A DNA stretch of 64,000 nucleotides, taken from NCBI GenBank assembly GCA_902510415.1, contig CABXBH010000003.1, positions 35,522 through 99,521 on the forward strand, written 5' to 3'. Source of the stretch: an uncultured Bacteroidota bacterium (lineage in GTDB: Bacteria; Bacteroidota; Bacteroidia; Flavobacteriales; Flavobacteriaceae). The notes under the pieces are model-generated. The model was not told the DNA's origin. It was given only the letters and a program-made list of their open reading frames with translations, and did no database searches. Made by a program: the position numbers and the translations under genes. Positions 1 through 64,000 of this stretch are shown here, piece after piece; the stretch's first letter is position 1, and each line of letters opens with the position of its first letter.

Positions 1-1824
1 GATTATTTAAATCCATATGCAAATATGGTGCGAGGCTATAAAGACGAGAGTTATAATAATGTTTTAGCAACTGTAGAAATTAAGCAGAATCTAGATTTTA
101 TCACTAAGGGTTTGAAAGCTCGTGGATTGATCAATACCTCTAGATACTCATTTTATAATCTTGAAAGAAAATACAATCCATTTTATTATACACTAGCTAA
201 TTATGATTTTCAAAGTGATGTATATTCATTAATAGCCTTAAACCCTAATCAAGGAACCGAATATCTTGAGTATAATGAGGGGGCTAAAGTAATATCAAAT
301 TCTGTTTACTTTGAAGGCTCTCTTAATTACAATAGAATTATTAAGGATAAGCACAATATTTCTGGAATGTTAGTTGGTATAATCCGAGAACTAAAATATG
401 CTAATAACGGTAATTTACAAACATCTCTTCCTTACAGAAACCTTGGTCTTTCTGGAAGATTTACTTATGCCTTAGACAGTAAATACTTTGCTGAATTTAA
501 TTTTGGATTAAACGGTTCTGAAAGATTTGCAAGAAGTGAAAGATTTGGATTCTTTCCTTCTTTTGGTTTTGGATGGTATCTATCCAATGAAGATTTTATG
601 GATAAATATGAAGATACTATAACAAAATTAAAATTTAAAGGAACATATGGTTTAGTAGGTAATGACCAAATTGGTAGTGCTTCAGACAGATTCTTTTATA
701 TTTCTCAAGTCAATCTGAATGACGGATCAATGGGGTCAATGTTTGGTCAGGAATTTAGCAACTGGGTTAATGGAGTTAGTATAGATAGATACGCTAATGA
801 TCAAATAACGTGGGAAAAAGCACGAATGATGAATCTTGGATTTGAATTAGGTCTGTTTGGAATGGTTGATATTCAAGCTGATTATTTCACGGAATATAGA
901 TCTAATATACTAATGGATAGAGCCCAAACTCCTTCAACTTTGGGGTTACAAGCACCTATAAGAGCTAATGTTGGTGAGGCATCATCAAAAGGTTTGGAAT
1001 TTACAATTGATTACAAACAAGATTTTAGAAATGATCTTTTCATTTCAGCAAGGGCTAATTTTTCTTACGCTACTAGTAAGTTTGAGGTTTATGATGAATT
1101 AGACTATGTTTCTGCTGGACTTCCGTGGAGATCTAGGATTGGGCTAAATCTTTCTCAGCCTTTTGGATACATTGCCGAAAGATTATTTATCGATGAAGCT
1201 GATATTGCAAATTCTCCACTACAAACATTTGGAGAATATATGCCTGGAGACATAAAATACAAGGATATTAATGGGGATGGTATTATTGATATAAATGATG
1301 AGGTTCCAATCGGTTACCCGACAACTCCAGAAATTATTTATGGATTTGGTGTATCTAGTAGTTATAAGAACTTTGATTTATCTTTCTTCTTTCAAGGTTC
1401 AGCAAGATCATCCTTTTTTATTGATGCATACAGAACTTCACCCTTTATAGATACAAGTGGAAGTGCAATTGGGAACAATGCACTTTTAACAGCTTGGGCA
1501 AATGATTATTGGTCAGAAAACGACAGAAATCTTTATGCTGCATGGCCAAGACTTTCTGACCAAGTTGTTGATAATAATAATAGAAATAGTACTTGGTGGT
1601 TAAGAGATGGGGGCTTTCTAAGACTAAAATCATTTGAAATAGGATATTCAATAGACCCAGAAGAGATTGAAAAATTTAAAGCTGAATCTTTAAGAATATA
1701 TATCAGTGGCACAAACCTTTTGACGTTCAGTAAATTTAAAATATGGGATGTAGAAATGGGTGGAAATGGACTTGGATATCCGATTCAAAGAGGTATTAAT
1801 TTAGGACTAAATATGAACTTTTAA
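1..1824 (+). CDS. SusC/RagA-type TonB-linked outer membrane protein, C-terminal part (5' end outside window)
   Basis: Reading frame is open from base 1 (DYLNPYANMVRGYKDESYNN...); TonB-dependent beta-barrel features and motifs typical of SusC C-termini (PGDIKYKDINGDGIIDINDEVPIGYPTTPEIIYGFG, final LGLNMNF); directly followed by susD-like gene. Confidence 0.93.
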   Translation, partial: DYLNPYANMVRGYKDESYNNVLATVEIKQNLDFITKGLKARGLINTSRYSFYNLERKYNPFYYTLANYDFQSDVYSLIALNPNQGTEYLEYNEGAKVISNSVYFEGSLNYNRIIKDKHNISGMLVGIIRELKYANNGNLQTSLPYRNLGLSGRFTYALDSKYFAEFNFGLNGSERFARSERFGFFPSFGFGWYLSNEDFMDKYEDTITKLKFKGTYGLVGNDQIGSASDRFFYISQVNLNDGSMGSMFGQEFSNWVNGVSIDRYANDQITWEKARMMNLGFELGLFGMVDIQADYFTEYRSNILMDRAQTPSTLGLQAPIRANVGEASSKGLEFTIDYKQDFRNDLFISARANFSYATSKFEVYDELDYVSAGLPWRSRIGLNLSQPFGYIAERLFIDEADIANSPLQTFGEYMPGDIKYKDINGDGIIDINDEVPIGYPTTPEIIYGFGVSSSYKNFDLSFFFQGSARSSFFIDAYRTSPFIDTSGSAIGNNALLTAWANDYWSENDRNLYAAWPRLSDQVVDNNNRNSTWWLRDGGFLRLKSFEIGYSIDPEEIEKFKAESLRIYISGTNLLTFSKFKIWDVEMGGNGLGYPIQRGINLGLNMNF

Positions 1825-1825
1825 T

Positions 1826-3766
1826 ATGGCAAATAAAAAATATTTTATACTAGTTTTATTTTTCTGGTTATCAGCCTGCGAAAAGGATTTTTTGAATGTT
1901 GTGCCTGATAATATTGCAACAATTGATCTAGCTTTTAATAATAGAGCTACCGCAGAAAGATTTTTATCTACTTGTTACACATATATTCCCGAGCATGCTC
2001 ATATTGAACAAAACTTCTCACTGATTGCTGGAGATGAAATTTGGTATTATGCTGAAAATGATTTTTATATGAACAATGAAACCAGTTTTAGAATTGCTAA
2101 GGGACTACAAAATTCATCATCTCCTTATTTAAATTATTGGGAAGGTGGTCGTGGTGCCCCGCATAGTTTATTTGTTGGTCTCAGAGATTGTAACATATTT
2201 TTAGAAAATCTTGTTTCGGTTCCTGGGCTAGAAGAAGAAGAAAGACAAAGATGGTTAGCTGAAGTAAAAGTTTTAAAAGCATTTTACCATTTTTGGCTTC
2301 TTAGAATGTATGGTCCAATTCCTATTATTAGGGATAATCTCTACGTAGGTGCTTCATTAGAAGAAAGTCAAGTGCCAAGGGATTCTGTCGATGATATTGT
2401 AGATTATATTGTTGAATTAATAGATGAGGTAATTGCTAGTGAAGCGTTACCTGGAATTATAAACTATATATATACTGAACAAGGAAGAATAACCTTACCG
2501 GCAGCTAAAGCAATTAAAGCCAAAGCTCTTGTTCTTGCTGCAAGTCCTATTTTTAACGGTAACTCTGATTTTAGTGAATTGGTAGATTCTGATGGAAATT
2601 CATTAGTGAATCAAACATATGACCAAAACAAATGGGTAAAAGCTAGAGATGCATTAGCTGATGCAATAAATGAAGCTCATTCCAATGGTCATGCTTTATA
2701 TCAATTTACAGACCAAGTGCCAATTAATGGTGATATAAACGAAACTATTAGACAAGAATTAACTCAAAGAGCTGGAATAACAGACCCTTTTAATACAGGT
2801 ATAGTTTGGGCTTTTGAACCAGCTTGGACAGGTGATTTACAACAATGGAGTCAGCCAAGATGGACTGCAGATCATCAAGCGTTGTTTAATTATACTAAAA
2901 AGTCTCATGCACCTACATTAAATATGGTAGAAACATTTTACACCAAAAATGGAGTTCCCATTAATGAAGATATAAATTGGGATTATGATAATAGATTTAA
3001 TGTTACATCTTTAAACACAGATGACGAGTACCATAAATATTATATCGAAAGTGATTACAGCACAGCTAAACTTCATTTAAATAGGGAACCGCGTTTTTAT
3101 TCAACAATAGGCTTTGATGGAGGTAAGTGGTTTTCTTTAGAAACTCCAAATGTTGAACAAATCCCATATTTGAATGCTAAGGCTGGGGCACCTTCAGGAA
3201 AAAATGGTTTTGAAATATATTCAATCACTGGATATTTTGCCAAAAAACTAGTCCATTTTGAAAATATTATTTCTTTACAAGGTTCAACAATTAAAGGATA
3301 TTCATTTCCGATTATAAGAATGGCTGACTTGTATTTAAATTACGCTGAGGCACTAAATGAAGTGAAAGATAGTCCTGATAATGAAGTCTATGAATATATT
3401 CAAGCTGTAAGACATAATGCAGGATTGGATCTAGGAGGTGACCTATTAAATACCTGGTCTCAATTTTCAAATAATCCTAGTAAACCAACTACAAAAGATG
3501 GAATGAGAGATATAATTCAACAAGAAAGAATGGTTGAATTGGCATTGGAAGGATACAGGTATTGGGATTTGAGAAGATGGAAGCTGGCAGAGGACTATTT
3601 TAGTAGACCCATAAGAGGTTGGAATATTTTTAGGTCTGATGTAGAAGGATTTTATGAAGTAGAAAACATATATTACAGAAATTTTTTAAAGAAAGATTAT
3701 TTATGGCCAATTAGTCAAAATGAGCTTCTAAGAAACCCTAATCTAATTCAAAATCCTGGATGGTAA
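1826..3766 (+). CDS. SusD/RagB family nutrient-binding lipoprotein
   Basis: Lipobox (LSACEKDFL), SusD C-terminal pattern (RMADLYLNYAEALNE, QERMVELALEGYRYWDLRRWK, LWPISQNELLRNPNLIQNPGW); adjacent to SusC. Confidence 0.95.
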   Translation: MANKKYFILVLFFWLSACEKDFLNVVPDNIATIDLAFNNRATAERFLSTCYTYIPEHAHIEQNFSLIAGDEIWYYAENDFYMNNETSFRIAKGLQNSSSPYLNYWEGGRGAPHSLFVGLRDCNIFLENLVSVPGLEEEERQRWLAEVKVLKAFYHFWLLRMYGPIPIIRDNLYVGASLEESQVPRDSVDDIVDYIVELIDEVIASEALPGIINYIYTEQGRITLPAAKAIKAKALVLAASPIFNGNSDFSELVDSDGNSLVNQTYDQNKWVKARDALADAINEAHSNGHALYQFTDQVPINGDINETIRQELTQRAGITDPFNTGIVWAFEPAWTGDLQQWSQPRWTADHQALFNYTKKSHAPTLNMVETFYTKNGVPINEDINWDYDNRFNVTSLNTDDEYHKYYIESDYSTAKLHLNREPRFYSTIGFDGGKWFSLETPNVEQIPYLNAKAGAPSGKNGFEIYSITGYFAKKLVHFENIISLQGSTIKGYSFPIIRMADLYLNYAEALNEVKDSPDNEVYEYIQAVRHNAGLDLGGDLLNTWSQFSNNPSKPTTKDGMRDIIQQERMVELALEGYRYWDLRRWKLAEDYFSRPIRGWNIFRSDVEGFYEVENIYYRNFLKKDYLWPISQNELLRNPNLIQNPGW

Positions 3767-3783
3767 AATTTTTAATAAATAAA

Positions 3784-4980
3784 ATGAATAAAATAAAGTA
3801 TATAATTCTTTTAATGATCTTTCTGATAAGCTGTGTTGATGACTCAGAACATGGACCATATGGAAGTGACAGTACTCCTCCAGGTCCAGTAGCAATTAAT
3901 GAAGTAGTTAATACACCTGGTGGTGCTGTTATTTATTTCACCCCTCCTTCAGATGAAGATCTTTTATATGTTAAAGCTTCTTTTGAAGATGAAAATGAAA
4001 TCGAAAGACAAGTCATTGTTTCTTCAGTTATCGATTCTCTAAGTATAGTTGGATTTGCTCAAGAAGGGACATATCCTGTAGACGTAATTGCTGTTGATCG
4101 TGGAGAAAACGAATCTATTCCAACAACAGTAAATATTAACCCTATGGAAGCACCAATTCATGCAATTTTAAATTCAATGGTTGGAAATGATGATTTTGGC
4201 GGAATTAATATTGCATATGAAAATCCTACAAGGGCTGAAGTTTCACTAAATCTTTCAACTATTGACGGAGATGGAAATTTGGTTTTTAGAGAGTCATTTT
4301 ATACAAGTCAAGCAAGTAGTTCATATAGCTTTAGAGGTTATGATCCCGTTCCTACAGTATTTGTAATATACGTTGAAGATAGATGGGGAAATCAAACGGA
4401 TACTAGAAGTTTTGAAGCAACCCCACTGGAAGATATATTTATGGACAAAGCATATTGGGCTATAGAATCAATGCCTGGTGATGAAAGTTTTAGTGAATAT
4501 GGTTTTACAGCTAATCAAATTTGGGATGGGTACTGGAGTAATCAATGGAATTGTGGACACACAAATTTTTTACCTCTACCACATCAGCTAACTCTAGACT
4601 TAGGACAAACAGCCAAACTTAACAGATTTAAATTATATCAAAGAGGTGGGTCTGAATTATATAAACATGGTAACCCTAAAGTATTCGAAATGTATGGAAG
4701 AGAAAATCTTGAAAGCCTTCCAATTTATGACCCTGATGACCCAGGTGATGGATGGATTTATTTAGGAACGTTTGAATCTTTTAAGCCATCTGGATTGCCT
4801 CCAGGATCAAACACAGCCGAGGATTATGAATATCAAGATAACGGAGAAGATTTTGTTTTCGGGTATGATGCGAGACAGTATGATATTAGATACATAAGAT
4901 TGGTCAATGTTGAATCTTGGAATAATCAAATGGTTACGGTAATTGGAGAATTATCATTCTGGGGAAGTATTATAAATTAA
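3784..4980 (+). CDS. surface lipoprotein with C-terminal discoidin/F5/8C-like (DUF5000-like) domain; start likely at 3784 rather than 3760
   Basis: MNKIKYIILLMIFLISCVDD lipoprotein signal; LTLDLGQTAKLNRFKLYQRGG...RYIRLVNVESWNN discoidin-like pattern; located after SusD. Confidence 0.75.
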   Translation: MNKIKYIILLMIFLISCVDDSEHGPYGSDSTPPGPVAINEVVNTPGGAVIYFTPPSDEDLLYVKASFEDENEIERQVIVSSVIDSLSIVGFAQEGTYPVDVIAVDRGENESIPTTVNINPMEAPIHAILNSMVGNDDFGGINIAYENPTRAEVSLNLSTIDGDGNLVFRESFYTSQASSSYSFRGYDPVPTVFVIYVEDRWGNQTDTRSFEATPLEDIFMDKAYWAIESMPGDESFSEYGFTANQIWDGYWSNQWNCGHTNFLPLPHQLTLDLGQTAKLNRFKLYQRGGSELYKHGNPKVFEMYGRENLESLPIYDPDDPGDGWIYLGTFESFKPSGLPPGSNTAEDYEYQDNGEDFVFGYDARQYDIRYIRLVNVESWNNQMVTVIGELSFWGSIIN

Positions 4981-4984
4981 TAGT

Positions 4985-6748
4985 ATGAGTATAAATTATA
5001 GTAGACATTTTTTAAAAGTTTTAGTTCTAATTGGGTTTTTTACTAATTATTCTTGTGGAGATATGGATTCAATTCATGAAGATTATTTACAGGGAGAGCA
5101 GGTTTATGCTGGAAAACTTGACACTTTAAAAATAAGGCCTGGATATTATAGAGCTCAGCTAGAAGGCCAAACCCAATTTCTTGGGAACTCTAATCAAATT
5201 ATCATCGAATATGATGATCAGACAGAAGTGTATGATATAAATCCTGATAATATTGAAAATGGAATTTATACTATGATTCTTCCTAATCTTGAAGAAAAGT
5301 CATACGAATTCAATGTTACTACCCAAGATGAGTTAGGAAACCTTTCAGTTTCTCAAATTGTAGCGGGTAGTGCTGTTGGGGATATTTTTGTTTCAGATCA
5401 AGACCCAAGAGAAATTGATAATTTCACTTTTGAGGACGATGGAACATATGCTAATTTTTTTGGGAATGCTCAATCAGAAAATGTAATATTTACAATAGTA
5501 GATTATGAGAATGAATCTGAAGGAATTTCAAAAGACACCTTATTTTATGATGATAATAGAATTAATATTGACCAGTATAAGCCTTTGGGTAATCTTCAAA
5601 CTACATCTGTAATACAATCAGGATTAGATGGAATTGACTCAATTTCTTTAGTTTCTTTAGACTATACAATGCCTGAACTTCCCTACTCTATTCTAAATAA
5701 AAACTACATCAGACTTGTAAATATGCCAAGTGATAACCCTGGTACATTTAACAATGCGAATCCTAGCGAATATCTTTTTGACAATATTTCTGATTGGAAT
5801 GGTGATGACACCTATACTTACAACTCTGGGCCAAATAGTATTCCCCATCATTTTACTATTGACCTCGGGGTAAATACCATTTTAAGAAGAGTTGATATTG
5901 ATATGCTGGACCCTAATATTGATTCTTCATCAAATGCTACAGCTATTCAGGTCTGGGGTAGAGATAATTTAGATTTTGCTCAAACAGCATCAAGCGATGA
6001 AGAACTATTTATCGACGCTGGGTGGGTATTATTACATGAAGAGCAAATAGATGGAGAAAATCTTAATCGGGCTAGTTTTGTTATTGATCCTAATTTTTCT
6101 CCGAAAAGATTTATAAGATTAAGGACCACTTCTTCTGTGAATAATGATAATGTAAAATTTACTGAGCTTACATTTTACGGAGAAGAAATCGAATCAATCC
6201 AATTGGATAAATCAATATTTGTTTTACAAAACATGCCGAGTGATAACCCTGGAACATCTTATGGTGCTGATCCTGCAAATTATTTATTTGATAATAATAC
6301 ATTATATTCTGGAGATATTTATGGTTATCATTCAGGTGAAAATGCTATTCCAGGTCATCTTACTATAGACTTGGGAACTTCAACATATCTTAGCAATGCA
6401 AGATTAGATTTTAGGCCTACATGGAGTTTCAACGGTAACACACCAAATCAAATCGAAATATGGGGTAGATTAGATTTATTAAATGCTGAAACATATCCAG
6501 AATTTGAAAGCTCTGGGAATACTGTAATTTCTAATCCAGTATCAACAGAGTCATTTGAAAATGCAGAATGGGTATTACTACACTCCCAAGCTATAGATGG
6601 TCAAAACTCTAGCAATATTGAATTTGAAATTGATAATTTGGTTAAATCTAGATTTATAAGGTTAAGGTATGTAAATACTGTTCAAAATAGTGCTTGTCAA
6701 TTTATTGAAATTAGTTTTTCTGGTTATGGTTCATTTCCAATAGATTAA
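4985..6748 (+). CDS. DUF4998-like surface lipoprotein with two discoidin-like (F5/8 type C) domains
   Basis: Two copies of a module (NMPSDNPGTFNNANPSEYLFDN...HHFTIDLG...RFIRLR and NMPSDNPGTSYGADPANYLFDN...GHLTIDLG...RFIRLRY). Confidence 0.75.
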   Translation: MSINYSRHFLKVLVLIGFFTNYSCGDMDSIHEDYLQGEQVYAGKLDTLKIRPGYYRAQLEGQTQFLGNSNQIIIEYDDQTEVYDINPDNIENGIYTMILPNLEEKSYEFNVTTQDELGNLSVSQIVAGSAVGDIFVSDQDPREIDNFTFEDDGTYANFFGNAQSENVIFTIVDYENESEGISKDTLFYDDNRINIDQYKPLGNLQTTSVIQSGLDGIDSISLVSLDYTMPELPYSILNKNYIRLVNMPSDNPGTFNNANPSEYLFDNISDWNGDDTYTYNSGPNSIPHHFTIDLGVNTILRRVDIDMLDPNIDSSSNATAIQVWGRDNLDFAQTASSDEELFIDAGWVLLHEEQIDGENLNRASFVIDPNFSPKRFIRLRTTSSVNNDNVKFTELTFYGEEIESIQLDKSIFVLQNMPSDNPGTSYGADPANYLFDNNTLYSGDIYGYHSGENAIPGHLTIDLGTSTYLSNARLDFRPTWSFNGNTPNQIEIWGRLDLLNAETYPEFESSGNTVISNPVSTESFENAEWVLLHSQAIDGQNSSNIEFEIDNLVKSRFIRLRYVNTVQNSACQFIEISFSGYGSFPID

Positions 6749-6759
6749 ATAAATTTAGT

Positions 6760-8901
6760 TTGAAAAAAATATTCATTTTTTATTTTTTAGTATTAATCTC
6801 AGTACAAATCAATGCACAAGAGTACTCAAGATTAGTTGATACAAAAATTGGATCTAAAGGTGAAGGTTTAGCATGTGGGTATAATTTTATAGGAGCAACC
6901 TATCCTTTTGGGATGGTTCAATTTACTCCAACCTTTTTCTCAGCTCATAAAGGTTTTGTTATAACTCAACTGAACGGAGCCGGCTGTTCAAATTTGGGAG
7001 ATTTTCCAATATTACCAATAAGCGGAATTATTGAAAAGTCTCCAAATGATATGAATTCATATAAAAAGTTTGAAGAGATTAAAATGGCACAAGCTGGTTA
7101 TCTTTCATTAAAAATGAATGAAAAAATTGATGTTGATTTAACCGTTACGAAAAGGTCTGGAGTCGGTAAATTTAATTTTAATAATTCTGATTATGGAACG
7201 TTAATAATTGGAACTGGGATAAATTCCTCTCCCTCTGAAAAAATTAAAGATGCGTTTGTGGAGGTCACTTCTCCTTTGAGCTGTGAAGGTTTTACAAGAG
7301 GTGGAGATTTCTGTGGGACTGAGGTAGATTATAAAATTTATTTTGCAGCAGAATTTGATAGACCATCAGAATTTAACGGGACTTGGAAAGGCAATAAACT
7401 TTCAACAAAAAAAAGCAGTGTAGGGAAAAATAGTGGAGCTTACTTCACTTTTAACACAGATGATATCAGCAAAGTAAACTACAGAATTGCTATATCTTTT
7501 GTTTCTATTGAAAATGCAAAGGAAAATCTAAAAACCGAAAATAAATATATCAACTTTGAAGATTATAAAAAGCAAACTTCCCAGGTATGGGATGAATATC
7601 TTTCAACTATTAAGATTAAGTCCGATAATAGCGATAGACTAAAACAATTTTATACTCATTTTTATCATTCATTAATTCACCCAAATATTGTTAGTGATAT
7701 TAATGGTGAGTATATGGGTGCTGATTTTAAAGTTCACAGAGTAGAAGAAGGTCGTGAACAGTATAGCTCCTTTAGTGTCTGGGATACATACAGAACACAA
7801 GGACAACTTTTAGCAATGTTATTTCCAAAAAAGAGTAGTGATATGATGCAATCTTTAGTAGATTTCGCTGACCAGGCTGGAGGATATGGTAGATGGATAT
7901 TAGCCAATATTGAAACTGGAATAATGCAAGGTGACCCAACTCCAATTTTAATTTCTAATTCGTATGCATTTGGGGGAGATGATTTTGATATAGATAAAGC
8001 TTATCATTATATGAGAAAAGGGGCGCTAATTCCTAGAGTATATTCTCAAAAGCAAGAAATTAGACCCTACCTTGAAGAATATATTAATCATGGACATACT
8101 TTTGCATCGATGTCTCTTGAGTATGCTTCATCCGATTTTGCTATTGCGCAATTTGCTTTAAACGCCTTAGCGAATGAAAATGATTATGATTTTTTTAAAA
8201 AAAGATCTCAAAATTGGAAAAACAATTATAACCCAAAAACAAAGTGGTTAAATTCAAGATTTCCAAATGGCATCTGGAAGGATAAAACACATGATTGGAG
8301 AGAAGGAACATATAAAAATTATTTTTGGATGGTTCCTCATAATTTGAATAAATTAATAGATACTATAGGGGGTCCTAAATTTGCTGAAAAAAGACTTGAT
8401 TCATTATTTGTAAAGCTAGATGCTGAATATGAAGAAGACTGGTTTGCTGCTGGGAATGAACCAGATTTTCAGGTTCCCTGGGTTTATAATTGGATAGAAA
8501 AACCCGAAAAAACTTCAAAAACAATCGAACGAATCCTTAATGAAATGTATAGTAGTAATGAAAATGGCCTGCCTGGAAATGACGATTTAGGTACTATGGG
8601 TGCTTGGTATGTTTTTGCTTCAGTCGGACTTTATCCTTTGATTCCTGGTGTTGGTGGATTTTCGTTAAACATTCCTCAATTTAATTCAATTGACATCAAG
8701 CTTCCTGATGATAAAATTTTAAAAATTAGAAAAAAGGGGGGTAAAAATTATTTCATAAATTCATTAAAATTTAGGGAAAAACCTTACTATTCAACGTGGA
8801 TAAATTGGGATATGATAAAAAAAGGAGGAGTATTAGATTATCATATTTCTGATCAAAAAAATGATAAATGGTTTTTAAATGCTCCGCCTAATTATAACTA
8901 A
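6760..8901 (+). CDS. GH92 family alpha-mannosidase (paralog 1)
   Basis: Signal peptide; GH92-type N-terminus (DTKIGSKGEGLACGYNFIGATYPFGMVQFTP), FSVWDTYRTQ, GNEPDFQVPWVYNW, GNDDLGTMGAWYVFASVGLYP. Confidence 0.93.
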   Translation: MKKIFIFYFLVLISVQINAQEYSRLVDTKIGSKGEGLACGYNFIGATYPFGMVQFTPTFFSAHKGFVITQLNGAGCSNLGDFPILPISGIIEKSPNDMNSYKKFEEIKMAQAGYLSLKMNEKIDVDLTVTKRSGVGKFNFNNSDYGTLIIGTGINSSPSEKIKDAFVEVTSPLSCEGFTRGGDFCGTEVDYKIYFAAEFDRPSEFNGTWKGNKLSTKKSSVGKNSGAYFTFNTDDISKVNYRIAISFVSIENAKENLKTENKYINFEDYKKQTSQVWDEYLSTIKIKSDNSDRLKQFYTHFYHSLIHPNIVSDINGEYMGADFKVHRVEEGREQYSSFSVWDTYRTQGQLLAMLFPKKSSDMMQSLVDFADQAGGYGRWILANIETGIMQGDPTPILISNSYAFGGDDFDIDKAYHYMRKGALIPRVYSQKQEIRPYLEEYINHGHTFASMSLEYASSDFAIAQFALNALANENDYDFFKKRSQNWKNNYNPKTKWLNSRFPNGIWKDKTHDWREGTYKNYFWMVPHNLNKLIDTIGGPKFAEKRLDSLFVKLDAEYEEDWFAAGNEPDFQVPWVYNWIEKPEKTSKTIERILNEMYSSNENGLPGNDDLGTMGAWYVFASVGLYPLIPGVGGFSLNIPQFNSIDIKLPDDKILKIRKKGGKNYFINSLKFREKPYYSTWINWDMIKKGGVLDYHISDQKNDKWFLNAPPNYN

Positions 8902-8911
8902 ATAAAAAAAA

Positions 8912-11164
8912 ATGCAGAAAAAAATATATTTAATAATCGCTGTTGTATTTATCTCATGTGCAACATATTTAGGAAAGAGTGATAAATTAATAAATTATGT
9001 GGATCCGTTCATAGGCTCTGGTGGTCACGGTCATGTGTTTGTTGGAGCAAATGTGCCATTCGGAGGTGTTCAGGTTGGTCCTACGAATTTTAATAAAGGT
9101 TGGGACTGGTCTTCTTCTTATCATCACACAGACAGTATCGTCAAAGGATTTTGTCATATAAATGTAAGCGGTACAGGAATGTCTGATTTAGGTGAGTTAA
9201 CAATTATGCCTGCGACCGGAAAATTAATGACTGGTGCTGGTACGCAAAATAATCATATGGCAGGATATTCCTCACTTTACTATAAAGACAAAGAACATGC
9301 AAGTGTAGGATATTACAAGGTGCATTTAGAGAGATATGATATTGATGTCGAACTTACAGCAACTGAAAGAGTTGGATTACATAAATATAGATTTCCCAAA
9401 TCTGATCAGTCCAGAGTTATTATTGATCTAGGTGAAGGAAGTGCAGATAGGCCAACAGAAACATATTTAAAAAAAATTAATGATACTCTTTTTCAAGGAC
9501 ACAGATTTTCCTCCGGATGGGCTAGAGACCAAAGAGAATATTTTAGTCTTATAATTTCGAAACCTGTAGATGATTTTATTCTTTACGATAGGCATAAAAA
9601 ATTTAAAGGTGAAGAAAGAAAAGGAGATTACGTGAAAGGGTTTTTAGAATTTTCAACAAGAAGCAATGAGAATATTATGGTTAAAATGGGAATATCTACA
9701 GTAAGCTCAAAAAATGCATTAGAAAATATGATGATTGAGCTACCTCACTGGGATTTTTCGAAGGTTAAAAAAGATGCAGAAAAAAAATGGGAGAAAGAAC
9801 TTTCTAAAATCAAAATTAAAACTGATGAAATAAAGAAAAAAAGAGTCTTTTATACGGCAATGTATCACACGATGATTGCTCCAAACCTATATCATGATTT
9901 AAATGGAGAATACAGAGGGACTGACAAAATAGTTTACAAGGACTCTTCCTTCACTAATTATACATTATTTTCTCTTTGGGATACATATAGAGCAGCTCAC
10001 CCTCTATACACGATAACCCATCCTGAAAGGGTGAGTGATTTTGTTAATTCTATGGTTAAGATATATGAACACCAAGGCAAATTACCCGTTTGGCATCTTC
10101 GCGGAAATGAAACCAACACAATGCCTGGCTACAGCGGTATCCCGGTTGTTATCGATGCTGCTTTAAAGGGGTTTGAAAATATTGATCTTGAAAAAGTATA
10201 TGAAGCAGCAAAAGTAAGCGCCACAGGGGATTTTGAGCCTGGAGTTAAAGATTTAATGGAAAGAGGATATATACCTGCTGATTTTATGGTTGAATCTGTA
10301 GCAAGTAGCATGGAATATGCAATTGGAGATTGGGGTGTAGCACAATTGGCAAAAAAACTTGGTAAAACAGAAGATTATGAATATTTCTTGAACCGATCTA
10401 AGGCTTACAAACAGTACTTCGATCCCGAAACTAGATTTATGAGAGGTAAACTTTCTGACGGTTCGTGGAGAACTCCATTCAATCCAGTTTCAGCTGAACA
10501 TCGAGTAAATGATTATTGTGAAGGAAATGCATGGCAATATCTTTGGCTTGTGCCTCAAGACCCAGAAGGGTTAATAGAATTATTAGGTGGAGATGAAGCA
10601 TTCAATGAAAAATTAGACGAATTGTTTAGTATGTCTTCAGAATTAGGGGATGAAGCCTCAATGGATATTACAGGTTTAATAGGTCAGTATGCTCATGGTA
10701 ATGAACCTAGTCATCATACTACTTACATGTATGCATATTCTGGTGAACATTACAAAATAGCTGATAAAGTTAGATATATAAACAATGAATTATATACTGA
10801 TGAGCCTAACGGGCTTTCTGGTAATGAAGATTGTGGACAAATGTCCGCATGGTATATATTATCTTCAATGGGATTCTATCCTGTAAATCCATCTAATGGA
10901 GCATATGTGTTTGGATCACCTCTTTTTGATGAAGTCTCTTTAAATATTCCTGGTCAAAATAAATTTAAAATTTCGGCTAAGAATAACAGTGACAAAAATA
11001 TTTATATTCAATCCGTTTCACTAAACGGAGAGGATTACAAATATTCTTACATTACTCACAAACAAATTTTAGAGGGAGGTAAGCTTGAATTTGTGATGGG
11101 TCCGAATCCAAATAAAAATTTTGGTACAGAAAAAAAATACAGACCTAAATCTATAGTTTATTAA
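8912..11164 (+). CDS. GH92 family alpha-mannosidase (paralog 2)
   Basis: YVDPFIGSGGHGHVFVGANVPFGGVQVGPTN, LFSLWDTYRAAHPLYT, YCEGNAWQYLWLVPQD, AHGNEPSHHTTYMY, GNEDCGQMSAWYILSSMGFYPVNP. Confidence 0.96.
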   Translation: MQKKIYLIIAVVFISCATYLGKSDKLINYVDPFIGSGGHGHVFVGANVPFGGVQVGPTNFNKGWDWSSSYHHTDSIVKGFCHINVSGTGMSDLGELTIMPATGKLMTGAGTQNNHMAGYSSLYYKDKEHASVGYYKVHLERYDIDVELTATERVGLHKYRFPKSDQSRVIIDLGEGSADRPTETYLKKINDTLFQGHRFSSGWARDQREYFSLIISKPVDDFILYDRHKKFKGEERKGDYVKGFLEFSTRSNENIMVKMGISTVSSKNALENMMIELPHWDFSKVKKDAEKKWEKELSKIKIKTDEIKKKRVFYTAMYHTMIAPNLYHDLNGEYRGTDKIVYKDSSFTNYTLFSLWDTYRAAHPLYTITHPERVSDFVNSMVKIYEHQGKLPVWHLRGNETNTMPGYSGIPVVIDAALKGFENIDLEKVYEAAKVSATGDFEPGVKDLMERGYIPADFMVESVASSMEYAIGDWGVAQLAKKLGKTEDYEYFLNRSKAYKQYFDPETRFMRGKLSDGSWRTPFNPVSAEHRVNDYCEGNAWQYLWLVPQDPEGLIELLGGDEAFNEKLDELFSMSSELGDEASMDITGLIGQYAHGNEPSHHTTYMYAYSGEHYKIADKVRYINNELYTDEPNGLSGNEDCGQMSAWYILSSMGFYPVNPSNGAYVFGSPLFDEVSLNIPGQNKFKISAKNNSDKNIYIQSVSLNGEDYKYSYITHKQILEGGKLEFVMGPNPNKNFGTEKKYRPKSIVY

Positions 11165-11166
11165 AA

Positions 11167-13464
11167 ATGAAAAAAGCTGTTATTTTTTATTCGTTATTTT
11201 TTATTTTTTTAATCACAAAAAAAACAATAGCAAGCGAAGATTATGTGAAATATGTAAATCCGTTAATAGGAACCGATACTTCATTTGAACTTTCTAACGG
11301 TAATACATATCCTGCAATTGCAAGACCATGGGGAATGAATTTTTGGACACCTCAGACTGGAAAAATGGGAGATGGATGGGGATACACTTATAAAGCAGAG
11401 CATATAGTTGGGTTTAAGCAGACCCATCAGCCAAGTCCGTGGATAAATGATTATGCTGCATTTTCATTGATGCCTTCTGTTGGAAAATTAGCAGTTCTAG
11501 AAGACGAAAGAAGAGCAAAATTTAATCATGATAATGAGTTAGTAGAACCGCACTTTTATTCGGTAATTCTTGATGAAATTGATACTAAAGTTGAGTTTAC
11601 AGTAACTGAAAGATCTTCGTTTTTTAAATTCCACTTCCCTAAAACTGAAAATGCAAATATTATAATTGATGCATTTTTTAAAAATTCTGAAATAAAAATT
11701 ATTCCAAACGAAAATAAAATAATTGGTATTGCAAAAAATAATTCTGGAGGTGTGCCAGAAAATTTTGCCAATTATTTTGTAATTGAATTCAATCGACCAT
11801 TCAAAAAATCTGGTGTTTGGGATGGAAAAGGTAATATAATTTTAAAAAATCAACTCAAAGGGAAACACGTAGGTGCTTATGTTTCATTTAATACTAATCC
11901 AAATGATGTAATTGAGGTAAAAGTATCGTCTTCTTTTATAAGTCATGAACAAGCTTGGATAAATCTAAAAAGAGAACTTCCTGAAAATAAAAACTTTGAC
12001 GAAATTTTAGCAGAAGGTCGTAAATCGTGGAACGATGAATTGTCAAAAATAAAAGTTGAAACAGAAGATACTCCTTACGGAATTTCAAATAAAACTAAAT
12101 TTTATTCAAGCTTTTATAGAACAATATTATTCCCAAGGCAATTCCATGAATATAATGAAAAAGGTAAGCAAATTCATTACAGCCCATATAATGGAAAAAT
12201 CTTAGCTGGCCCTCTGTACACTGACAATGGATTTTGGGATACGTTTAGAGCTGTATTTCCGTTTTATACAATATTATATCCTGAAAAACTTGGAGAAATA
12301 ATGCAAGGTATTATGGTAAACCCATACAAAGAAAGTGGGTGGTTACCAGAATGGTCAAGTCCAGGACATCGTGATTGTATGATTGGTTCTAACTCAGCTT
12401 CCATTATTGCAGAGGCCTATCTTAAAGGAATAAAAAATTTTGATATAGATACAGCATATAGTGGGATTATCAATAGTTCAGAAAACGAAGGCCCTTTAAG
12501 CTCTGTTGGTAGAAAAGGTGCTTTTGAATATAATAAATTAGGATATATCCCCTTTGATTCTTCAATCAATGAAAACGTAGCTAGGACATTAGAATATGCT
12601 TACAATGACTTTTCAATTTGGAAATTAGCAATTGAATTAGGTCGTCCAAAAACTGAAATAGATTTGTTTGAAAAAAGAGCTAATAATTATAAAAATGTAT
12701 TTGATTCGTCAACAAATTTCATGAGAGGAAAATTGAAAAATGGAAATTTTCAATCTCCTTTTGTTCCTGATGCTTGGGGAGGTGCATTTACGGAAGGAAG
12801 TTCTTGGCATTACACATGGTCTGTTATTCATGACCCACAAGGCCTAATTAATTTAATGGGTAGCAGAGAAGATTTTGTAAAAAAGCTTGATGAAGTATTT
12901 ACATCAGAGCCAACATCAGATTTTTCTTATTATGGATTTAAAATTCATGAAATATTAGAAATGGAATTACTAAACATGGGACAATATGCACATGGTAATC
13001 AACCAATTCAACATGCAATTTATTTTTATAATTATGCTCAAGAACCCTGGAAAACTCAGGAAAAAATAAGATACGTTCTAGATAATCTGTATGGGGATGA
13101 AGCTGATGGTTATTGTGGTGATGAGGATAATGGTCAAACTTCAGCTTGGTTTTTATTTTCCTCTTTAGGATTCTATCCAGTAGCGCCCGTTACAATGGAA
13201 TATATTATTGGTAGCCCACTGTTTAAGCGTGTAGAAATTTCATTACCTAATGGAGAAAAATTTATTATAGATGCGTCACAAAATAATAAAGAAAACATAT
13301 ATGTTAATGATGTTAAGTTTAATGAAATTAGATATAATAAAAATTGGCTACATCATAAAGAATTGATGAAGGGTGGAAGACTAAAATTTAACATGAATAA
13401 AACACCAAATTATGAATGGGGTTCAGCTAAAAATAGTATTCCTTATTCAATGACAAATGAATAA
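11167..13464 (+). CDS. GH92 family alpha-mannosidase (paralog 3)
   Basis: YVNPLIGTDTSFELSNGNTYPAIARPWGMNFWTPQ, DNGFWDTFRAVFPFYT, AHGNQPIQHAIYFYNY, GDEDNGQTSAWFLFSSLGFYPVAP. Confidence 0.95.
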   Translation: MKKAVIFYSLFFIFLITKKTIASEDYVKYVNPLIGTDTSFELSNGNTYPAIARPWGMNFWTPQTGKMGDGWGYTYKAEHIVGFKQTHQPSPWINDYAAFSLMPSVGKLAVLEDERRAKFNHDNELVEPHFYSVILDEIDTKVEFTVTERSSFFKFHFPKTENANIIIDAFFKNSEIKIIPNENKIIGIAKNNSGGVPENFANYFVIEFNRPFKKSGVWDGKGNIILKNQLKGKHVGAYVSFNTNPNDVIEVKVSSSFISHEQAWINLKRELPENKNFDEILAEGRKSWNDELSKIKVETEDTPYGISNKTKFYSSFYRTILFPRQFHEYNEKGKQIHYSPYNGKILAGPLYTDNGFWDTFRAVFPFYTILYPEKLGEIMQGIMVNPYKESGWLPEWSSPGHRDCMIGSNSASIIAEAYLKGIKNFDIDTAYSGIINSSENEGPLSSVGRKGAFEYNKLGYIPFDSSINENVARTLEYAYNDFSIWKLAIELGRPKTEIDLFEKRANNYKNVFDSSTNFMRGKLKNGNFQSPFVPDAWGGAFTEGSSWHYTWSVIHDPQGLINLMGSREDFVKKLDEVFTSEPTSDFSYYGFKIHEILEMELLNMGQYAHGNQPIQHAIYFYNYAQEPWKTQEKIRYVLDNLYGDEADGYCGDEDNGQTSAWFLFSSLGFYPVAPVTMEYIIGSPLFKRVEISLPNGEKFIIDASQNNKENIYVNDVKFNEIRYNKNWLHHKELMKGGRLKFNMNKTPNYEWGSAKNSIPYSMTNE

Positions 13465-13470
13465 AATTGT

Positions 13471-13544
13471 CGGGATGACAGGATTTGAACCTGCGACCCC
13501 ACGGCCCCCAGCCGTGTGCGCTAATCGAACTACGCCACATCCCG
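13471..13544 (-). tRNA. tRNA-Pro (anticodon GGG)
   Basis: Minus strand folds as CGGGATG-TG-GCG...CGC-A-CACGG-CTGGGGG-CCGTG-...-GCAGG-TTCGAAT-CCTGT-CATCCCG; 7-bp acceptor stem closed, anticodon loop CT GGG GG. Confidence 0.95.
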
Positions 13545-13568
13545 CTTTAATGAATTTAAATTATCGTT

Positions 13569-13892
13569 ATGATTAAAAAGTTAAATATAAAAAATTTAGA
13601 ACAACGAGAAATAATGCCCGGGTTTCACGGTAGATTTGTAAACGGAGAAAATATTACATGGGCATTTTGGGAAATAGAAAAAGGCTCATCCATACCAGAC
13701 CATAATCACATACATGAGCAAATCATGCATGTTTTAAGTGGAGATTTTAGCTTTACTATTAATGGAATACCTAGTATATTTACAAAAGGTGATACAATAG
13801 TAATTCCATCAAATACACCACATAGAGGAACTGCTTTGACGGATTGTAAAATAATGGATGTTTTTAGTCCTAAAAGAGAAGAATATATATGA
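13569..13892 (+). CDS. cupin domain protein
   Basis: PDHNHIHEQIMHVLSGDFSFTINGIPSIFTKGDTIVIPSNTPHRGTAL metal-binding cupin motifs. Confidence 0.9.
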   Translation: MIKKLNIKNLEQREIMPGFHGRFVNGENITWAFWEIEKGSSIPDHNHIHEQIMHVLSGDFSFTINGIPSIFTKGDTIVIPSNTPHRGTALTDCKIMDVFSPKREEYI

Positions 13893-14674
13893 AAATAAAT
13901 CTTAAAAGTAAAAAAGCTCTGGTTGGCGGAAGTAGTAAAGGGCTGGGATATGCTGTAGCAAAACAGCTTGCTATATGTGGAGCTCACGTTACATTAGTTT
14001 CTAGAAATGAATCATTATTAAAAAGTAACATTTTAGAGTTGAAAGAACTCACAGGAATTAAACACGATTACTTAGTTGTTGATTATGATAACAATCTAGA
14101 ATACAAAAAAATAATCAATAAGTTTTTTTCTAAAAATTCTGTAGATATTTTGATAAACAACACTCAAGGTCCACCAGCTGGAGACGTATTAAGTGTTAGC
14201 GAAGTAGATTATGAAAATTCATTTAATCTATTATTTCAGAATACTGTAAATACATCAATGGCTGCTATTAGAGGAATGAAAAAAAAAAACTGGGGTAGGA
14301 TAATTAATATGACATCCGTTTCAGTAAAGGAACCATTGGCATATCTGGCACTTTCAAATACGATTAGATCTGCAGTAACAAGTTGGGGGAAAACCTTGTC
14401 AATAGAATCTGGAAAAAATAATATAACAGTTAATAATATTCTAACTGGGTTTTTTAACACTAAAAGACTGAATCAGCTTAATAGTGAAAAGGCAAAAAAA
14501 TTTAATATCAAAATTGAAGATGTATTTAATAAAATGTCTGAAATGGTACCCCTAAAAAGAATTGGTGAACCAGAAGAATTTGGATATTTAGTTGCTTTTT
14601 TATCTTCAGAATTTGCCAATTATATAAACGGGGCAAATATTCCAATCGATGGAGGTTTGCTTAAATCAATGTGA
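13889..14674 (+). CDS. SDR family oxidoreductase
   Basis: N-terminal GGSSKGLGYAVA Rossmann motif and C-terminal LVAFLSSEFANYINGANIPIDGGL; overlaps the upstream cupin gene by 4 nt. Catalytic YxxxK appears altered (SVSVKEPLAYLALSNTIRSA). Confidence 0.9.
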   Translation: MKINLKSKKALVGGSSKGLGYAVAKQLAICGAHVTLVSRNESLLKSNILELKELTGIKHDYLVVDYDNNLEYKKIINKFFSKNSVDILINNTQGPPAGDVLSVSEVDYENSFNLLFQNTVNTSMAAIRGMKKKNWGRIINMTSVSVKEPLAYLALSNTIRSAVTSWGKTLSIESGKNNITVNNILTGFFNTKRLNQLNSEKAKKFNIKIEDVFNKMSEMVPLKRIGEPEEFGYLVAFLSSEFANYINGANIPIDGGLLKSM

Positions 14675-14678
14675 TTTG

Positions 14679-15386
14679 CTATTCCAAAATTACAGTTCTT
14701 TCTGAAGGATTAAATGGAGTATCAATTAAAGATCCTGATGAATCTATTAGTTCAAGTTTAATTTTAATTTCCCCTTTAGGTAATCCCTCTATGTAATAAG
14801 GTGCCCATTCATCAATTATAAATTCACTATCCTGAATTGTAGCTTTTACTTTATTTCCATTAGCTGAAATCTCAGTGTTAATTAAATAAAAGTCAAGTAA
14901 TAATTTTTGTGTGTCAACTCCCTTATAAGTACCTTTTGGTCTACTGTAGAATAGAAATTCATTATTTAGATCAATTTTGTTATCTCCAATTTGGGTTAAA
15001 ATAAAAGCATTAGGGTTTTTAACTGATTCATGATATGATCTAGATAAAAATGCTAATATGACATTATTTTCTTTTTCTAGATTCTTTGTAAAATTATCTT
15101 CATAGTGAGCTGAATAAGGGCCATTATTTACAATAAAATGGATGTGTTGACCTTTTGCAGAATTTGCTAATTGATAATCGAAGTCTTTTAGTGTCTGCAT
15201 CCCAAGTTCATATTGATTCACATTAAAAGAAAATTTATAGCCTCCGTCAATACTTATTGGGTCGTTCATTTTAAGAACTGAATTAGAATATTCAGGAGAT
15301 CCTTCAACCTTAGTGACAGAAATTTTATTAGGATTATTACAAGAAACCAACAAAATGGCAGCGATAAAAAAATATAGTTTATTCAT
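14679..15386 (-). CDS. lipoprotein of unknown function
   Basis: MNKLYFFIAAILLVSCNNPNK lipobox start at 15386 (ORF extends to 15419). Confidence 0.7.
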   Translation of the reverse strand: MNKLYFFIAAILLVSCNNPNKISVTKVEGSPEYSNSVLKMNDPISIDGGYKFSFNVNQYELGMQTLKDFDYQLANSAKGQHIHFIVNNGPYSAHYEDNFTKNLEKENNVILAFLSRSYHESVKNPNAFILTQIGDNKIDLNNEFLFYSRPKGTYKGVDTQKLLLDFYLINTEISANGNKVKATIQDSEFIIDEWAPYYIEGLPKGEIKIKLELIDSSGSLIDTPFNPSERTVILE

Positions 15387-15406
15387 GGTATAATTTAAAA
15401 ATACTA

Positions 15407-15435
15407 AACAAAAAAACACCCCATTTAGAGGTGTT
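15407..15435 (-). terminator. Rho-independent terminator downstream of the 15455-15967 gene
   Basis: Stem aacacc/ggtgtt, with a poly-A run on + strand (U-tract on minus transcript). Confidence 0.65.
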
Positions 15436-15454
15436 GTTTTAAAATTTTAAGAAA

Positions 15455-15967
15455 TTACTCTACCGGAGGAGATCCAGGAGGGGGTGGAGGTAACATCATA
15501 TCATAAACAAAAAATCTGTTAACTAATCCGTCAACAATTTCTGCATCAATCATAGAATTCTTTTTTACCTCTTGTCCATCAACTGTTAAGGTCATGCTAT
15601 GACCAACTACAATCCAAGTTGATCCGCTACCTACAGCTTCATATGGAAGTGCCCAATAAATATCCCACATTGGGTTTTCAGCCTCGAACCATGCAGTGAG
15701 AGCCTCAGCATGCATTTCTTTACCGTTTATTGTGCTTCCATCTGGACCAGCAATTGAAATTTTATCTGTTTCCATAGACATAATCGCTTCCATATCTCTT
15801 TCATTATGAGCTTTTATATAGTTTACCCACACGTCTGTGATATCATCTGACCCCACAACGTATTTCTCACCTTCTGCTCCGGTGAAAAATCCTGCTCCTA
15901 CTTGGTCAGCAGGTGAATTACAAGCTGTAAATGTTACAGCTAAAATTAAAATAAATAGTTTTTTCAT
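15455..15967 (-). CDS. SnoaL/NTF2-like lipoprotein
   Basis: Lipobox MKKLFILILAVTFTAC; NTF2-like pattern (WVNYIKAHNERDMEAIMSMETDKISIAGPDGSTINGKE). Confidence 0.65.
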   Translation of the reverse strand: MKKLFILILAVTFTACNSPADQVGAGFFTGAEGEKYVVGSDDITDVWVNYIKAHNERDMEAIMSMETDKISIAGPDGSTINGKEMHAEALTAWFEAENPMWDIYWALPYEAVGSGSTWIVVGHSMTLTVDGQEVKKNSMIDAEIVDGLVNRFFVYDMMLPPPPPGSPPVE

Positions 15968-15996
15968 AGTTTATAATTTATTGTGTTAGTATTAAT

Positions 15997-16395
15997 TTAT
16001 TCTTTGTTTTCTCTTCCGATTAACTTGTTGAAAGTTTCAACATCAAATTCATTTCCGTATAGTAATGTAGAAAATCTCTGTATCTCGGCAGCAATTTGAA
16101 TTGCAGCTTTAATTTCTTCATCGTTAGCTCCAGCTTTTTTGGCAAATTCAATCTGAGCTGCTATGCAATATTCGCATCTAATTGCGGCTGAAACAGCAAT
16201 AGCAACCAATCTACCTTCTTTGGCATCAATTGGGCTTTCATCAGACCAAAGCATATTAAACTCATCGAAATATTCCGCTGCCTCTTGAGCCATAAATTCA
16301 GGATACATTACATTCCAAGGCGCTTCTTTTTTTTCTTGTTCTTGACTAAAACTAAAGGTCGTAATTAAGAAACATATTAAAGTTAATTTTTTCAT
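15997..16395 (-). CDS. carboxymuconolactone decarboxylase/AhpD-like secreted protein
   Basis: AIRCEYCIAAQIEFAKKAGANDEEIKAAIQIAAEIQ - CxxC AhpD-like motif; start at MKKLTLICFL with signal peptide. Confidence 0.8.
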   Translation of the reverse strand: MKKLTLICFLITTFSFSQEQEKKEAPWNVMYPEFMAQEAAEYFDEFNMLWSDESPIDAKEGRLVAIAVSAAIRCEYCIAAQIEFAKKAGANDEEIKAAIQIAAEIQRFSTLLYGNEFDVETFNKLIGRENKE

Positions 16396-16450
16396 AGTTT
16401 GTATATTAAAAATAAAGAATTTACAATATAGTGAATTAGCTTTTATTTTT

Positions 16451-16480
16451 AACAAAAAAACACCCCATAAAGGGGTGTTT
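16451..16480 (-). terminator. Rho-independent terminator downstream of the FAS1 gene
   Basis: Stem aaacacccc - loop ataaa - ggggtgttt followed (minus strand) by a T-rich run. Confidence 0.85.
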
Positions 16481-16507
16481 CAAATTAAACTGGAAATATT
16501 AAATAGT

Positions 16508-17506
16508 TTACGGTAATACTACAGTATCAATTGCATGTATAATTCCATTATCGGCTTGAACATCAACTAAAATAATATTACTTGTTCTATCATTATTATC
16601 AGTTAATATTCCTTGGCCATTGTCACCGACATTAAATGTCAAATTTCCTCCTCCAGCAGTGCTAAATTCCATGCCGTCAGATAAATTTATAGATAACTGA
16701 TTTGCACCAGCAATTACATGATAAGCTAATACAGCTGATAAAGTTGGTTCGTCTATGTCATTTAAACTACTTAGACCTAGTTCTGAAAGGAGATTTTCAA
16801 ATGCACTATTAACAGGTGCAAATACTGTAAATGGTGAAGATGAAGTTCCTGAAGGTATACTTAATAAACCGACAAAATCTTGTGTAAGATCTTCTCTAGT
16901 TAATGCCTGAACTAAAATATCAAAATTTGGGTCAGCCAAGGCAAATGTTACTACTGAGGGTAATCCAATCACTCCATCAACAATGTGTACAACTCCATTA
17001 CTAGCAATTACATCAGCAGTTGTAACTGATGAAACTCCGTTAAAGGAAACTCCATTATCTGTATTAATGTAGATAGACATATTGGTTTGAGATGCTGAGC
17101 TGATTGCCTGAGTATTTGCATATCCATTGGTCAAAGAGCCTGATTGAACTTCACCACTAATAACATGATTTAATAAAACATTAGTTAATACATCAACAGG
17201 GACATCCTCTAAACTTGAGGCATTTATGCTAGTCAAAAAAGAATCAAATGCATCGTTCGTTGGAGCCAAAACAGTAAATGCGCCAGGTGAACTTAGAGTA
17301 GCATCTAATCCAGTTACTTGTAATGCTGAAACTAATGTACTTAAACTCTCTGTTTGAGAAGCTAAATCAACGATAGAAGAACCCGCACAACAAAGACCAT
17401 CATCATTATCATCACTATCACATGAAATAATAAATAGAGATAAAAATAATATTGGTAAAATTTTAAAATAATTTTTCATAATAAATTTTAATGTTAAAAC
17501 ATTCAA
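16508..17506 (-). CDS. lipoprotein with two fasciclin (FAS1) domains
   Basis: GAFTVLAPTNDAFDSFL..., LLNHVISGEVQSG..., NGVVHIVDGVIGLP, second copy FTVFAPVNSAFENLL...LAYHVIAGANQ...NGIIHAIDTVVLP. Confidence 0.93.
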   Translation of the reverse strand: MNVLTLKFIMKNYFKILPILFLSLFIISCDSDDNDDGLCCAGSSIVDLASQTESLSTLVSALQVTGLDATLSSPGAFTVLAPTNDAFDSFLTSINASSLEDVPVDVLTNVLLNHVISGEVQSGSLTNGYANTQAISSASQTNMSIYINTDNGVSFNGVSSVTTADVIASNGVVHIVDGVIGLPSVVTFALADPNFDILVQALTREDLTQDFVGLLSIPSGTSSSPFTVFAPVNSAFENLLSELGLSSLNDIDEPTLSAVLAYHVIAGANQLSINLSDGMEFSTAGGGNLTFNVGDNGQGILTDNNDRTSNIILVDVQADNGIIHAIDTVVLP

Positions 17507-17562
17507 CAGTCAAATGCCATGCCACAAATTGATATTAATTTTAAGATTATGAAAATTAACTT

Positions 17563-18585
17563 TTAATTAAGATTAATACTATTTCTTATTTGATTTCTAT
17601 TAATCTTGCCATTGTTTTTAGGAAAAGTATCAAGAAGAAAAACTTTTTTTGGAACTTCGTATTTATCAAGTTTTTTAAACGCATCTTTGTAATTTTCTGG
17701 GATATTTTCTTTAAAAACTATAACTACTTCATCACCAAGTTTATCATTGCTTAATGAACTAATTATAAAATCTGAAGAATAGTATTTTGATAATTTTTGT
17801 TCTACAGTTTCAGGATTAATTTTTATTCCTCCAGAATTTATAATAAAATCCTTCCTCCCTAAAAGGATAAATTTATTGCTACTGGTTAAATGAACTACAT
17901 CATTTGTTTGAACAAAATCAATTGAAAGATGACCTGGCTTAATTAATAAACAATTGTTTTTTTCATAAATTTTAATTCCAGGCAATAAAGTGAATTCACT
18001 CTGGTTCTTCGATAGATTTTTTATCGCAATATGAGTAATGGTCTCTGTCATTCCATATGTTTCAAATACATTTGAATCAATAGATAAAATTTTTTCTCTT
18101 AGAGCTTGATTTACAGCGCTTCCACCTACAATTACATTTTTTATTTTTCCAATATATTTTAAAGAGTTTTCTAACTGCATTGGAGTAAGGCCAACAAAAT
18201 CAAAATCATTTTTTAAATTTAAAAGGGGTGTGCTATTAACCGGATATAAATAGATGTCTAAACCTAAAACTAAAGCTCTAACAAGCATCATTTTACCAGC
18301 GATATATTTTATTGGCAAACAATTTATCAATCTATCGCCTGGACTTAGATTAAAGTATTTAGCTGTTAATTTAGCTGACGCAATTAAATCTGTTTTCTTC
18401 AATTTAATTTTTTTTGGTTTCCCCGTAGAACCAGATGTATTCGCGTGTATAAAATCACTCTTATCAAACCAAGAAATCAAGAAATCGTAATAGTCTTTTT
18501 TATCTTTTAACTTATTTAAAAGACTTGATTTAGAATTCGATTCTCCTTCAAATTTGAATTTATTATGTATTAGTATATCTGTCAA
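17563..18585 (-). CDS. menE: o-succinylbenzoate-CoA ligase (AMP-binding), short form
   Basis: TSGSTGKPKKIKLKK P-loop, ETYGMTETITHIAIK, LGRKDFIINSGGIKINPETVEQ; position in men cluster. Confidence 0.88.
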   Translation of the reverse strand: MTDILIHNKFKFEGESNSKSSLLNKLKDKKDYYDFLISWFDKSDFIHANTSGSTGKPKKIKLKKTDLIASAKLTAKYFNLSPGDRLINCLPIKYIAGKMMLVRALVLGLDIYLYPVNSTPLLNLKNDFDFVGLTPMQLENSLKYIGKIKNVIVGGSAVNQALREKILSIDSNVFETYGMTETITHIAIKNLSKNQSEFTLLPGIKIYEKNNCLLIKPGHLSIDFVQTNDVVHLTSSNKFILLGRKDFIINSGGIKINPETVEQKLSKYYSSDFIISSLSNDKLGDEVVIVFKENIPENYKDAFKKLDKYEVPKKVFLLDTFPKNNGKINRNQIRNSINLN

Positions 18586-19621
18586 TTTTGTTTAAAAAAA
18601 AATTTAAATCCCATTTTTTATTTTCATTTAGAAAAATAGTGTCCCTATGAATTTCTAGGGGAGAAATGATATTGTTTTTAAAAAGCATTCCTGTACCTAA
18701 ACCCTGCCTCATATTATTACCTTTTGTATACACCCATTGAGAAATTACATTTAGGCCAACATTACTTTCTAATGCACTTGTAGCCCACCATTTAATGTTT
18801 CTCTTTTCTGCTAAATCTATCCATCGATTTGATTCTTCTATACCACCCAATAAGCTAGGTTTTATAATTAAAAATTGAGGATTAATGGTTTCTAATAAAA
18901 CATCCTTTTCTGAAACTTTAATCAACTCTTCATCTAACGCAATTGGAATTGGGGACATTTGGCATAATTGAGCCATTTCATACCACTGATTGGGTTTTAT
19001 AGGCTGCTCTAAAGAATGAATTGAAAAATTGCTTAATCTCTTGATTTTTTCTAAAGCGTTATCTTTTCTAAATGCGCCATTTGCGTCTAGCCTAATTTCC
19101 AGATCCTTTTCTGAATATTTTTTTCTGATTTTTTTAATCATTTCAAACTCAGATTCAAAATCTAAAGCACCAACCTTTATTTTAATACAGTTAAATCCAT
19201 CATTGATTTTACTCCTTATTTGAGTTTCCATATATTCAATATCACCCATCCAAACCAAACCATTTATTCGAATACTGTCATTGAAATTTGAAAAAGAAGA
19301 ATCAAATAATTTAAAATTTTCATCATAAGTAAGATCCCTCAAAGCAGTTTCTATTGCAAATTTTATCGCTGGATAATCTTCAATTTCTTTATCTTCAATA
19401 ATTTTACCGGATGAAATTTTTTCACAAACTTGTTTAAGCTTTAAATTAATATTTTTAATATTATCTATACTAAGTCCTGGAATTATACTGCACTCACCTA
19501 TTCCAATTTTATTTTCATTTTCGATTAATAAAAACCAACTAGGTTTTTCATTTAAAACATCTCTTGATGTTTTTCCTGGGATTTTAAATTTTAGGTTATG
19601 TTTAAAATAAGATGCTTTCAT
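18563..19621 (-). CDS. menC: o-succinylbenzoate synthase
   Basis: Enolase-superfamily motifs IKIKVGALDFESE, RLDANGAF, LEQPIK, ALDEEL, KPSLLGG; overlaps menE and menA. Confidence 0.9.
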   Translation of the reverse strand: MKASYFKHNLKFKIPGKTSRDVLNEKPSWFLLIENENKIGIGECSIIPGLSIDNIKNINLKLKQVCEKISSGKIIEDKEIEDYPAIKFAIETALRDLTYDENFKLFDSSFSNFNDSIRINGLVWMGDIEYMETQIRSKINDGFNCIKIKVGALDFESEFEMIKKIRKKYSEKDLEIRLDANGAFRKDNALEKIKRLSNFSIHSLEQPIKPNQWYEMAQLCQMSPIPIALDEELIKVSEKDVLLETINPQFLIIKPSLLGGIEESNRWIDLAEKRNIKWWATSALESNVGLNVISQWVYTKGNNMRQGLGTGMLFKNNIISPLEIHRDTIFLNENKKWDLNFFLNKIDRYTNT

Positions 19622-20522
19622 ATGCCAAAAAAATAGAAATTAAAATTGAATATATAAAGGTTGAAATGGCTAGTTGTTTTAATAGAGGTTTAAATTTCTC
19701 TGGAGAAATTGCAAGTCTTACTCTATAAATATGAAAAACTATAGGAAAGATTGCTGCAATAATAAAAAAATATCCAATTGAAATTTCAAAATTTGCTGAC
19801 CATAAAAAAGTTATTAATATTGGAATGGACATTAAAGTATAATGATAAATTTTAGAGTTTTTGAAACCAATTCTAGTTGGGATTGTTTTTTTATTCATTT
19901 TAGAATCGTTTTCTATATCTCTTATATTATTAAGATTCAGTACTCCCACACAAAGCAATCCTAAAGAAATTGCAATAGGCAATAATATAAAATCCAGTTT
20001 GAGGGTATAAAGGAAAGATGAACCCATAACACTAATTAAACCAAAAAAAATAAAAACAAATATATCCCCCAATCCTTTGTATCCATAAGGTGATTTCCCC
20101 ATGGTATATTTAATTGCAGCAGCAACAGAAAAAATGGATAGAATTAAAAAAATAATTAATAAATAATAATTTGTTCCAAAGGAATATTTGATTAAAAAAT
20201 AAGAAAGTGAAACAGAAATAAATATATTAATTAATATTGCTTTTTTTAATTCTGAAGTTGAAATTTCACCCGAGGCAATTGATCTCTTTGGACCAATTCT
20301 ATTATCATCTGTTCCTAAAACTCCGTCACCGTAATCATTCGCAAAATTTGATAAAATCTGATAAGAAATTGCTGTTAGGAGTGCTAGTGTAAATATTATA
20401 ATATCAAATTTTTGTGAAAAAAAAGAGTAAAAAGAACCTATTATAATTCCTGAAATTGACAAGGGTACAGTTTCAAGCCTGGCAGTACCAATCCAGTTTT
20501 TTAATTTCTTTTTTGAATTCAT
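19602..20522 (-). CDS. menA: 1,4-dihydroxy-2-naphthoate octaprenyltransferase
   Basis: UbiA-type NDYGDGVLGTDDNRIGPKRSIASGEIS and NNIRDIENDSKMNKKTIPTRIG; multi-TM; men cluster. Confidence 0.93.
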   Translation of the reverse strand: MNSKKKLKNWIGTARLETVPLSISGIIIGSFYSFFSQKFDIIIFTLALLTAISYQILSNFANDYGDGVLGTDDNRIGPKRSIASGEISTSELKKAILINIFISVSLSYFLIKYSFGTNYYLLIIFLILSIFSVAAAIKYTMGKSPYGYKGLGDIFVFIFFGLISVMGSSFLYTLKLDFILLPIAISLGLLCVGVLNLNNIRDIENDSKMNKKTIPTRIGFKNSKIYHYTLMSIPILITFLWSANFEISIGYFFIIAAIFPIVFHIYRVRLAISPEKFKPLLKQLAISTFIYSILISIFLAYESILF

Positions 20523-20546
20523 TTTCTGATAAAATGATTTATATAT

Positions 20547-21365
20547 TTACGGAAATTTAGGATATTTTTTAAAGTTTGGGTCTCTCTTTTCTAAAAATGC
20601 TTCCTTGCCTTCTTGTGCTTCTTCGGTCAGATAATATAATAATGTTGCATCCCCCGCTAATTGCATTAAACCGTGTTGCCCGTCAAGCTCGGCATTTAGG
20701 CTTCTTTTAATCATTCTCAAAGCTAAAGGACTTCTTTTTTGCATAATTAAACACCATTCTAAAACTGTTTCTTCTAATCTTTCTAAAGGCACTACTTTGT
20801 TAACCATACCCATTTCAAATGCTTCTTTTGCAGAATATTGCTTACATAGGAACCATATCTCTCTAGCTTTTTTCTGACCTACGTGTCTTGCTAAATAAGA
20901 CGACCCAAAGCCTCCGTCAAAACTACCAACCTTAGGTCCTGTTTGGCCAAATATTGCATTTTCACTTGCGATAGTTAAATCACAGACGACATGTAAAACA
21001 TGACCGCCACCAATAGCATATCCATTAACCATCGCTATGACCGGCTTGGGTAATTCCCTTATCCTTTTATGTAAATCTAGCACGTTTAATCTTGGCACAC
21101 CGTCGTCCCCAATATAACCACCAGTGCCTTTAACATTCTGGTCACCTCCACTACAAAAAGCTTTATCCCCAATTCCAGTAATAATTACAATATCTATATC
21201 GTTTCTCTCCCTACAAATTTCAAATGCATCAAGCATTTCAATATTAGTCTCAGGTCGGAAAGCGTTATAAACTTTAGGTCTATTAATTGTAACTTTTGCA
21301 ACTCCATTATAAAAGTCAAAATTTATATCAGTGTATTTCTTTATTGTAGTCCAGGATACTTTCAT
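20547..21365 (-). CDS. menB: 1,4-dihydroxy-2-naphthoyl-CoA synthase
   Basis: Crotonase fold, [85 protein letters not shown]. Confidence 0.97.
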
Positions 21366-21382
21366 CTTAATTTTTTATGTGT

Positions 21383-23149
21383 TTATGGCTTAGACAAATA
21401 TCTAAAATAATCCTTTAATATTTTTGCACTTTTTGTGCCGGAGGTTTTAATTTCCAAAATCTTAGGTCTTTTTGAGTTCCTAAAAAACGTAGTCAAGACT
21501 AAATTAAGACCAAATTTTGAAGAAACCCTTGTATATCTAAATCCAAACATTTTAGCCAACAATCTCCCCGATAAATTATGTTTTGTTTCGATAAATTCAG
21601 AGAATAAATCTGTTTCCCTAAATCCGGGTAATATTCTAAAAATAGCTCCACCTGAATTATTTATAATTATTATTCTAAAATTTGTAGGGATATTTTTATT
21701 CCATAGAGCACTCATGTCATAAAGAAAACTTAAATCTCCTGTTACGAGAACTACAGGCAACTCATTTTTTACCGAGTTTCCAATTGCAGTTGAAGTGCTA
21801 CCGTCAATTCCACTTGTTCCTCGATTAGCAAACATTTTATTATTATTTTTTAAATCAAATAATTGAAAATACCTTACAGGCGTGCTATTAGCAACCTGAA
21901 TGTCATAATTTTTTGGAATGTTTTGACTTAAAATTTCGAAAACCTTGAGATCTGAGAAATTTGAGATTCTCAAAAATCTGTTATGCAATTCTAGCTTAGA
22001 TTTATTTAACGATTGCCAGACATTAAAATAATTTGAGTCGATATTTTTTAAATGAATATTTTCAAAAAATTCATCAGCTGATATTTTTAGATGAGAGAGC
22101 CCAGAGTAAAATGTATCTTTTGGAATATTAGTTCCTACGTGCACATGCTTTTTTGCCTTATAGTTTCTTAGATAGGATTTGATTTTTTTTGAAATTATCA
22201 TCCCTCCTACTGTAATAATAATTTCAGGTGATAACTCTTCGAAAATATCATTTGCATTTTCTTGTAATTCAATTGGCCCAATCAATCTATCAATATTTGA
22301 AATAAAAAAATCATTAAAAACATTTGAAGTGTGCTCTTTTAAAACAACCATTGAAGGGAAGGAATTTATTTTTTCAATTGATTTTTTTGAGAGTAAATTC
22401 TCACCTGCAACTCCAATTAGAATTAATATTTTTTTTGCTTTATAAATTTCATTAAAATAGTCATTAATATTCTCTAATTTCTTGATTTTATTTATTTTTT
22501 TCTGGACATTAACTTTAATAGAGGGTGAATTTTCAAAATCATATAAAGGCTCTTCCATAGGGACATTTAAGTGAACAGGTTGCATATTGTTTAACGAAAG
22601 ATTAAAGGCTTTTTCGATTATTTTTTCGTTTTCCATTTGAATAAAATCCTGTAATTTTTTCAAATTTGAGTATTCAGTTTTACCTTTGATTATCGATTGT
22701 GAATTGCTTTTAATTATCTCCGAGGTACCATGTATACAGTCCTGCTTTAATGAATCTGAAAAGAGAATATTTTCTTTAAAAACGAAAGGTTGATTAATTG
22801 TCTGACCATCTCCAATATTAATTTTGTATTCCGGCCGGTCAGCTGATAAAATAATTAAAGGTATTTCACTGTAATAAGCCTCAGAAATTGCAGGATAATA
22901 ATTTAAGAGAGCTGATCCTGAGGTGCAAATTAGTATAGTTGGCTTCTTTGATTTTTGAGATAATCCTAGAGCAAAAAACCCTGCAGATCTTTCATCGACT
23001 ATACTATAACAATTGAAATTTTGATTAGAAGAAAAGCCTATTGCTAAAGGAACATTTCTAGACCCAGGAGAAATAACAACATCAATAATTTCTAAATTTA
23101 TACAGGATAAAATTAATGTCTGAGCAACAGGAATTACTGGGTATTTCAT
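21383..23149 (-). CDS. menD: 2-succinyl-5-enolpyruvyl-6-hydroxy-3-cyclohexene-1-carboxylate synthase
   Basis: ThDP enzyme, VISPGSRNVPLAIGF, TSGSALLNYYPAISEAYYS, ANRGTSGIDGSTSTAIG, VTGDLSFLYDMSALWN. Confidence 0.95.
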   Translation of the reverse strand: MKYPVIPVAQTLILSCINLEIIDVVISPGSRNVPLAIGFSSNQNFNCYSIVDERSAGFFALGLSQKSKKPTILICTSGSALLNYYPAISEAYYSEIPLIILSADRPEYKINIGDGQTINQPFVFKENILFSDSLKQDCIHGTSEIIKSNSQSIIKGKTEYSNLKKLQDFIQMENEKIIEKAFNLSLNNMQPVHLNVPMEEPLYDFENSPSIKVNVQKKINKIKKLENINDYFNEIYKAKKILILIGVAGENLLSKKSIEKINSFPSMVVLKEHTSNVFNDFFISNIDRLIGPIELQENANDIFEELSPEIIITVGGMIISKKIKSYLRNYKAKKHVHVGTNIPKDTFYSGLSHLKISADEFFENIHLKNIDSNYFNVWQSLNKSKLELHNRFLRISNFSDLKVFEILSQNIPKNYDIQVANSTPVRYFQLFDLKNNNKMFANRGTSGIDGSTSTAIGNSVKNELPVVLVTGDLSFLYDMSALWNKNIPTNFRIIIINNSGGAIFRILPGFRETDLFSEFIETKHNLSGRLLAKMFGFRYTRVSSKFGLNLVLTTFFRNSKRPKILEIKTSGTKSAKILKDYFRYLSKP

Positions 23150-23176
23150 CTTATGTAAATTTACTAAATATATATG

Positions 23177-24220
23177 TTAAACCTGGCGAAATACTCTAAG
23201 CATTGTCTGAGATTTATTTAAAATTTCATTCCACTCATCCAAAGGTTTACTATCTCTTGTAATTCCACCTCCCACATATACTGATAAATTGTTATCTGTA
23301 ATTTTAGCACATCTAATATTAACATAAATGTCACATGAATGATTATCAATTATACCCATATAACCGGTATAAAAAGACCTGTCATAATTTTCATTCTCAT
23401 TAATATAATTAATTGCCTCTTTTTTTGGTGTACCTGCTACAGCAGGTGTAGGGTGTAATATGTTTATTAAATCAAATGGATGGGTTTTTGTTTTTGCCTT
23501 TAAAACAGATTTTAAGTGATAAATACTGCCAGCTTTAATCGTTTGTAAAGCACCCTTTTCTATAGAATTGCAATATTTTGATAAATCATTTGTTATTTGT
23601 TCTTCAACAATCTTTTGCTCTCTGAATTCTTTATCTGTCCAATTTTGATTGATTTCTTTTTTTGTAGCAGCTAAAGCATAAGTAGTAACTAATCCTTTAT
23701 TTAAACTGATTAATTTTTCAGGTGAAGCTCCCATCCAAATCCCAATTTCTGGGTGAAAAAACAAGTAACAAAAAGCGTCATTATTATATTGAAGGAGATT
23801 TTTAAAATAGGCCATTATAGAAGAAGAATCAATTTTTACACTAAAATTCGAAGAGCAAACAATTTTTTCCAAATTAGAATTATCAATATCCTTTATGGTT
23901 CTTTTAACATAATTAATGTAAGATGATTTTTGAGCAATAAAATCCTTTGTAGAAACCTCATGTTGATTATTTATTTTAAAATCTAAATAAAATTCAGTTT
24001 CAAAAGTCTTTTTAGGAGTTAATAAATAACCTTTTGAATTTATATTAAATGGCATAAATAAAAATCCTTTTTTTCCATTCATTGCAGAAATAACACCACT
24101 AACTACTGTGCCTTGATGACATATTATTTTATTGTAACTAGGTTTTTTGAAAACTATAAATGATTCATTATTCGTCAGAAAGTAATTTAATTCACTGAAA
24201 AATTTTAAGTCTGATATCAT
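23177..24220 (-). CDS. menF: isochorismate synthase
   Basis: Chorismate-binding motifs HPTPAVAGTPKKEAINYINENENYDRSFYTGYMGIID, CAKITDNNLSVYVGGGIT. Confidence 0.92.
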   Translation of the reverse strand: MISDLKFFSELNYFLTNNESFIVFKKPSYNKIICHQGTVVSGVISAMNGKKGFLFMPFNINSKGYLLTPKKTFETEFYLDFKINNQHEVSTKDFIAQKSSYINYVKRTIKDIDNSNLEKIVCSSNFSVKIDSSSIMAYFKNLLQYNNDAFCYLFFHPEIGIWMGASPEKLISLNKGLVTTYALAATKKEINQNWTDKEFREQKIVEEQITNDLSKYCNSIEKGALQTIKAGSIYHLKSVLKAKTKTHPFDLINILHPTPAVAGTPKKEAINYINENENYDRSFYTGYMGIIDNHSCDIYVNIRCAKITDNNLSVYVGGGITRDSKPLDEWNEILNKSQTMLRVFRQV

Positions 24221-24936
24221 TTTGATGCAATATATATGGTTGAAGAGCCAAAAAATTTTGGTCTAATTTTTACATCGTTAAATCCCACAGATTTTAAAAT
24301 GTTTCTGAAATTTTCTCCACAAGGAAACACTTCTGCAGAATTTAATAAATAGTTATAAGCTGTTAGATCTTTCGAAAATAAACGGGCCATTAAAGGAATG
24401 TAAGTCCGGGTAAATAAAGAATAAAAAAAGCGTATAATTATATTTTGAGGAACTGAAGTTTCTAGAATAATTAAAGTTCCTTTAGGCTTTAAAACCCTAA
24501 AACTTTCATTTAGACCTCTTTTCAAATCTTGAAAATTTCTTACACCAAAACCAATAGTAATTAAATCAAAATAATTATCGTCAAACCTTAAATTCTCAGC
24601 GTCCCCAGTTTCTAATATAACTGAATTTGTGAGATTGTTTTTAATTATTTTTTCCCGACCAATATTTAACATTTTTTTTGAAATATCTACACCTGTAACT
24701 ATACAGTCCGAAATACTTCCAAGATTAATTGCGATATCAGCAGTTCCGGTTGCTATGTCAAGTGCTCTCTTTGGATTTGTTTTTCTTGCCAATTTTAAAA
24801 TATGTTTCTTCCATCTCTTGTGATTATTGAAAGTCATGATTCCATTAACTAAATCATACTCAATGGAAATGGAATCAAACATTTTTTCAACTTGAATTTT
24901 TTTTGAACTATTTAATTTTTGATTCGGTTTCAACAT
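24217..24936 (-). CDS. ubiE: bifunctional demethylmenaquinone/ubiquinone methyltransferase
   Basis: VEKMFDSISIEYDLVNGIMTFNNHKRWKKHIL, LDIATGTADIAI, ITIGFGVRNFQDLKRGLNESFRVLKPKGTLIILE. Confidence 0.96.
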   Translation of the reverse strand: MLKPNQKLNSSKKIQVEKMFDSISIEYDLVNGIMTFNNHKRWKKHILKLARKTNPKRALDIATGTADIAINLGSISDCIVTGVDISKKMLNIGREKIIKNNLTNSVILETGDAENLRFDDNYFDLITIGFGVRNFQDLKRGLNESFRVLKPKGTLIILETSVPQNIIIRFFYSLFTRTYIPLMARLFSKDLTAYNYLLNSAEVFPCGENFRNILKSVGFNDVKIRPKFFGSSTIYIASK

Positions 24937-25036
24937 CGATATTTTAGCTCAGCAAATTTAAAAAATTAATGTAGATTAAGTTTAATATTTAATTAACAAA
25001 AATCATGCTCAAAAAATCAAAGAAGAAGCTAAATTT

Positions 25037-25699
25037 GTGAAAAAATTCAATATGAGATATTATTTAGTTTTAATATATATAATTTTTTTCAACCAGTTGT
25101 TCAGTCAAGATATTCAACAAGTTGAAGTCATAAAAAATGACAAACAAGTCGAAGAATTATTTGATGAACTAGGAGATTCTGAAATGAAATTGGACGTTAT
25201 AGATTTATTAAGCCAGCCTGCTTTAAATATTGGATATGAAAAAATAATTGATTCATATTCATCTTATGGGGCAGATATATTTTTAAATTTTAATGATAAT
25301 AATGCTTCAAGAACTTGGTCTGAAAAATTTTCCTTAAACCCTTTTTACAGATTTTATTTTTTAAACAAAACCGATTTCGGTGGTGAGGGCTATTTTGCTG
25401 AAGTGTTCATTAAATTTTCTAATATAGAATATAATAGAAATACTTACAATTACGATTCATTTCCTGATGAACCATTAGTAACAAGTGATGAAATTAAAGC
25501 ATGGGATATTGCCCCTGGAGTTGGTGTTGGTAGAAAATGGGTAAATAAAAAGGGTTGGACTTTTGAATATATGATAGGCATAGGTAGGTATCTTTTTGCT
25601 AGTAGTGAAAATGATGACGTACCTGATGGAGGTAGTGTAAGTGACTACAGGCCCGAAGCAACCTTTAAAGGAGGTGTTTCAATTGGAAAGAGATTTTAA
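25037..25699 (+). CDS. secreted/outer-membrane DUF3575-like protein
   Basis: Signal peptide; NIGYEKIIDSYSSYGADIFLNF...FSLNPFYRFYF...GVGVGRKWVNKKGWTFEYMIGIGRYLF. Confidence 0.65.
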   Translation: MKKFNMRYYLVLIYIIFFNQLFSQDIQQVEVIKNDKQVEELFDELGDSEMKLDVIDLLSQPALNIGYEKIIDSYSSYGADIFLNFNDNNASRTWSEKFSLNPFYRFYFLNKTDFGGEGYFAEVFIKFSNIEYNRNTYNYDSFPDEPLVTSDEIKAWDIAPGVGVGRKWVNKKGWTFEYMIGIGRYLFASSENDDVPDGGSVSDYRPEATFKGGVSIGKRF

Positions 25700-25876
25700 T
25701 TATTAGATTTCTCTTCGTTGATTACTGCTGACAATCAGAACTTAACCGTCATAGTTTACCGGTATTTTCAGAAAGTGTTATGCCCAATAACCATAATAAA
25801 TATTCAAAAAAACTAAATTAATAGCTTTTTGGTTTTAATTTGGAAATATTAATTGGGTTAAATGCTATAGAGATAT

Positions 25877-26068
25877 CTATGCAAGTTCTACTTTTGTAGC
25901 AGCTTTTCCTTTTCTACCTTCACCTTCTTCATACTCTACCTTGTCACCTTCTTTGATAGTAAGATTACCAAGTGCTGAATAATGAACGAAAAGGTCTTCT
26001 CCTGTTTCGTCGTTTGTAATGAATCCATAACCTTTAGATTCATTAAAAAATTTTACTGTTCCTTTCAT
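25877..26068 (-). CDS. cold-shock domain protein
   Basis: [33 protein letters not shown] (RNP1/RNP2). Confidence 0.97.
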
Positions 26069-26138
26069 TATAAATTATAAATTTCAGCAAATGTAATCTA
26101 TATTATTAAAGAAATTGATGTTTTTTTCATATTATTTT

Positions 26139-26447
26139 TCAGTTTTTATAATTATCATACAAATAAAGAGGCATTGAAAGCGAAAATCCTACCAAAAATA
26201 ATGATGACAAATATTTGAGAAACCTTTTTGAATCAATTTTTTTATTTAAAAATTGGTATATAATAAAAACTAGATATGATGTTGCAGCTACTGTAATATC
26301 CATAGTAATCATAGATATTGCGTGATTTGAATATATCTCAGCCCAAAAACCATTCATTGACCAATTATTATCTAGTAAAAAATAGTATAATTGATAATAA
26401 GGGAGAATAACACCAAGGATACAAAGTAAAAAAAATAATTTTTTCAT
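26139..26447 (-). CDS. DUF2834-like small membrane protein
   Basis: Three predicted TM helices; SMITMDITVAATSYLVFIIYQ pattern. Confidence 0.6.
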   Translation of the reverse strand: MKKLFFLLCILGVILPYYQLYYFLLDNNWSMNGFWAEIYSNHAISMITMDITVAATSYLVFIIYQFLNKKIDSKRFLKYLSSLFLVGFSLSMPLYLYDNYKN

Positions 26448-26528
26448 AATTTTTCATTAATATTTATCTATGAATTTAATAAATCATCACATTCTTTGTC
26501 ATAATATTGTAAAATAATATTCAGTTTT

Positions 26529-26711
26529 ATGCTTGAGGAATATTTCGATTGTCCATATTGCTGGGAAAATCAATTAAAAATGGTAGACCCCTCAATAAAA
26601 AATCAAAATTTTATCGAGGATTGTGAGGTTTGCTGCAATCCTATAGATTTTAATATTTCTGTTGAAAATAATGAAGTTGTATTCTTTAAACCTAATAAAA
26701 TTGATCAATAA
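26529..26711 (+). CDS. CPXCG-motif cysteine-rich protein
   Basis: FDCPYCWENQLKMVD...EDCEVCCNPIDFNI. Confidence 0.85.
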   Translation: MLEEYFDCPYCWENQLKMVDPSIKNQNFIEDCEVCCNPIDFNISVENNEVVFFKPNKIDQ

Positions 26712-26720
26712 ACTTTAAAC

Positions 26721-27929
26721 ATGTCAAATCAAAATAAACTAGACTTAATTATTTGGGGGGCTACTGGTTTTACCGGACAATTAGTTTGTGAGTATATTAA
26801 CAAAACATATTCTAGTAGTAACCTTAGATGGGGTATTGCCGGAAGAAATAAAGAGAAAATTTCGGATATTGGAAAAAATTTAAAAATCGGTAATGAAAAA
26901 GTTTTTATTGCTGATAGTAATGATTTAGAAAGCCTCATAAAACTAACTTCCAAGACTAAAGTAATATGTACAACTGTCGGCCCATATGCTAAATATGGGA
27001 CTAATTTAATTGAGGCTTGTATTAAAACAGGAACAAATTATTGTGATATTACAGGTGAAACGCAGTGGATAAGACAAATCATTGATAAATACCATAGCAG
27101 TGCTATAGAAAATAAGATAAAAATTATTAATTCATGCGGGTTTGATTCAATTCCGTCTGATATGGGAGTTTTCTATTCTCAAAAAAGAATTTTTGAAAAA
27201 ACGGGCAAATATGCTACCAAGATAAATATGAGAGTAGCTGGAGCAAAAGGTGGTATAAGTGGAGGAACTTATAATAGCTTATCCAATGTTTTAGAGGAAG
27301 CGCGTGTTGATAAAAATGTGCGAAAAACTTTGACAAACCCTTATGGTCTCAATCCAATTGATAAACAATTTGGTCCGGATAAACCAGATTTACAAAAAGT
27401 AATTTTCGATAAAATATCTAATTCATGGATTGCACCTTTTGTGATGGCAGGTATAAATACAAAAATTGTGAGAAGAAGCCATGCGTTAATAGACTTTAAA
27501 TACGGTGCAGACTTTTGTTATGATGAAGCTACATTAACTGGTAAAGGAATTTTTGGTCAAATAAGAGGTTATATGAGTTTGATACCTATCTTTCTGGCAA
27601 CAAGAAAAAAAGGAAGTATCATAAAAAATATTGTTGACTACGCCTTGCCTAAATCAGGTGAAGGACCATCTGAAAAAACAAGAATTAGTGGTTACTATAA
27701 TCTGCGATTCTATTTAACGCACCAAAATAAAACATACATAAGTAAAGTAATTGGCGATAGGGATCCTGGATATGGATCTACATCTAAAATGTTGGCTGAA
27801 AGTGCTGTTTGTCTTGCCTTAGATAAAACACCTGAAACTTACGGGATCTTAACTCCATCAGTAGCATTGGGTGATCCACTTTTAAAAAGACTACAGGAAA
27901 ATGCAGGATTAACTTTTATTTTTGATTAA
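26721..27929 (+). CDS. saccharopine dehydrogenase-like (NADP-binding) trans-acting enoyl reductase family protein
   Basis: IIWGATGFTGQLVCEYI, CTTVGPYAKYGTNLIEACIKTGTNYCDITGE, INSCGFDSIPSDMGV. Confidence 0.88.
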   Translation: MSNQNKLDLIIWGATGFTGQLVCEYINKTYSSSNLRWGIAGRNKEKISDIGKNLKIGNEKVFIADSNDLESLIKLTSKTKVICTTVGPYAKYGTNLIEACIKTGTNYCDITGETQWIRQIIDKYHSSAIENKIKIINSCGFDSIPSDMGVFYSQKRIFEKTGKYATKINMRVAGAKGGISGGTYNSLSNVLEEARVDKNVRKTLTNPYGLNPIDKQFGPDKPDLQKVIFDKISNSWIAPFVMAGINTKIVRRSHALIDFKYGADFCYDEATLTGKGIFGQIRGYMSLIPIFLATRKKGSIIKNIVDYALPKSGEGPSEKTRISGYYNLRFYLTHQNKTYISKVIGDRDPGYGSTSKMLAESAVCLALDKTPETYGILTPSVALGDPLLKRLQENAGLTFIFD

Positions 27930-30523
27930 CTCCCAATTCTAAAAGTAGCTTTAACTAAAAAGGTATTTTCAGGTCTGGAGTCTTTGATATTTTCAATCAA
28001 ATTGCCGAATAAATTATTATTGATATCAGTAAAATTATTTATCCCTTGAGCCCAAACAAAATACAACTCAGATCCAGCCTTATATTCCCACCTCAACACC
28101 AGATTGGATTTAAATTGTACGCTCGTAAAATCTGGATTACCAAAACTATAATCAATATTATTATCTAAGTCCTCATCAATATAGTATCTGCCATTTTCAA
28201 ATAAAATTTGCTGAGAATTATATTCGGAAAATCTATCATTTAATTTTTTTGCTGTTGAATTAGTTACATGTTTGAACTGATCATAATTAGCTTTAAATAT
28301 GAATGGCTGACCATAATATTGAATGGATAAATTTGGATTTATTAAGTAATTTAATCTAATTGATGTTGATATACTTTCATTATCTATTCTACCTAAAACA
28401 TATCTACTGTTATCTCCAAATTCTTTTGTAGTTAGATACTGTGACAGGTTAGGATTGGTTCTGTACTGAGGAGAAATTGAAATTGAAAAATTACTAAATG
28501 GTCTATAACCAAATTCAGCATCAACAGTAAAGAAAGAGAAATTATTTTCTTTTGCCTGGCTATATAACATTCCAAAAGAGTAGGTGAATTTTTTTCTAAA
28601 ATCACTGATTATCCAAGTACCAAAATAATTTTCTTCCGAAAATCTCCATCGAGGACCACCTCTCAAGTAGGTATTAATAAAAATTTTAGGTTTGTGAGCT
28701 GCCATCGAACGAATTGTAAAATTATTTTTAAAAGTCAAAAAACTGTTTAAGCCATATTGAGTTCGATTGTGATTACCTTCAAAATCGTAAGTTGAAAATT
28801 GCTCAAAACCAATTTCAATAGATCTAAAATTTTTTGTAGGTTTTAGAGTTCTATAACTAACATTTAATGTTTGAATTTTGTTGTCTGCTTGTTTCAAATA
28901 TCCAATATCATTAAGTTCCAGCTCAGGTGAATACCAATCAAATCCAACATTATATGTCCAATTTCCACCTGCTTGTTTTCCAATGTTAAAAGTTCCACCG
29001 GTACCAGTTAGTGATGTTCGATTTTCATCAACTGAAACGTGGTCAGCGTCTACTCTTTGAAATAGATGAACTATTGAGTTTTGGGTTCTTGTTATAGATT
29101 CTTTACTTCCTTCAACCTTACTCATAATTATTTTACCATCGAAAAAATAATCCTTATTATTCCATTGGTGTTTAAAATCTATTGCTGTTGAAAAAGCATT
29201 TTTATGTAAGAAATCTAAATTTTCATCAAGATTGAATCGGCGAGTATTTGTAAAAATTCCACCAACGTAACTGTTGCTGTCATTATAATCTTTTTGAACT
29301 CTTGCAACTATGTAATTTGTTTGAGGCTCAACCAATTCATCCCTCGTATTTTGACCATCACTTATTTTTGCAAATTCATCTGAAGTCATGCTTTCTAGTA
29401 AACCAATTGACCAACCGTTATTTGTCTTTCCAGAGATTTTTACTGCTCCAAGTATAGTTGTATTGAGAGGTTGATTTGAATATTCGTTGGTATTTAAAGA
29501 CGGATAGACGCTTGGTGATTTCCCAATTCTTCTTGAAAAGAAAAGATTATCATTTTGACCTCCAAAATTAAAATCAAATATATTTTTACCTTCAACAAAA
29601 AATGGTCTTTTTTCATCAAAAAATATTTCAAATCCGTCGAGATTAATAACTGATGGATCTGCCTCAACTTGTCCAAAATCAGGATTAATTGTAAAATCTA
29701 ATGTTAAGTCACTAGTTATATTTATTTTACCATCAATTCCAAAATTTGTCTTCAAATCTGACCCATCCCTAAACGGATTTCCTGTTTCATTTTCATAAGA
29801 ATTATATTCAACAAGTGAAAATGGCTTTATTTCATAATTAAGCTTAGGAGTTATTTTTGAAATTCCTTTTATCTCTCCACTTTCTGAAATCCATCCTGCT
29901 GAACCTGCAGGCACCCTATCCCACAATGATTGTTCATTAACTTTAAAATCAACACGCATAATGTTAAATCCCCAAATTTGGATATCTTGATTTTTAAATC
30001 TTAACTGGCTAAAAGGGATTTTTACCTCTGCATTCCATCCATCACTATTAACTTTTGTTTTAGAATACCATACTGCATTCCAGCTTTCATCTTCATTATC
30101 CCCATTATTACTAGCAAATACATCTCTTTGAGTTCCTGCTGACGAAAGTCCAAAAACAAATGAATTTATTTTATCATTATTGCTGTCGAATGCAATATAT
30201 ATTGCATCTCCATCTAATTGATCTCTTCTTGTTAATCTATTTACAATTTCATAAGGGTTAATTAATGATTTTACAAAAACATAAATAGCATTGTCATCAA
30301 ATAATAATTTAAATTTTGTCTGGTTTGAAGGCTTGGTATTTTCGTCTGGCTGCAATTCGATGAAATCAGTTTGCCAATCAACTTCTTTCCATGCTTCATC
30401 GGAAATATCTCCATCTATTATAGGGGGTAAATTTTTGTCAATTTTTTTAGTAAAATATGTTTTATTATCAGACTGGGTAAAACAAATACCAAATGAAAAA
30501 AAGAATAGAAGTAGTAACCTCAT
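27926..30523 (-). CDS. DUF5916/CBM9-like domain outer-membrane protein
   Basis: PPIIDGDISDEAWKEVDWQTDFIELQPDENTKPSNQTKFKLLFDDNAIYVFV CBM9-like N-terminus; FFVEGKNIFDF..LFFSRRIG; beta-barrel C-terminus. Confidence 0.85.
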   Translation of the reverse strand: MRLLLLFFFSFGICFTQSDNKTYFTKKIDKNLPPIIDGDISDEAWKEVDWQTDFIELQPDENTKPSNQTKFKLLFDDNAIYVFVKSLINPYEIVNRLTRRDQLDGDAIYIAFDSNNDKINSFVFGLSSAGTQRDVFASNNGDNEDESWNAVWYSKTKVNSDGWNAEVKIPFSQLRFKNQDIQIWGFNIMRVDFKVNEQSLWDRVPAGSAGWISESGEIKGISKITPKLNYEIKPFSLVEYNSYENETGNPFRDGSDLKTNFGIDGKINITSDLTLDFTINPDFGQVEADPSVINLDGFEIFFDEKRPFFVEGKNIFDFNFGGQNDNLFFSRRIGKSPSVYPSLNTNEYSNQPLNTTILGAVKISGKTNNGWSIGLLESMTSDEFAKISDGQNTRDELVEPQTNYIVARVQKDYNDSNSYVGGIFTNTRRFNLDENLDFLHKNAFSTAIDFKHQWNNKDYFFDGKIIMSKVEGSKESITRTQNSIVHLFQRVDADHVSVDENRTSLTGTGGTFNIGKQAGGNWTYNVGFDWYSPELELNDIGYLKQADNKIQTLNVSYRTLKPTKNFRSIEIGFEQFSTYDFEGNHNRTQYGLNSFLTFKNNFTIRSMAAHKPKIFINTYLRGGPRWRFSEENYFGTWIISDFRKKFTYSFGMLYSQAKENNFSFFTVDAEFGYRPFSNFSISISPQYRTNPNLSQYLTTKEFGDNSRYVLGRIDNESISTSIRLNYLINPNLSIQYYGQPFIFKANYDQFKHVTNSTAKKLNDRFSEYNSQQILFENGRYYIDEDLDNNIDYSFGNPDFTSVQFKSNLVLRWEYKAGSELYFVWAQGINNFTDINNNLFGNLIENIKDSRPENTFLVKATFRIGS

Positions 30524-30972
30524 TTTAAAACTTTTTTCAGAAATATGTTTTTGTTAAGCTTTTGGTTTTTTTCTTTCAAGAAGATTATATCATCAATCAA
30601 AACCCATTTATTATTTTCTGAGCCAATATTTATTCTTTTATTTAATGAATCGTCAATTACTATTTCATTATCAACTATTGACCAATTTATTTCTTCTTGT
30701 TCATCATAGTCTAAAAAATTAAGTGTAAGTGTTGCGGTATTATTATTTTTAAAGAGGACATACATCTCTGCAGAATCAATAATATCTTCAGCAAACCCTG
30801 ATGCTAACTCTGCGGCCATTTTCTCAAGCATATCAAGCTTCTTAGTTTCTTCCTTTAAAAGATCCTTAACTTTAACCTTAAGCTCCCATTTACCAATTAT
30901 ATCTGATTTTGTAATTTTATTTTGGGAAAATGTAATTGAAAAAACAAGAAGAAAAAAATAGATAATTCTCAT
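30520..30972 (-). CDS. hypothetical secreted protein
   Basis: Signal peptide; IIGKWELKVKVKDLL lipocalin-like opening; 4-nt overlap with downstream gene. Confidence 0.6.
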   Translation of the reverse strand: MRIIYFFLLVFSITFSQNKITKSDIIGKWELKVKVKDLLKEETKKLDMLEKMAAELASGFAEDIIDSAEMYVLFKNNNTATLTLNFLDYDEQEEINWSIVDNEIVIDDSLNKRINIGSENNKWVLIDDIIFLKEKNQKLNKNIFLKKVLK

Positions 30973-31002
30973 ATTATTAATTTGATTTTTGCAGTAAATA
31001 AA

Positions 31003-31779
31003 TTAAAATTTTAAGTGTCTTACAGTATCAGTATTATCATACTTAATAATTTCCCTTAATGATGCAATGCCAAGTTCTAAATGATTTTTATCATATAACT
31101 TAGAGTTCTTATCATCTCCTTTGTTTGTTTTTATTCCGTCAGGTATCATGGGCTGATCTGTTACAAGAAGTAGTGCGCCTGTTGGTATTCTGTTATGAAA
31201 TCCAACGGAAAATAAAGTCGCTGTTTCCATATCAATAGAATAGGCTCTAACTTTTTTAAGGTATTTTTTAAATTTGGCATCAAACTCCCAAACCCTTCTG
31301 TTAGTTGTAAAAATAGTACCCGTCCAATAGTCAGTTTTATTATACTTTAATGCTGAAGAAATTGCCCTTTGTAAAGAAAAAGAAGGCATTGCTGGGACTT
31401 CAATAGGAAAATAATCATTAGAAGTTCCTTCTCCTCTTATTGCACCAATTGGTAAAATATAGTCCCCTATTTGTATTCGATTCTTTAAGGCGCCGCATTT
31501 ACCAAGAAATAATACAGCCTTTGGCATTAGTGCTGTCAATAAATCCATAACTGTTGCTGCATTTGGACTACCCATCCCAAAATTTATAATTGTAATATTA
31601 TTATGTGTTGAAGATGGCATATTCTTTTCTTGTCCGTCAACCTTTACATTGTTTAAAGAAGCAAATTCTTCAACATATTTTTGGAAATTGGTTAATAATA
31701 TATATTCCCCAAAAGAAGAAATTTCTACTCCTGTATATCTTGTTATCCAATCTTTTACTATTTCTTTCTTAGTTTTCAT
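31003..31779 (-). CDS. amn: AMP nucleosidase
   Basis: Nucleoside phosphorylase-like: FLGKCGALKNRIQIGDYILPIGAIRGEGTSNDYFP, FTTNRRVWEFD, AYSIDMETATLFSVGF, LLLVTDQPM. Confidence 0.9.
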   Translation of the reverse strand: MKTKKEIVKDWITRYTGVEISSFGEYILLTNFQKYVEEFASLNNVKVDGQEKNMPSSTHNNITIINFGMGSPNAATVMDLLTALMPKAVLFLGKCGALKNRIQIGDYILPIGAIRGEGTSNDYFPIEVPAMPSFSLQRAISSALKYNKTDYWTGTIFTTNRRVWEFDAKFKKYLKKVRAYSIDMETATLFSVGFHNRIPTGALLLVTDQPMIPDGIKTNKGDDKNSKLYDKNHLELGIASLREIIKYDNTDTVRHLKF

Positions 31780-31800
31780 ATGTTATAAAGGTAATAAATA

Positions 31801-31829
31801 AAAAAAACCCCGATTAACGGGGTTTTTCA
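31801..31829 (-). terminator. Rho-independent terminator (stem aaaaaccccg/cggggttttt)
   Basis: Perfect 10-bp stem, attaa loop, A/T flanks on both sides. Confidence 0.8.
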
Positions 31830-31846
31830 ATCTACAAAAACAAAAT

Positions 31847-32344
31847 CTAATTTTGTTGTGGAATTCCTTGAGAATTTGTTCTTGGTGACCAATGAGAATG
31901 CATTACTTTCCATTCTCCATTTTCGTTAACCCATGTTTGAGATGCTCTAGTTGCATAAGGTACATTTTGATCGCCATCATCAAAATTAATAAGACCATCT
32001 GAATCAAATGTTACAACGGCCGTATTCAAATCAGAGGACATAAATACTTGATGATTAGACATTTCAAATGCGCCAAAATCCCAGCCTCTAACGGCGTTTA
32101 CCTCTTCTTGACTTTGAACAGTCAAAGAAGAACCATTTGAATTATATATTGTTGTTCCTAAGTCAGCTGAAACCCACTTGCTAGCCGTATTCCAGTCTCT
32201 TGAAATATACGCTGATTGATAATCATTTGACATAGCTGTTATGTCTGAAACTACTTGCGCAGCATCTACAGCTGGTATAGTTTCTGTTGTATTAGTGCAG
32301 GAAAAACCAACAATAATCGACAGTAAAAAAATAAGTTTTTTCAT
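31847..32344 (-). CDS. SnoaL/NTF2-like lipoprotein
   Basis: Lipobox LSIIVGFSC; NTF2-like C-terminus (YATRASQTWVNENGEWKVMHSHWSPR). Confidence 0.75.
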   Translation of the reverse strand: MKKLIFLLSIIVGFSCTNTTETIPAVDAAQVVSDITAMSNDYQSAYISRDWNTASKWVSADLGTTIYNSNGSSLTVQSQEEVNAVRGWDFGAFEMSNHQVFMSSDLNTAVVTFDSDGLINFDDGDQNVPYATRASQTWVNENGEWKVMHSHWSPRTNSQGIPQQN

Positions 32345-32408
32345 AATTAAAATAATTTGTTAAAATATTATAACTATAAAAAAAAGAAATTATTGTGCGA
32401 TTAAAATA

Positions 32409-32849
32409 TTATTCGGGTGATGATCTGCTGATTGTATACTCTAGAATTAAAAGCAAAAATATTATGGAACCATTAGCAACTGCTAACTCGACCATACTAG
32501 CATTATCATTAGAAAGAGCATTGATGGCAGAGACTCCAATTACAACAAAGAAATATGTCATTTCTTTCACTTTAATTGTTTCGGTTCTGAATCGTAGAAT
32601 AGCAAAAATAGCAAAAAGACCTAGAGCAAAACCTAAATCTAATTTTACATTGCTTAATAAAAAACATAGCAAAAATGTAATGAGACCTGCAGAATTATAT
32701 GTGAAGAAAAACTCATTCAAAGATTTCTTGCTTTTATTATTGAATTTCAAATAAATAAACTTAGAAATGAAAAAAACAACGAAAATATTAAGTATAAGTA
32801 TTGTGACTAAGTCTGATAAGTCCTGATTATTTGCAAAAATTAGCTCCAA
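32409..32849 (-). CDS. DUF4956-like membrane protein
   Basis: Multi-TM with GLFAIFAILRFRTETIKVKEMTYFFVVIGVSAINAL. Confidence 0.8.
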   Translation of the reverse strand: MELIFANNQDLSDLVTILILNIFVVFFISKFIYLKFNNKSKKSLNEFFFTYNSAGLITFLLCFLLSNVKLDLGFALGLFAIFAILRFRTETIKVKEMTYFFVVIGVSAINALSNDNASMVELAVANGSIIFLLLILEYTISRSSPE

Positions 32850-32954
32850 AATAAAAGATTTTTAGTTGCGAGTGCAATTAAGAAAAAAATTGAAAGAATT
32901 CCTAATGATATATATGTTTTAAAACAGTTTTGTAAATTGTTATAAATTAAAAAA

Positions 32955-34820
32955 ATGAGAAGAATATTTATTATTATACTATTTGCAAGCATAATTTCTA
33001 ATTCATATGCTCAAAAAGAAAGTAAGAAAAAGACAATTGATTCCTTAACCATTGATATGAAAATTAGCGAAGGGCTAATTACAACTTATTCTAATGAGAA
33101 AAATAATTTATTTTTTGAAATTTCTAAAAATTTATTGGGGAAAGAACTATTGGTTGTGACAAGATTTGCTCAACTTCCTGCTAATTATTCAGGATATCTC
33201 AATGCTGGTTCTAAAACCGCCGAACATGTAGTTCAATTTGAAAAAAATGGAACTAAAATTTTATTAAAAGAAGTAAGTTATACCAATATTGCAGATGATG
33301 AAGATCCTATTTCTGTTAGTGTTAAAGAAAATAATTTTAAACCTATTTTAGGAGCCTTTGAAATAAAGAATTCTGAAAAAGATAAATACCTAATAGATGT
33401 AACTAGTTATTTTATGTCTGACTCGCCAGGATTTAATATAATCAGATCCTATGAAAAGACTAATTATAAAATTGGTAGTGTTGACAAAAAAAGAAGTTTT
33501 ATAGACTCTGCTAGGAGTTTCCCTCAAAATACTGTAAGATATGTAGCATCGACAACAAGAAATGCTACTGGCCCAAGTGTATCTGACCCTAGAACTGGAG
33601 AGATTATAGAAAGTGATATTATATGGTATCATAACCATCTAAGATCATATAGAAATAGGTATTTATTAGAAACCGGTGCTGCGAATCCGAAAGCTAGAAC
33701 TTTAAATACTCCAGAAAAAGAAATAGGAGAAATGATGAGGCAAGTTATCGCACATGAAATAGGTCATGCGCTTGGACTACCCCATAACATGAAAGCAAGT
33801 AGTGCTTATCCAGTTGATTCGTTAAGGTCTGGAGATTTTACACAAAAATTTGGAATTGCAACGACGATTATGGATTATGCTAGATACAATTACGTTGCAC
33901 AGCCTGGAGATGAAAATATAAGATATGTCCGACAACTTGGTCCCTACGATAATTACTCCATAGAATGGGGTTATAGATACTATGGTCAAAGCCCGGAAGA
34001 AGAAAAAAATATTTTGAAAAAATTTGTTGATTCAAAATCATTAGATCCAGTTTATATGTTTGGAGGGTATGGAAATGATCCAAATTCACAAACAGAAAAT
34101 ATTGGGGATGATCCAGTGAAAGCAAGCACGTATGGAATTAAAAATTTGAAGATTGTTGCTAAAAATCTAATGGATTGGGTGATAGAGCCAAATGAAAACT
34201 ATGATGAACTTAATGAATTATATGGAGAATTATTAGGGGTTTACAGAAGATATATATATCATGTACATTCACTTATTGGTGGAATATATGACACTCCTCA
34301 TAACGAAAACCAAAAAGGTACTATTAGATATGTAAATGTTGATATTAATAAACAAATTGAAGCTCTTAGGTTTTTAGAGAAAAATTTGTGGAATACTCAA
34401 AGCTGGCTAATGGATAGTAAGTTAATATCTCAAATTAAGGGTGAAGGGGTTTTAAATTCAATTCAAGGACTTCAGCTTAGTGCATTGAATAGACTTCTAA
34501 ACTATGATAAACTTAACCGTATGCTATCAGCTAAAGAATCCCTGGAAGGAAATGCACTGTCAGTTAGTGGGTTAATTGATGATTTATTACAAACAATCAT
34601 TGAATCACCTAATAATCCTGACCTCTCTGAACAAAGACTTCAGCTTTACTTTGTTGAAAGGATTGATATATTAATGAGTGAAGAAAAATTAAACCCCTCA
34701 GTCAAAAGTATTCTCATGGAATCAAAAAATAATATTCACTCATTTGCTAAAAGAAAATCAAGATTATCTAAAGGGATAGTCAAATCTCATTATAAATATT
34801 TAAAAACTATAAGTGAATAA
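32955..34820 (+). CDS. zinc-dependent metalloprotease (DUF5117/DUF5118-type), apparently lacking an internal segment
   Basis: VIAHEIGHALGLPHNMKASSAYPVDSLRSGDFTQKFGIATTIMDYARYNYVAQPGD zincin motif; N-terminal LFFEISKNLLGKELLVVTRFAQLP; see finding at 33490-33560. Confidence 0.88.
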   Translation: MRRIFIIILFASIISNSYAQKESKKKTIDSLTIDMKISEGLITTYSNEKNNLFFEISKNLLGKELLVVTRFAQLPANYSGYLNAGSKTAEHVVQFEKNGTKILLKEVSYTNIADDEDPISVSVKENNFKPILGAFEIKNSEKDKYLIDVTSYFMSDSPGFNIIRSYEKTNYKIGSVDKKRSFIDSARSFPQNTVRYVASTTRNATGPSVSDPRTGEIIESDIIWYHNHLRSYRNRYLLETGAANPKARTLNTPEKEIGEMMRQVIAHEIGHALGLPHNMKASSAYPVDSLRSGDFTQKFGIATTIMDYARYNYVAQPGDENIRYVRQLGPYDNYSIEWGYRYYGQSPEEEKNILKKFVDSKSLDPVYMFGGYGNDPNSQTENIGDDPVKASTYGIKNLKIVAKNLMDWVIEPNENYDELNELYGELLGVYRRYIYHVHSLIGGIYDTPHNENQKGTIRYVNVDINKQIEALRFLEKNLWNTQSWLMDSKLISQIKGEGVLNSIQGLQLSALNRLLNYDKLNRMLSAKESLEGNALSVSGLIDDLLQTIIESPNNPDLSEQRLQLYFVERIDILMSEEKLNPSVKSILMESKNNIHSFAKRKSRLSKGIVKSHYKYLKTISE

Positions 34821-34822
34821 AA

Positions 34823-34912
34823 ATGGAATGGTATAAAAAAAATAGAAAGTATCTTTTTGCAGTAGTAATCTGTTGGTTTATATATAGATTAATAACTGCT
34901 GTGATGTATTAA
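34823..34912 (+). CDS. tiny single-TM protein (29 aa), candidate
   Basis: MEWYKKNRKYLFAVVICWFIYRLITAVMY* right after the metalloprotease. Confidence 0.35.
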   Translation: MEWYKKNRKYLFAVVICWFIYRLITAVMY

Positions 34913-35226
34913 TCAAGCATGTACTTAATTGCTAATGAACTTTTAGAAAATGAGATTTTTAATTCATTTTGCTTTTCTCTAGAACTCTTGATTTTTAGTG
35001 ATAAGTAATTAGTATTTGCAAATTTATTTATTAAATCATTTAATGGTCCACTTGGCAATAAACTTTTTTTATCTGGCTTATTAAAAATAGCATTCAATTG
35101 AAATTGAAAATTGTTTTGAAGTTTAAATTCATCAAATGATATGTTTTTAAATTCAACAAATTGAGAATTGTTGTTTGAAAATGAGTTTAAACTAAAAAAT
35201 AATATAAAAGCTATTATACGATGCAT
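34909..35226 (-). CDS. hypothetical secreted protein
   Basis: Signal peptide MHRIIAFILFFSLNSFSNN. Confidence 0.5.
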   Translation of the reverse strand: MHRIIAFILFFSLNSFSNNNSQFVEFKNISFDEFKLQNNFQFQLNAIFNKPDKKSLLPSGPLNDLINKFANTNYLSLKIKSSREKQNELKISFSKSSLAIKYMLD

Positions 35227-35333
35227 GTTGAAAGATAAAAAATAATTTATAATTCAGGTTTTTATTTTTTGAATAGTCTACTTTCCAAAGCATGGACTTC
35301 AATTTTTGTATATTGCGCAAAATAACCAATTTT

Positions 35334-36548
35334 ATGAAAAAGTATATTTATTTATTCTTATTTAGCGCACTAATTTTTTCATGCTCAGATAATTTTATCG
35401 ATAACCTCACAATAGAAGAACATATTCAATTAATCAAAAACCATGAAAGTAAAATTGAAATTAGTTTTGATGAGTTACCCGAAGTTTCTCAAAATCATAT
35501 AAATGAGCTAGAAAATAATATTACGGCTGATTTGATATTATACGCTGAAAGCATTGGCTATGAAATAAAACTTAGAAGGGAGTCCAGAAATTTGATTTCT
35601 CTTTTAAATATGCTTTACATATACTTTGACGAAAATGGCGAATTACTTTTTGATGAAAATTATGACGAAGACAATGACGGAGATTACGATATTTTTGATG
35701 AATGGGATAACTACATGTGTTTTGATATTCAGTTCCCTATATCGATAACTATGCCTAACGGTTCTCAAATTTCTATAGGAAATGAAGAGGAGTTATATGA
35801 GGCAATTGAAGAATATTATGAATCTAGTGATGAATATGACGGTGTGCCAGACATCAATTTTCCTATAAATATTATTTTCTTTTTCGAGAATGAAAATGGA
35901 AACGAAGATGAAGAAGTAATCGGAATTAATAGCTATGAAGAGCTTGAAATGTATTTTGATGTGTGTCCTGATGAGAATGGGTGGGATGATGAAAATTGGT
36001 TTGATATTGATTGTGTTGATCTTGTTTATCCGATTTCAATAGAAAATCCTGATGGAGAAATTCTTTCAGTTGAAAGCGAATATGAACTGCACGAGTATAT
36101 TGATCAATACTATCAAAATTGTAATAGTAATGACTGTGGAGATTTTTCATTAGTATACCCCTTAACTGTTGAGTATTATTCTGAAGCTAATGATCAAACT
36201 CAGATTTTGACGATAAATTCAGAAGAAGAGTTGCAAGAGCTTTTAGATGAGCATTGTTACAATGATGACGGTGAAGACGGACTTGATACATGTGGTGAAA
36301 TAGTTTACCCAATAACAGTAGAAGCTCCAAACGGTGATCAATTTACAGGAAATAGCGAAGAAGAAATAATGTCATTCATGGAAGAATGGTCTTCAAATAA
36401 TTGTAATACAATGGAGTGTGATACAGATTTTGAATTGGTTTTTCCAATTACAATGGAATTTGAAGATGAGCAAGGTGATATAATTGTAATGACAATACAG
36501 TCAGAGGTTATGCTAGAGGAAATAAATGCTCAGTACTGTGAAGATTAA
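35334..36548 (+). CDS. acidic lipoprotein with six tandem ~40-50 aa repeats
   Basis: MKKYIYLFLFSALIFSCSDN lipobox (start 35334); repeats of the form (F/V)(Q/V)(F/Y)PI-x-(I/V)-x(4-6)-G-x-x-x-x-x-(I/N)-x-(S/N)-E-E-E-L. Confidence 0.85.
   Translation: MKKYIYLFLFSALIFSCSDNFIDNLTIEEHIQLIKNHESKIEISFDELPEVSQNHINELENNITADLILYAESIGYEIKLRRESRNLISLLNMLYIYFDENGELLFDENYDEDNDGDYDIFDEWDNYMCFDIQFPISITMPNGSQISIGNEEELYEAIEEYYESSDEYDGVPDINFPINIIFFFENENGNEDEEVIGINSYEELEMYFDVCPDENGWDDENWFDIDCVDLVYPISIENPDGEILSVESEYELHEYIDQYYQNCNSNDCGDFSLVYPLTVEYYSEANDQTQILTINSEEELQELLDEHCYNDDGEDGLDTCGEIVYPITVEAPNGDQFTGNSEEEIMSFMEEWSSNNCNTMECDTDFELVFPITMEFEDEQGDIIVMTIQSEVMLEEINAQYCED
35710..36540 (+). repeat. six protein-level tandem repeats inside the acidic lipoprotein
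   Basis: FDIQFPISITMPNGSQISIGNEEELYEAIEEYYE / DINFPINIIFFFENENGNEDEEVIGINSYEELEMYFDVC / DLVYPISIENPDGEILSVESEYELHEYIDQYYQNC / SLVYPLTVEYYSEANDQTQILTINSEEELQELLDEHC / EIVYPITVEAPNGDQFTGNSEEEIMSFMEEW / ELVFPITMEFEDEQGDIIVMTIQSEVMLEEINAQYC. Confidence 0.85.
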
Positions 36549-36551
36549 AAA

Positions 36552-36776
36552 ATGGAAAAGCTAATTCTACTACTATTTATTCCACTTGTCTTTGCTTGTA
36601 GTGATGATGAAGATGCTCCTAATATGTGTGTTGATGAATCATTAATAAGCTCGGATATAGCTTGTCCTGAAGTTATTGATCCTGTTTGTGGTTGTGATGG
36701 TAACACATATAATAATAGTTGTGAGGCTTTTAATTGGTATGGTGTAATTGCATATGCTGATGGCCCATGTAATTAA
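36552..36776 (+). CDS. Kazal-type protease-inhibitor-like lipoprotein
   Basis: MEKLILLLFIPLVFAC lipobox; DPVCGCDGNTYNNSCEAFNWYGVIAYADGPC Kazal pattern. Confidence 0.85.
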   Translation: MEKLILLLFIPLVFACSDDEDAPNMCVDESLISSDIACPEVIDPVCGCDGNTYNNSCEAFNWYGVIAYADGPCN

Positions 36777-36788
36777 AAAAATATTTAA

Positions 36789-37253
36789 ATGAAGACATTA
36801 AATTTTAATTGGAAAATAATGGCTATGGTAATGATTCCTGTTGCTATTATTATGCTAATTTTTGGTAATGATCAAAATTCTAAAGCAAATATGGAAGATA
36901 AAGTTTATAAAATATTAACTCATGATGAATGGAAAGTTTCGAAGGAAAAAGGATTTATTCTAACCGATCTAGATACAAAAGATGGTTTTATTCATCTGTC
37001 TACTGCAAAGCAATTAGCGGGAACTTTATTTTATTATTTTGAAGATTATGAGACCTTAATATTAGTCCAATTTAACTCAAATGAACTTGGTAAAGAATTA
37101 GTTTTTGAAGACCCTATCCCTAAAGGAAATAGAAATGGTAAATTTCCTCATTTTTATTCAAAATTAGATGTCGAAAAAATCTCAAACTATTGGGAAATTA
37201 AAAGAGGTTCATTTAACCTTCCTGAAGAAGTAATTTTAAATCAAGAGAACTAA
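36789..37253 (+). CDS. DUF952 family protein
   Basis: KILTHDEWKVSKEKGFILTDLDTKDGFIHLSTAKQLAGTLFYYF...LGKELVFEDPIPKGNRNGKFPHFYSKL. Confidence 0.85.
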   Translation: MKTLNFNWKIMAMVMIPVAIIMLIFGNDQNSKANMEDKVYKILTHDEWKVSKEKGFILTDLDTKDGFIHLSTAKQLAGTLFYYFEDYETLILVQFNSNELGKELVFEDPIPKGNRNGKFPHFYSKLDVEKISNYWEIKRGSFNLPEEVILNQEN

Positions 37254-38696
37254 TTATTTAAATGTTAGATATCGGTCTTTAATTTTATTAATTCTAAGCA
37301 TTTTATAATCTAGAAAATAATTTTGATACAATTTCCAAGGCAAGCTAGAACCTTGTTTAGGAAACATGTGAGAAGACCTATGAATATATCCTGAATTTAA
37401 ATTAAGTAGAGGAGAAATATTCATCTTTTCGTCCAATGTATTAGGTGTAAAATATTTGTATTTTTTCTTTTCCATAAACTTAAAAAGTCTACTAGCGTAC
37501 TCACTTGTTAGATCACTTTTTAAAGTCCAAGAAGCGTTAGTATAACCAGCAAAAAAAATACAATTTGGTAATCCACTAAGCATTAAACCTTTATAGGTTA
37601 CCGCATTTGATGAATCATATGGGTTATTATCAATACTAATCTCAGACCCTCCAAAAGCCAAAAGTTTTAAGCCCGTTGCGCTTATAATTATATCAGCTTC
37701 TAAATTTTTACCTGATTTAAGTTTTAATCCCTTTTCAGTAAATGAATCTATATTATCAGTTATTATATTTGCTTTACCATGTCTTATCGCTTTGAATAAA
37801 TCTCCGTCAGGAGCTACACAAAATCTTTGATCCCAAGGTTTATAATTTGGTTCAAAATGAGGTTTAGCTGGAAAAGAGCCTAGTTGTTTTTGAGCAGATT
37901 TTACTAATAATTTTTTCATATAATTAGGCCATATTTTACAGGCTTGAAAAAATAAAATCTGAACAAAAATATTTTTAAATCTAATCAGTTTATGTGCAGT
38001 TTTTTTAGAGAAATACTTTTTTAAGAGTTTAGCATACTTATCACTATTAGGGAAAGCTCCCACATAAGTAGGCGATCTTTGAAGCATAGTAATTTCAGAA
38101 GTTTTATCTGCCATTTCTGGAACTATAGTTACTGCTGTTGCACCACTGCCTATAACAACGACCTTTTTATTTTTATAATCTAAATTATCAGGCCAATGTT
38201 GAGGATGGATAATGATTCCTTTAAAATCATTGATTCCTTTGTAATTTGGTGTATAACCTTTGTCATAATTATAATATCCTGTACAAGAAAACAAAAAACG
38301 AGAATAATATATTTCCTTTTTATCAAACCTATCTATGGTAGTAACAGCCCATAATTTTTTTTGAGTGTCAAAATTTGATTTTAAAACTTTTGTTTGATAT
38401 TTGATATGGTCATTTATTTTATATTCTTCGGCTGCTTCACATAGATATTTTAATATATTAGGGGCGTCGGCAAAAGATTTTGGATTATCCCAAGTTTTAA
38501 AAGAAAATCCAAAAGTATACATATCTGAATCAGACCTTATTCCAGGATATTTGAAAAGACTCCAAGTTCCACCAATTTCATGTCTAGCTTCCAAAATTTT
38601 ATAGGATTTTTCAGGATTTTTTCTCTGCAAATGGCATGCAGCACCAACTCCGGATAAACCAGCCCCAATTATGATAATGTCAGTGTAATTATTCAA
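37254..38696 (-). CDS. flavin-containing (Baeyer-Villiger type) monooxygenase
   Basis: IIGAGLSGVGAACHL, FAD/NADPH motifs, FKGIIIHPQHWPDNLDYKNKKVVVIGSGATAVTIVPEMA. Confidence 0.93.
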   Translation of the reverse strand: MNNYTDIIIIGAGLSGVGAACHLQRKNPEKSYKILEARHEIGGTWSLFKYPGIRSDSDMYTFGFSFKTWDNPKSFADAPNILKYLCEAAEEYKINDHIKYQTKVLKSNFDTQKKLWAVTTIDRFDKKEIYYSRFLFSCTGYYNYDKGYTPNYKGINDFKGIIIHPQHWPDNLDYKNKKVVVIGSGATAVTIVPEMADKTSEITMLQRSPTYVGAFPNSDKYAKLLKKYFSKKTAHKLIRFKNIFVQILFFQACKIWPNYMKKLLVKSAQKQLGSFPAKPHFEPNYKPWDQRFCVAPDGDLFKAIRHGKANIITDNIDSFTEKGLKLKSGKNLEADIIISATGLKLLAFGGSEISIDNNPYDSSNAVTYKGLMLSGLPNCIFFAGYTNASWTLKSDLTSEYASRLFKFMEKKKYKYFTPNTLDEKMNISPLLNLNSGYIHRSSHMFPKQGSSLPWKLYQNYFLDYKMLRINKIKDRYLTFK

Positions 38697-38748
38697 GTTA
38701 TTATTTTCATTATGGTTCGTATTATCTTCAATGGTTAAATCTATATAA

Positions 38749-38844
38749 TTATTTCTTTATATAGTTTTTATAGAAAGAATATAGAATTGCATAAATAATA
38801 AGCACAATCCACAGATATATAAAAACATCATTTTTATAACCCAT
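38749..38844 (-). CDS. tiny single-TM protein (31 aa), candidate
   Basis: MGYKNDVFIYLWIVLIIYAILYSFYKNYIKK* upstream of the monooxygenase. Confidence 0.35.
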   Translation of the reverse strand: MGYKNDVFIYLWIVLIIYAILYSFYKNYIKK

Positions 38845-38954
38845 AATTGGTTAATTTTAGAATAGTTAGTTGTTACAATTTAATAAAAATTAAATAATTA
38901 GATATTTCTTATGATTTACTAAATTTGTTTTATAATCCGATAATAATATTTATA

Positions 38955-39374
38955 ATGAAAAGAAAAGTAAATGCAATTTGGAAAGGAGATGGGCCTACAG
39001 GAAGTGGCGTTTTAAATGCTCAAAGTGGTGCATTTGATAATATGCCTTATAGTTTTAAAACCCGATTTGAAAATGATAACGGAATACTTGGGACAAACCC
39101 TGAGGAACTTATTGCTGCAGCACTTGCAGGTTGTTTTAATATGAAATTAAGTTTTCTGTTAAACGATGCAAATTTTAATCCTGATGAATTAAATACAGAT
39201 GCTATTTTAACTTTTGAAAATGGTAAAATAATATCAATAAATTTAAATTTAAGTGGTAAAGTACAAGAAATAACCCACGAGAAATTCATTGAATTAGCAA
39301 ATGAAGCCAAAAATAATTGCCCGATTTCGGGTGTTTTAAATTGTCCGATTTCATTAAGTGCATCTTTAATCTAA
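38955..39374 (+). CDS. OsmC/OhrA-family peroxiredoxin-like protein
   Basis: MKRKVNAIWKGDGPTGSGVLN...GTNPEELIAAALAGCFNMKLSFLL...CPISGVLNCPISL. Confidence 0.92.
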   Translation: MKRKVNAIWKGDGPTGSGVLNAQSGAFDNMPYSFKTRFENDNGILGTNPEELIAAALAGCFNMKLSFLLNDANFNPDELNTDAILTFENGKIISINLNLSGKVQEITHEKFIELANEAKNNCPISGVLNCPISLSASLI

Positions 39375-39511
39375 TGAATAGCATGAACAAAATAATCAAT
39401 AAATTAATCAATGTTTGTGTTATATTAATTGTGTACGGATTATTCTTTGATATTAAATTCAATAATAAATTCATTCAAAAAGAAATAAGAATTCATTTAA
39501 TACAACTATGA
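39374..39511 (+). CDS. small membrane protein (45 aa), candidate
   Basis: MNSMNKIINKLINVCVILIVYGLFFDIKFNNKF...; overlaps both neighbours at start/stop codons. Confidence 0.4.
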   Translation: MNSMNKIINKLINVCVILIVYGLFFDIKFNNKFIQKEIRIHLIQL

Positions 39512-39936
39512 AAAATATTAGATATCCATTAATCCTGATAAGTATTGCTCTTTGTATTTCTGGAATAAGGTGGTTAATTAACCCTGAGCCTTGGATGCTA
39601 GATCAGGTTGCAAATGAAGAGCGACTAAAAATGACTTTTGCAGAACTTTTTATAATTGAAGGCAATTCAACTTTAGGTGCATATTTAACCCAAATCTATC
39701 GGTTTTTAGGTCTCTATGTTTTAGGGATTGGGAGTATACTTCTTTCTTTCTCTGATACAAAATTCTTAAGCATACTTAGTTTTAGAAACAGATATTTAGT
39801 TATCCTTGGAATTCTATTAGTTTCAAATCTAGCATTAGCATATATGTGGATATCTTCTTCTCATTTTATATATATAATGTGGTTAGCGATAGCGCTATAC
39901 CTTTACAGCTTATATCATCACATTAAGATGAAATAA
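39508..39936 (+). CDS. hypothetical membrane protein
   Basis: Four hydrophobic segments; ATGA overlap with preceding small ORF. Confidence 0.65.
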   Translation: MKNIRYPLILISIALCISGIRWLINPEPWMLDQVANEERLKMTFAELFIIEGNSTLGAYLTQIYRFLGLYVLGIGSILLSFSDTKFLSILSFRNRYLVILGILLVSNLALAYMWISSSHFIYIMWLAIALYLYSLYHHIKMK

Positions 39937-39951
39937 AATATTTAAAAACTA

Positions 39952-41838
39952 CTATTGATTGGTTTGGAAATTATGGATTTGAAGTTGAGAAGCAAAAAAC
40001 TCATAAATCATTACCATTGCTAAAGTGTCAAGTTCACAATATTTTAATAGAGATTGTTTAATTATTTCTCTTTCGGCAGAGGACATTTCAACGTATTGAA
40101 TTTTTGCATAAGCTATTAAAGCATCTCCACCATTATTTAGCTTATTAATCATGCCTATTGGGTTATTAACTTCTGAGTAATCTGGATTTGGTAACGAATC
40201 GTAGGGGTCTATATAGCCCTCCATAATCCATCTATGCTCATTAGAGAAATTTAAAGATGTTAAATTAATTTGGCCAATAGGTTTTGAGTATTTTTTCTTT
40301 ACATATTCACAAATTTTAATAATTGTAGGAAGAACAACTTTTATTGAATTAGAGCCTTTCATATATGGATGGTAAAAATATTTTTTTACTAAATCCCACA
40401 TATCAATCATATCTCTATCACCCTTCCTTACTAACTTATTGTTTTCCTTTTTATTTGTAATAGATATTATAAAATCCATTAATTCCGTTTTATCTACTTC
40501 ATCTGAATCTATTAACTGATCGTATATTGCATTTAAAATTGAATTTTCATGGGTGGCATATTTAAAAATAGATCCTCTATCAGAATCTAAATCCTGTTTT
40601 AATTTTCTGACAAAATCATAGTTTGGGAATTTACCTGGTTCTGCATTTATATACTCTGACTTATGCTCAATTGTTCCATCAGAAAATATTATATGGTGAG
40701 AATACTGAAATGCTATTTGTTCATAAGGATGTCTTCCTTTTGTAAAAGGAAGTGCAGATGTACAAGTTTCAAAATCAATAAAATGCAACGGAAATTTCCA
40801 TTGCAGCATATTTTCTTTTAAATTCTCAACATCTAAATAGAAATCTACTTTTTCATTTAAACTTTGTTGTACTCTTTTCTTGATTTGGAGCCATTGTCTG
40901 TTTTGTACAGTTAGGTGAGTATCACAAGTGTCTTGGAAATCTTGATGATGAAGCTCGTCTAAAAAAAATATATTTGATTTAAATAATTTTTTTTGTTTTT
41001 TGAAATTCCATAGTTCATAAATATTTGGTCGCAGATAATCACTTATATTAAATTGTTGCATCCAACAATCTCTACAGACATGACCATTATAGTGCTCCCA
41101 ATTAATTTCATTTTCATTAACATAAAGTTCTGTAAAATTTTTAACTACCTGATTAAAAGGCAATCCATGAATCTTATGAAAATCTTTTAAGATAATATCA
41201 TTAATTAATTGGGTAAGATTTACTTCCTCCATAATTGGGTCGCCAATTTCTGCTATCGAATTAACTTTTACATCAATTCCCGTTCTCGTATTTTTACTAG
41301 TCATTTGGAATAATTGATTTAAACCATCAACACTAGCTTTCTTTGATTTATCAGCTAACATCAAATATGATTCTACTTCATAATCTGGAAAACATTTTTG
41401 AACAACACTTGTTTGAAAAGCTAAATCAAATAAATAAGGCTTCCATTCACGTCTTATAGATCCATTGGTATTGGTAAAAATTTTTTTCTCTGATGAATCA
41501 AATGATTTTGCCTTAACTTCAATTACCTTTATTAGATTACCAGACTTAACTAAAATGTCTGTTTTAACAAAAAGATTGTCATTTAAAAAAGCTGCTTCAT
41601 ATATTACACATTCACCTTTTTTAAGCAGCTCATTTGTTTTACTAACGGCAAGATGATTAGAGCCATTAATCAAAATACCATCTTTAAAATGAAGTCTAGA
41701 TAATTCCTCAGCCTGAAAACCTCCATCTGCTAATGCAGATAAAAAGTCATTTGATTTATCAGATGATTTGTAATCAGAAGTTAATTTTATTGGGCATTCT
41801 ATCCCCTTTTTAAAATTAGTTTTAGTTAAATATTTCAC
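39952..41838 (-). CDS. DUF2779-like nuclease candidate (PD-(D/E)XK-like N-terminal region plus DEDD/RNase H-like C-terminal domain); likely GTG start at 41838 (track start 41856)
   Basis: KTDILVKSGNLIKVIEVKAKS (D...ExK), HVCRDCWMQQF Cys pair, LHFIDFETCTSALPFTKGRHPYEQIAFQYSHHI (DxE), YATHENSILNAI. Confidence 0.8.
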   Translation of the reverse strand: MKYLTKTNFKKGIECPIKLTSDYKSSDKSNDFLSALADGGFQAEELSRLHFKDGILINGSNHLAVSKTNELLKKGECVIYEAAFLNDNLFVKTDILVKSGNLIKVIEVKAKSFDSSEKKIFTNTNGSIRREWKPYLFDLAFQTSVVQKCFPDYEVESYLMLADKSKKASVDGLNQLFQMTSKNTRTGIDVKVNSIAEIGDPIMEEVNLTQLINDIILKDFHKIHGLPFNQVVKNFTELYVNENEINWEHYNGHVCRDCWMQQFNISDYLRPNIYELWNFKKQKKLFKSNIFFLDELHHQDFQDTCDTHLTVQNRQWLQIKKRVQQSLNEKVDFYLDVENLKENMLQWKFPLHFIDFETCTSALPFTKGRHPYEQIAFQYSHHIIFSDGTIEHKSEYINAEPGKFPNYDFVRKLKQDLDSDRGSIFKYATHENSILNAIYDQLIDSDEVDKTELMDFIISITNKKENNKLVRKGDRDMIDMWDLVKKYFYHPYMKGSNSIKVVLPTIIKICEYVKKKYSKPIGQINLTSLNFSNEHRWIMEGYIDPYDSLPNPDYSEVNNPIGMINKLNNGGDALIAYAKIQYVEMSSAEREIIKQSLLKYCELDTLAMVMIYEFFASQLQIHNFQTNQ

Positions 41839-41987
41839 TCCGATAATTTCTCCCACTCATTCCAAACTTTTCCCAAAGAATTTCTAAATGCCTCAACATT
41901 TACTTGGGTTTCTTCTAGCTCATCTACCAAACCTTCAATTGTATCTAATCTAGATTCAATTGCATATATTAAATCTTCTTTACTCAT
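41835..41987 (-). CDS. 50-aa acidic small protein overlapping the DUF2779 gene start, not in supplied track
   Basis: MSKEDLIYAIESRLDTIEGLVDELEETQVNVEAFRNSLGKVWNEWEKLSE*; GTGA stop/start overlap with downstream gene. Confidence 0.65.
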   Translation of the reverse strand: MSKEDLIYAIESRLDTIEGLVDELEETQVNVEAFRNSLGKVWNEWEKLSE

Positions 41988-42060
41988 AATTATAATATTT
42001 TATTTATTAACTTAAAATACAAATTAATTTGATACCTAAATTAACTTAAAAGTTACAATT

Positions 42061-42789
42061 ATGATTGATAAAATTATAGATGCTGTTAATGATTTTTTTT
42101 CGTCAGTTACATTTAATCCAAAAGTATTTGTTGATAATAAAAAGGAGGAAGCTTATTACAATGAGGCTAACCTTCAACACGATCTTTCCTTATATCTAAA
42201 ACAAAAATTCCAAGAAAAAATTGAACTTAGACTTGAATATCCTGTAAATAAGTTACTAAAGAATGATAAAATAATATTATCTAAAAAAGAAATAGATATA
42301 ATCATAAAATTGAATAAGGGCCAAGTGGAGGTAAATAATGAATTTTTAATTATAGAATTAAAATTTCCCAAATATAATGCAGGAATGCCATTGGCGCTAT
42401 TACATGCCCTAAATGATATTCAGTTTTGTGAACAAATAAAAGAATCAAATAATTCTAAAAATATTAAACTCCATTTTGCAACCATATTTCTAACAGATAA
42501 TAAAAGGAAATGGACTAAAAGAGAACATATTTATAAGATATTTAAATTAGATAAGGACATGACCAATGTGCAGTTTACATTACCTAAAGAAATTATATTT
42601 ATAAATTCGATTGAAACTTTAAGAAAAGGGGTCAAAAAAATAAAAAAAAGAATAACAACAGATAGTGGAGATTTAGACTATGAAAATTGGGTAACCGATA
42701 ATAAAGATATAATTAAGTTGAAATCTGAACACGAAATAAAGTGGGAAATAATTGATAACAAATGGCTATACTACATATGTAAATTTTAA
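42061..42789 (+). CDS. PD-(D/E)XK nuclease-like protein of unknown function
   Basis: LEYPVNKLL...KKEIDIIIKLNKGQVEVNNEFLIIELKFPKYNAGMPLALLHALNDIQFCEQIKE: D-x(n)-ExK arrangement. Confidence 0.65.
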   Translation: MIDKIIDAVNDFFSSVTFNPKVFVDNKKEEAYYNEANLQHDLSLYLKQKFQEKIELRLEYPVNKLLKNDKIILSKKEIDIIIKLNKGQVEVNNEFLIIELKFPKYNAGMPLALLHALNDIQFCEQIKESNNSKNIKLHFATIFLTDNKRKWTKREHIYKIFKLDKDMTNVQFTLPKEIIFINSIETLRKGVKKIKKRITTDSGDLDYENWVTDNKDIIKLKSEHEIKWEIIDNKWLYYICKF

Positions 42790-42834
42790 TTTTAATATCT
42801 TCCATAATGTGAGATATTTAAATAATGTGTTATA

Positions 42835-45800
42835 TTATTTTTTAATTAATCTTTTTGCCTTTTTAATTATCCTAGTTTCTGATGTTGTGAATATTTCATC
42901 TAACTGTTCTAAATTATTTAATGAATCTATAATCAATTTTAAACCTTCATTAGATTTATTGTAAAGTAGATTCATCCCCTTCTCTAACTGACTCAAATTA
43001 TAAATTTTCGGTAATGGATAATAATACTTACAAGCTTTATCAATCATTTCAATTGCTTCTCCATATTTCTTTTGTAGAGATAAACATCGTGCGTAATTTA
43101 ATAAACAATTTCCATACTCTACAACTACCGTTCTTGCTTCACCATCAGTATAAAATAATTCTTGGATATTTTCTGAAAGGGGAATTAGTTCGCCATCAAC
43201 AAAAGACCAATTAGGTGGATCAAATGTATATTGTGTTTCAAACTTTTTATGGTGAGCATCCAATGCTTTTTTGGTGAAATCCAATGCTTTTTTAGAGCTT
43301 TTTTTCTTAAGATAAAGTTGAGCCATTTTTTGGAATTGATGAGCCAAATGGGAATGGCTAACTAATGGGTTAGTCATACCTAATTCGTCAGAAATTTTAG
43401 CTTTATCCAAAAGATAATTTAAATATTGTGTACCCAGATTTATACAATCGTCATGAAAATCAGGACATTTTGATTCATTTTCTGATTGCCATTCTAAATC
43501 ATCTGCAATATTAACGCAAGCTTTGCTATACTCGTTTGAATCTTCATTAAAGGCTGATTTTAATCTTTCTAAATAATCCAATTGTAATTTTTTATAGCTA
43601 TTAAAATCTTTTTTTGATAAATAATGAATCTTTTTGGCGTCTAAAAACCACATCGAAGCCTTTGTAACAGAGTTTGTATCTAAAATCTTTTTCAAGAAAT
43701 TATCAGCCTCCTTGAAATTTTGATCTGCAGTTTCAGGATTATTAGAAATATATATTTCACCTGGTCTTACGGGTTTTGAACCTTCGGTTATACTTAGCAT
43801 AAACCTTATAAAAGTAAGTACCCAAGCTTCTGTGATTTTACCTTGAATTTTCAGCTTTTCATTATGATGAATAAAAACCTCATTTGATTTTTTTCCGTCC
43901 TTGAACTTTAAATGGCAAAAATTGAGATAACTATTAATAGAATCATACAAAAACTTAGTATTTTGATCTTTTTCAGAATCAAGTAGTTTCTCATATTGAT
44001 CTACAATTTTTTCAATTTTTTCTTGATCAGTCCCAATTTCATTTGAGATTTTTTCAATATCCCATAATGTAAATTCTTTAAATGCCAATTCATAGAATTT
44101 AGTAGGTTTTAATTGTTTTAATGCCATGTCAAACATTACTCTCTGACCTTCTTCAATTTCCTTTTGTCTTTCTTCATATCCACCAGAAAGAATTAATGCA
44201 ACCTCATCATCAAGAGAAAGGTTTATATCACCAAGTTCTTTAATAAAATATATTAGAGATAAGCCATTTAACTTGCTTGGAAGTTTATTTAGAGAAGGGA
44301 TAAAACTCTGAAAATTCTGAACATTAAATCCAGCATCTGTAAATGTAACAATGGATTTTTCAGAAGTGTTCATAATTTCACCATTTAGAATAATTAAAAG
44401 CCTAAGGTCATTAGATAATTCGTCCGTTTCGATTCCAATGGGTAGTGGTAATTTAGCTTTGCGTTCTTCTTCTTCGTTTAATTCATCCAATATTTTTTGC
44501 TTATCAGTAAATGAAAAATTAACATCATCTGCAATTATTCTTAAGTTTTTTAGTAAAGTAGCAAGCTCAGTGAAATCTTGTTTTTCAAGTAAATTTGTAA
44601 AGGCATCAAGTTTCCCCAATTTATTTGAATATAAATATCTGCAAATAATATCCAATATTAAATTATTACTCTGCTTCACATAATATTCAGAAAAAGTAAG
44701 TGGAATCATTCGTCGAAGTACCTTTAATAAATCCTCAGTATTATACTTTTCAGGATTTTCAATTATATGAGACTGTAATTCTAAATATCTTTTATTGTAT
44801 TCAATTACAATTTGTCTTTCTCCCTCTTCTTGGATTTTAGATTCTTTAAAATATGACTTTAAAGCGCCTATGATTCTCTTATCGCTAAACTTGTATATAT
44901 TATCTTGATTTGAAACATCAATCAAAAGACCTTGATGAACAGCCTTTTCTAGAAAATCTAAAACATCTAAAAGCTCGTAGCCCCAAACTTGTGCTAGTAT
45001 ATCTGCGTCAAATTTATTTCCGATAATCGAAGCGCTTTCAAGTATCCTTCTCCATTTTGATTCAAATGAATCAAAGATTTTATGATAATAACTATCTACA
45101 TCTTCGAAATTTGGGAGAGATTCTATATCAACTGTTTGAGTTAAAACATATCCGTCTGGAGTATATTTTAAATATTGGTCTGAAATCCACGATTCTAAAA
45201 CCTTGAATACATATAGAGGAGTTAATTTGTCTTTTGATTCTAATTGTAATTGTTCGTTATAAGCATTAAATAGATTATTTATCTGATTCATTGAACTACT
45301 TGCAATTTTATATCCGTTATCATCAGCACTTAGATTTTTTACAAAATCAACAAGGTTAAATGAATTACTATCCAAAAGGTTACTTAAATCAAAAAGGTTT
45401 TTTGTTGTATCATCTAAATTGTTTAGCTCTTTTTTTAACTCCTGATAATTTAATCCTCTATAGGAGCCTTTAATCTCTGCACGAACTGTTATTATAATGC
45501 AGAGATTTTTTCTAAGAAAGAAATTTCTGTTTACAGTTTTTATAAAATGTTTAAGTAGTGTTAGTGTCTCAGGATCAATCCAATGAACATCTTCCATTAC
45601 AAATAAAACTTTTTTATTAATGTTTGTAAGCTTATCTATTATTTCAAGTGAAATTTCATTCATGGTTTTTTTAGCACTGCTAGAAAAATTGGTAATTTCT
45701 AAAGGAATTCCTGTTGTATCACTAGCTATGTTTATAATACCCTTAGTGATTTTATCCGTAGATTCAGATCTACTGTTCCAAGTTTCACCAATCAATCTAC

Positions 45801-47631
45801 TGAAGGCTTGCAGAAAAGGTTCAAATGAAACTGCAGTATCATCCTGTATCTCATCACAATCTCCATAGAAAACAGTCCAATTATTTTGCTCAAAATATTG
45901 TTCAGCTTCTTCCAAACTTCTTGTTTTCCCAATACCCATAGGAGCTTCGATTAACATTATGTTTAAGTTATCGGACATTTTAGCATCAACTTCTTTATAA
46001 ATTGACTCTGCTGGATTCATAACACTTTTAACATAACTGACTTTATTAAGAATTGAGCTTTCAGTAGCTTCTTTAGACTTCTTTTCAAACAATCTATCAA
46101 AGTAATTATCCAATATATGATTCAGAATAGATATTGGTGCGATAATAATAAAGCTCAAAAATAGATTTGAAACTGAAAATTCAAATAGTATTATTCTGTT
46201 GAAAATTATTAATGAAATAAGACCTAATATTAAACCTGTAATTGCTTGTCTTCTCTTATAGCTGTTTTTTGTTTTAATTCCGTATTGGAAATAGGATTTC
46301 CCTAATAAATTTCCAATTAAAAGTGTAATAAATATTAATAAAAGATGAATTACAAATGGATATGTTTCTTCCTGAATAAAAGAGAAAATAAAGATTGGAA
46401 AATAAGTTGCATATAAGCACGAATTGATAAAAAAGGTATACCCTAAAGTTGTATGGAAGCCATCTATATCTAATCTGTTAACAATAAATAAATTAATTAT
46501 AATTGGCAAAAAACTCATCAATATTGTAATCAACAATATCCATACATTTACATTAATTTCCCCAACATCTACATCACCACTTGGGATTATAAATGAGCAT
46601 ACATATATCATTACAAATGATAAAATTATTGGTAAGAGAAAATATAATGCTACGAATTTAACTTTGTTTAAAACAGATAATATTAATTCCTTGTTTGAAT
46701 CTCTTGTAGCGTGATAAATATTTTTTCTATTAATAAAAATTAAAGAAATGCCGTAAGCTAATGAGACGAAAATTATTGCTAAAAGAAAAACAACTAATAA
46801 TTCTAATAATAAAGGTAGGTCTCTCTTGTCCAATGTATATCCTTTTGCAAATATAGATTCGAGGAATCCTTTAGATTTTTCATATGTTTTAAAATCTGCA
46901 TTTACAAACCAAACCTTGGTATCGATAACGTCAAGATTATTAACAGTGAAAATACCAAGTCTATCTAATTTTAAGTCATCAATTATTTTATTTATATTCT
47001 CTTCCGTTGCTAATCCGTTTAATAAATTATTAGAATTTTCCGCCCCAAGGATTTGGATTAATTCATTAGATTGTAGTATTCGGTGATTAGAATTTGAGAC
47101 TAAAGTTTGATTTATGATTTCAAATGTTTCATCGTCTAGACATTTTTGTTCTGGTATTAGATCACAAGTTTTTCTAACGAGAATTGAAGTAATACTTGCA
47201 TCCGAAAGGGGAACATTACCAAGCACTTTATATTTTGTGCTCAACACTTGTGATATAGCACTGTCATATGCATACTCTATAGCATCATCAATGAATCCAT
47301 AGTAGTGTGGTATTCCTGAATAAAATTCAAAAAATTCTATTTTACTAATTACATTATTTTCAATTGTATTTTTTGTTAATGAGATACTCTTTTCAATCTC
47401 TCTAGCATAATTATTATCATTTTTGATAAAACGAATAGAGTCTACATATTTTAATGCTTTTTCTAAAAAATACTCGTTATTATAATTATCTCTAGAGATA
47501 TACTTATAAGTATCTATATGCTTCTTATAATTTTCAATTTTTAGTGAATCTTGAATTGACAAAGGATTTTTTTCACTAGAAAATAGCGAGAAAGAAAAAA
47601 AGAATATTAATAGACCAAAATAATTTTTCAA
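42835..47631 (-). CDS. 1598-aa membrane-anchored STAND/AAA-16-type ATPase with extracytoplasmic N-terminal domain and C-terminal helical (TPR-like) region
   Basis: Signal peptide (MKNYFGLLIFFFSFSLFSS), several hydrophobic segments (aa ~270-520), Walker A EAPMGIGKTRS, Walker B KKVLFVMEDVHWID, helical C-terminus. Confidence 0.85.
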   Translation of the reverse strand: MKNYFGLLIFFFSFSLFSSEKNPLSIQDSLKIENYKKHIDTYKYISRDNYNNEYFLEKALKYVDSIRFIKNDNNYAREIEKSISLTKNTIENNVISKIEFFEFYSGIPHYYGFIDDAIEYAYDSAISQVLSTKYKVLGNVPLSDASITSILVRKTCDLIPEQKCLDDETFEIINQTLVSNSNHRILQSNELIQILGAENSNNLLNGLATEENINKIIDDLKLDRLGIFTVNNLDVIDTKVWFVNADFKTYEKSKGFLESIFAKGYTLDKRDLPLLLELLVVFLLAIIFVSLAYGISLIFINRKNIYHATRDSNKELILSVLNKVKFVALYFLLPIILSFVMIYVCSFIIPSGDVDVGEINVNVWILLITILMSFLPIIINLFIVNRLDIDGFHTTLGYTFFINSCLYATYFPIFIFSFIQEETYPFVIHLLLIFITLLIGNLLGKSYFQYGIKTKNSYKRRQAITGLILGLISLIIFNRIILFEFSVSNLFLSFIIIAPISILNHILDNYFDRLFEKKSKEATESSILNKVSYVKSVMNPAESIYKEVDAKMSDNLNIMLIEAPMGIGKTRSLEEAEQYFEQNNWTVFYGDCDEIQDDTAVSFEPFLQAFSRLIGETWNSRSESTDKITKGIINIASDTTGIPLEITNFSSSAKKTMNEISLEIIDKLTNINKKVLFVMEDVHWIDPETLTLLKHFIKTVNRNFFLRKNLCIIITVRAEIKGSYRGLNYQELKKELNNLDDTTKNLFDLSNLLDSNSFNLVDFVKNLSADDNGYKIASSSMNQINNLFNAYNEQLQLESKDKLTPLYVFKVLESWISDQYLKYTPDGYVLTQTVDIESLPNFEDVDSYYHKIFDSFESKWRRILESASIIGNKFDADILAQVWGYELLDVLDFLEKAVHQGLLIDVSNQDNIYKFSDKRIIGALKSYFKESKIQEEGERQIVIEYNKRYLELQSHIIENPEKYNTEDLLKVLRRMIPLTFSEYYVKQSNNLILDIICRYLYSNKLGKLDAFTNLLEKQDFTELATLLKNLRIIADDVNFSFTDKQKILDELNEEEERKAKLPLPIGIETDELSNDLRLLIILNGEIMNTSEKSIVTFTDAGFNVQNFQSFIPSLNKLPSKLNGLSLIYFIKELGDINLSLDDEVALILSGGYEERQKEIEEGQRVMFDMALKQLKPTKFYELAFKEFTLWDIEKISNEIGTDQEKIEKIVDQYEKLLDSEKDQNTKFLYDSINSYLNFCHLKFKDGKKSNEVFIHHNEKLKIQGKITEAWVLTFIRFMLSITEGSKPVRPGEIYISNNPETADQNFKEADNFLKKILDTNSVTKASMWFLDAKKIHYLSKKDFNSYKKLQLDYLERLKSAFNEDSNEYSKACVNIADDLEWQSENESKCPDFHDDCINLGTQYLNYLLDKAKISDELGMTNPLVSHSHLAHQFQKMAQLYLKKKSSKKALDFTKKALDAHHKKFETQYTFDPPNWSFVDGELIPLSENIQELFYTDGEARTVVVEYGNCLLNYARCLSLQKKYGEAIEMIDKACKYYYPLPKIYNLSQLEKGMNLLYNKSNEGLKLIIDSLNNLEQLDEIFTTSETRIIKKAKRLIKK

Positions 47632-47727
47632 AGTCTTGGGGTTAATTTACTAAGTTTAAAATAATTATTATAAACTAAAAATAAGACTTTTATAAAGAAT
47701 AATATTTTGTAATTTCAAAAAATAAGC

Positions 47728-47994
47728 ATGAGGAATTTAAAAGACGAGAGTAAATTATTTGCTAAATGGGCATCTAAATTAGGTGATAAATACATGGATA
47801 AAGCTATAAACAGATTAATGAATGAAAATAAAGAGCTAGTTTACAATCAAAATGATTTAGCCACTAAACTAGATAAGTACTTTGATTTAGAATTTCAATT
47901 AAGAGAAAAATTATCTCCTGAAAAGGGTAAAAAAAATCTTTCAATTATCAAGAGTTTTAAGAAAGCTCAGAATGAAATATTTAAAAAAAATTAA
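47728..47994 (+). CDS. 88-aa hypothetical helical protein
   Basis: Intact ORF, divergent from STAND ATPase, spaced 2 nt from next gene. Confidence 0.65.
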   Translation: MRNLKDESKLFAKWASKLGDKYMDKAINRLMNENKELVYNQNDLATKLDKYFDLEFQLREKLSPEKGKKNLSIIKSFKKAQNEIFKKN

Positions 47995-47996
47995 AA

Positions 47997-48467
47997 ATGG
48001 AAAATAAAATCAATTTAAAAATTGAAGGAGACCATGAGTTTGGTTTATTTTCAATATTTGTTGTAGAGCTTAAAAAAGATAATACGAGTCTTCCTATTTT
48101 TTTGACAGCAGAGCAAACAAATCTTGGCCTTGAGGACCCTGATGAAGCATTAGAACCTATAATGGAATTGTTGAATATTTTACTTGAAAGTGGATTTTCT
48201 GTACATCAAACAATAGAAATAGTAAATGGAGATGAAAGTGAACAACAGCATGAATTTATAAGCAACTTTGACAATAGAGTTGATGAAACATGGAGTTCTG
48301 AAATTCAAAAAATACATATAAGATTCTCTAATTTAGAAGATCCCCAAAACAGTAATATTGAGCTAGAATCAATTGGGGGGCACAACTTTATAATTTATAC
48401 TGAAAATAATGAAATTTCCCCTGTTGAAATTATGAATAAGTTAAAAGTTATCTTTAATCAAAACTGA
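47997..48467 (+). CDS. 156-aa hypothetical protein
   Basis: Intact ORF in the same operon orientation; no recognised domain. Confidence 0.65.
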   Translation: MENKINLKIEGDHEFGLFSIFVVELKKDNTSLPIFLTAEQTNLGLEDPDEALEPIMELLNILLESGFSVHQTIEIVNGDESEQQHEFISNFDNRVDETWSSEIQKIHIRFSNLEDPQNSNIELESIGGHNFIIYTENNEISPVEIMNKLKVIFNQN

Positions 48468-48514
48468 AATTAAAAAAATATTTATTAAATCGATAGGAAT
48501 ATTGAGGGAAATAC

Positions 48515-48546
48515 TTGATGCTTTACTTCAATTTTCTTATTTTTTG
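48515..48546 (+). promoter_or_regulatory. candidate Bacteroidota sigma-ABfr-like promoter for the MoxR operon
   Basis: TTG - 20 nt - TATTTTTTG, resembling TTG-N19-TAnnTTTG with one extra T; 27 nt upstream of the MoxR start. Confidence 0.3.
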
Positions 48547-48572
48547 ATTATATAAGAATTAAGCAAAAAACA

Positions 48573-49703
48573 ATGTCAATAGAATTTATAGAATTTGGTA
48601 AAAAAGGAAACAGTAGAGAGATTAAGGTAATTTTATCTCATATTTTTGAAAGAAATAATGACTTAAATAAAGAAGATAAAAGAGGTACTGCTGTTTGTAT
48701 TTGGGGGACACACGGATTAGGTAAAACCCAAATCGTTAGAGATTATGCATTAGAAAAAAAATGGAAGTTCTCATATATAGCTCCTGCACAGTTTGAAGAA
48801 ATGGGTGATTTACATGGAATGCCAACTGTTGTAGATCCTGATAAAAGAATTACAGGTGATGAATATACTGTGTATAGTCCTCCAGACTGGGTTCCTAGAG
48901 AAGAAGGGCCTGGTATATTATTATTAGATGATATCAACAGAGCCGATGATAGAATTCTTAGAGGTTGCATGCAATTATTACAAAATTTTGAACTTACATC
49001 ATGGAAATTGCCTCCAAAATGGCAGATTGTTGCTACTGCAAATCCTGAGGGTGGAGATTATTCAGTGACTCCAATGGATGGTGCAATGCTCACAAGGATG
49101 TTACATGCCACGCTAAAGTTTGATGCTAAGATATGGGCTGAATGGGCTTATGCAGCTAACGTTGACGAAAGAGGAATTGCTTTTGTTTTGACTTATCCTG
49201 AACTTGTAAATTCTGACAGAACCACCCCTAGAAGTTTAACTCAGTTTTTTGAACAAATCGCATCTATTGAAAATCTTAAGGATAATTTACAACTTGTTCA
49301 AGCTCTTGCTTTAAGTTCACTTGATGAAGTTACTGTTTCTTCTTTCATAGCTTTTGTGAATGACGAATTAACGCAGCTAATTGATCCTGAAGAAATTTTA
49401 GATGCTGAAGATTTTAAATCTCTCGAAAAGAGAATAAAAGATATTTCAGTGGATGATTCTGGGGCAAAAAGAGTTGATCGTCTTGCAACTATGTGTTCAA
49501 GATTATACTTAAAATTAGCCTCCGATGATTATAAACAAGGAAAAAATCATAGCAAAAATTTAATTAAATTTTTAATGTTTGAAACTATCCCAAATGATTT
49601 ACTTATGAGCCTATATATGGACTTGCAAAAACATGGTAGTGACGAAATAAAAGAAATGACAAGAGACAAAAAATTAGCAAGTAAATTATTATCAACTCTG
49701 TAA
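48573..49703 (+). CDS. MoxR-type AAA ATPase
   Basis: Walker A WGTHGLGKTQIV; Walker B GILLLDDINRADDRILRGCMQLLQNF; QIVATANPEGGDYSVTPMDGAMLTRM. Confidence 0.92.
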   Translation: MSIEFIEFGKKGNSREIKVILSHIFERNNDLNKEDKRGTAVCIWGTHGLGKTQIVRDYALEKKWKFSYIAPAQFEEMGDLHGMPTVVDPDKRITGDEYTVYSPPDWVPREEGPGILLLDDINRADDRILRGCMQLLQNFELTSWKLPPKWQIVATANPEGGDYSVTPMDGAMLTRMLHATLKFDAKIWAEWAYAANVDERGIAFVLTYPELVNSDRTTPRSLTQFFEQIASIENLKDNLQLVQALALSSLDEVTVSSFIAFVNDELTQLIDPEEILDAEDFKSLEKRIKDISVDDSGAKRVDRLATMCSRLYLKLASDDYKQGKNHSKNLIKFLMFETIPNDLLMSLYMDLQKHGSDEIKEMTRDKKLASKLLSTL

Positions 49704-49713
49704 ATAAAATGTT

Positions 49714-52335
49714 ATGCTTAGCAAAGAGGATAAACAAAATGTATCTAAAATAAAGAAACTCATCAGAACCAGAGATTTTGAAAAAATTGAAATGGGGATT
49801 GAATTAGTTAGATCAGTGAATAATCCCAAGATATTTGATGAGTTGTTAGGTAATGTTGAATATAAATTTGACCAGTGGTCAGGATCTTTCTCACACGACT
49901 GGAAAGGAGCGGGTCCGGATGAACATTATTTTCAAACTGCAATACTTGGTTTATTAAATTTTTCACCAAAGGGCTCAAAAGGATCTGTAATTAGAGATTC
50001 CGTTAAAATCCTTAAAATAAGGGGTGAAATTACAAGCGGTTATTCTCACTTAAGGTCAAAGGTATTCCTCAAATATTTATCAAATTTCTCCAATCTTAAA
50101 ATCTTGAGAGTTGATAATTATAAAGAAATAATTGGATTTGAAGAAATTTATGATTTACCGCTTGAAGGTCTTGAACTAGATCGAGGTTATTCTCTACCAA
50201 ATCATGAAGAGAAATGGGGTTTTAAAAAACTTAAAAGAATATTTTTTACTATGCCAGAATCCAATCCATACAGATATGCTGACGATCTTGATGAAAAAAC
50301 TGAAGCTAAAAAAATACTAGGATTAGACTTTTTATCTAATTTAATTAGCCTGGAAACAGTTAAAGTAACAAGGCACGGCGATACTAATTTTTCAATTAAG
50401 GGATTGAGTTTTTTGAAGAATTTAAAATTTCTCTATACCTATAATTTAGGCATTGATAATGTCAATGATTTAAACACTCTGGAAAATTTAAATTATGTGA
50501 AATTAAATGAAAAATATCTTACTGATATATCAGGACTAAATTCATCTGCTAATTTAGAGTTTGTTGATTTAAGTAGCTCAGATAATTTATCCGATATTAG
50601 CCCATTAAGTAAATTGAAAAATATCAAATTAATTGATGTTTCAAGTACGGGAATCATATCCTTAAAGGGATTAGAAAACTCCGCTAACCTTCACGGAGTA
50701 AATATTTCAAGAAGTCCTATAAAAAATCTAGATGGTCTACTTAATGCAAAAAATCTTTATTGTGTTAATGCTAGTACTTGTAAAGAATTAGAGAACATTG
50801 AGGGAATAAAGAATTCCATAAAATTAAAAGAAATACTCTTGGATAATTGCTCTTCACTTTTGAGTCTGAGCGGTATAGAAAACTGTGGAGATTTAAGATT
50901 AATAAACCTTTCCAAAAGTGGAATTTCAAATTTAGATTCTTTAATTAATTGTAAAAATATATTTAAGAATAGTAAAACAAAATGGGATGAAGAAACAACG
51001 GAGTGGAGTGGCAATACTGGCTCTCAAGAAAATCCTTTTTGGGGTATAACAGAGGAAGTTAGTAAAGTTGGATATGGTAATCTTTATCAAGCAAAATATA
51101 TTGGCGAAAAATGTAGGGAATATTACAGTGACAGGGGTTGGAGTGCGCCAACCTTAAATGAGTTTGTGATTACAGAGTGTCCAAATCTTGAGTCGGTTGA
51201 AGGGTTAAAAAATTCAGGAATTCAATTACTTGTAATTAATAATTGTCCAAATATTAAAAAGATTGACTATCTGTCTGAATTTTCACTTTTACAATGCTGT
51301 GATTTCACAGATTGTGCAAATCTTGAAAGTGTTGAAAGCTTGTCCAATCTAAATCTGATGGATCGATTAATTTTAAAGAAGTGCTATAAAGTAAAACCAA
51401 AGCCAAGATTCTTATTAATGGATTCTTTTGAAAAAATTAACGAGTATTTATCAAAATTTAAAAAAAATGTTTCAGAAGTTAAGTTAGATTCTTCAGAAAA
51501 AGTAACATCAAAGAAACTAGAAAAATTACTGCTTTCTAATGATTACAGTAATATAGAATTAGGCTTAGAATTGGCAAATTCTATATCAAACAAAGACATC
51601 TTTGATTTCTTGCTTGAGGATGTAAAATTTTTAAACAATAAAATCATACCTAATGGCAAATTTTTGGGTAATAAAAAAACGAAAGAGTTTAGAGATTTTG
51701 CTCTTGAAGGATTAATTTCTATTGCGCCGGATTCATGTAGTATTGCGAAGAAAATCAAACAGAGTTTCAAGGTAAAGGTTTTAAATGGATCTAATTTAAA
51801 TTCACTTTTATCAGTTTCTGGATTTAGTAATTTAGAGGAGCTTACAATTCATGATACAAACATATCCACTGTTTCAGACTTATCTAGATTAAAAAAATTA
51901 AAAAAATTATTATTTATTGATAATCCTGAATTAAAAAATCTTTCAGGTATTAAAGGTTTAGATAATTTAGAATATTTAGGTATTAAAAATTGCAAAGGAT
52001 TATCAGATTTAAGTCATATTGCCGGATTTGAAAAATTATTAGGCATTCAAGTCAATTTTTCTGGTATTACTTCAACGAAAGGATTAGAAAATCTTACGCT
52101 ACTAAAAAATATAAATTTAAATAATAATACTCAGCTAAAAGAAATTGATGAACTAGGTAAAATTAATTCATTAGAAATAGTAACAATTAGTGAATGTCAA
52201 AATATTAAAAGCTTAGATGCACTTACAAAACTCCCAAATCTAACTTTTTTAAGAGTTGACAAGCATAGTTTAAAAAATATAGAAGGCATTCAATCATTAA
52301 TTAAACCTCTTATTCAAGGTTTAAGAAAAGAGTAA
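49714..52335 (+). CDS. 873-aa leucine-rich-repeat protein with internally duplicated helical + LRR architecture
   Basis: Many LRR-type units (L-x-x-L-x-I/L-x-x-N/C) and two copies of a helical module (LIRTRDFEKIEMGIELVRSVNNPKIFDELLGNV; LLLSNDYSNIELGLELANSISNKDIFDFLLEDV). Confidence 0.88.
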   Translation: MLSKEDKQNVSKIKKLIRTRDFEKIEMGIELVRSVNNPKIFDELLGNVEYKFDQWSGSFSHDWKGAGPDEHYFQTAILGLLNFSPKGSKGSVIRDSVKILKIRGEITSGYSHLRSKVFLKYLSNFSNLKILRVDNYKEIIGFEEIYDLPLEGLELDRGYSLPNHEEKWGFKKLKRIFFTMPESNPYRYADDLDEKTEAKKILGLDFLSNLISLETVKVTRHGDTNFSIKGLSFLKNLKFLYTYNLGIDNVNDLNTLENLNYVKLNEKYLTDISGLNSSANLEFVDLSSSDNLSDISPLSKLKNIKLIDVSSTGIISLKGLENSANLHGVNISRSPIKNLDGLLNAKNLYCVNASTCKELENIEGIKNSIKLKEILLDNCSSLLSLSGIENCGDLRLINLSKSGISNLDSLINCKNIFKNSKTKWDEETTEWSGNTGSQENPFWGITEEVSKVGYGNLYQAKYIGEKCREYYSDRGWSAPTLNEFVITECPNLESVEGLKNSGIQLLVINNCPNIKKIDYLSEFSLLQCCDFTDCANLESVESLSNLNLMDRLILKKCYKVKPKPRFLLMDSFEKINEYLSKFKKNVSEVKLDSSEKVTSKKLEKLLLSNDYSNIELGLELANSISNKDIFDFLLEDVKFLNNKIIPNGKFLGNKKTKEFRDFALEGLISIAPDSCSIAKKIKQSFKVKVLNGSNLNSLLSVSGFSNLEELTIHDTNISTVSDLSRLKKLKKLLFIDNPELKNLSGIKGLDNLEYLGIKNCKGLSDLSHIAGFEKLLGIQVNFSGITSTKGLENLTLLKNINLNNNTQLKEIDELGKINSLEIVTISECQNIKSLDALTKLPNLTFLRVDKHSLKNIEGIQSLIKPLIQGLRKE

Positions 52336-52340
52336 ATTAC

Positions 52341-53516
52341 GTGAGTAAAGACATTAGCGAGGAAATATCAAGGTGTATAATTAAGATGCTATTAAAAGAG
52401 CCTTTTTATGCACACTTTTTAAGTGGTATTATTAGAGAAGTTACTGACAAAGTTCCTACAGCTGCTGTTGGATTTAAATCTGGAAAAATTGCCTTGTATG
52501 TTAATGAAAATTTCTTTCTAAAAGAATTAAGATCAATGACCGAACGAGTTGCTGTCATTAAGCACGAAACGCTACATATAATATTTAAGCATTTATTTAG
52601 AATGAAGACCAAGGACTACGATAATAAGCTTTTTAATATTGCTGCTGACCTTGTAGTTAATCAATTAATTGCACCCTGGAAACTGCCTGATTCAGCAGTA
52701 ACCTTGGAAACATTTCCAGAGTTAAAACTACCACGAGATAAATCAGTTGAGTGGTATTATGAAAATTTAAAAAAAACTGCTTCTAAAGACAAGGAATATA
52801 AAAAAAGGTTGCAAGAAATTTTTGATCAAGATACACACAGTGACCATAGAATGTGGGGGGAGAATGAAAACTTTAGCATGGAAGTCGTGGAAACCGAAGT
52901 GGATAGAATGATTATTCAAGCAAAGGATCGAACACCCGTAAAAGATCATGGGACAATTCCATTAGGAATCCAATCACTGATAAAAAATATAATCGAAAAA
53001 AGAAATCCTCAAATAAATTGGAAAAGAGCGTTAAAGATTTTTTCATCAACAAGTAGAAAAACCCGAGTTTATCATACTTTGAAAAGGGTTAGTAAAAGGT
53101 TTGGAACTCGTCCTGGAATAAAAATAAAAAGATTTCAAAAACTTGCCGTTGCAATTGATACCTCAGGTTCTATTAATATAGATGATTTTAATGATTTTTT
53201 TGGCGAAATACATAGTATGTGGAGATTCGGCGCTGAAATTGATGTTCTTGAATGTGATGCTGCAATTCAAAAAAAGTATTCTTACAGAGGTCGCATTCCG
53301 GAATTCATTCACGGAGGCGGAGGAACTTCTTTTGATCCAGTTTTTGAACACATAAAATCAAACCGATTTGAAAGATATGACGGTTGTATCTATTTAACTG
53401 ATGGTTATGCGCCAGAACCAACTATCAAGCCGCCGTGTAAAGTTTTTTGGTGTATAACAAAAGATGGTAAAATAGGACCCCATCTTAAATTTGGAAGAGT
53501 TGTTAAAATGAAATAA
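52341..53516 (+). CDS. DUF2201-type putative metallopeptidase fused to a VWA-like domain
   Basis: AVIKHETLHIIFKH (HExxH); AIDTSGSI MIDAS, HGGGGTSFDP, YLTDGYAPEP. Confidence 0.92.
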   Translation: MSKDISEEISRCIIKMLLKEPFYAHFLSGIIREVTDKVPTAAVGFKSGKIALYVNENFFLKELRSMTERVAVIKHETLHIIFKHLFRMKTKDYDNKLFNIAADLVVNQLIAPWKLPDSAVTLETFPELKLPRDKSVEWYYENLKKTASKDKEYKKRLQEIFDQDTHSDHRMWGENENFSMEVVETEVDRMIIQAKDRTPVKDHGTIPLGIQSLIKNIIEKRNPQINWKRALKIFSSTSRKTRVYHTLKRVSKRFGTRPGIKIKRFQKLAVAIDTSGSINIDDFNDFFGEIHSMWRFGAEIDVLECDAAIQKKYSYRGRIPEFIHGGGGTSFDPVFEHIKSNRFERYDGCIYLTDGYAPEPTIKPPCKVFWCITKDGKIGPHLKFGRVVKMK

Positions 53517-53532
53517 TTAAGAAGTGATTAAT

Positions 53533-53670
53533 TTATATACTTCTAAATCTTCTTGCACCAGTCCAAGCTACCTTTTTAGTTCTTCCTAAATATGATTTAG
53601 CTTCTAGTCTATCATTAAATTCATTTCTTGCTGAATTTAATTGAGTGTTTCCGTTATCTTGATTTTTCAT
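53533..53670 (-). CDS. 45-aa basic small protein, convergent with the VWA gene (not in track)
   Basis: MKNQDNGNTQLNSARNEFNDRLEAKSYLGRTKKVAWTGARRFRSI*. Confidence 0.5.
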   Translation of the reverse strand: MKNQDNGNTQLNSARNEFNDRLEAKSYLGRTKKVAWTGARRFRSI

Positions 53671-53780
53671 TGATAAATATTGTTAAAAAATTCGGCTGCA
53701 AAAATATATATAAAATTGGGTTTATATACTTTTTTTTAAATAAATTTTAGAAAAAAATTTAAGCCTATTTTAGGAACAAA

Positions 53781-53820
53781 TACTAAACTACTTTTTCACT
53801 AACTTGCAGAAATACTAAAC
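53781..53820 (+). repeat. degenerate copy of intergenic repeat (actttttcactaacttg core)
   Basis: tactaaactactttttcactaacttgcagaaatactaaac. Confidence 0.6.
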
Positions 53821-53831
53821 AATCAAATATT

Positions 53832-54545
53832 ATGAAAAAAATACTTTGCCTATTTACAGTTTTATTATTTTTTGTTAACACACACTCTCAAAAACAAGCT
53901 ATTGAAAAACTAACATATGAAGACGCTAATAATATTGACTATTTTATTAAAGTCAAAAACAATACAAGAGTTCTCGAGTATATAACTCAGGATGGAAATA
54001 GTCTGAAAGTAGGAGATACACTTGTTTTAGGTAGACCAACTTCTGAATCTGCAATTTCAACTACCTATGGTGGTGGTGCTTCTACAGGTGGTATTAGTGC
54101 AGGTGGCGCAAGAACAAAAACACGGGTTAATAAGGAGTTTGAATTTATCAGATTAGGAAGGCCTGCAGGCTTTGGTAATGTAATGTCTGCAATGAATGGT
54201 GAAGGTGCAAGTATGGCGGGTGTAAATTTGGCAGGAGAAGTTGTCAAAATCGACGAAATAAAAGTTGCTCATAAAGGATCTAAGAAGAAGCCTTTACGTT
54301 TAATCCTAATTATGGGTGAGATAAATGGAAGGGCTTTTGGAATAAATAAATATCTAAGCGTTCTTGACACTGATCTTGCAATGTCATATGGTGAGATACT
54401 ATTAAAGAATAAAAAAATGACGAGGGATGAGGCAATTGCAAAACTTAAAGAAGCAAAAGACCTAATGGACTTAGGGCTTATGTCTGAAGAAGAATTTAAA
54501 GCTATGAGAAGTGAATTACAACCTTTAATAATGGGTAATAAGTAA
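53832..54545 (+). CDS. secreted protein with C-terminal SHOCT-like segment
   Basis: Signal peptide; MTRDEAIAKLKEAKDLMDLGLMSEEEFKAMRSELQPLI. Confidence 0.7.
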   Translation: MKKILCLFTVLLFFVNTHSQKQAIEKLTYEDANNIDYFIKVKNNTRVLEYITQDGNSLKVGDTLVLGRPTSESAISTTYGGGASTGGISAGGARTKTRVNKEFEFIRLGRPAGFGNVMSAMNGEGASMAGVNLAGEVVKIDEIKVAHKGSKKKPLRLILIMGEINGRAFGINKYLSVLDTDLAMSYGEILLKNKKMTRDEAIAKLKEAKDLMDLGLMSEEEFKAMRSELQPLIMGNK

Positions 54546-54632
54546 AGCAATATAGGATATGAAAAAGAAAAATATGTTCTATACTTTTTATATATTAAAT
54601 ATTAATAGTATAGATAATATGGAAAAAAATAA

Positions 54633-54890
54633 ATGAAAAAGCTGATACTATTACTATTTATTACTCTTGGTCTCGCTTGTATTGATAACAATGATAATGA
54701 TGCGCCTGATATTTGTGTTGATGAAACATTAATCTCCTTAGAAACTCCTTGCTTAACGGTAGAGGAGCCTGTTTGTGGGTGCGACGGAAATACTTATAGT
54801 AATAGTTGTGTAGCTTTTAATTATTATGGTATAATAGAATATGAAGAAGGTATCTGTCCGGGAGACTGTAAATCATTTGATTGCGATTAG
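54633..54890 (+). CDS. Kazal-type lipoprotein, paralog of 36552-36776
   Basis: MKKLILLLFITLGLAC; EPVCGCDGNTYSNSCVAFNYYGIIEYEEGIC. Confidence 0.85.
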   Translation: MKKLILLLFITLGLACIDNNDNDAPDICVDETLISLETPCLTVEEPVCGCDGNTYSNSCVAFNYYGIIEYEEGICPGDCKSFDCD

Positions 54891-54929
54891 TCAATCATTT
54901 GGTGATAAAAAAATTAATACTAAAAGAAA

Positions 54930-55136
54930 ATGGATAAACTTGAAAAACTTATATATTCTGTTAAACATCTTCCTTCATTTTTGTATTTTGGTTCTGTTGG
55001 GTTAATAGGATATGACATTTATTGTGATATAATTAAAGAGACAGAGTTTCTTAATGAATATACAGAGACTCCATTATACATTTTATTTTTTTATATTACA
55101 TATTTAGGATTGAAAAACTTAAAAAAAAATAAATAA
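54930..55136 (+). CDS. small membrane protein
   Basis: Two hydrophobic segments; intact 68-aa ORF. Confidence 0.5.
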   Translation: MDKLEKLIYSVKHLPSFLYFGSVGLIGYDIYCDIIKETEFLNEYTETPLYILFFYITYLGLKNLKKNK

Positions 55137-55142
55137 TATTTT

Positions 55143-55301
55143 ATGAAAAAAAACACATACTATACTTTAAGCTTTATATTAGTTGGCCTTGTGTTATTAG
55201 GCGGAAGATATCTTGGATATGGATTTCTTGAAAGGATAATTTCAGCACTTGTAATAGGTGGATTATTTGAATTAGTTTACAGAAAAAAACTTAAAGATTA
55301 A
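55143..55301 (+). CDS. 52-aa small membrane protein (not in track)
   Basis: MKKNTYYTLSFILVGLVLLGGRYLGYGFLERIISALVIGGLFELVYRKKLKD*. Confidence 0.5.
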   Translation: MKKNTYYTLSFILVGLVLLGGRYLGYGFLERIISALVIGGLFELVYRKKLKD

Positions 55302-55318
55302 ATTTTAATAAAATAAAG

Positions 55319-55447
55319 ATGAAAACAAAAAACAAAGAGTTAATTAATAACATATCTCAAACGATCGCTAAGGAGTTAAAAAAAGCTAATGGGGGTAATA
55401 AGAAACTTATTGATACACTTCAAAAGATTTTAGACAAGGCTAAATGA
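55319..55447 (+). CDS. 42-aa basic helical small protein (not in track)
   Basis: MKTKNKELINNISQTIAKELKKANGGNKKLIDTLQKILDKAK*. Confidence 0.4.
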   Translation: MKTKNKELINNISQTIAKELKKANGGNKKLIDTLQKILDKAK

Positions 55448-55465
55448 AAAAAAGCTAACTAGATA

Positions 55466-55969
55466 ATGAAGGAGAATAAATATAGTTACTTGTCACAAGA
55501 ACAAATGTTAGAGGTTTGTAATCTAATTAACCCTAATACAAAATGGGAATTTCATCAATACTTAGACAATGATGGAAAGGGTGGTGATGATTGTTATGAG
55601 TTTTTAGGTAAAGATGAATCTTGTATTCAATTTAATATACACCAAGCAGAGGATGATGAAATAAGGTGTTATTTAAAAGGTGACTGGGATAATGATGAAG
55701 TTCCCCCTGAAAAATTTGTACTTATAGATAATTATTTAGACTCTCAATTGTCTGGACCATCAACATTATTAGAAAAGAAAGCTGATAAAGATTATGGTGA
55801 AAAAGTTGAAGAGTGGGACGAAGACCATGCACTAGATTTGGTAATGAATGATATGGTTAAAGACTTGACAGAAGAGGATTTTAAACCAAATAATACCAAT
55901 CCAGCAAAGGATGCAGGATGCCTATTTGTTTTTATTTTTCTTATCGGCATAATTTTATTCTTGAACTAA
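55466..55969 (+). CDS. acidic hypothetical protein with C-terminal TM anchor
   Basis: DAGCLFVFIFLIGIILFLN tail anchor; intact ORF. Confidence 0.6.
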   Translation: MKENKYSYLSQEQMLEVCNLINPNTKWEFHQYLDNDGKGGDDCYEFLGKDESCIQFNIHQAEDDEIRCYLKGDWDNDEVPPEKFVLIDNYLDSQLSGPSTLLEKKADKDYGEKVEEWDEDHALDLVMNDMVKDLTEEDFKPNNTNPAKDAGCLFVFIFLIGIILFLN

Positions 55970-55982
55970 ACCAATACTATTA

Positions 55983-56426
55983 CTATATCCATCTTCTTGT
56001 TTTAGCCTTATATAACGAATATTCTTTACCAAATTTTTCTGTAAGGAAAATCTCTTCTCTTTTGATTTGAAAGCTATTTATCCAAAAATAAAAAAATAAA
56101 GGTGTTGTAATTGAGAAAATATTCAAATAAAATATTGATGTTGAAATAACTATCATCAACAAACCTAAATACATCGGGTTTCTTGAATATTTATAGATTC
56201 CGGAAGTTATAAGTTTGTTAACTTTTTTAAACTTTATTGGATCAATTGTAGTTTTTGATTTTATAAACTTAAAAATTGGATTAATTAAAATAAGCATCCC
56301 AATTAAAAGTATAAGAATAGACATTAATTTTTGATTTGGTAAATGAAATAAATCAATTTTTTTGGATGAAAAATAATTAGAACTAGCTAAAATCAGAACT
56401 AATATAGGGGGTGGTATTTTTAACAT
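55983..56426 (-). CDS. isoprenylcysteine carboxylmethyltransferase-like (PEMT/ICMT) membrane methyltransferase
   Basis: LITSGIYKYSRNPMYLGLLMIVIS...REEIFLTEKFGKEYSLYKAKTRRWI. Confidence 0.9.
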   Translation of the reverse strand: MLKIPPPILVLILASSNYFSSKKIDLFHLPNQKLMSILILLIGMLILINPIFKFIKSKTTIDPIKFKKVNKLITSGIYKYSRNPMYLGLLMIVISTSIFYLNIFSITTPLFFYFWINSFQIKREEIFLTEKFGKEYSLYKAKTRRWI

Positions 56427-56458
56427 TTTTTAAATATTACTATAATGTTTCTTAATAC

Positions 56459-56647
56459 TTAAGCTTCTTTTTTACCATCGAAATACATTGAAGCCATCCA
56501 GCCCAAAACAGATAGCCAAAACCCGCCCTCATATATAGGATTCTCTTGAAGTATATCAGTAAAAAAACCCAGGAATACAAGCGCCAGGAATACAACCATT
56601 ATTATTATGATAATCTTTGTTCTATTAGACAAATTATGTTTTTTCAT
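56459..56647 (-). CDS. small membrane protein
   Basis: Two hydrophobic segments; 62 aa. Confidence 0.45.
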   Translation of the reverse strand: MKKHNLSNRTKIIIIIMVVFLALVFLGFFTDILQENPIYEGGFWLSVLGWMASMYFDGKKEA

Positions 56648-56667
56648 TCCTACAATTTATAATAATT

Positions 56668-57051
56668 TTATTCCATCGCTCTTATAACTGGAGCTCCCAG
56701 AATTCCTGAAACACAATATTCATTAGTAAGTGCAACTAGTTCTGAAAACATTGATTCTCTCTGCTGACCTAAATTCATATGTGCTCCAGCTCCTTCAGGG
56801 CCATTATAAATTTCCGTTATACCATATAGCGTATTTCCTGTTTCACCGCTTTCAGGGTCTAACGGATTATTTAATTCTGGGGATTTTAGTACTGCATAAC
56901 ACAATATTATCGGTTCAACATCACCTTCAATATGATGAGTTTCCCTCATAAATTTTTCATGTGTTTCTAAAAAAGATTCCATTCTTAGAGTATCATTATT
57001 AGGTACTACAAAAGCTACGTGAAAGCCGATACATCCTGTTTTAATTTTCAT
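56668..57051 (-). CDS. hypothetical protein (possible dimeric alpha/beta-barrel)
   Basis: MKIKTGCIGFHVAFVVPNNDTLRMESFLETHEKFM...; start at 57051. Confidence 0.5.
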   Translation of the reverse strand: MKIKTGCIGFHVAFVVPNNDTLRMESFLETHEKFMRETHHIEGDVEPIILCYAVLKSPELNNPLDPESGETGNTLYGITEIYNGPEGAGAHMNLGQQRESMFSELVALTNEYCVSGILGAPVIRAME

Positions 57052-57235
57052 AATTATAATTTTTAACATTAATATCTACAATTTACAATAATTTTTAGGC
57101 TTCATTTTCAGAATCTTTTATAAACTTTTGGAACTCTGTGGGATCTTTTAAGAAAATAATTACTAGATTTCATATTAGTCAATCTAATTTAACATAACGA
57201 AAATCTTTTACTTATTTAAAAATCATACGTAAATA

Positions 57236-57640
57236 ATGACTACACAAGCAGGAGAAATACTTTCATACAACGGAGAAAAAACAACTATTGCAACAGAGCC
57301 ACTAAAACCTTATTTGGAAACTAGAAGTGATATAAATTTTATTTTTAAATCTACCGCCTTAGTTAGGGGGTATATTGGCACCTGGAAAATTAAAAACAAA
57401 AAACTTTATCTTATTTCTCTAATTGGTTTTATTGAAAATAATGAAAAGGTAGACCTTAACTATTTATTTCCGAACAAAAAAGAAGTTTTTGCTGATTGGT
57501 TCTCTGGTCAAATTAGAATTCCTGAGGGGAATCTTCTTAAAGAAATCAATTTAGGATACGCCTCTGTTTTTGAAAGAGACAGAGCACTTAATTTTAATAA
57601 AGGAATATGGATTAGCGATGATACTATATATAAGATATAG
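57236..57640 (+). CDS. hypothetical protein
   Basis: Intact 134-aa ORF followed by the intergenic repeat. Confidence 0.6.
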   Translation: MTTQAGEILSYNGEKTTIATEPLKPYLETRSDINFIFKSTALVRGYIGTWKIKNKKLYLISLIGFIENNEKVDLNYLFPNKKEVFADWFSGQIRIPEGNLLKEINLGYASVFERDRALNFNKGIWISDDTIYKI

Positions 57641-57641
57641 A

Positions 57642-57693
57642 GCAACATACTATAAACCATAAACAACTTTTTCACTAACTTGTAGATACATTA
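57642..57693 (+). repeat. intergenic repeat copy
   Basis: gcaacatactataaaccataaacaactttttcactaacttgtagatacatta. Confidence 0.9.
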
Positions 57694-57733
57694 GCCTCTT
57701 TGTTTTTAGATAATAATTAAACCAGCATAGGAT

Positions 57734-57916
57734 ATGAAAAAGCCTCTTTATACAATTGCATCCCTCATAACTATGTTATTGATTAGTGAAAGGGCTCTTG
57801 ATATTTTCTTTGATATTGGGCCTTTTGCTTCAAAATCTATTAAGTTACTTTTTGTTGTAACAGCATTAATTTTATTTGCAATTCATTTTATAAAAACAAA
57901 TAATAAATCAAAATGA
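57734..57916 (+). CDS. small membrane protein
   Basis: 60 aa, two hydrophobic segments; ATGA overlap with next gene. Confidence 0.5.
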   Translation: MKKPLYTIASLITMLLISERALDIFFDIGPFASKSIKLLFVVTALILFAIHFIKTNNKSK

Positions 57917-58839
57917 AAAAGCTAATACTATTACTATTTATTCCATATGTAATAATTGCTCAAGACTTCAAAATTGAACATAAAGTGAACGATGATAAAA
58001 CTGTTGATTTTTCATATAAAAACTTGAGCGCGAATACAATCACAGTGATAGTCAATTTTAGTTTTTTAGAAAATACTATGAGCACAACAAGAGTGGTAGA
58101 AAAGGTGTCAAAACCTGAGGGCAAGCTGTTTAAACTAAAGCCTACGAATAACGAACAAAATATAGGCTTTAATTATTCTTATTTGTTTTTTAATCATAAT
58201 ATAAATCCAAAAGTAGATGATAACTTTGTTTATATATTGCCATATAAAAAAGAAACCCAAATGTTAGTAGAGGAGCTTTCTTACTTAGGCTCAACCTACT
58301 CAAACAAAGAAGAACCGAAAGGGTGGAAATCTTACTCATTCTCAAGCAATGAAGTTCAAAAAATATTTGCTGTAAGAAAAGGTGTTGTTATTGATGTTGT
58401 TAGAGACTATGATGTTGATACAACAAAAACATTCGCATATTATAACAAAATGAACTCCGTTAAAATAGAGCATAATGATGGCACAATAGCTTTATACTCA
58501 GGATTTAATAAAGATGAAATATACGTCAATGTTGGAGATATAGTATATCCAAAATATAATACACTTGGAAAAACAAAAGTTTATGATGCAAGAAAAAAAC
58601 ACAGAATCAATTTTTCTTTATTCTATTATTCAACAAAAAATGGTGTAAAATTATCGAGTCTATTTAAAAACGATCAAAAGGAAGTAATTTATATAACACC
58701 AACTTTTTATCAAAATGGTGGGTCTATAAACTTGAAGAAAGATTATTTTTATGAATCAGATTATGATGACAAGACACTATTTCAGAACCTTAGTAAAAGA
58801 CAAATCAAAAAATATAAAAAAGGAAACTTAGTATTATAA
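57913..58839 (+). CDS. secreted M23-like (LytM fold) protein with apparently degenerate catalytic residues
   Basis: MNSVKIEHNDGTIALYSGFNKDEIYVNVGDIVYPKYNTLGKTKVYDARKKHRINFSLFYYS aligns by eye to N.V.I.H.DG...Y.HL....V..G..V..G..IG.TG...HLHFE. Confidence 0.6.
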   Translation: MKKLILLLFIPYVIIAQDFKIEHKVNDDKTVDFSYKNLSANTITVIVNFSFLENTMSTTRVVEKVSKPEGKLFKLKPTNNEQNIGFNYSYLFFNHNINPKVDDNFVYILPYKKETQMLVEELSYLGSTYSNKEEPKGWKSYSFSSNEVQKIFAVRKGVVIDVVRDYDVDTTKTFAYYNKMNSVKIEHNDGTIALYSGFNKDEIYVNVGDIVYPKYNTLGKTKVYDARKKHRINFSLFYYSTKNGVKLSSLFKNDQKEVIYITPTFYQNGGSINLKKDYFYESDYDDKTLFQNLSKRQIKKYKKGNLVL

Positions 58840-58864
58840 TAAACAAAATGGGAAGAAGGACAAA

Positions 58865-58920
58865 GCAACATACGATAAACCATAAACAACTTTTTCACTA
58901 ACTTGTAAGAACTAACCTTA
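58865..58920 (+). repeat. intergenic repeat copy (variant 3' end)
   Basis: gcaacatacgataaaccataaacaactttttcactaacttgtaagaactaacctta. Confidence 0.9.
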
Positions 58921-58929
58921 AAAAACATT

Positions 58930-59274
58930 ATGAAAAACCTTTTTATTTTATTAATATTTTTAATTTTATTTCAAAGTTGTTTTAGTTACAAATCTGTGAA
59001 TTATGATACTATTTCAAATGATAATAAAAAACAAAAGATTCAAGTTGAAATGCTTGATAGAACAAAATTTAATGGTCAATTAGTTTCTAAAGATGATAAG
59101 ACAATGACTTTAGAAAATAATGGAAGCACGCAAACAATACTTAAGAAGGATATTTACGAAATCCAAGTTGTAAAGTTTTCAATACTTAAAACTCTAGGTG
59201 GTGTTGCTAAAGGAGGTGCCTGGATAGCTGCCGCAGCAGGTATGATTGTTATTATTGCTCTAGCAGGAGTATAA
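58930..59274 (+). CDS. small lipoprotein
   Basis: MKNLFILLIFLILFQSCFSY lipobox; C-terminal hydrophobic segment. Confidence 0.6.
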   Translation: MKNLFILLIFLILFQSCFSYKSVNYDTISNDNKKQKIQVEMLDRTKFNGQLVSKDDKTMTLENNGSTQTILKKDIYEIQVVKFSILKTLGGVAKGGAWIAAAAGMIVIIALAGV

Positions 59275-59285
59275 AAACATACGAA

Positions 59286-59873
59286 ATGAAAAAGCTAATA
59301 CTATTACTATTTATTCCACTTGTCTCATTTGGACAAATAAATGAACAAGACTTTAATTTACCCTTTAGTGATATATCAGAATATCCAACCGAGTTTTCTC
59401 AAGCTAATATTGTTTCAAGAATGATTGAGGGTCTTGGGTATAGATATTATTGGGCTTCAAAATCACTAAGTCAAACAGACTTAGAATATAAGTCAAGTGA
59501 GGATGCAAGATCTACATTGGAAATAATCAAACATATATATAGCCTAACTAAGATGATTTCTTCATCGTTTAAAAATCAACAATATGAGTTTTCTGATGTG
59601 AATCATAGTTACAAAGAATTAAGAGAAAAAACGTTATTAAATTTGAAATATATTCACGAACAATTAAAATTAAATCCTGACTTCTCAAAGCTAAAGATAA
59701 GGTTTGAAAGAGGTGGTAATATGATGGAGTTTCCGTTTTGGAATCAAATTAATGGGCCAATTTCTGATGCTTTGTGGCATTGTGGTCAAGTGGTTATGAA
59801 TAGAAGAGCAAGTGAAAATCCTTTACAATCAGGGGTAAATGTATTTATAGGAAAAACTTCAGGCTCAAACTAA
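59286..59873 (+). CDS. secreted DinB-like protein
   Basis: MKKLILLLFIPLVSFGQ signal; IVSRMIEGLGYRYYWASKSL...NGPISDALWHCGQVVMNRR. Confidence 0.6.
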   Translation: MKKLILLLFIPLVSFGQINEQDFNLPFSDISEYPTEFSQANIVSRMIEGLGYRYYWASKSLSQTDLEYKSSEDARSTLEIIKHIYSLTKMISSSFKNQQYEFSDVNHSYKELREKTLLNLKYIHEQLKLNPDFSKLKIRFERGGNMMEFPFWNQINGPISDALWHCGQVVMNRRASENPLQSGVNVFIGKTSGSN

Positions 59874-59900
59874 ACCAACATACATTAAACAACTAAAAGA

Positions 59901-59950
59901 TACGATAAACCATAAATAACTTTTTCATTAACTTGTAAGAACTAACCTTA
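59901..59950 (+). repeat. intergenic repeat copy (variant 3' end)
   Basis: tacgataaaccataaataactttttcattaacttgtaagaactaacctta. Confidence 0.9.
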
Positions 59951-59961
59951 AAAAAAATATA

Positions 59962-60492
59962 ATGAAAAACTACTTAAAATTATTTAAAGGGTGTGCTATT
60001 TTATTCATATCTCTTTTACTATTGGGATGTAATAATCCATCAGAAAAACAATTAGAATTAGAATTGGCTCAAAGTACATTAGAAAAGAATATCACTATGT
60101 ATGAAACTGTTTGGAATAAAGTTATTAATGATAGAGAAATAGATTTAATTAATGAAGATTCCTTTGATAAGGATGTTACAGCATTAGCAACCTCAGGAGG
60201 AGACATAATTGGATTAGAAAACTTCCAAAACTATTATAATAATTATTTGACAGGGTTCTCAGATGCTGAATTTACGATTGTAGATATTTTTGGTCAAGGG
60301 GATAAAATGGTGAAACATTGGAATTTTAAAGGCACTCACGACGGAGATTTTTTTGGGGTTCCTGCAACAGGTAAATCTGTAGATATCTCAGGTACTACTT
60401 TAATTAAAATGAAAGATGGAAAAATAGCCTCCGAGCAAGATTATATGGACTTCTTAAGTTTTTATACACAATTAGGGTTATTAGGTCAGTAA
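59962..60492 (+). CDS. SnoaL-like/ester cyclase-like lipoprotein
   Basis: Lipobox LLLGC; WNFKGTHDGDFFGVPATGKSVDISGTTLIKMKDGKIASEQDYMDFLSFYTQLGLL. Confidence 0.85.
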   Translation: MKNYLKLFKGCAILFISLLLLGCNNPSEKQLELELAQSTLEKNITMYETVWNKVINDREIDLINEDSFDKDVTALATSGGDIIGLENFQNYYNNYLTGFSDAEFTIVDIFGQGDKMVKHWNFKGTHDGDFFGVPATGKSVDISGTTLIKMKDGKIASEQDYMDFLSFYTQLGLLGQ

Positions 60493-60510
60493 ACTAAACC
60501 GACATAAGAT

Positions 60511-60633
60511 ATGAAAATAAAAGAATTTATTTATAATAAAGACACAAAGGAATCTAATTTAGCAGGGGTGTTATTCGTTGTTTTAGTAACAGCAATATGT
60601 ATAGGAATACTTTATTATTTCTTTTGGATCTAA
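60511..60633 (+). CDS. 40-aa single-TM protein (not in track)
   Basis: MKIKEFIYNKDTKESNLAGVLFVVLVTAICIGILYYFFWI*; preceded by gacataagatATG repeat variant. Confidence 0.45.
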   Translation: MKIKEFIYNKDTKESNLAGVLFVVLVTAICIGILYYFFWI

Positions 60634-60646
60634 ACCAACATACGAT

Positions 60647-60826
60647 ATGAAAAAGGATGAAAAAAGAGCGGTTGGAATCATATTTATAATTGCCTTAATT
60701 TTAATTTTAGTTTTAGAGTATTCTAATTATAATACAGAAAAAAGGCTTAAATATGAAAGAGAAAAAGCTGAGGAAAGATTAGAGCTTTCAAAATTAAAAG
60801 ACTCAATAGAAATTAAAAAAGGCTAA
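60647..60826 (+). CDS. 59-aa single-TM protein (not in track)
   Basis: MKKDEKRAVGIIFIIALILILVLEYSNYNTEKRLKYEREKAEERLELSKLKDSIEIKKG*; preceded by accaacatacgatATG. Confidence 0.5.
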   Translation: MKKDEKRAVGIIFIIALILILVLEYSNYNTEKRLKYEREKAEERLELSKLKDSIEIKKG

Positions 60827-60838
60827 CCAACATACGAT

Positions 60839-61078
60839 ATGAAAAAAGAATACATCGGAGAATCAGGATATATTTTGTTTGCTTTAACAGCTATTGTTGA
60901 CTTGTTAAAAACAGCTAATGATTGGGATTCAATTTCAAATACGATTTTCGAGGCCTCATATATTATTGCATTAGTATTAGTTACTTTTGATGTTTACTTA
61001 GGATGGAAAAAGAAAAAAAATGTAATAGATCGAATAATTTTACTAATTGTTTTTATTGCTCTTTTCATCTTTTTTTAA
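60839..61078 (+). CDS. small membrane protein
   Basis: 79 aa, hydrophobic; preceded by accaacatacgatATG. Confidence 0.5.
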   Translation: MKKEYIGESGYILFALTAIVDLLKTANDWDSISNTIFEASYIIALVLVTFDVYLGWKKKKNVIDRIILLIVFIALFIFF

Positions 61079-61109
61079 GTACTAATATCAATCTTAACCA
61101 ACATACAAT

Positions 61110-61280
61110 ATGAAAAAGCTAATACTCATTTTGGTAATTATCATAGCTACATTAAATCTATTATATACTTTTGGTTATCAAGGTGAGCCAATGAGTCAAT
61201 TTGAGTTTCTGACTCGAACACTTGGGAGTATAACTGCTATCTTAGGTGGTCTATTTTTATTAATAAAGAAACTTAAATGA
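61110..61280 (+). CDS. 56-aa membrane protein (not in track)
   Basis: MKKLILILVIIIATLNLLYTFGYQGEPMSQFEFLTRTLGSITAILGGLFLLIKKLK*; preceded by accaacatacaatATG. Confidence 0.45.
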   Translation: MKKLILILVIIIATLNLLYTFGYQGEPMSQFEFLTRTLGSITAILGGLFLLIKKLK

Positions 61281-61299
61281 AAAAGCTAATACTATAATT

Positions 61300-61401
61300 A
61301 TGTACGAAATTTACAAAGATATGACCCTTTGGGATTTGGCTTTTATAGTTTTTTTAAGTGTTATTTTTACTGCTTATAATTATTACAAAAAGAAAAAATG
61401 A
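61300..61401 (+). CDS. 33-aa single-TM protein, candidate (not in track)
   Basis: MYEIYKDMTLWDLAFIVFLSVIFTAYNYYKKKK*. Confidence 0.35.
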   Translation: MYEIYKDMTLWDLAFIVFLSVIFTAYNYYKKKK

Positions 61402-61423
61402 AAAACAACTAACAAAAAGGCTT

Positions 61424-61573
61424 ATGGAAATTTTTGATGACTTAGGTTTTGAGGAAATTGTTTCTACACTGTTGGTTATTGCTGTAATTGTCTATTTTAC
61501 ATACGTACGTGTTAAGTATTTGTTTAGGGGTGTTAAAAAGAAGAAGGACAAAGTAACACACGATAAACCATAA
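61424..61573 (+). CDS. 49-aa single-TM protein whose C-terminus runs into the intergenic repeat
   Basis: MEIFDDLGFEEIVSTLLVIAVIVYFTYVRVKYLFRGVKKKKDKVTHDKP*; start more plausible than 61358. Confidence 0.45.
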   Translation: MEIFDDLGFEEIVSTLLVIAVIVYFTYVRVKYLFRGVKKKKDKVTHDKP

Positions 61574-61603
61574 ACAACTTTTTCACTAACTTGTAGATAC
61601 ATT
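61553..61603 (+). repeat. intergenic repeat copy overlapping the end of an ORF
   Basis: gtaacacacgataaaccataaacaactttttcactaacttgtagatacatta. Confidence 0.9.
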
Positions 61604-61618
61604 ACACAACTACATACT

Positions 61619-61993
61619 ATGCTTGAAGTTCCTGACTACTCAAAAATATTTGATAAATACTATGATGTTTTAAAAGATAAAATAATTAGATATGCTAAAG
61701 GAAATTTAGAAGGTGTACCTAAATTTTTTACTGAAAAGTATAATCACGATGACCCAAATTGCAATATAGAAGAATCTATTCAGGACTTTTTGGGCAGTGA
61801 ATTAAGGGATATTCTTCCTAAAATGCACAGTGAAAGGATAGAGCTTGAAAATGAGGAGGTTGGAGACGATGAAGATGAAGCTTGGGAATGTGGTTTTTGG
61901 GGTGATTGTGACGAAGAGTGGGGCTACCTGATGAATGATATAATTAGCAACATAGTTGAAACGGAGAAGCTTGCAACACACGATAAATTATAA
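61619..61993 (+). CDS. acidic hypothetical protein whose C-terminus runs into the intergenic repeat
   Basis: Intact 124-aa ORF ending ...EKLATHDKL*. Confidence 0.55.
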   Translation: MLEVPDYSKIFDKYYDVLKDKIIRYAKGNLEGVPKFFTEKYNHDDPNCNIEESIQDFLGSELRDILPKMHSERIELENEEVGDDEDEAWECGFWGDCDEEWGYLMNDIISNIVETEKLATHDKL

Positions 61994-62024
61994 ACAACTT
62001 TTTCACTAACTTATAGATACATTA
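61973..62024 (+). repeat. intergenic repeat copy overlapping the end of an ORF
   Basis: gcaacacacgataaattataaacaactttttcactaacttatagatacatta. Confidence 0.9.
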
Positions 62025-62082
62025 ACCTACTTAATAGAAATGTAATTATTAAGTAAGAAATAATGCTTAACCAACATACGAT

Positions 62083-62271
62083 ATGAATAAGTTAAAAGAT
62101 GCAAGAGACGTTTTAGGTGCAATATGGATTATAAGTATTGTTGTTCGAATTATTAGTAAAGTAACCGATTTATATGTTATGCCAAAATGGAGTGGTTATA
62201 TGATAATGGGAATTATTTTTACAGTTGCTATATTATCTGCATATATCTATTTTAAAGAAAAAAAGAAATGA
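62083..62271 (+). CDS. small membrane protein
   Basis: 62 aa, two hydrophobic segments; preceded by accaacatacgatATG. Confidence 0.5.
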   Translation: MNKLKDARDVLGAIWIISIVVRIISKVTDLYVMPKWSGYMIMGIIFTVAILSAYIYFKEKKK

Positions 62272-62292
62272 AAAAGCTAATACTATTACAAT

Positions 62293-63015
62293 TTACAGTT
62301 CTCTTTTATATGTATAAACTGCATTTACATAATCATATTGCATAGTATTATCATCAGTAAAAATAATATAAATATCAGAAGCTGTTAGAGCGTTTGAACC
62401 ACCTTCAATATAAACTAGCTCATAATAACCATCTTGTACAGACCACGTACCTGTATATTGATTTTCTTCACATCCACTAGATGACAAGCTCCAATAGTCT
62501 AAAAAAGTGCCATCATCTCTAAATTCCATAAATAATTCAGGGCAATACCTTTCATTATCATAAGTGGTTAAATAATCTCCTAATAATTCAGAATAATAAA
62601 ACCAATAGTCTATAACACTACTTTCGGTTTCTGTAGATTTTCTACCGATAACATCTCCTCCTCTGTCATCAACCTCATTATAGTATGAGCCATAGCTAGA
62701 ACTCTCTTCCAATTGACCGTTGAATTCTCCAACAGCTGAATCTCTAATTAATGTTGCTTGAAACATTCCATCAGTATCGACACTTCCTTCCAAATTGTAA
62801 ATTATATTATTTTCTAAAGAAGTAAGAGACCCAATTAGCTGTCCATATTCATTAACTGAAACAATCCAACTTCCATTTTCTTCTTGCACAAATGAACCAG
62901 ACCAGAGTCCTTTAAATTCAGATTCAGTATTGGAGATTGCAAGATTATTTGCAGGCTCATTGGAGCAATTAAAAACAGAAACTGTTACCAAAAATATATA
63001 TAGTAGTTTTTTCAT
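62293..63015 (-). CDS. lipoprotein of unknown function
   Basis: MKKLLYIFLVTVSVFNCSNEP lipobox start at 63015. Confidence 0.7.
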   Translation of the reverse strand: MKKLLYIFLVTVSVFNCSNEPANNLAISNTESEFKGLWSGSFVQEENGSWIVSVNEYGQLIGSLTSLENNIIYNLEGSVDTDGMFQATLIRDSAVGEFNGQLEESSSYGSYYNEVDDRGGDVIGRKSTETESSVIDYWFYYSELLGDYLTTYDNERYCPELFMEFRDDGTFLDYWSLSSSGCEENQYTGTWSVQDGYYELVYIEGGSNALTASDIYIIFTDDNTMQYDYVNAVYTYKREL

Positions 63016-63421
63016 ACCCCCAAGGTACAATAATTTTAAAAGAGAAGGATATGGGAAGTTCTAACTTTGGTGGGTAGTGGTTTAATATGTTCTTCCATAC
63101 TACATACATAAAAGCAATTTACAATTGCATCTTTTAACATATATAAACCTACCCTACTAACATACTTTTCTACAAAGTTAAAGTTCAATACAGGATACCT
63201 ATGTTTGATTAATCAATTTTTTTCAAATATATATGACAAGCAGAGTAGGTTGTTTATTGGATGTGTATGTATGATACATAACGTACTTAGTTGTTTAAGG
63301 TATATATACTTACTATATATAGTATATATAATGTATAGAGCAACATACGAACTATCAATATCCTTGTTTCTTACTTGACAAATCCTAAACAACTTACTAC
63401 CTTAACTAAAAATAATTCAGG

Positions 63422-64000
63422 ATGAAAAAACTTTTTACACTTTTAGCATTAACTATCTCATTTAGTATGAATGGACAAATGGACGATCATAGCGCTGGCA
63501 CTTCAGCAGGATTTTTTGCCGTAGCAATGGGGTATGATACAGCAGCAAGTGGAGACTATTCTACAGCTATGGGAAAAACCACAACTGCAAATGGAATTGA
63601 ATCTACAGCAATGGGAAGGAGTACAACAGCAAGTGGAAGTCGTTCTACAGCAATGGGAGGTTACACAACAGCAAATGGATATGCTTCTACAGCAATGGGA
63701 TATAGCACTAACGCAAATGGAAATTATTCTACAGCAATGGGGTATTATACAACAGCGAGTGATTATGCCTCAACTGTCATTGGACAATATAATTCTTCAG
63801 GCTCTTCTGTTTCAGCATTTTTAGGTGATGTTTCATTTTCTACATCTGCCCCCGCTTTTGTGATTGGAAATGGAGCAGATGCATCCAATAAATCGGATGC
63901 TTTTAAGGTAATGTTTAATGGTGATGCTACAGTTAGTAATGACTTAACAGTAAGTGGAGATGTAGTGATTTCATCCGATGCAAGATTAAAGTCAAACATC
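63422..64000 (+). CDS. YadA-head-like repeat protein with beginning of a peptidase S74/intramolecular chaperone-like domain (truncated by window end)
   Basis: Signal peptide MKKLFTLLALTISFSMNGQ; repeats STAMGxxTTAxGxx; C-terminal SSDARLKSNI typical of S74 start. Frame differs from the supplied 63534 ORF. Confidence 0.88.
   Translation, partial: MKKLFTLLALTISFSMNGQMDDHSAGTSAGFFAVAMGYDTAASGDYSTAMGKTTTANGIESTAMGRSTTASGSRSTAMGGYTTANGYASTAMGYSTNANGNYSTAMGYYTTASDYASTVIGQYNSSGSSVSAFLGDVSFSTSAPAFVIGNGADASNKSDAFKVMFNGDATVSNDLTVSGDVVISSDARLKSNI
63520..63785 (+). repeat. 42-nt (14-aa) tandem repeats coding for YadA-head-like units
   Basis: tctacagcaatggga...acaacagcaagtgga... repeated about six times. 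Confidence 0.85.

What the first reader, a model, noticed from the sequence alone, without database searches (positions are those of the whole stretch)
39952..53670. Accessory island with two nuclease-like proteins flanking the STAND and MoxR modules
DUF2779-like protein, its 50-aa overlapping partner, a PD-(D/E)XK-like protein, the membrane STAND ATPase and the MoxR triad lie contiguously between ordinary genes (OsmC/small membrane proteins before, secreted small proteins after). Two nuclease folds, NTP-dependent switches and LRR recognition in ~14 kb is the composition expected of a defence island. Whether they form one system is inference.
Basis: inference. Interest (0 to 1): 0.7.

Follow-up and report, generated by a model that had tools for sequence, protein, structure and literature searches.

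The report
Mobile MoxR–LRR–metallopeptidase defence-like island
This marine flavobacterium carries a 13.6-kb gene island missing from all 20 held genus-mates; it joins two separable sets of probable anti-virus genes, one of them a widespread, apparently undescribed three-gene set made of a molecular motor (MoxR), a fast-evolving leucine-rich-repeat sensor and a metal-dependent protease.

Summary
Window 39939–53530 is an accessory block. Its left (FAD, OsmC, 142-aa gene) and right (45-aa gene, PEMT) neighbours occur in the genus, but no gene of the block occurs in the 20 other genus genomes, except one 39%-identical STAND. In three genus-mates the two flanking genes lie about 120 bp apart (in inverted orientation).

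It is not one system but at least two modules. Module B is MoxR (48573–49703), LRR protein (49714–52335) and an HExxH-zincin/vWA protein (52341–53516), a tight operon. Relatives occur in six phyla: vWA partner within 5 kb in 38/41 loci, LRR in 28/41 (0 LRR hits in 589 kb of control loci). LRR evolves about three times faster than its partners. It matches none of the four published MoxR–vWA ternary classes and no PADLOC model. Module A is a Cas4-like/DnaQ-like nuclease (DUF2779), a probable second nuclease and a membrane STAND ATPase. Module A genes recur next to Module B in two other genomes, but a sister pair shows they move separately.

Best reading: an LRR-sensed, MoxR-gated metallopeptidase conflict system inside a defence island. 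Defence function is inferred, not shown. New variant of a known kind.

The parts
39508..39936 (+). left flank: 142-aa membrane protein found across the genus; last backbone gene before the block
   Evidence: DNA hits in at least 10 genus genomes
39952..41856 (-). Module A: DUF2779 nuclease, Cas4-like PD-(D/E)XK (D100, E113-x-K115) plus DEDD 3'-5' exonuclease (D361, E363, D485, D610); likely start GTG ~41838
   Evidence: Pfam PF11074 3e-25; motifs invariant in 14 relatives where the region is present; family described in PMC3985635
41835..41987 (-). 50-aa coiled-coil-like ORF, GTGA overlap with the DUF2779 start
   Evidence: no counterpart beside other DUF2779 genes
42061..42789 (+). Module A: 242-aa putative PD-(D/E)XK nuclease
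   Evidence: motif E35/D79/E99xK101 kept in two relatives at 31% identity; no Pfam or PDB hit
42835..47631 (-). Module A: 1598-aa membrane STAND ATPase (N-terminal extracytoplasmic part, TM segments 269-508, AAA_16 ~552-713, TPR-like C-terminus)
   Evidence: relatives at 67-69% in G533/G534 and 39-47% in G535, G538, G009
47728..47994 (+). 88-aa ORF, unknown
47997..48467 (+). 156-aa protein, unknown; homologue (66%) near DUF2779 in G534
48573..49703 (+). Module B: MoxR-family AAA+ ATPase (Walker A GTHGLGKT, Walker B ILLLDD)
   Evidence: Pfam AAA_5 5e-5; Walker motifs kept in nearly all relatives; 80 loci
49714..52335 (+). Module B: 873-aa LRR protein; its N-terminal segment recurs near residue 600 and in extra LRR proteins of related loci
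   Evidence: Pfam LRR models to 1e-11
52341..53516 (+). Module B: DUF2201 protein, HExxH zincin-like metallopeptidase domain plus C-terminal vWA domain with MIDAS
   Evidence: Pfam PF13203 5e-17, PF09967 1e-16; motifs; AF2 pLDDT 91 and vWA fold Z~12
53533..53670 (-). right flank: 45-aa gene found across the genus; first backbone gene after the block

Best explanation
The region is a horizontally acquired defence-type island made of two separable modules. Module B (MoxR-LRR-DUF2201) most likely works as a three-part conflict system. The fast-evolving LRR protein recognises an invader-derived or damaged-self ligand; the MoxR hexamer, coupled through the vWA MIDAS site, uses ATP to remodel the complex; this switches on the HExxH metallopeptidase joined to the vWA domain, which cleaves a cellular or viral target and stops the infection, perhaps by dormancy or death. 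Module A adds a two-fold exonuclease/nuclease (DUF2779), a second probable nuclease and a membrane STAND switch that may sense envelope events. Shown: gene content, intact catalytic motifs, conserved linkage of the three Module B genes, faster change of LRR, accessory status, horizontal spread. Inferred: sensing by LRR, peptidase activity, defence function, any crosstalk between modules.
For: Block absent from 20/20 genus-mates with flanks present. MoxR tree: the window's clade holds 42 sequences from at least six phyla, support 100/100, with vWA within 5 kb in 38/41 and LRR in 28/41, against 0 LRR hits in 589 kb of control loci. More distant Bacteroidota loci also pair vWA-MoxR with ~900-aa LRR proteins. 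HExxH in 53/59, MIDAS in 56/59, Walker motifs nearly always kept. dN/dS: LRR 0.13-0.33 against MoxR 0.04-0.12 and vWA 0.04-0.18. Extra LRR paralogues beside the triad in L053, L054, L060. PADLOC families among MoxR neighbours 247 against 4 in a control of equal number. RT-LRR-MoxR-vWA cluster. DUF2779 neighbours rich in type I R-M. Sister loci G533/G534 show the triad as a unit present/absent beside STAND.
Against: No member has been tested. PADLOC has no model for any of the proteins. Many MoxR relatives in a second clade (Saprospiraceae) have no vWA or LRR and lie near ordinary metabolic genes. The PADLOC contrast counts families, not proteins, and a few proteins (GmrSD, Septu, RT) give most of it; several hits are generic. 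The peptidase domain had no solved relative at sequence level and its fold was not separately tested. The LRR dN/dS is below 1, so relaxed constraint could explain it.
Confidence: 0.58

Rival explanations
1. The MoxR-DUF2201 pair is a metal-cofactor or complex-assembly chaperone (RavA-ViaA, CoxD-CoxE or chelatase style) and LRR is a client adaptor; nothing to do with defence.
For: MoxR-vWA pairs are known to do this (reviewed in PMC7159879). Some relatives sit beside metabolic genes. Large viral contigs carry MoxR-vWA pairs, so the pair has other uses.
Against: No cofactor enzyme is linked in the window. The set is present in 1 of 149 relatives and crosses at least six phyla, unlike a housekeeping chaperone. 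LRR is fast-evolving. HExxH is kept.
Confidence: 0.2
2. All island genes form one integrated system (STAND + nucleases + MoxR triad).
For: STAND lies next to the triad in the window and, divergently and 60 bp away, in L055; STAND, DUF2779 and the triad share 26 kb in G533. STAND is in four of the genomes that carry the nearest triads (G533, G534, G535, G538; not G536, G537), against 4/149 relatives.
Against: In G534 the triad lies on another contig and the STAND cluster is intact without it. L057, L059, L060 genomes have the triad without STAND. G009 has a STAND relative without MoxR. Orientation and order differ each time.
Confidence: 0.12
3. The block is unrelated accessory cargo in a rearrangement-prone region (stress or surface functions), not immunity.
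For: The same site in relatives holds ordinary genes such as a TonB-receptor-like gene. Gene order around it is fluid. No repeats or scar at the ends.
Against: Nuclease, STAND, MoxR and LRR content; defence neighbours of relatives.
Confidence: 0.15
4. The block is a mis-assembled piece of another organism in this metagenome-assembled genome.
For: The nearest relatives of the genes are in other uncultured flavobacteria; the genome is a 68%-complete, 63-contig assembly.
Against: One contig joins it to genus backbone genes on both sides; G+C is even across it; proteins are 66-91% identical, not near-identical, to the other genomes.
Confidence: 0.05

Closest known systems
MoxR-vWA-centric ternary conflict systems (VMAP, iSTAND, FtsH, beta-propeller classes; Kaur et al. 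2020, PMC7159879)
   Same: MoxR AAA+ ATPase plus vWA protein plus a third, variable component; patchy and mobile; predicted threshold switch
   Different: Third component is an LRR protein; the vWA sits C-terminal to an HExxH zincin-like domain; no VMAP, inactive STAND, FtsH or beta-propeller; LRR is not mentioned in that paper's main text
RavA-ViaA / CoxD-CoxE MoxR-vWA chaperones
   Same: MoxR plus vWA pair with intact MIDAS
   Different: No zincin or LRR there by description; those are assembly chaperones and largely not island-borne (own knowledge; not tested)
DUF2779 family (F.17 of the RNase H-like superfamily, PMC3985635)
   Same: DUF83/Cas4-like PD-(D/E)XK plus DEDD 3'-5' exonuclease; all catalytic residues present
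   Different: The window and G533/G534 proteins lack an inserted segment with an extra CxxC pair seen in the other relatives aligned
Membrane STAND ATPases (AAA_16 with TPR)
   Same: P-loop and Walker B intact; TPR-like C-terminus
   Different: N-terminal extracytoplasmic region and a block of TM segments before the ATPase; no named family

Membership tests
MoxR-vWA ternary systems (general) | AAA+ MoxR and vWA protein encoded together | tested here: met
   vWA within 5 kb in 38/41 relatives
MoxR-vWA ternary systems (general) | a conserved third component of class VMAP, iSTAND, FtsH or beta-propeller | tested here: not met
   third component is LRR; no such gene in the window block by Pfam/NCBIfam/PADLOC
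iSTAND ternary class | catalytically inactive STAND as core partner | tested here: not met
   adjacent STAND keeps the P-loop (APMGIGKTR) and Walker B (VLFVMEDVHW) and is absent from most triad genomes
VMAP ternary class | MoxR N-terminal motifs WxhapG and PsWRxa | tested here: not met
   read from the sequence: the 44 residues before Walker A hold neither motif (motifs as quoted)
MoxR-vWA ternary systems (general) | variable effector domains C-terminal to the vWA | tested here: not met
   vWA ends at the C-terminus, residues ~264-391
MoxR-vWA ternary systems (general) | anti-invader function | not testable with these tools
   needs phage assays
Any system modelled in PADLOC-DB 2.0.0 | HMM match of member proteins | tested here: not met
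   no hit for ten proteins
DUF2779 nucleases | PF11074 plus Cas4-like PD-(D/E)XK, catalytic residues intact | tested here: met
PD-(D/E)XK nucleases (242-aa protein) | E-D-ExK motif in an alpha-beta-beta-beta-alpha-beta core | tested here: inconclusive
   motif kept in 2 relatives; fold prediction failed
Zincin metallopeptidases (DUF2201 N-terminus) | HExxH in a helix | tested here: met
   HExxH in 53/59; helix 66-81 in the model
Zincin metallopeptidases (DUF2201 N-terminus) | zincin fold shared with solved peptidases | tested here: inconclusive
   the structure search was filled by vWA matches

The most novel reading that the evidence does not exclude
MoxR-LRR-zincin-vWA is a fifth, so far undescribed class of MoxR-vWA conflict system: a bacterial innate immune pathway in which an LRR receptor gates a AAA+-activated metalloprotease, spread by transfer through at least six phyla and sometimes linked to reverse transcriptases or BRCT proteins.
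Probability: 0.5. Interest if true: 0.8.

Novelty: new variant of a known kind. Interest (0 to 1): 0.62.

Why it matters
LRR receptors are the classic pathogen sensors of plant and animal immunity. A widespread bacterial set that couples an LRR protein to a MoxR motor and a metallopeptidase would add a class to the MoxR–vWA conflict systems, give a testable sensor–motor–protease mechanism, and flag many loci that current defence finders miss.

Tried and rejected
PADLOC on the block gave no hit. The 242-aa protein has no match in phages, plasmids or viral contigs; its single-sequence AF2 model is unusable. The 50-aa partner is not found beside 11 other DUF2779 genes, so 'two-gene nuclease system' was dropped. 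The MoxR family at 50% identity or more is not on held plasmids. Foldseek and VIA listed only vWA folds near the top for the DUF2201 model; no zincin match appeared, which shows nothing either way. No repeats longer than a chance 12-nt AT-rich match at the ends. No Rfam RNA in 37000–56500. The variable site in relatives holds ordinary genes, so 'dedicated defence hotspot' was dropped. My first LRR scan by regular expression was too strict and was replaced by a profile.

Full report
What is there. The window lies in a 68%-complete metagenome-assembled genome. Pfam confirms DUF2779, AAA_16 (STAND), AAA_5 (MoxR), LRR, and DUF2201_N plus DUF2201 (metallopeptidase and vWA). The three Module B genes are separated by 10 and 5 bases. 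The DUF2779 gene starts inside the stop of a 50-aa ORF (GTGA overlap).

Accessory status. The MoxR gene is in 1 of 149 relatives, DUF2779 in 1 of 21 genus genomes, STAND in 4 of 149. A DNA search of window 37501–57500 against the 21 genus genomes finds the FAD, OsmC, 142-aa, 45-aa and PEMT genes in many of them but nothing of 39939–53530, except a STAND relative in G009. In G015, G017 and G004 the 142-aa and 45-aa genes lie about 118–120 bp apart, with the 142-aa gene inverted relative to the window. So the block is an addition, but it came with rearrangement and there is no clean empty site or scar. In other relatives the same gap holds ordinary genes. The genus genomes are 56–86% complete, so a core gene cannot plausibly be missed in all 20.

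Module B beyond the genus. A scan of 84,980 species gave 80 loci with a MoxR relative at 49–90% identity. In the maximum-likelihood tree the window's clade (42 rows, 100/100) mixes Bacteroidota, Verrucomicrobiota, Myxococcota, Pseudomonadota, Actinomycetota and Cyanobacteriota; some of these are metagenome bins whose labels may be wrong. Of the 41 other loci, 38 have the vWA protein within 5 kb (the other three are cut by contig ends) and 28 an LRR protein, while 589 kb of control loci gave no LRR hit. Gene order varies: MoxR–LRR–vWA in the nearest loci (window, L053, L054, L055, L057, L058), LRR–MoxR–vWA, or vWA–MoxR–LRR. In L103 a 1452-aa reverse-transcriptase protein precedes LRR–MoxR–vWA; L114 and L129 have an ORF of the same size in the same place. 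BRCT domains recur in or beside the set (L053, L054, L094, L115).

Function clues. HExxH is kept in 53 of 59 DUF2201 relatives and DxSxS in nearly all; Walker A/B of MoxR in nearly all. AF2 gives pLDDT 91, HExxH in a helix, and a C-terminal vWA that matches solved vWA domains at Z about 12. LRR has dN/dS 0.13–0.33, against 0.04–0.12 (MoxR) and 0.04–0.18 (vWA) for the same set of genome pairs; dS is near saturation, so protein identities (LRR 41–77%, MoxR 70–93%) are the safer comparison. Extra LRR proteins sharing the N-terminal segment lie beside the triad in L053, L054, L060. This fits a diversifying sensor. Scans of 129 neighbours found 247 PADLOC families, against 4 in 129 control proteins, driven by a few strong proteins (Septu, GmrSD/HEC-06, an RT); ordinary genes are also common near the more distant clade.

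Module A. The DUF2779 protein keeps D100, E113-x-K115 (Cas4-like) and D361/E363/D485/D610 (DEDD exonuclease), invariant in 14 relatives where the region is present, as expected from PMC3985635. Relatives are patchy (63 of 375 Bacteroidota genomes), and the ORFs around 12 of them include type I R-M subunits and WYL regulators. The 242-aa protein is probably PD-(D/E)XK, but on motifs alone.

One system or several? G533 carries DUF2779 (74%), STAND (67%) and the triad (90/73/91%) within 26 kb, and L055 has STAND divergently 60 bp from MoxR. G534 has the same thioredoxin–STAND–nuclease–DUF2779 locus as G533 without the triad, which lies on another contig. So the triad moves as a unit and has landed beside STAND more than once. 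Association is real; obligate partnership is not shown.

Literature. The four described MoxR–vWA ternary classes are VMAP, iSTAND, FtsH and beta-propeller; LRR does not appear in that paper's main text, and searches for MoxR with LRR and phage defence found no description of this set in the papers held. Subscription papers and preprints were not searched, so 'undescribed' is provisional.

Verdict. A real accessory block with defence-type content; best explained as a two-module island whose main interest is an LRR–MoxR–metallopeptidase set. Function remains inference.

Noticed in passing
L103:4339-12332 (also L114, L129): A 1452-aa protein with an N-terminal reverse transcriptase domain and a DUF4116 match lies directly upstream of LRR-MoxR-vWA; closest PADLOC models are type III-A and Ec107-like retron RTs. 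L114 and L129 have an ORF of similar size in the same place.
   Followed up: partly
L053:2347-3150 (-), L054:9064-9888 (-); L094, L115: BRCT-domain proteins recur divergently upstream of MoxR or fused within the ~900-aa LRR proteins.
   Followed up: partly
L216-L223: Viral contigs (21-181 kb) encode MoxR relatives at 35-38% identity, three of them (L216-L218) with a vWA/zincin partner just upstream and no LRR.
   Followed up: no
window 38747-38900: Segment 83-88% identical at DNA level in many genus genomes, between FAD and OsmC genes; read by eye it suggests a 31-aa membrane-type ORF on the minus strand; no Rfam match.
   Followed up: partly
window 53533-53670: 45-aa gene conserved across the genus, next to the 142-aa gene in several relatives.
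   Followed up: partly
window 36552-36776 and 54633-54890: Small secreted Kazal-like proteins; pieces of this DNA occur in many copies in genus genomes, suggesting a dispersed family that may promote rearrangement.
   Followed up: no
L031:70-15254 (G009:C25): STAND relative followed by a potassium-channel-like gene and several secreted or lipoprotein-like genes, without MoxR; suggests an envelope-related role of this STAND family.
   Followed up: no
L230:7765-8721: 318-aa protein beside DUF2779 in G533 (and 332-aa in G534) with a D..ELKFK motif, possibly another PD-(D/E)XK nuclease, not similar in sequence to the window's 242-aa protein.
   Followed up: partly

What the first reader, a model, noticed from the sequence alone, without database searches (positions are those of the whole stretch)
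47728..53670. MoxR ATPase - duplicated LRR protein - DUF2201/VWA operon with small accessory ORFs: candidate undescribed conflict/chaperone system
Seen: MoxR (48573-49703), LRR (49714-52335) and metallopeptidase/VWA (52341-53516) are separated by only 10 and 5 nt, so they are almost certainly co-transcribed. Two unknown small proteins sit just upstream (47728, 47997) and a 45-aa basic protein is convergent at the end. Established: MoxR ATPases typically act with VWA/MIDAS proteins as a remodelling pair, and MoxR-vWA ternary systems have been proposed as NTP-dependent conflict systems by comparative genomics. Inference: the LRR protein is the variable third component or target sensor, a combination I do not recognise as characterised.
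Basis: partly seen in the sequence, partly recalled or inferred. Interest (0 to 1): 0.85.

Follow-up and report, generated by a model that had tools for sequence, protein, structure and literature searches.

The report
MoxR–LRR–zincin/VWA operon with variable partners
A rare, mobile-looking bacterial gene set joins an ATP-driven protein-remodelling motor, a fast-changing leucine-rich-repeat protein and a peptidase/VWA protein; the same trio recurs in other genomes beside immune-type or DNA-break-sensing genes, so it is probably an undescribed relative of known MoxR–VWA conflict systems, although nothing has been tested in the laboratory.

Summary
The three core genes and their 10- and 5-nt gaps are real; the LRR protein is an internal duplication. 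The order MoxR–LRR–DUF2201/VWA recurs in three other marine flavobacterial genomes, and four further loci (one a phage contig) keep an LRR gene upstream of the pair. They fall in one supported clade; distant phage and plasmid copies lack the LRR. The LRR diverges about three times faster than its partners. The locus is rare (1 of 21 genus genomes, 2 of 398 order genomes) and strain-specific, so not housekeeping. A 28-bp element 33 nt before MoxR, unique in the genome and conserved in close relatives, marks the operon start; the two small upstream ORFs lie outside it and are not conserved. Partners vary: a divergent STAND ATPase (window, L005), a SAM–NACHT–TPR protein resembling Avs2 (L025), or BRCT, WGR and DNA-ligase-like proteins. 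The MoxR + metallopeptidase-VWA pair is published from jumbo phages; the LRR form was not found in the literature searched. Best reading: a new variant of MoxR–VWA ternary conflict systems with an LRR recognition subunit. DNA-break proteolysis is the main rival. Function is inferred, not shown.

The parts
48512..48539 (+). Conserved upstream element TACTTGATGNTTTACNTCAATTTTCTTA, 33 nt before the MoxR start; probable promoter or operator of the operon
   Evidence: Same element upstream of MoxR in L004 and L006, more diverged in L005; 0 expected in shuffles of the window; single copy in the genome, 0 for the reversed control
48573..49703 (+). MoxR-type AAA+ ATPase, 376 aa; Walker A GTHGLGKT (48705-48728), Walker B LLDDINR
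   Evidence: PF07728 above cut-off; phrog_1297 E 2.5e-43; motifs; nearest solved relatives are Midasin
49714..52335 (+). Duplicated LRR protein, 873 aa: two copies of helical cap plus LRR solenoid; caps at about 49714-50007 and 51481-51759
   Evidence: LRR families in Pfam; halves align at 30% identity, E 1e-8; AlphaFold2 model, mean pLDDT 78.9; Foldseek to internalin A and TLRs
51373..51468 (+). Linker between the two LRR halves (residues 554-585), the most conserved 32-aa stretch of the LRR protein, mostly low-confidence in the model; candidate binding or cleavage segment (inference)
   Evidence: 78% invariant in four orthologues; low pLDDT at 541-557 and 562-588
52341..53516 (+). DUF2201 protein, 391 aa: zincin-like domain with HETLH (52563-52577) and C-terminal VWA domain with MIDAS DTSGS (53157-53171)
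   Evidence: PF13203 and PF09967 above cut-off; phrog_1314 E 2.5e-65; motifs; model with HETLH inside a helix
42835..47631 (-). Divergent STAND-type ATPase, 1598 aa, with hydrophobic segments (about residues 269-508), AAA_16 domain and weak C-terminal TPR signal; probable partner
   Evidence: PF13191 above cut-off; 39% identical homologue in the same divergent position in L005; no match at E <= 1e-40 in 297 other Flavobacteriales genomes; hydrophobic segments

Best explanation
This is a patchily distributed MoxR–VWA ternary system whose third component is an LRR protein. Shown: a three-gene operon with its own conserved upstream element; recurrence of an LRR gene with this MoxR–VWA clade; a faster-evolving LRR; intact ATPase, MIDAS and HEXXH motifs; recurring STAND-type or DNA-break-binding partners. 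Inferred: the LRR solenoids recognise an invader-derived or stress-derived protein; the VWA MIDAS captures a peptide of the LRR protein or of its ligand; the MoxR ring uses ATP to remodel the complex; this frees the zincin domain and/or the STAND partner to act. The partner gene (STAND here; NACHT, or BRCT/WGR/ligase elsewhere) sets the input or output. Most likely role: defence against phages or other invaders.
For: Synteny in L004, L005, L006 and LRR linkage in L012, L022, L025 and phage contig L023. Supported clade. Rarity and strain-specific location. LRR dN/dS 0.13-0.33 against 0.04-0.11 for MoxR and VWA. STAND gene in the same divergent position in window and L005, absent from 297 other genomes. 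SAM–NACHT–TPR protein in the L025 operon with an Avs2-like NTPase region, E 3e-12. L022 has a DNA phosphorothioation-associated methyltransferase next door and L012 an OLD/GajA-like ATPase about 7 kb away. Precedent: MoxR–vWA ternary conflict systems (PMC7159879).
Against: No experiment. No PADLOC match for the core. BRCT, WGR and ligase-like partners suggest DNA repair as easily as defence. All dN/dS values are below 1, and dS above 1 makes them rough. HEXXH is HQILH in L012, so the peptidase is not needed everywhere. The pair also occurs alone in many phages, where a virion-assembly role was proposed (PMC7824862).
Confidence: 0.5

Rival explanations
1. A DNA-break response machine: BRCT and WGR domains mark nicked or broken DNA, the LRR protein is a scaffold, MoxR–VWA remodels or extracts DNA-bound proteins, the zincin cleaves them and a ligase-like enzyme seals the DNA.
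For: BRCT protein beside MoxR and ATP-dependent DNA-ligase-like gene downstream in L006, with the same gene order in L004; WGR and BRCT domains in the L012 LRR protein; WGR ORF in L022. A weak Foldseek match of the VWA-protein model to a structure of protease-dependent DNA-protein crosslink repair (6mdw, E 0.095).
Against: None of these partners lies in the window locus or was seen in the L005 stretch. STAND/NACHT partners, rarity and fast LRR evolution fit repair less well. The 6mdw match is not significant.
Confidence: 0.25
2. A phage-derived module kept by the bacterium, with the pair still serving (or interfering with) virion assembly, as proposed for the jumbo-phage MoxR + metallopeptidase-vWA pair.
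For: 316 phage records with the VWA protein and 160 with MoxR; Bacteroidota-type phage contigs L023, L024, L037 nest with the bacterial clade at support 100.
Against: No phage structural genes recognised around the locus; the LRR is present in all seven non-phage loci of the clade and in only one phage contig.
Confidence: 0.12
3. A dedicated chaperone for assembling a cellular complex, like RavA–ViaA or CoxD–CoxE, with the LRR protein as adaptor or client.
For: Known MoxR–VWA pairs act as assembly factors (PMC7159879).
Against: Strain-specific distribution, fast LRR evolution and exchange of neighbouring genes are unusual for a dedicated assembly factor.
Confidence: 0.1

Closest known systems
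MoxR + metallopeptidase-vWA pair of group 2.2 jumbo phages (Iyer et al. 2021, PMC7824862); PHROG families phrog_1297 and phrog_1314
   Same: Same two proteins: MoxR ATPase and a VWA protein with N-terminal metallopeptidase domain; both window proteins match the PHROG families
   Different: Window pair is in a bacterial genome with an LRR gene between the two and a STAND partner; most phage copies have no LRR
MoxR–vWA ternary conflict systems: VMAP, iSTAND, FtsH and beta-propeller types (Kaur et al. 2020, PMC7159879), iSTAND2 and TERNS3 (PMC8195603)
   Same: MoxR–VWA core plus a third, faster-evolving protein, and links to STAND-type NTPases
   Different: Third component is an LRR protein; the VWA protein carries an N-terminal zincin and no C-terminal effector domain; the linked STAND has an ATPase-type domain and is not an inactive iSTAND by motif
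Avs and other STAND/NACHT immune receptors
   Same: L025 operon encodes a NACHT-type NTPase with TPRs matching Avs2 in its NTPase region
   Different: Avs proteins are single-chain sensors; here LRR, NTPase and MoxR–VWA are separate chains, and the window STAND itself has no PADLOC match
RavA–ViaA and CoxD–CoxE
   Same: AAA+ motor plus MIDAS co-chaperone
   Different: No LRR or zincin partner is described for these in the text read

Membership tests
MoxR AAA+ ATPases | AAA_5/AAA_3-type domain with Walker A and B motifs | tested here: met
   PF07728 23.7 bits, cut-off 22; GTHGLGKT and LLDDINR
DUF2201 (PF13203 + PF09967) | N-terminal putative metallopeptidase domain and C-terminal VWA-like domain | tested here: met
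   Both above cut-off; HETLH and DTSGS motifs
DUF2201 (PF13203 + PF09967) | Peptidase activity | not testable with these tools
   Motif intact in the window but HQILH in L012
[quoted passage not shown] 2020) | MoxR and VWA genes coupled in one neighbourhood | tested here: met
[quoted passage not shown] 2020) | Third component is VMAP, iSTAND, FtsH or a beta-propeller protein | tested here: not met
   Third gene gives LRR families only in Pfam and NCBIfam; none of those domains was reported. Profile-profile comparison was not possible
[quoted passage not shown]
   PF09967 ends at residue 390 of 391
Jumbo-phage MoxR + metallopeptidase-VWA pair | Homologous MoxR and zincin-VWA proteins side by side | tested here: met
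   phrog_1297 and phrog_1314; phage records. In the window the LRR gene lies between the two
Jumbo-phage MoxR + metallopeptidase-VWA pair | Phage genome context | tested here: not met
   Flanks are bacterial genes, one shared by 18 of 21 genus genomes
Known anti-phage defence systems (PADLOC) | Match to a PADLOC-DB model | tested here: not met
   None of seven window proteins matches

The most novel reading that the evidence does not exclude
A so far undescribed class of MoxR–VWA immune system in Bacteroidota and their phages, in which an LRR receptor on a separate chain is coupled by an ATP-driven zincin/VWA machine to interchangeable STAND or DNA-break-sensing modules: a split bacterial analogue of NLR receptors.
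Probability: 0.4. Interest if true: 0.8.

Novelty: new variant of a known kind. Interest (0 to 1): 0.6.

Why it matters
MoxR–VWA pairs are widespread, but in the predicted conflict systems neither the trigger nor the output has been shown in the papers read. An operon with a dedicated, fast-evolving LRR partner gives a compact three-protein set in which recognition, ATP-driven remodelling and a possible peptidase can be separated by mutation. It also links STAND receptors and BRCT/WGR/ligase proteins to one motor, and shows that a phage pair and a bacterial system are close relatives, which bears on exchange between defence and counter-defence.

Tried and rejected
(1) Small ORFs as parts: rejected. 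(2) Housekeeping locus: rejected. (3) Prophage: no phage structural genes recognised nearby, but the flanks were not scanned exhaustively. (4) A clean empty site: not found. The neighbouring monooxygenase gene is present in 17 of 20 genus relatives and the 133-aa gene (56668-57069) lies close to it in several, but in the opposite relative orientation, so only a strain-specific region can be claimed. (5) RNA families and tRNA anchors: none near the locus. (6) Promoter and terminator scans were uninformative. (7) Viral-contig searches with the VWA protein alone and with the STAND protein found no relative. (9) Foldseek with the VWA-protein model gave no match at E <= 0.001. (10) Solved structures: MoxR hits only Midasin, VWA protein none. 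(11) Literature searches for MoxR with DUF2201, WGR/BRCT or LRR found no description of this set; most subscription journals are not in that library.

Full report
Observation. Pfam assigns AAA_5 to the 376-aa protein, LRR families to the 873-aa protein and both DUF2201 domains to the 391-aa protein, all above cut-off. The gaps are 10 and 5 nt. The LRR protein is an internal duplication; its model (mean pLDDT 78.9) shows two helical caps, each followed by a solenoid. Its best structural matches are internalin A, TLRs and plant receptor kinases, which says LRR fold and no more.

Recurrence. The genome-collection scan found three close relatives of the VWA protein. In all three (L004 and L006, single-cell genomes; L005, a MAG) the order MoxR–LRR–VWA is kept. 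Identities to the window are 80-90% for MoxR, 74-91% for VWA and 47-77% for LRR. Three further loci keep an LRR gene upstream of an adjacent MoxR–VWA pair: L012 (LRR proteins, one with WGR and BRCT domains, with a 317-aa gene in between), L022 (an IMG/VR contig) and L025. In the phage contig L023 a 186-aa LRR protein sits just before VWA–MoxR. Phage contigs L024, L037 and L043-L059 and the phage and plasmid records examined show no LRR gene by profile and motif search. A tree of the concatenated pair puts the window with L004, L005, L006, L022 and L025 at support 99, and adds L012 and phage contigs L023, L024 and L037 at 100.

Rarity. DUF2201 relatives occur in 1 of 21 genomes of the genus, 2 of 398 of the order, 5 of 396 of the phylum and 3 of 250 of the L012 genus. 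Genus genomes are incomplete, so single absences are weak, but 299 of the order genomes were at least 90% complete and one of them had a hit. The neighbouring monooxygenase gene is shared by 18 of 21 genus genomes, the window's own included. The genes from 38.9 kb rightwards, apart from the 133-aa gene and one partial 51% match, were not found within the stretch examined in 13 relatives.

Rates. Nei-Gojobori dN/dS is 0.13-0.33 for the LRR against 0.04-0.08 for MoxR and 0.04-0.11 for VWA. All are below 1, and dS above 1 makes them rough; the contrast, not the values, is the result. In the region table the printed L005 and L006 columns are swapped. The linker 554-585 is the most conserved stretch of the LRR protein.

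Operon start. A 28-bp element 33 nt before MoxR recurs upstream of MoxR in L004 and L006 and, more diverged, in L005. It is not expected by chance in the window and is unique in the genome. It lies between the 156-aa ORF and MoxR. Together with the absence of both small ORFs from the syntenic loci and of any homologue of the 156-aa ORF in 247 genomes, this removes them from the system.

Partners. The 1598-aa divergent protein is a STAND-type ATPase with hydrophobic segments at about residues 269-508. A 39% identical homologue, cut by the contig end, is in the same divergent position in L005; there is no match at E <= 1e-40 in 297 other Flavobacteriales genomes. L025 instead has a SAM–NACHT–TPR protein upstream of its LRR gene, and its NTPase region matches Avs2; BLASTP finds no similarity between it and the window STAND. 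L004 and L006 have a divergent BRCT protein and a downstream set that, in L006 by profile search, ends in an ATP-dependent DNA-ligase-like protein; L004 has the same gene order. L022 has a WGR ORF and, convergent to the VWA gene, a DNA phosphorothioation-associated methyltransferase (TIGR04096, E 5e-174).

Known relatives. The pair matches phrog_1297 and phrog_1314 and hundreds of phage records. Iyer et al. 2021 describe a MoxR + metallopeptidase-vWA pair in group 2.2 jumbo phages and propose a role in virion assembly (PMC7824862). Kaur et al. 2020 define four MoxR–vWA ternary systems, none with an LRR third component in the parts read (PMC7159879); a later paper adds iSTAND2 and TERNS3 (PMC8195603). 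No window protein tested matches PADLOC.

Interpretation. Shown: a rare, strain-specific three-gene core with a fast-evolving LRR and exchangeable partners. The step to a defence role rests on the STAND links, on the precedent of Kaur et al. and on the neighbourhoods of L022 and L012. The BRCT, WGR and ligase-like partners keep a DNA-break role open. Catalysis by the zincin domain is plausible from HETLH and its place in a helix of the model, but the Glu is Gln in L012, so it may be dispensable in part of the clade.

Noticed in passing
PHROG family phrog_1314; phage records: The family is named 'HNH endonuclease' and the name has spread to many phage records, but the matching protein carries PF13203 + PF09967 (metallopeptidase-like + VWA) and no HNH domain was reported for it. 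Probably a misannotation.
   Followed up: partly
G000:C12:5372-6187 (L011): A 271-aa LRR protein whose N-terminus matches the cap domain of the window LRR protein lies directly downstream of an OmpA-like gene set elsewhere in the genome.
   Followed up: partly
window 39952-41856 (-) and L033: A DUF2779 gene lies near the locus in the window and another near the MoxR–VWA genes on an Arcobacter plasmid; possibly coincidence.
   Followed up: no
L012:2319-5789: The WGR–TPR–LRR–BRCT protein matches NCBIfam NF047464 (LIC_11051 family, named fibronectin-binding protein) over several stretches, though below its cut-off; the WGR ORF of L022 does too.
   Followed up: no
window 56668-57069 (-): A 133-aa gene lies within about 0.1-0.8 kb of the monooxygenase gene in several genus relatives, but about 18 kb away and in the other relative orientation in the window, suggesting a rearrangement around the strain-specific region.
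   Followed up: partly
VWA protein model: A weak Foldseek match (E 0.095) to 6mdw, a structure titled 'Mechanism of protease dependent DPC repair'. Not significant, but of interest next to the BRCT, WGR and ligase partners.
   Followed up: no
L025:9518-13957: Two related proteins of about 730-750 aa with hydrophobic N-terminal halves precede the NACHT gene of the L025 operon; no PADLOC match.
   Followed up: no

What the first reader, a model, noticed from the sequence alone, without database searches (positions are those of the whole stretch)
57236..62291. Cassette-like array of tiny ORFs punctuated by a ~52-bp intergenic repeat
From 57.6 to 62.0 kb five near-identical copies of gcaacatacgataaaccataaacaactttttcactaacttgtagatacatta (two 3'-end variants: tagatacatta vs taagaactaacctta) sit between unrelated small + strand ORFs, plus a degenerate copy at 53781. 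A shorter form, accaacatacgatATGaaaa, immediately precedes several other ORFs (60647, 60839, 61110, 62083). Both forms share the CAACATACGATA block. Intergenic conservation exceeds that of the proteins, suggesting gene capture/shuffling units or a common control element.
Basis: partly seen in the sequence, partly recalled or inferred. Interest (0 to 1): 0.8.

Follow-up and report, generated by a model that had tools for sequence, protein, structure and literature searches.

The report
Shuffled gene array with shared linkers
In a group of ocean bacteria, a stretch of small, mostly surface-protein genes beside a tRNA gene is reshuffled from species to species, and the gene junctions carry copies of the same short DNA pieces (a promoter, a start-codon leader and a signal-peptide code), as if genes were being swapped on standard adaptors.

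Summary
The window holds five ~52-bp repeats plus a degenerate one; the same genome has one more on another contig, 1.1 kb from tRNA-Asn. The repeat is a promoter-like module (P; box TAnnTTGY in 57 of 59 copies). The short form is a leader, ACCAACATACGAT-ATG, often continuing into a shared signal-peptide-coding module (S), which starts genes of 29 families that show no similarity beyond it. Seventeen of 21 congeneric species carry P, mostly in arrays beside tRNA-Asn. Flank gene order is kept (232 of 238 adjacencies); array order is close to random (36 of 213; shuffled expectation 6.5%). Array genes are usually more alike between species than flank genes, so they are exchanged. Homology between moved genes usually ends at gene edges. 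In one array a 156-bp gene occurs twice, identical, bounded by S and joined to different neighbours. No hairpins, and no integron-like integrase near the array. Best reading: a tRNA-anchored accretion site whose genes are shuffled and traded by recombination at P and S modules, resembling PeSL cassettes of T4-type phages, with signal-peptide swapping added. The arrangement is well supported; the recombination pathway is inferred. Within-species variation is untested.

The parts
53783..53820 (+). degenerate P module before the ORF at 53832
   Evidence: profile hit E 2.7e-7
57643..57695 (+). P module (promoter-like repeat) before the ORF at 57734
58866..58914 (+). P module, variant 3' end, before the ORF at 58930 (family F5)
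   Evidence: F5 follows P in 8 of 59 copies
59898..59945 (+). P module, variant 3' end, before the ORF at 59962 (SnoaL-like)
61555..61606 (+). P module before the ORF at 61619
61974..62027 (+). P module overlapping the end of the ORF at 61619; box is TAACTTAT, so it lacks TAnnTTGY
63341..63403 (+). P2-like promoter (TTGACA, then TACCTTA) before the S74/YadA-type gene at the window end
   Evidence: read by eye; profile E 0.61, below the cut
57723..57734 (+). leader (weak, 2 mismatches) before ATG at 57734
60500..60511 (+). leader (2 mismatches) before ATG at 60511
60636..60647 (+). leader CAACATACGATA before ATG at 60647
60828..60839 (+). leader CAACATACGATA before ATG at 60839
61099..61110 (+). 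leader (1 mismatch) before ATG at 61110
62072..62083 (+). leader CAACATACGATA before ATG at 62083
54633..54664 (+). S module (2 mismatches): start and signal peptide of a Kazal-type lipoprotein
57913..57944 (+). S module, exact, start of the 308-aa ORF (family F25)
59286..59317 (+). S module, exact, start of the 195-aa ORF (family F52)
61277..61294 (+). cut-off S remnant overlapping the stop codon of the ORF at 61110
   Evidence: family D5
62268..62289 (+). cut-off S remnant overlapping the stop codon of the ORF at 62083
   Evidence: families D3, D5
53832..62271 (+). array genes on the + strand (with a few - strand genes between), small, many with signal peptides or membrane spans by eye
   Evidence: families recur in other species in other orders
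25052..39933 (.). conserved chromosomal flank on the far side (families F68 to F13), same neighbourhood as next to the arrays of other species
36552..36776 (+). Kazal-type lipoprotein gene in the flank with an S-like start (3 mismatches over 32 nt)

Best explanation
The window end is one side of a tRNA-Asn-anchored accretion site in a marine Flavobacteriaceae genus. Most genes point towards the tRNA. Three kinds of short DNA module sit at most of their junctions: a promoter-like module P (about 52 bp), a leader of about 14 nt, and S, which supplies start codon and signal peptide. Shown: gene order is reshuffled and genes are traded between species; homology usually ends at gene edges; some recent copies are bounded by these modules; signal-peptide code has been swapped between genes. 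Inferred: the modules, 30-55 bp long, are the homology at which general recombination joins incoming or internal pieces, so that a gene landing between two modules gains a promoter, or a start plus export signal. Tyrosine-integrase elements using the tRNA add new material from time to time. The outcome would be a shared pool of mostly exported or membrane proteins under one promoter type.
For: Order: 36 of 213 array adjacencies kept against 232 of 238 in the tRNA-side flank; shuffled expectation 6.5%. Of 274 ortholog pairs, 222 have both neighbours different; homology ends at -20..+79 nt upstream in 196 of 239 and -20..+59 nt downstream in 210 of 246 such pairs. Exchange: array genes 84.1% against flank genes 78.7% over 64 genome pairs. 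S is a DNA copy: CTA at codons 4, 6, 8 in 40, 46, 42 of 46 genes against 12% background; 29 families without mutual similarity beyond it; S identity across families and loci 0.944, against 0.844 for the remainder of same-family genes. Module-bounded duplicates in L070 and L066. Swapped signal peptides in F5, F1, F76. P: 59 of 59 point with the array, 53 within 60 nt of a start, 57 carry TAnnTTGY. tRNA-side layers: buried array end with terminator copy and integrase fragment in L067, repeated tRNA 3' end around an integrase element in L078.
Against: 88 of 261 junctions carry no module. Order is kept somewhat above random, and without the F35-F42 pair (24 of 201) it lies inside the range of the shuffles. 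Module junctions are less conserved than bare ones (14 of 139 against 22 of 74), but 12 of the 22 are one gene pair; without it 10 of 62. S is cut at many different points, which also fits illegitimate joining. Families F13, F58, F8 and F35 are less alike between species than flank genes, and the identity comparison favours similar short genes through its cut-offs. No carrier was found in viral contigs. No competence or recombination gene was tested. Pairs of genomes are not independent.
Confidence: 0.6

Rival explanations
1. The modules are kept only for expression and export (promoter, start context, signal peptide) and spread by gene conversion; the shuffling is done by other, module-independent processes.
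For: P has a promoter-like box at a steady distance from starts; 88 of 261 junctions lack modules yet genes move; the module effect on adjacency depends on one pair.
Against: Synonymous sites in S are kept; duplicates end inside modules; the leader also precedes P, where no start codon follows.
Confidence: 0.22
2. A site-specific (Xer-like or integrase) recombinase acts on the leader ACCAACATACGAT as a core site, cassette by cassette.
For: The leader is common to the S, P1, P2 and other continuations, and the same gene (F27) is followed by leader plus P in L076 and leader plus S in L078. Tyrosine integrases lie at the same tRNA in L074 and L078.
Against: S is cut at many positions rather than one; no hairpin; no recombinase near the own array, and only two of 305 aa in the own genome; many junctions lack the leader.
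Confidence: 0.13
3. The array is an integron cassette array.
For: Small co-oriented genes of variable content, one short repeat per junction, growth at one end.
Against: No folded site on either strand (mean z between 0.1 and 0.5, 18 P and 40 S sites); promoters inside the array; shared coding starts; no suitable integrase nearby.
Confidence: 0.01
4. The rearranged order is an artefact of single-cell amplification or of assembly across repeats.
For: Many records are AG-numbered isolates, which I recall to be single-cell genomes; contigs break in repeats, the window's included.
Against: The NAT90 record, titled MAG, with a contig of 86054 bases equal in length to G003:C13, shows the same kind of array; the flanks in the same contigs keep their order; G020 has the island in one contig.
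Confidence: 0.04

Closest known systems
PeSL mobile regulatory cassettes of T4-type phages (Arbiol 2010, Comeau 2014; both papers not held, known from passages and references in PMC4503421)
   Same: Short intergenic promoter-bearing repeats at the junctions of small novel genes, in regions of intense shuffling between related genomes.
   Different: Bacterial chromosome, not phage; no stem-loop; an added module that codes for signal peptides; tRNA anchor.
Integron cassette arrays (recalled)
   Same: Arrays of small co-oriented genes of variable content and order with a repeated element at junctions.
   Different: No attC-like hairpin, no integron integrase found, promoters spread through the array, shared coding 5' ends.
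Mycoplasma vpma/vsp lipoprotein loci (PMC2268961, passages)
   Same: Conserved 5' untranslated region plus signal-peptide code shared by the genes of one locus, with DNA rearrangement; that paper draws a tRNA gene and a tyrosine recombinase gene at the locus.
   Different: There one family with one active promoter and Xer1 inversions within a strain; here unrelated families, many promoters, exchange between species, no recombinase found in the own array.
Tycheposons and tRNA-linked flexible islands of marine bacteria (PMC10872708, passages)
   Same: Variable region starting at a tRNA, with tyrosine integrases in some loci and cargo exchanged among ocean bacteria.
   Different: Gene-by-gene shuffling with shared modules is not described in the passages seen; most arrays here show no intact integrase.

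Membership tests
Integron | attC sites that fold into hairpins as single strands | tested here: not met
   18 P and 40 S sites, both strands, mean z 0.14 to 0.46
Integron | integron integrase gene beside the array | tested here: not met
   own genome (68% complete): two PF00589 proteins of 305 aa on C2 and C20, none near the array; their subtype was not tested
Integron | cassettes of variable order in one orientation | tested here: met
   array-strand genes and 59 of 59 P copies in one direction, order variable; opposite-strand genes are also present
PeSL mobile regulatory cassette | early promoter in a repeated intergenic element between shuffled genes | tested here: inconclusive
   promoter-like box and position, transcription not measured; shuffling shown
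PeSL mobile regulatory cassette | stem-loop in the same element | tested here: not met
   no hairpin signal at P or S
PeSL mobile regulatory cassette | located in T4-type phage genomes | tested here: not met
   chromosomal flanks; no exact hit in viral contigs
Tycheposon or tRNA integrative element | starts at a tRNA gene | tested here: met
   tRNA-Asn in 13 congeneric genomes, also tRNA-Ala and tRNA-His
Tycheposon or tRNA integrative element | own tyrosine recombinase and attachment repeats | tested here: inconclusive
   full-length relative of one integrase in 2 of 21 genomes, fragments in 3 more; repeated tRNA 3' ends in L078 and L073 only; none in the own array
Mycoplasma vpma-type locus | shared 5' region and signal-peptide code | tested here: met
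   S module
Mycoplasma vpma-type locus | one lipoprotein family switched by a locus-encoded recombinase within a strain | tested here: not met
   29 families without mutual similarity; no recombinase at the own array; within-strain switching not testable here
SM5-type promoter of Flavobacterium psychrophilum | TAnnTTGY box upstream of genes | tested here: met
   57 of 59 P copies against the motif in PMC9723704 (section 15 part 1); copies are homologous, so not 57 independent matches
SM5-type promoter of Flavobacterium psychrophilum | transcription start mapped 5 nt after the box | not testable with these tools
   no expression data

The most novel reading that the evidence does not exclude
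A bacterial counterpart of exon shuffling: a dedicated adaptor system in which a promoter module and a signal-peptide-coding module serve as standard joints, so that unrelated genes captured by marine Flavobacteriaceae are plugged in, expressed under one (perhaps alternative) sigma factor and sent to the cell surface, with the resulting gene pool shared across species and at least two genera.
Probability: 0.35. Interest if true: 0.87.

Novelty: new variant of a known kind. Interest (0 to 1): 0.72.

Why it matters
If true, it shows how a small-genome ocean bacterium can take in a gene and make it expressed and exported in one recombination step. It makes the origin of orphan lipoproteins and small membrane proteins directly testable, gives a clear case of signal-peptide code moving separately from the protein it serves, and offers natural adaptors for comparing gene exchange between species in the sea.

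Tried and rejected
Integron reading: rejected for lack of hairpins. Defence island: of 72 representative proteins, three PADLOC models were matched, each by one protein, and Pfam gave a mixture (SnoaL, Kazal, OsmC, HlyIII, carotenoid genes, MFS, YadA/S74), so no common function; those 72 came from a list of 77, five left out, and include flank family F20. Genome-wide promoter family: rejected, P is confined to array loci in the own genome. One universal breakpoint: rejected, S is cut at many points. Module-bearing junctions being less conserved: kept only as weak, since it depends on the F35-F42 pair. Structure prediction was not used. Papers: five searches for prior descriptions or parallels found none of this arrangement; only open-licence PMC papers are held, so this is weak evidence of absence. 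The two PeSL papers are not held.
Full report
WHAT IS THERE. The window is G000:C3:35522-99521 of a 1.25-Mb, 68%-complete genome; C3 ends at the window end. One more repeat copy lies on C4:72979-73033, 0.9 kb from that contig's end and 1.1 kb from tRNA-Asn(GTT). Window 25.0-39.9 kb is the far chromosomal flank and C4 carries the near flank with tRNA-Asn, so the window array and the C4 end most likely belong to one island cut by the contig break (inference).

THREE MODULES. In 22 array loci, CCAACATACGATA with up to two mismatches occurs 100 times: 40 followed by S, 23 by another ATG gene, 18 by P, 19 by something else, several of them a second promoter type with TTGACA. P: 59 copies at E<0.01, all pointing with the array, 53 within 60 nt of a start; 57 carry TAnnTTGY. 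That box equals motif SM5 of Flavobacterium psychrophilum, which its authors group with motifs most likely under alternative sigma factors (PMC9723704, section 15 part 1 read). In 29 flank genes of the window it occurs upstream of 4. The P copies are related by descent, so this is one well-kept match, not 57. S: 58 of 301 array-strand genes start with it at 85% or more over 30 nt, in 29 families that show no similarity to each other after the first 20 residues at E<0.01. It is a DNA-level copy rather than convergent protein sequence: among 46 genes whose proteins start MKKLILLLF, codons 4, 6 and 8 are CTA in 40, 46 and 42, against 12% of Leu codons elsewhere in these genes. Of the 58, 28 have a lipobox-like Cys at residues 13-18 and 16 more an AQ/GQ/SQ-type end. 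Hairpins are absent at P and S.

SHUFFLING AND EXCHANGE. The repeat is found in 17 of 21 genomes of the genus at E<=0.1, the own included and one of them only at 0.077; G020, one of the four without a hit, has the island in one contig with S copies and profile-level P hits. It is in 4 of 397 genomes sampled from the family, two of them of a second genus, where 2 of 6 genomes have it. Islands lie beside tRNA-Asn in 13 congeneric genomes, with further copies at tRNA-Ala (G018, G015, and G342 of the second genus) and tRNA-His (G003). Gene order: 36 of 213 testable adjacencies are conserved, 24 of 201 without the F35-F42 pair; shuffled order gives 6.5% (sd 2.4, largest 15.3% of 500 shuffles); the tRNA-side flank keeps 232 of 238. 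Of 274 ortholog pairs at 80% identity or more, 222 have both neighbours different, in 34 families. Homology ends near the gene: upstream between -20 and +79 nt in 196 of 239 pairs with a different upstream neighbour, downstream between -20 and +59 nt in 210 of 246; 19 and 13 pairs run on for 200 nt or more, perhaps because of differing gene calls. Identity between species is 84.1% for array genes against 78.7% for flank genes, averaged over 64 genome pairs; families F13, F58, F8 and F35 go the other way, and the coverage and E-value cuts favour similar genes.

TRACES OF THE PROCESS. In L070 the 156-bp gene F71 occurs twice, identical, with S on both sides; the repeat spans 201 nt at 99.5%, begins within S and ends in the signal-peptide code of two different following genes. 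In L066 a Kazal gene is doubled from its S start into the next S (272 nt, 92.6%), and an 84-nt P2 promoter (95%) precedes two unrelated genes, the likeness ending just after the start codon. Family F5 has its own signal peptide in nine copies and an S signal in the tenth, joined at the lipobox Cys; F1 and F76 show similar swaps. S remnants without a following signal peptide lie at gene ends and array ends.

THE tRNA SIDE. Most array ends carry GAGTGCCAAATGAGTTGCC-type direct repeats next to the tRNA, which look like integrase arm sites (inference). In G007 (L067) such an end, with a copy of the tRNA-Asn terminator and an integrase fragment, is buried inside the array; in G011 (L078) the tRNA 3' end is repeated 8.8 kb away around an integrase-bearing element with methylase and helicase genes; G012 (L073) has a similar buried repeat. 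So material is added at the tRNA in layers. The own genome has two tyrosine recombinases of 305 aa, neither near the array.

MECHANISM. Established by sequence: shuffling, exchange, module-bounded copies, signal swaps. Inferred: general homologous recombination at P and S, which are long enough for it. Not shown: rate, enzyme, transcription, function of the products. Of 261 junctions 173 carry a module; the rest do not, so the modules are not the only route.

KNOWN OR NEW. It works like PeSL cassettes (PMC4503421 passages) and, in its shared 5' ends, like mycoplasma vpma loci (PMC2268961 passages), and it sits like a tycheposon-type tRNA island (PMC10872708 passages), but it meets the full definition of none. 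Searches for a prior description found nothing, in an incomplete library. I class it as a new variant of a known kind.

Noticed in passing
window 63421-64000 and L005 about 1540-1690: A gene with 42-bp repeats of YadA-head type and the start of an S74-type end runs off the contig; a separate C-terminal S74-like fragment lies before the P copy on C4. Such genes recur in arrays of other species (family F38) and may explain the contig break.
   Followed up: partly
window 48573-53516: Three genes in a row: AAA_5 (MoxR-like) ATPase, leucine-rich-repeat protein, and DUF2201 metallopeptidase/VWA-like protein; not seen in the other arrays fetched.
   Followed up: partly
window 39952-47631: Large genes between the conserved flank and the array: a DUF2779 protein (634 aa) and a 1598-aa protein with an AAA_16 domain.
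   Followed up: partly
L078 9620-18532: An integrative element between two copies of the tRNA-Asn 3' end, with a tyrosine integrase, DNA methylase and DEAD/ResIII helicase genes (restriction-like).
   Followed up: partly
L066 9691-11773; same families in L064, L067, L068, L072, L098: Genes likely for carotenoid making (amine-oxidase family member, probably CrtD, and its neighbour) lie on the opposite strand inside the arrays and keep their mutual order while the small genes around them change.
   Followed up: partly
window 38955-39368: A gene of family F30 lies in the flank here but inside arrays in other species, twice close behind P (L064, L066 neighbourhood): a possible capture of a neighbouring gene.
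   Followed up: no
window 36552-36776: A Kazal-type lipoprotein gene in the flank starts with an S-like signal sequence; related flank copies in L073 and L074 have another signal peptide. It could be a source or a recipient of S.
   Followed up: partly
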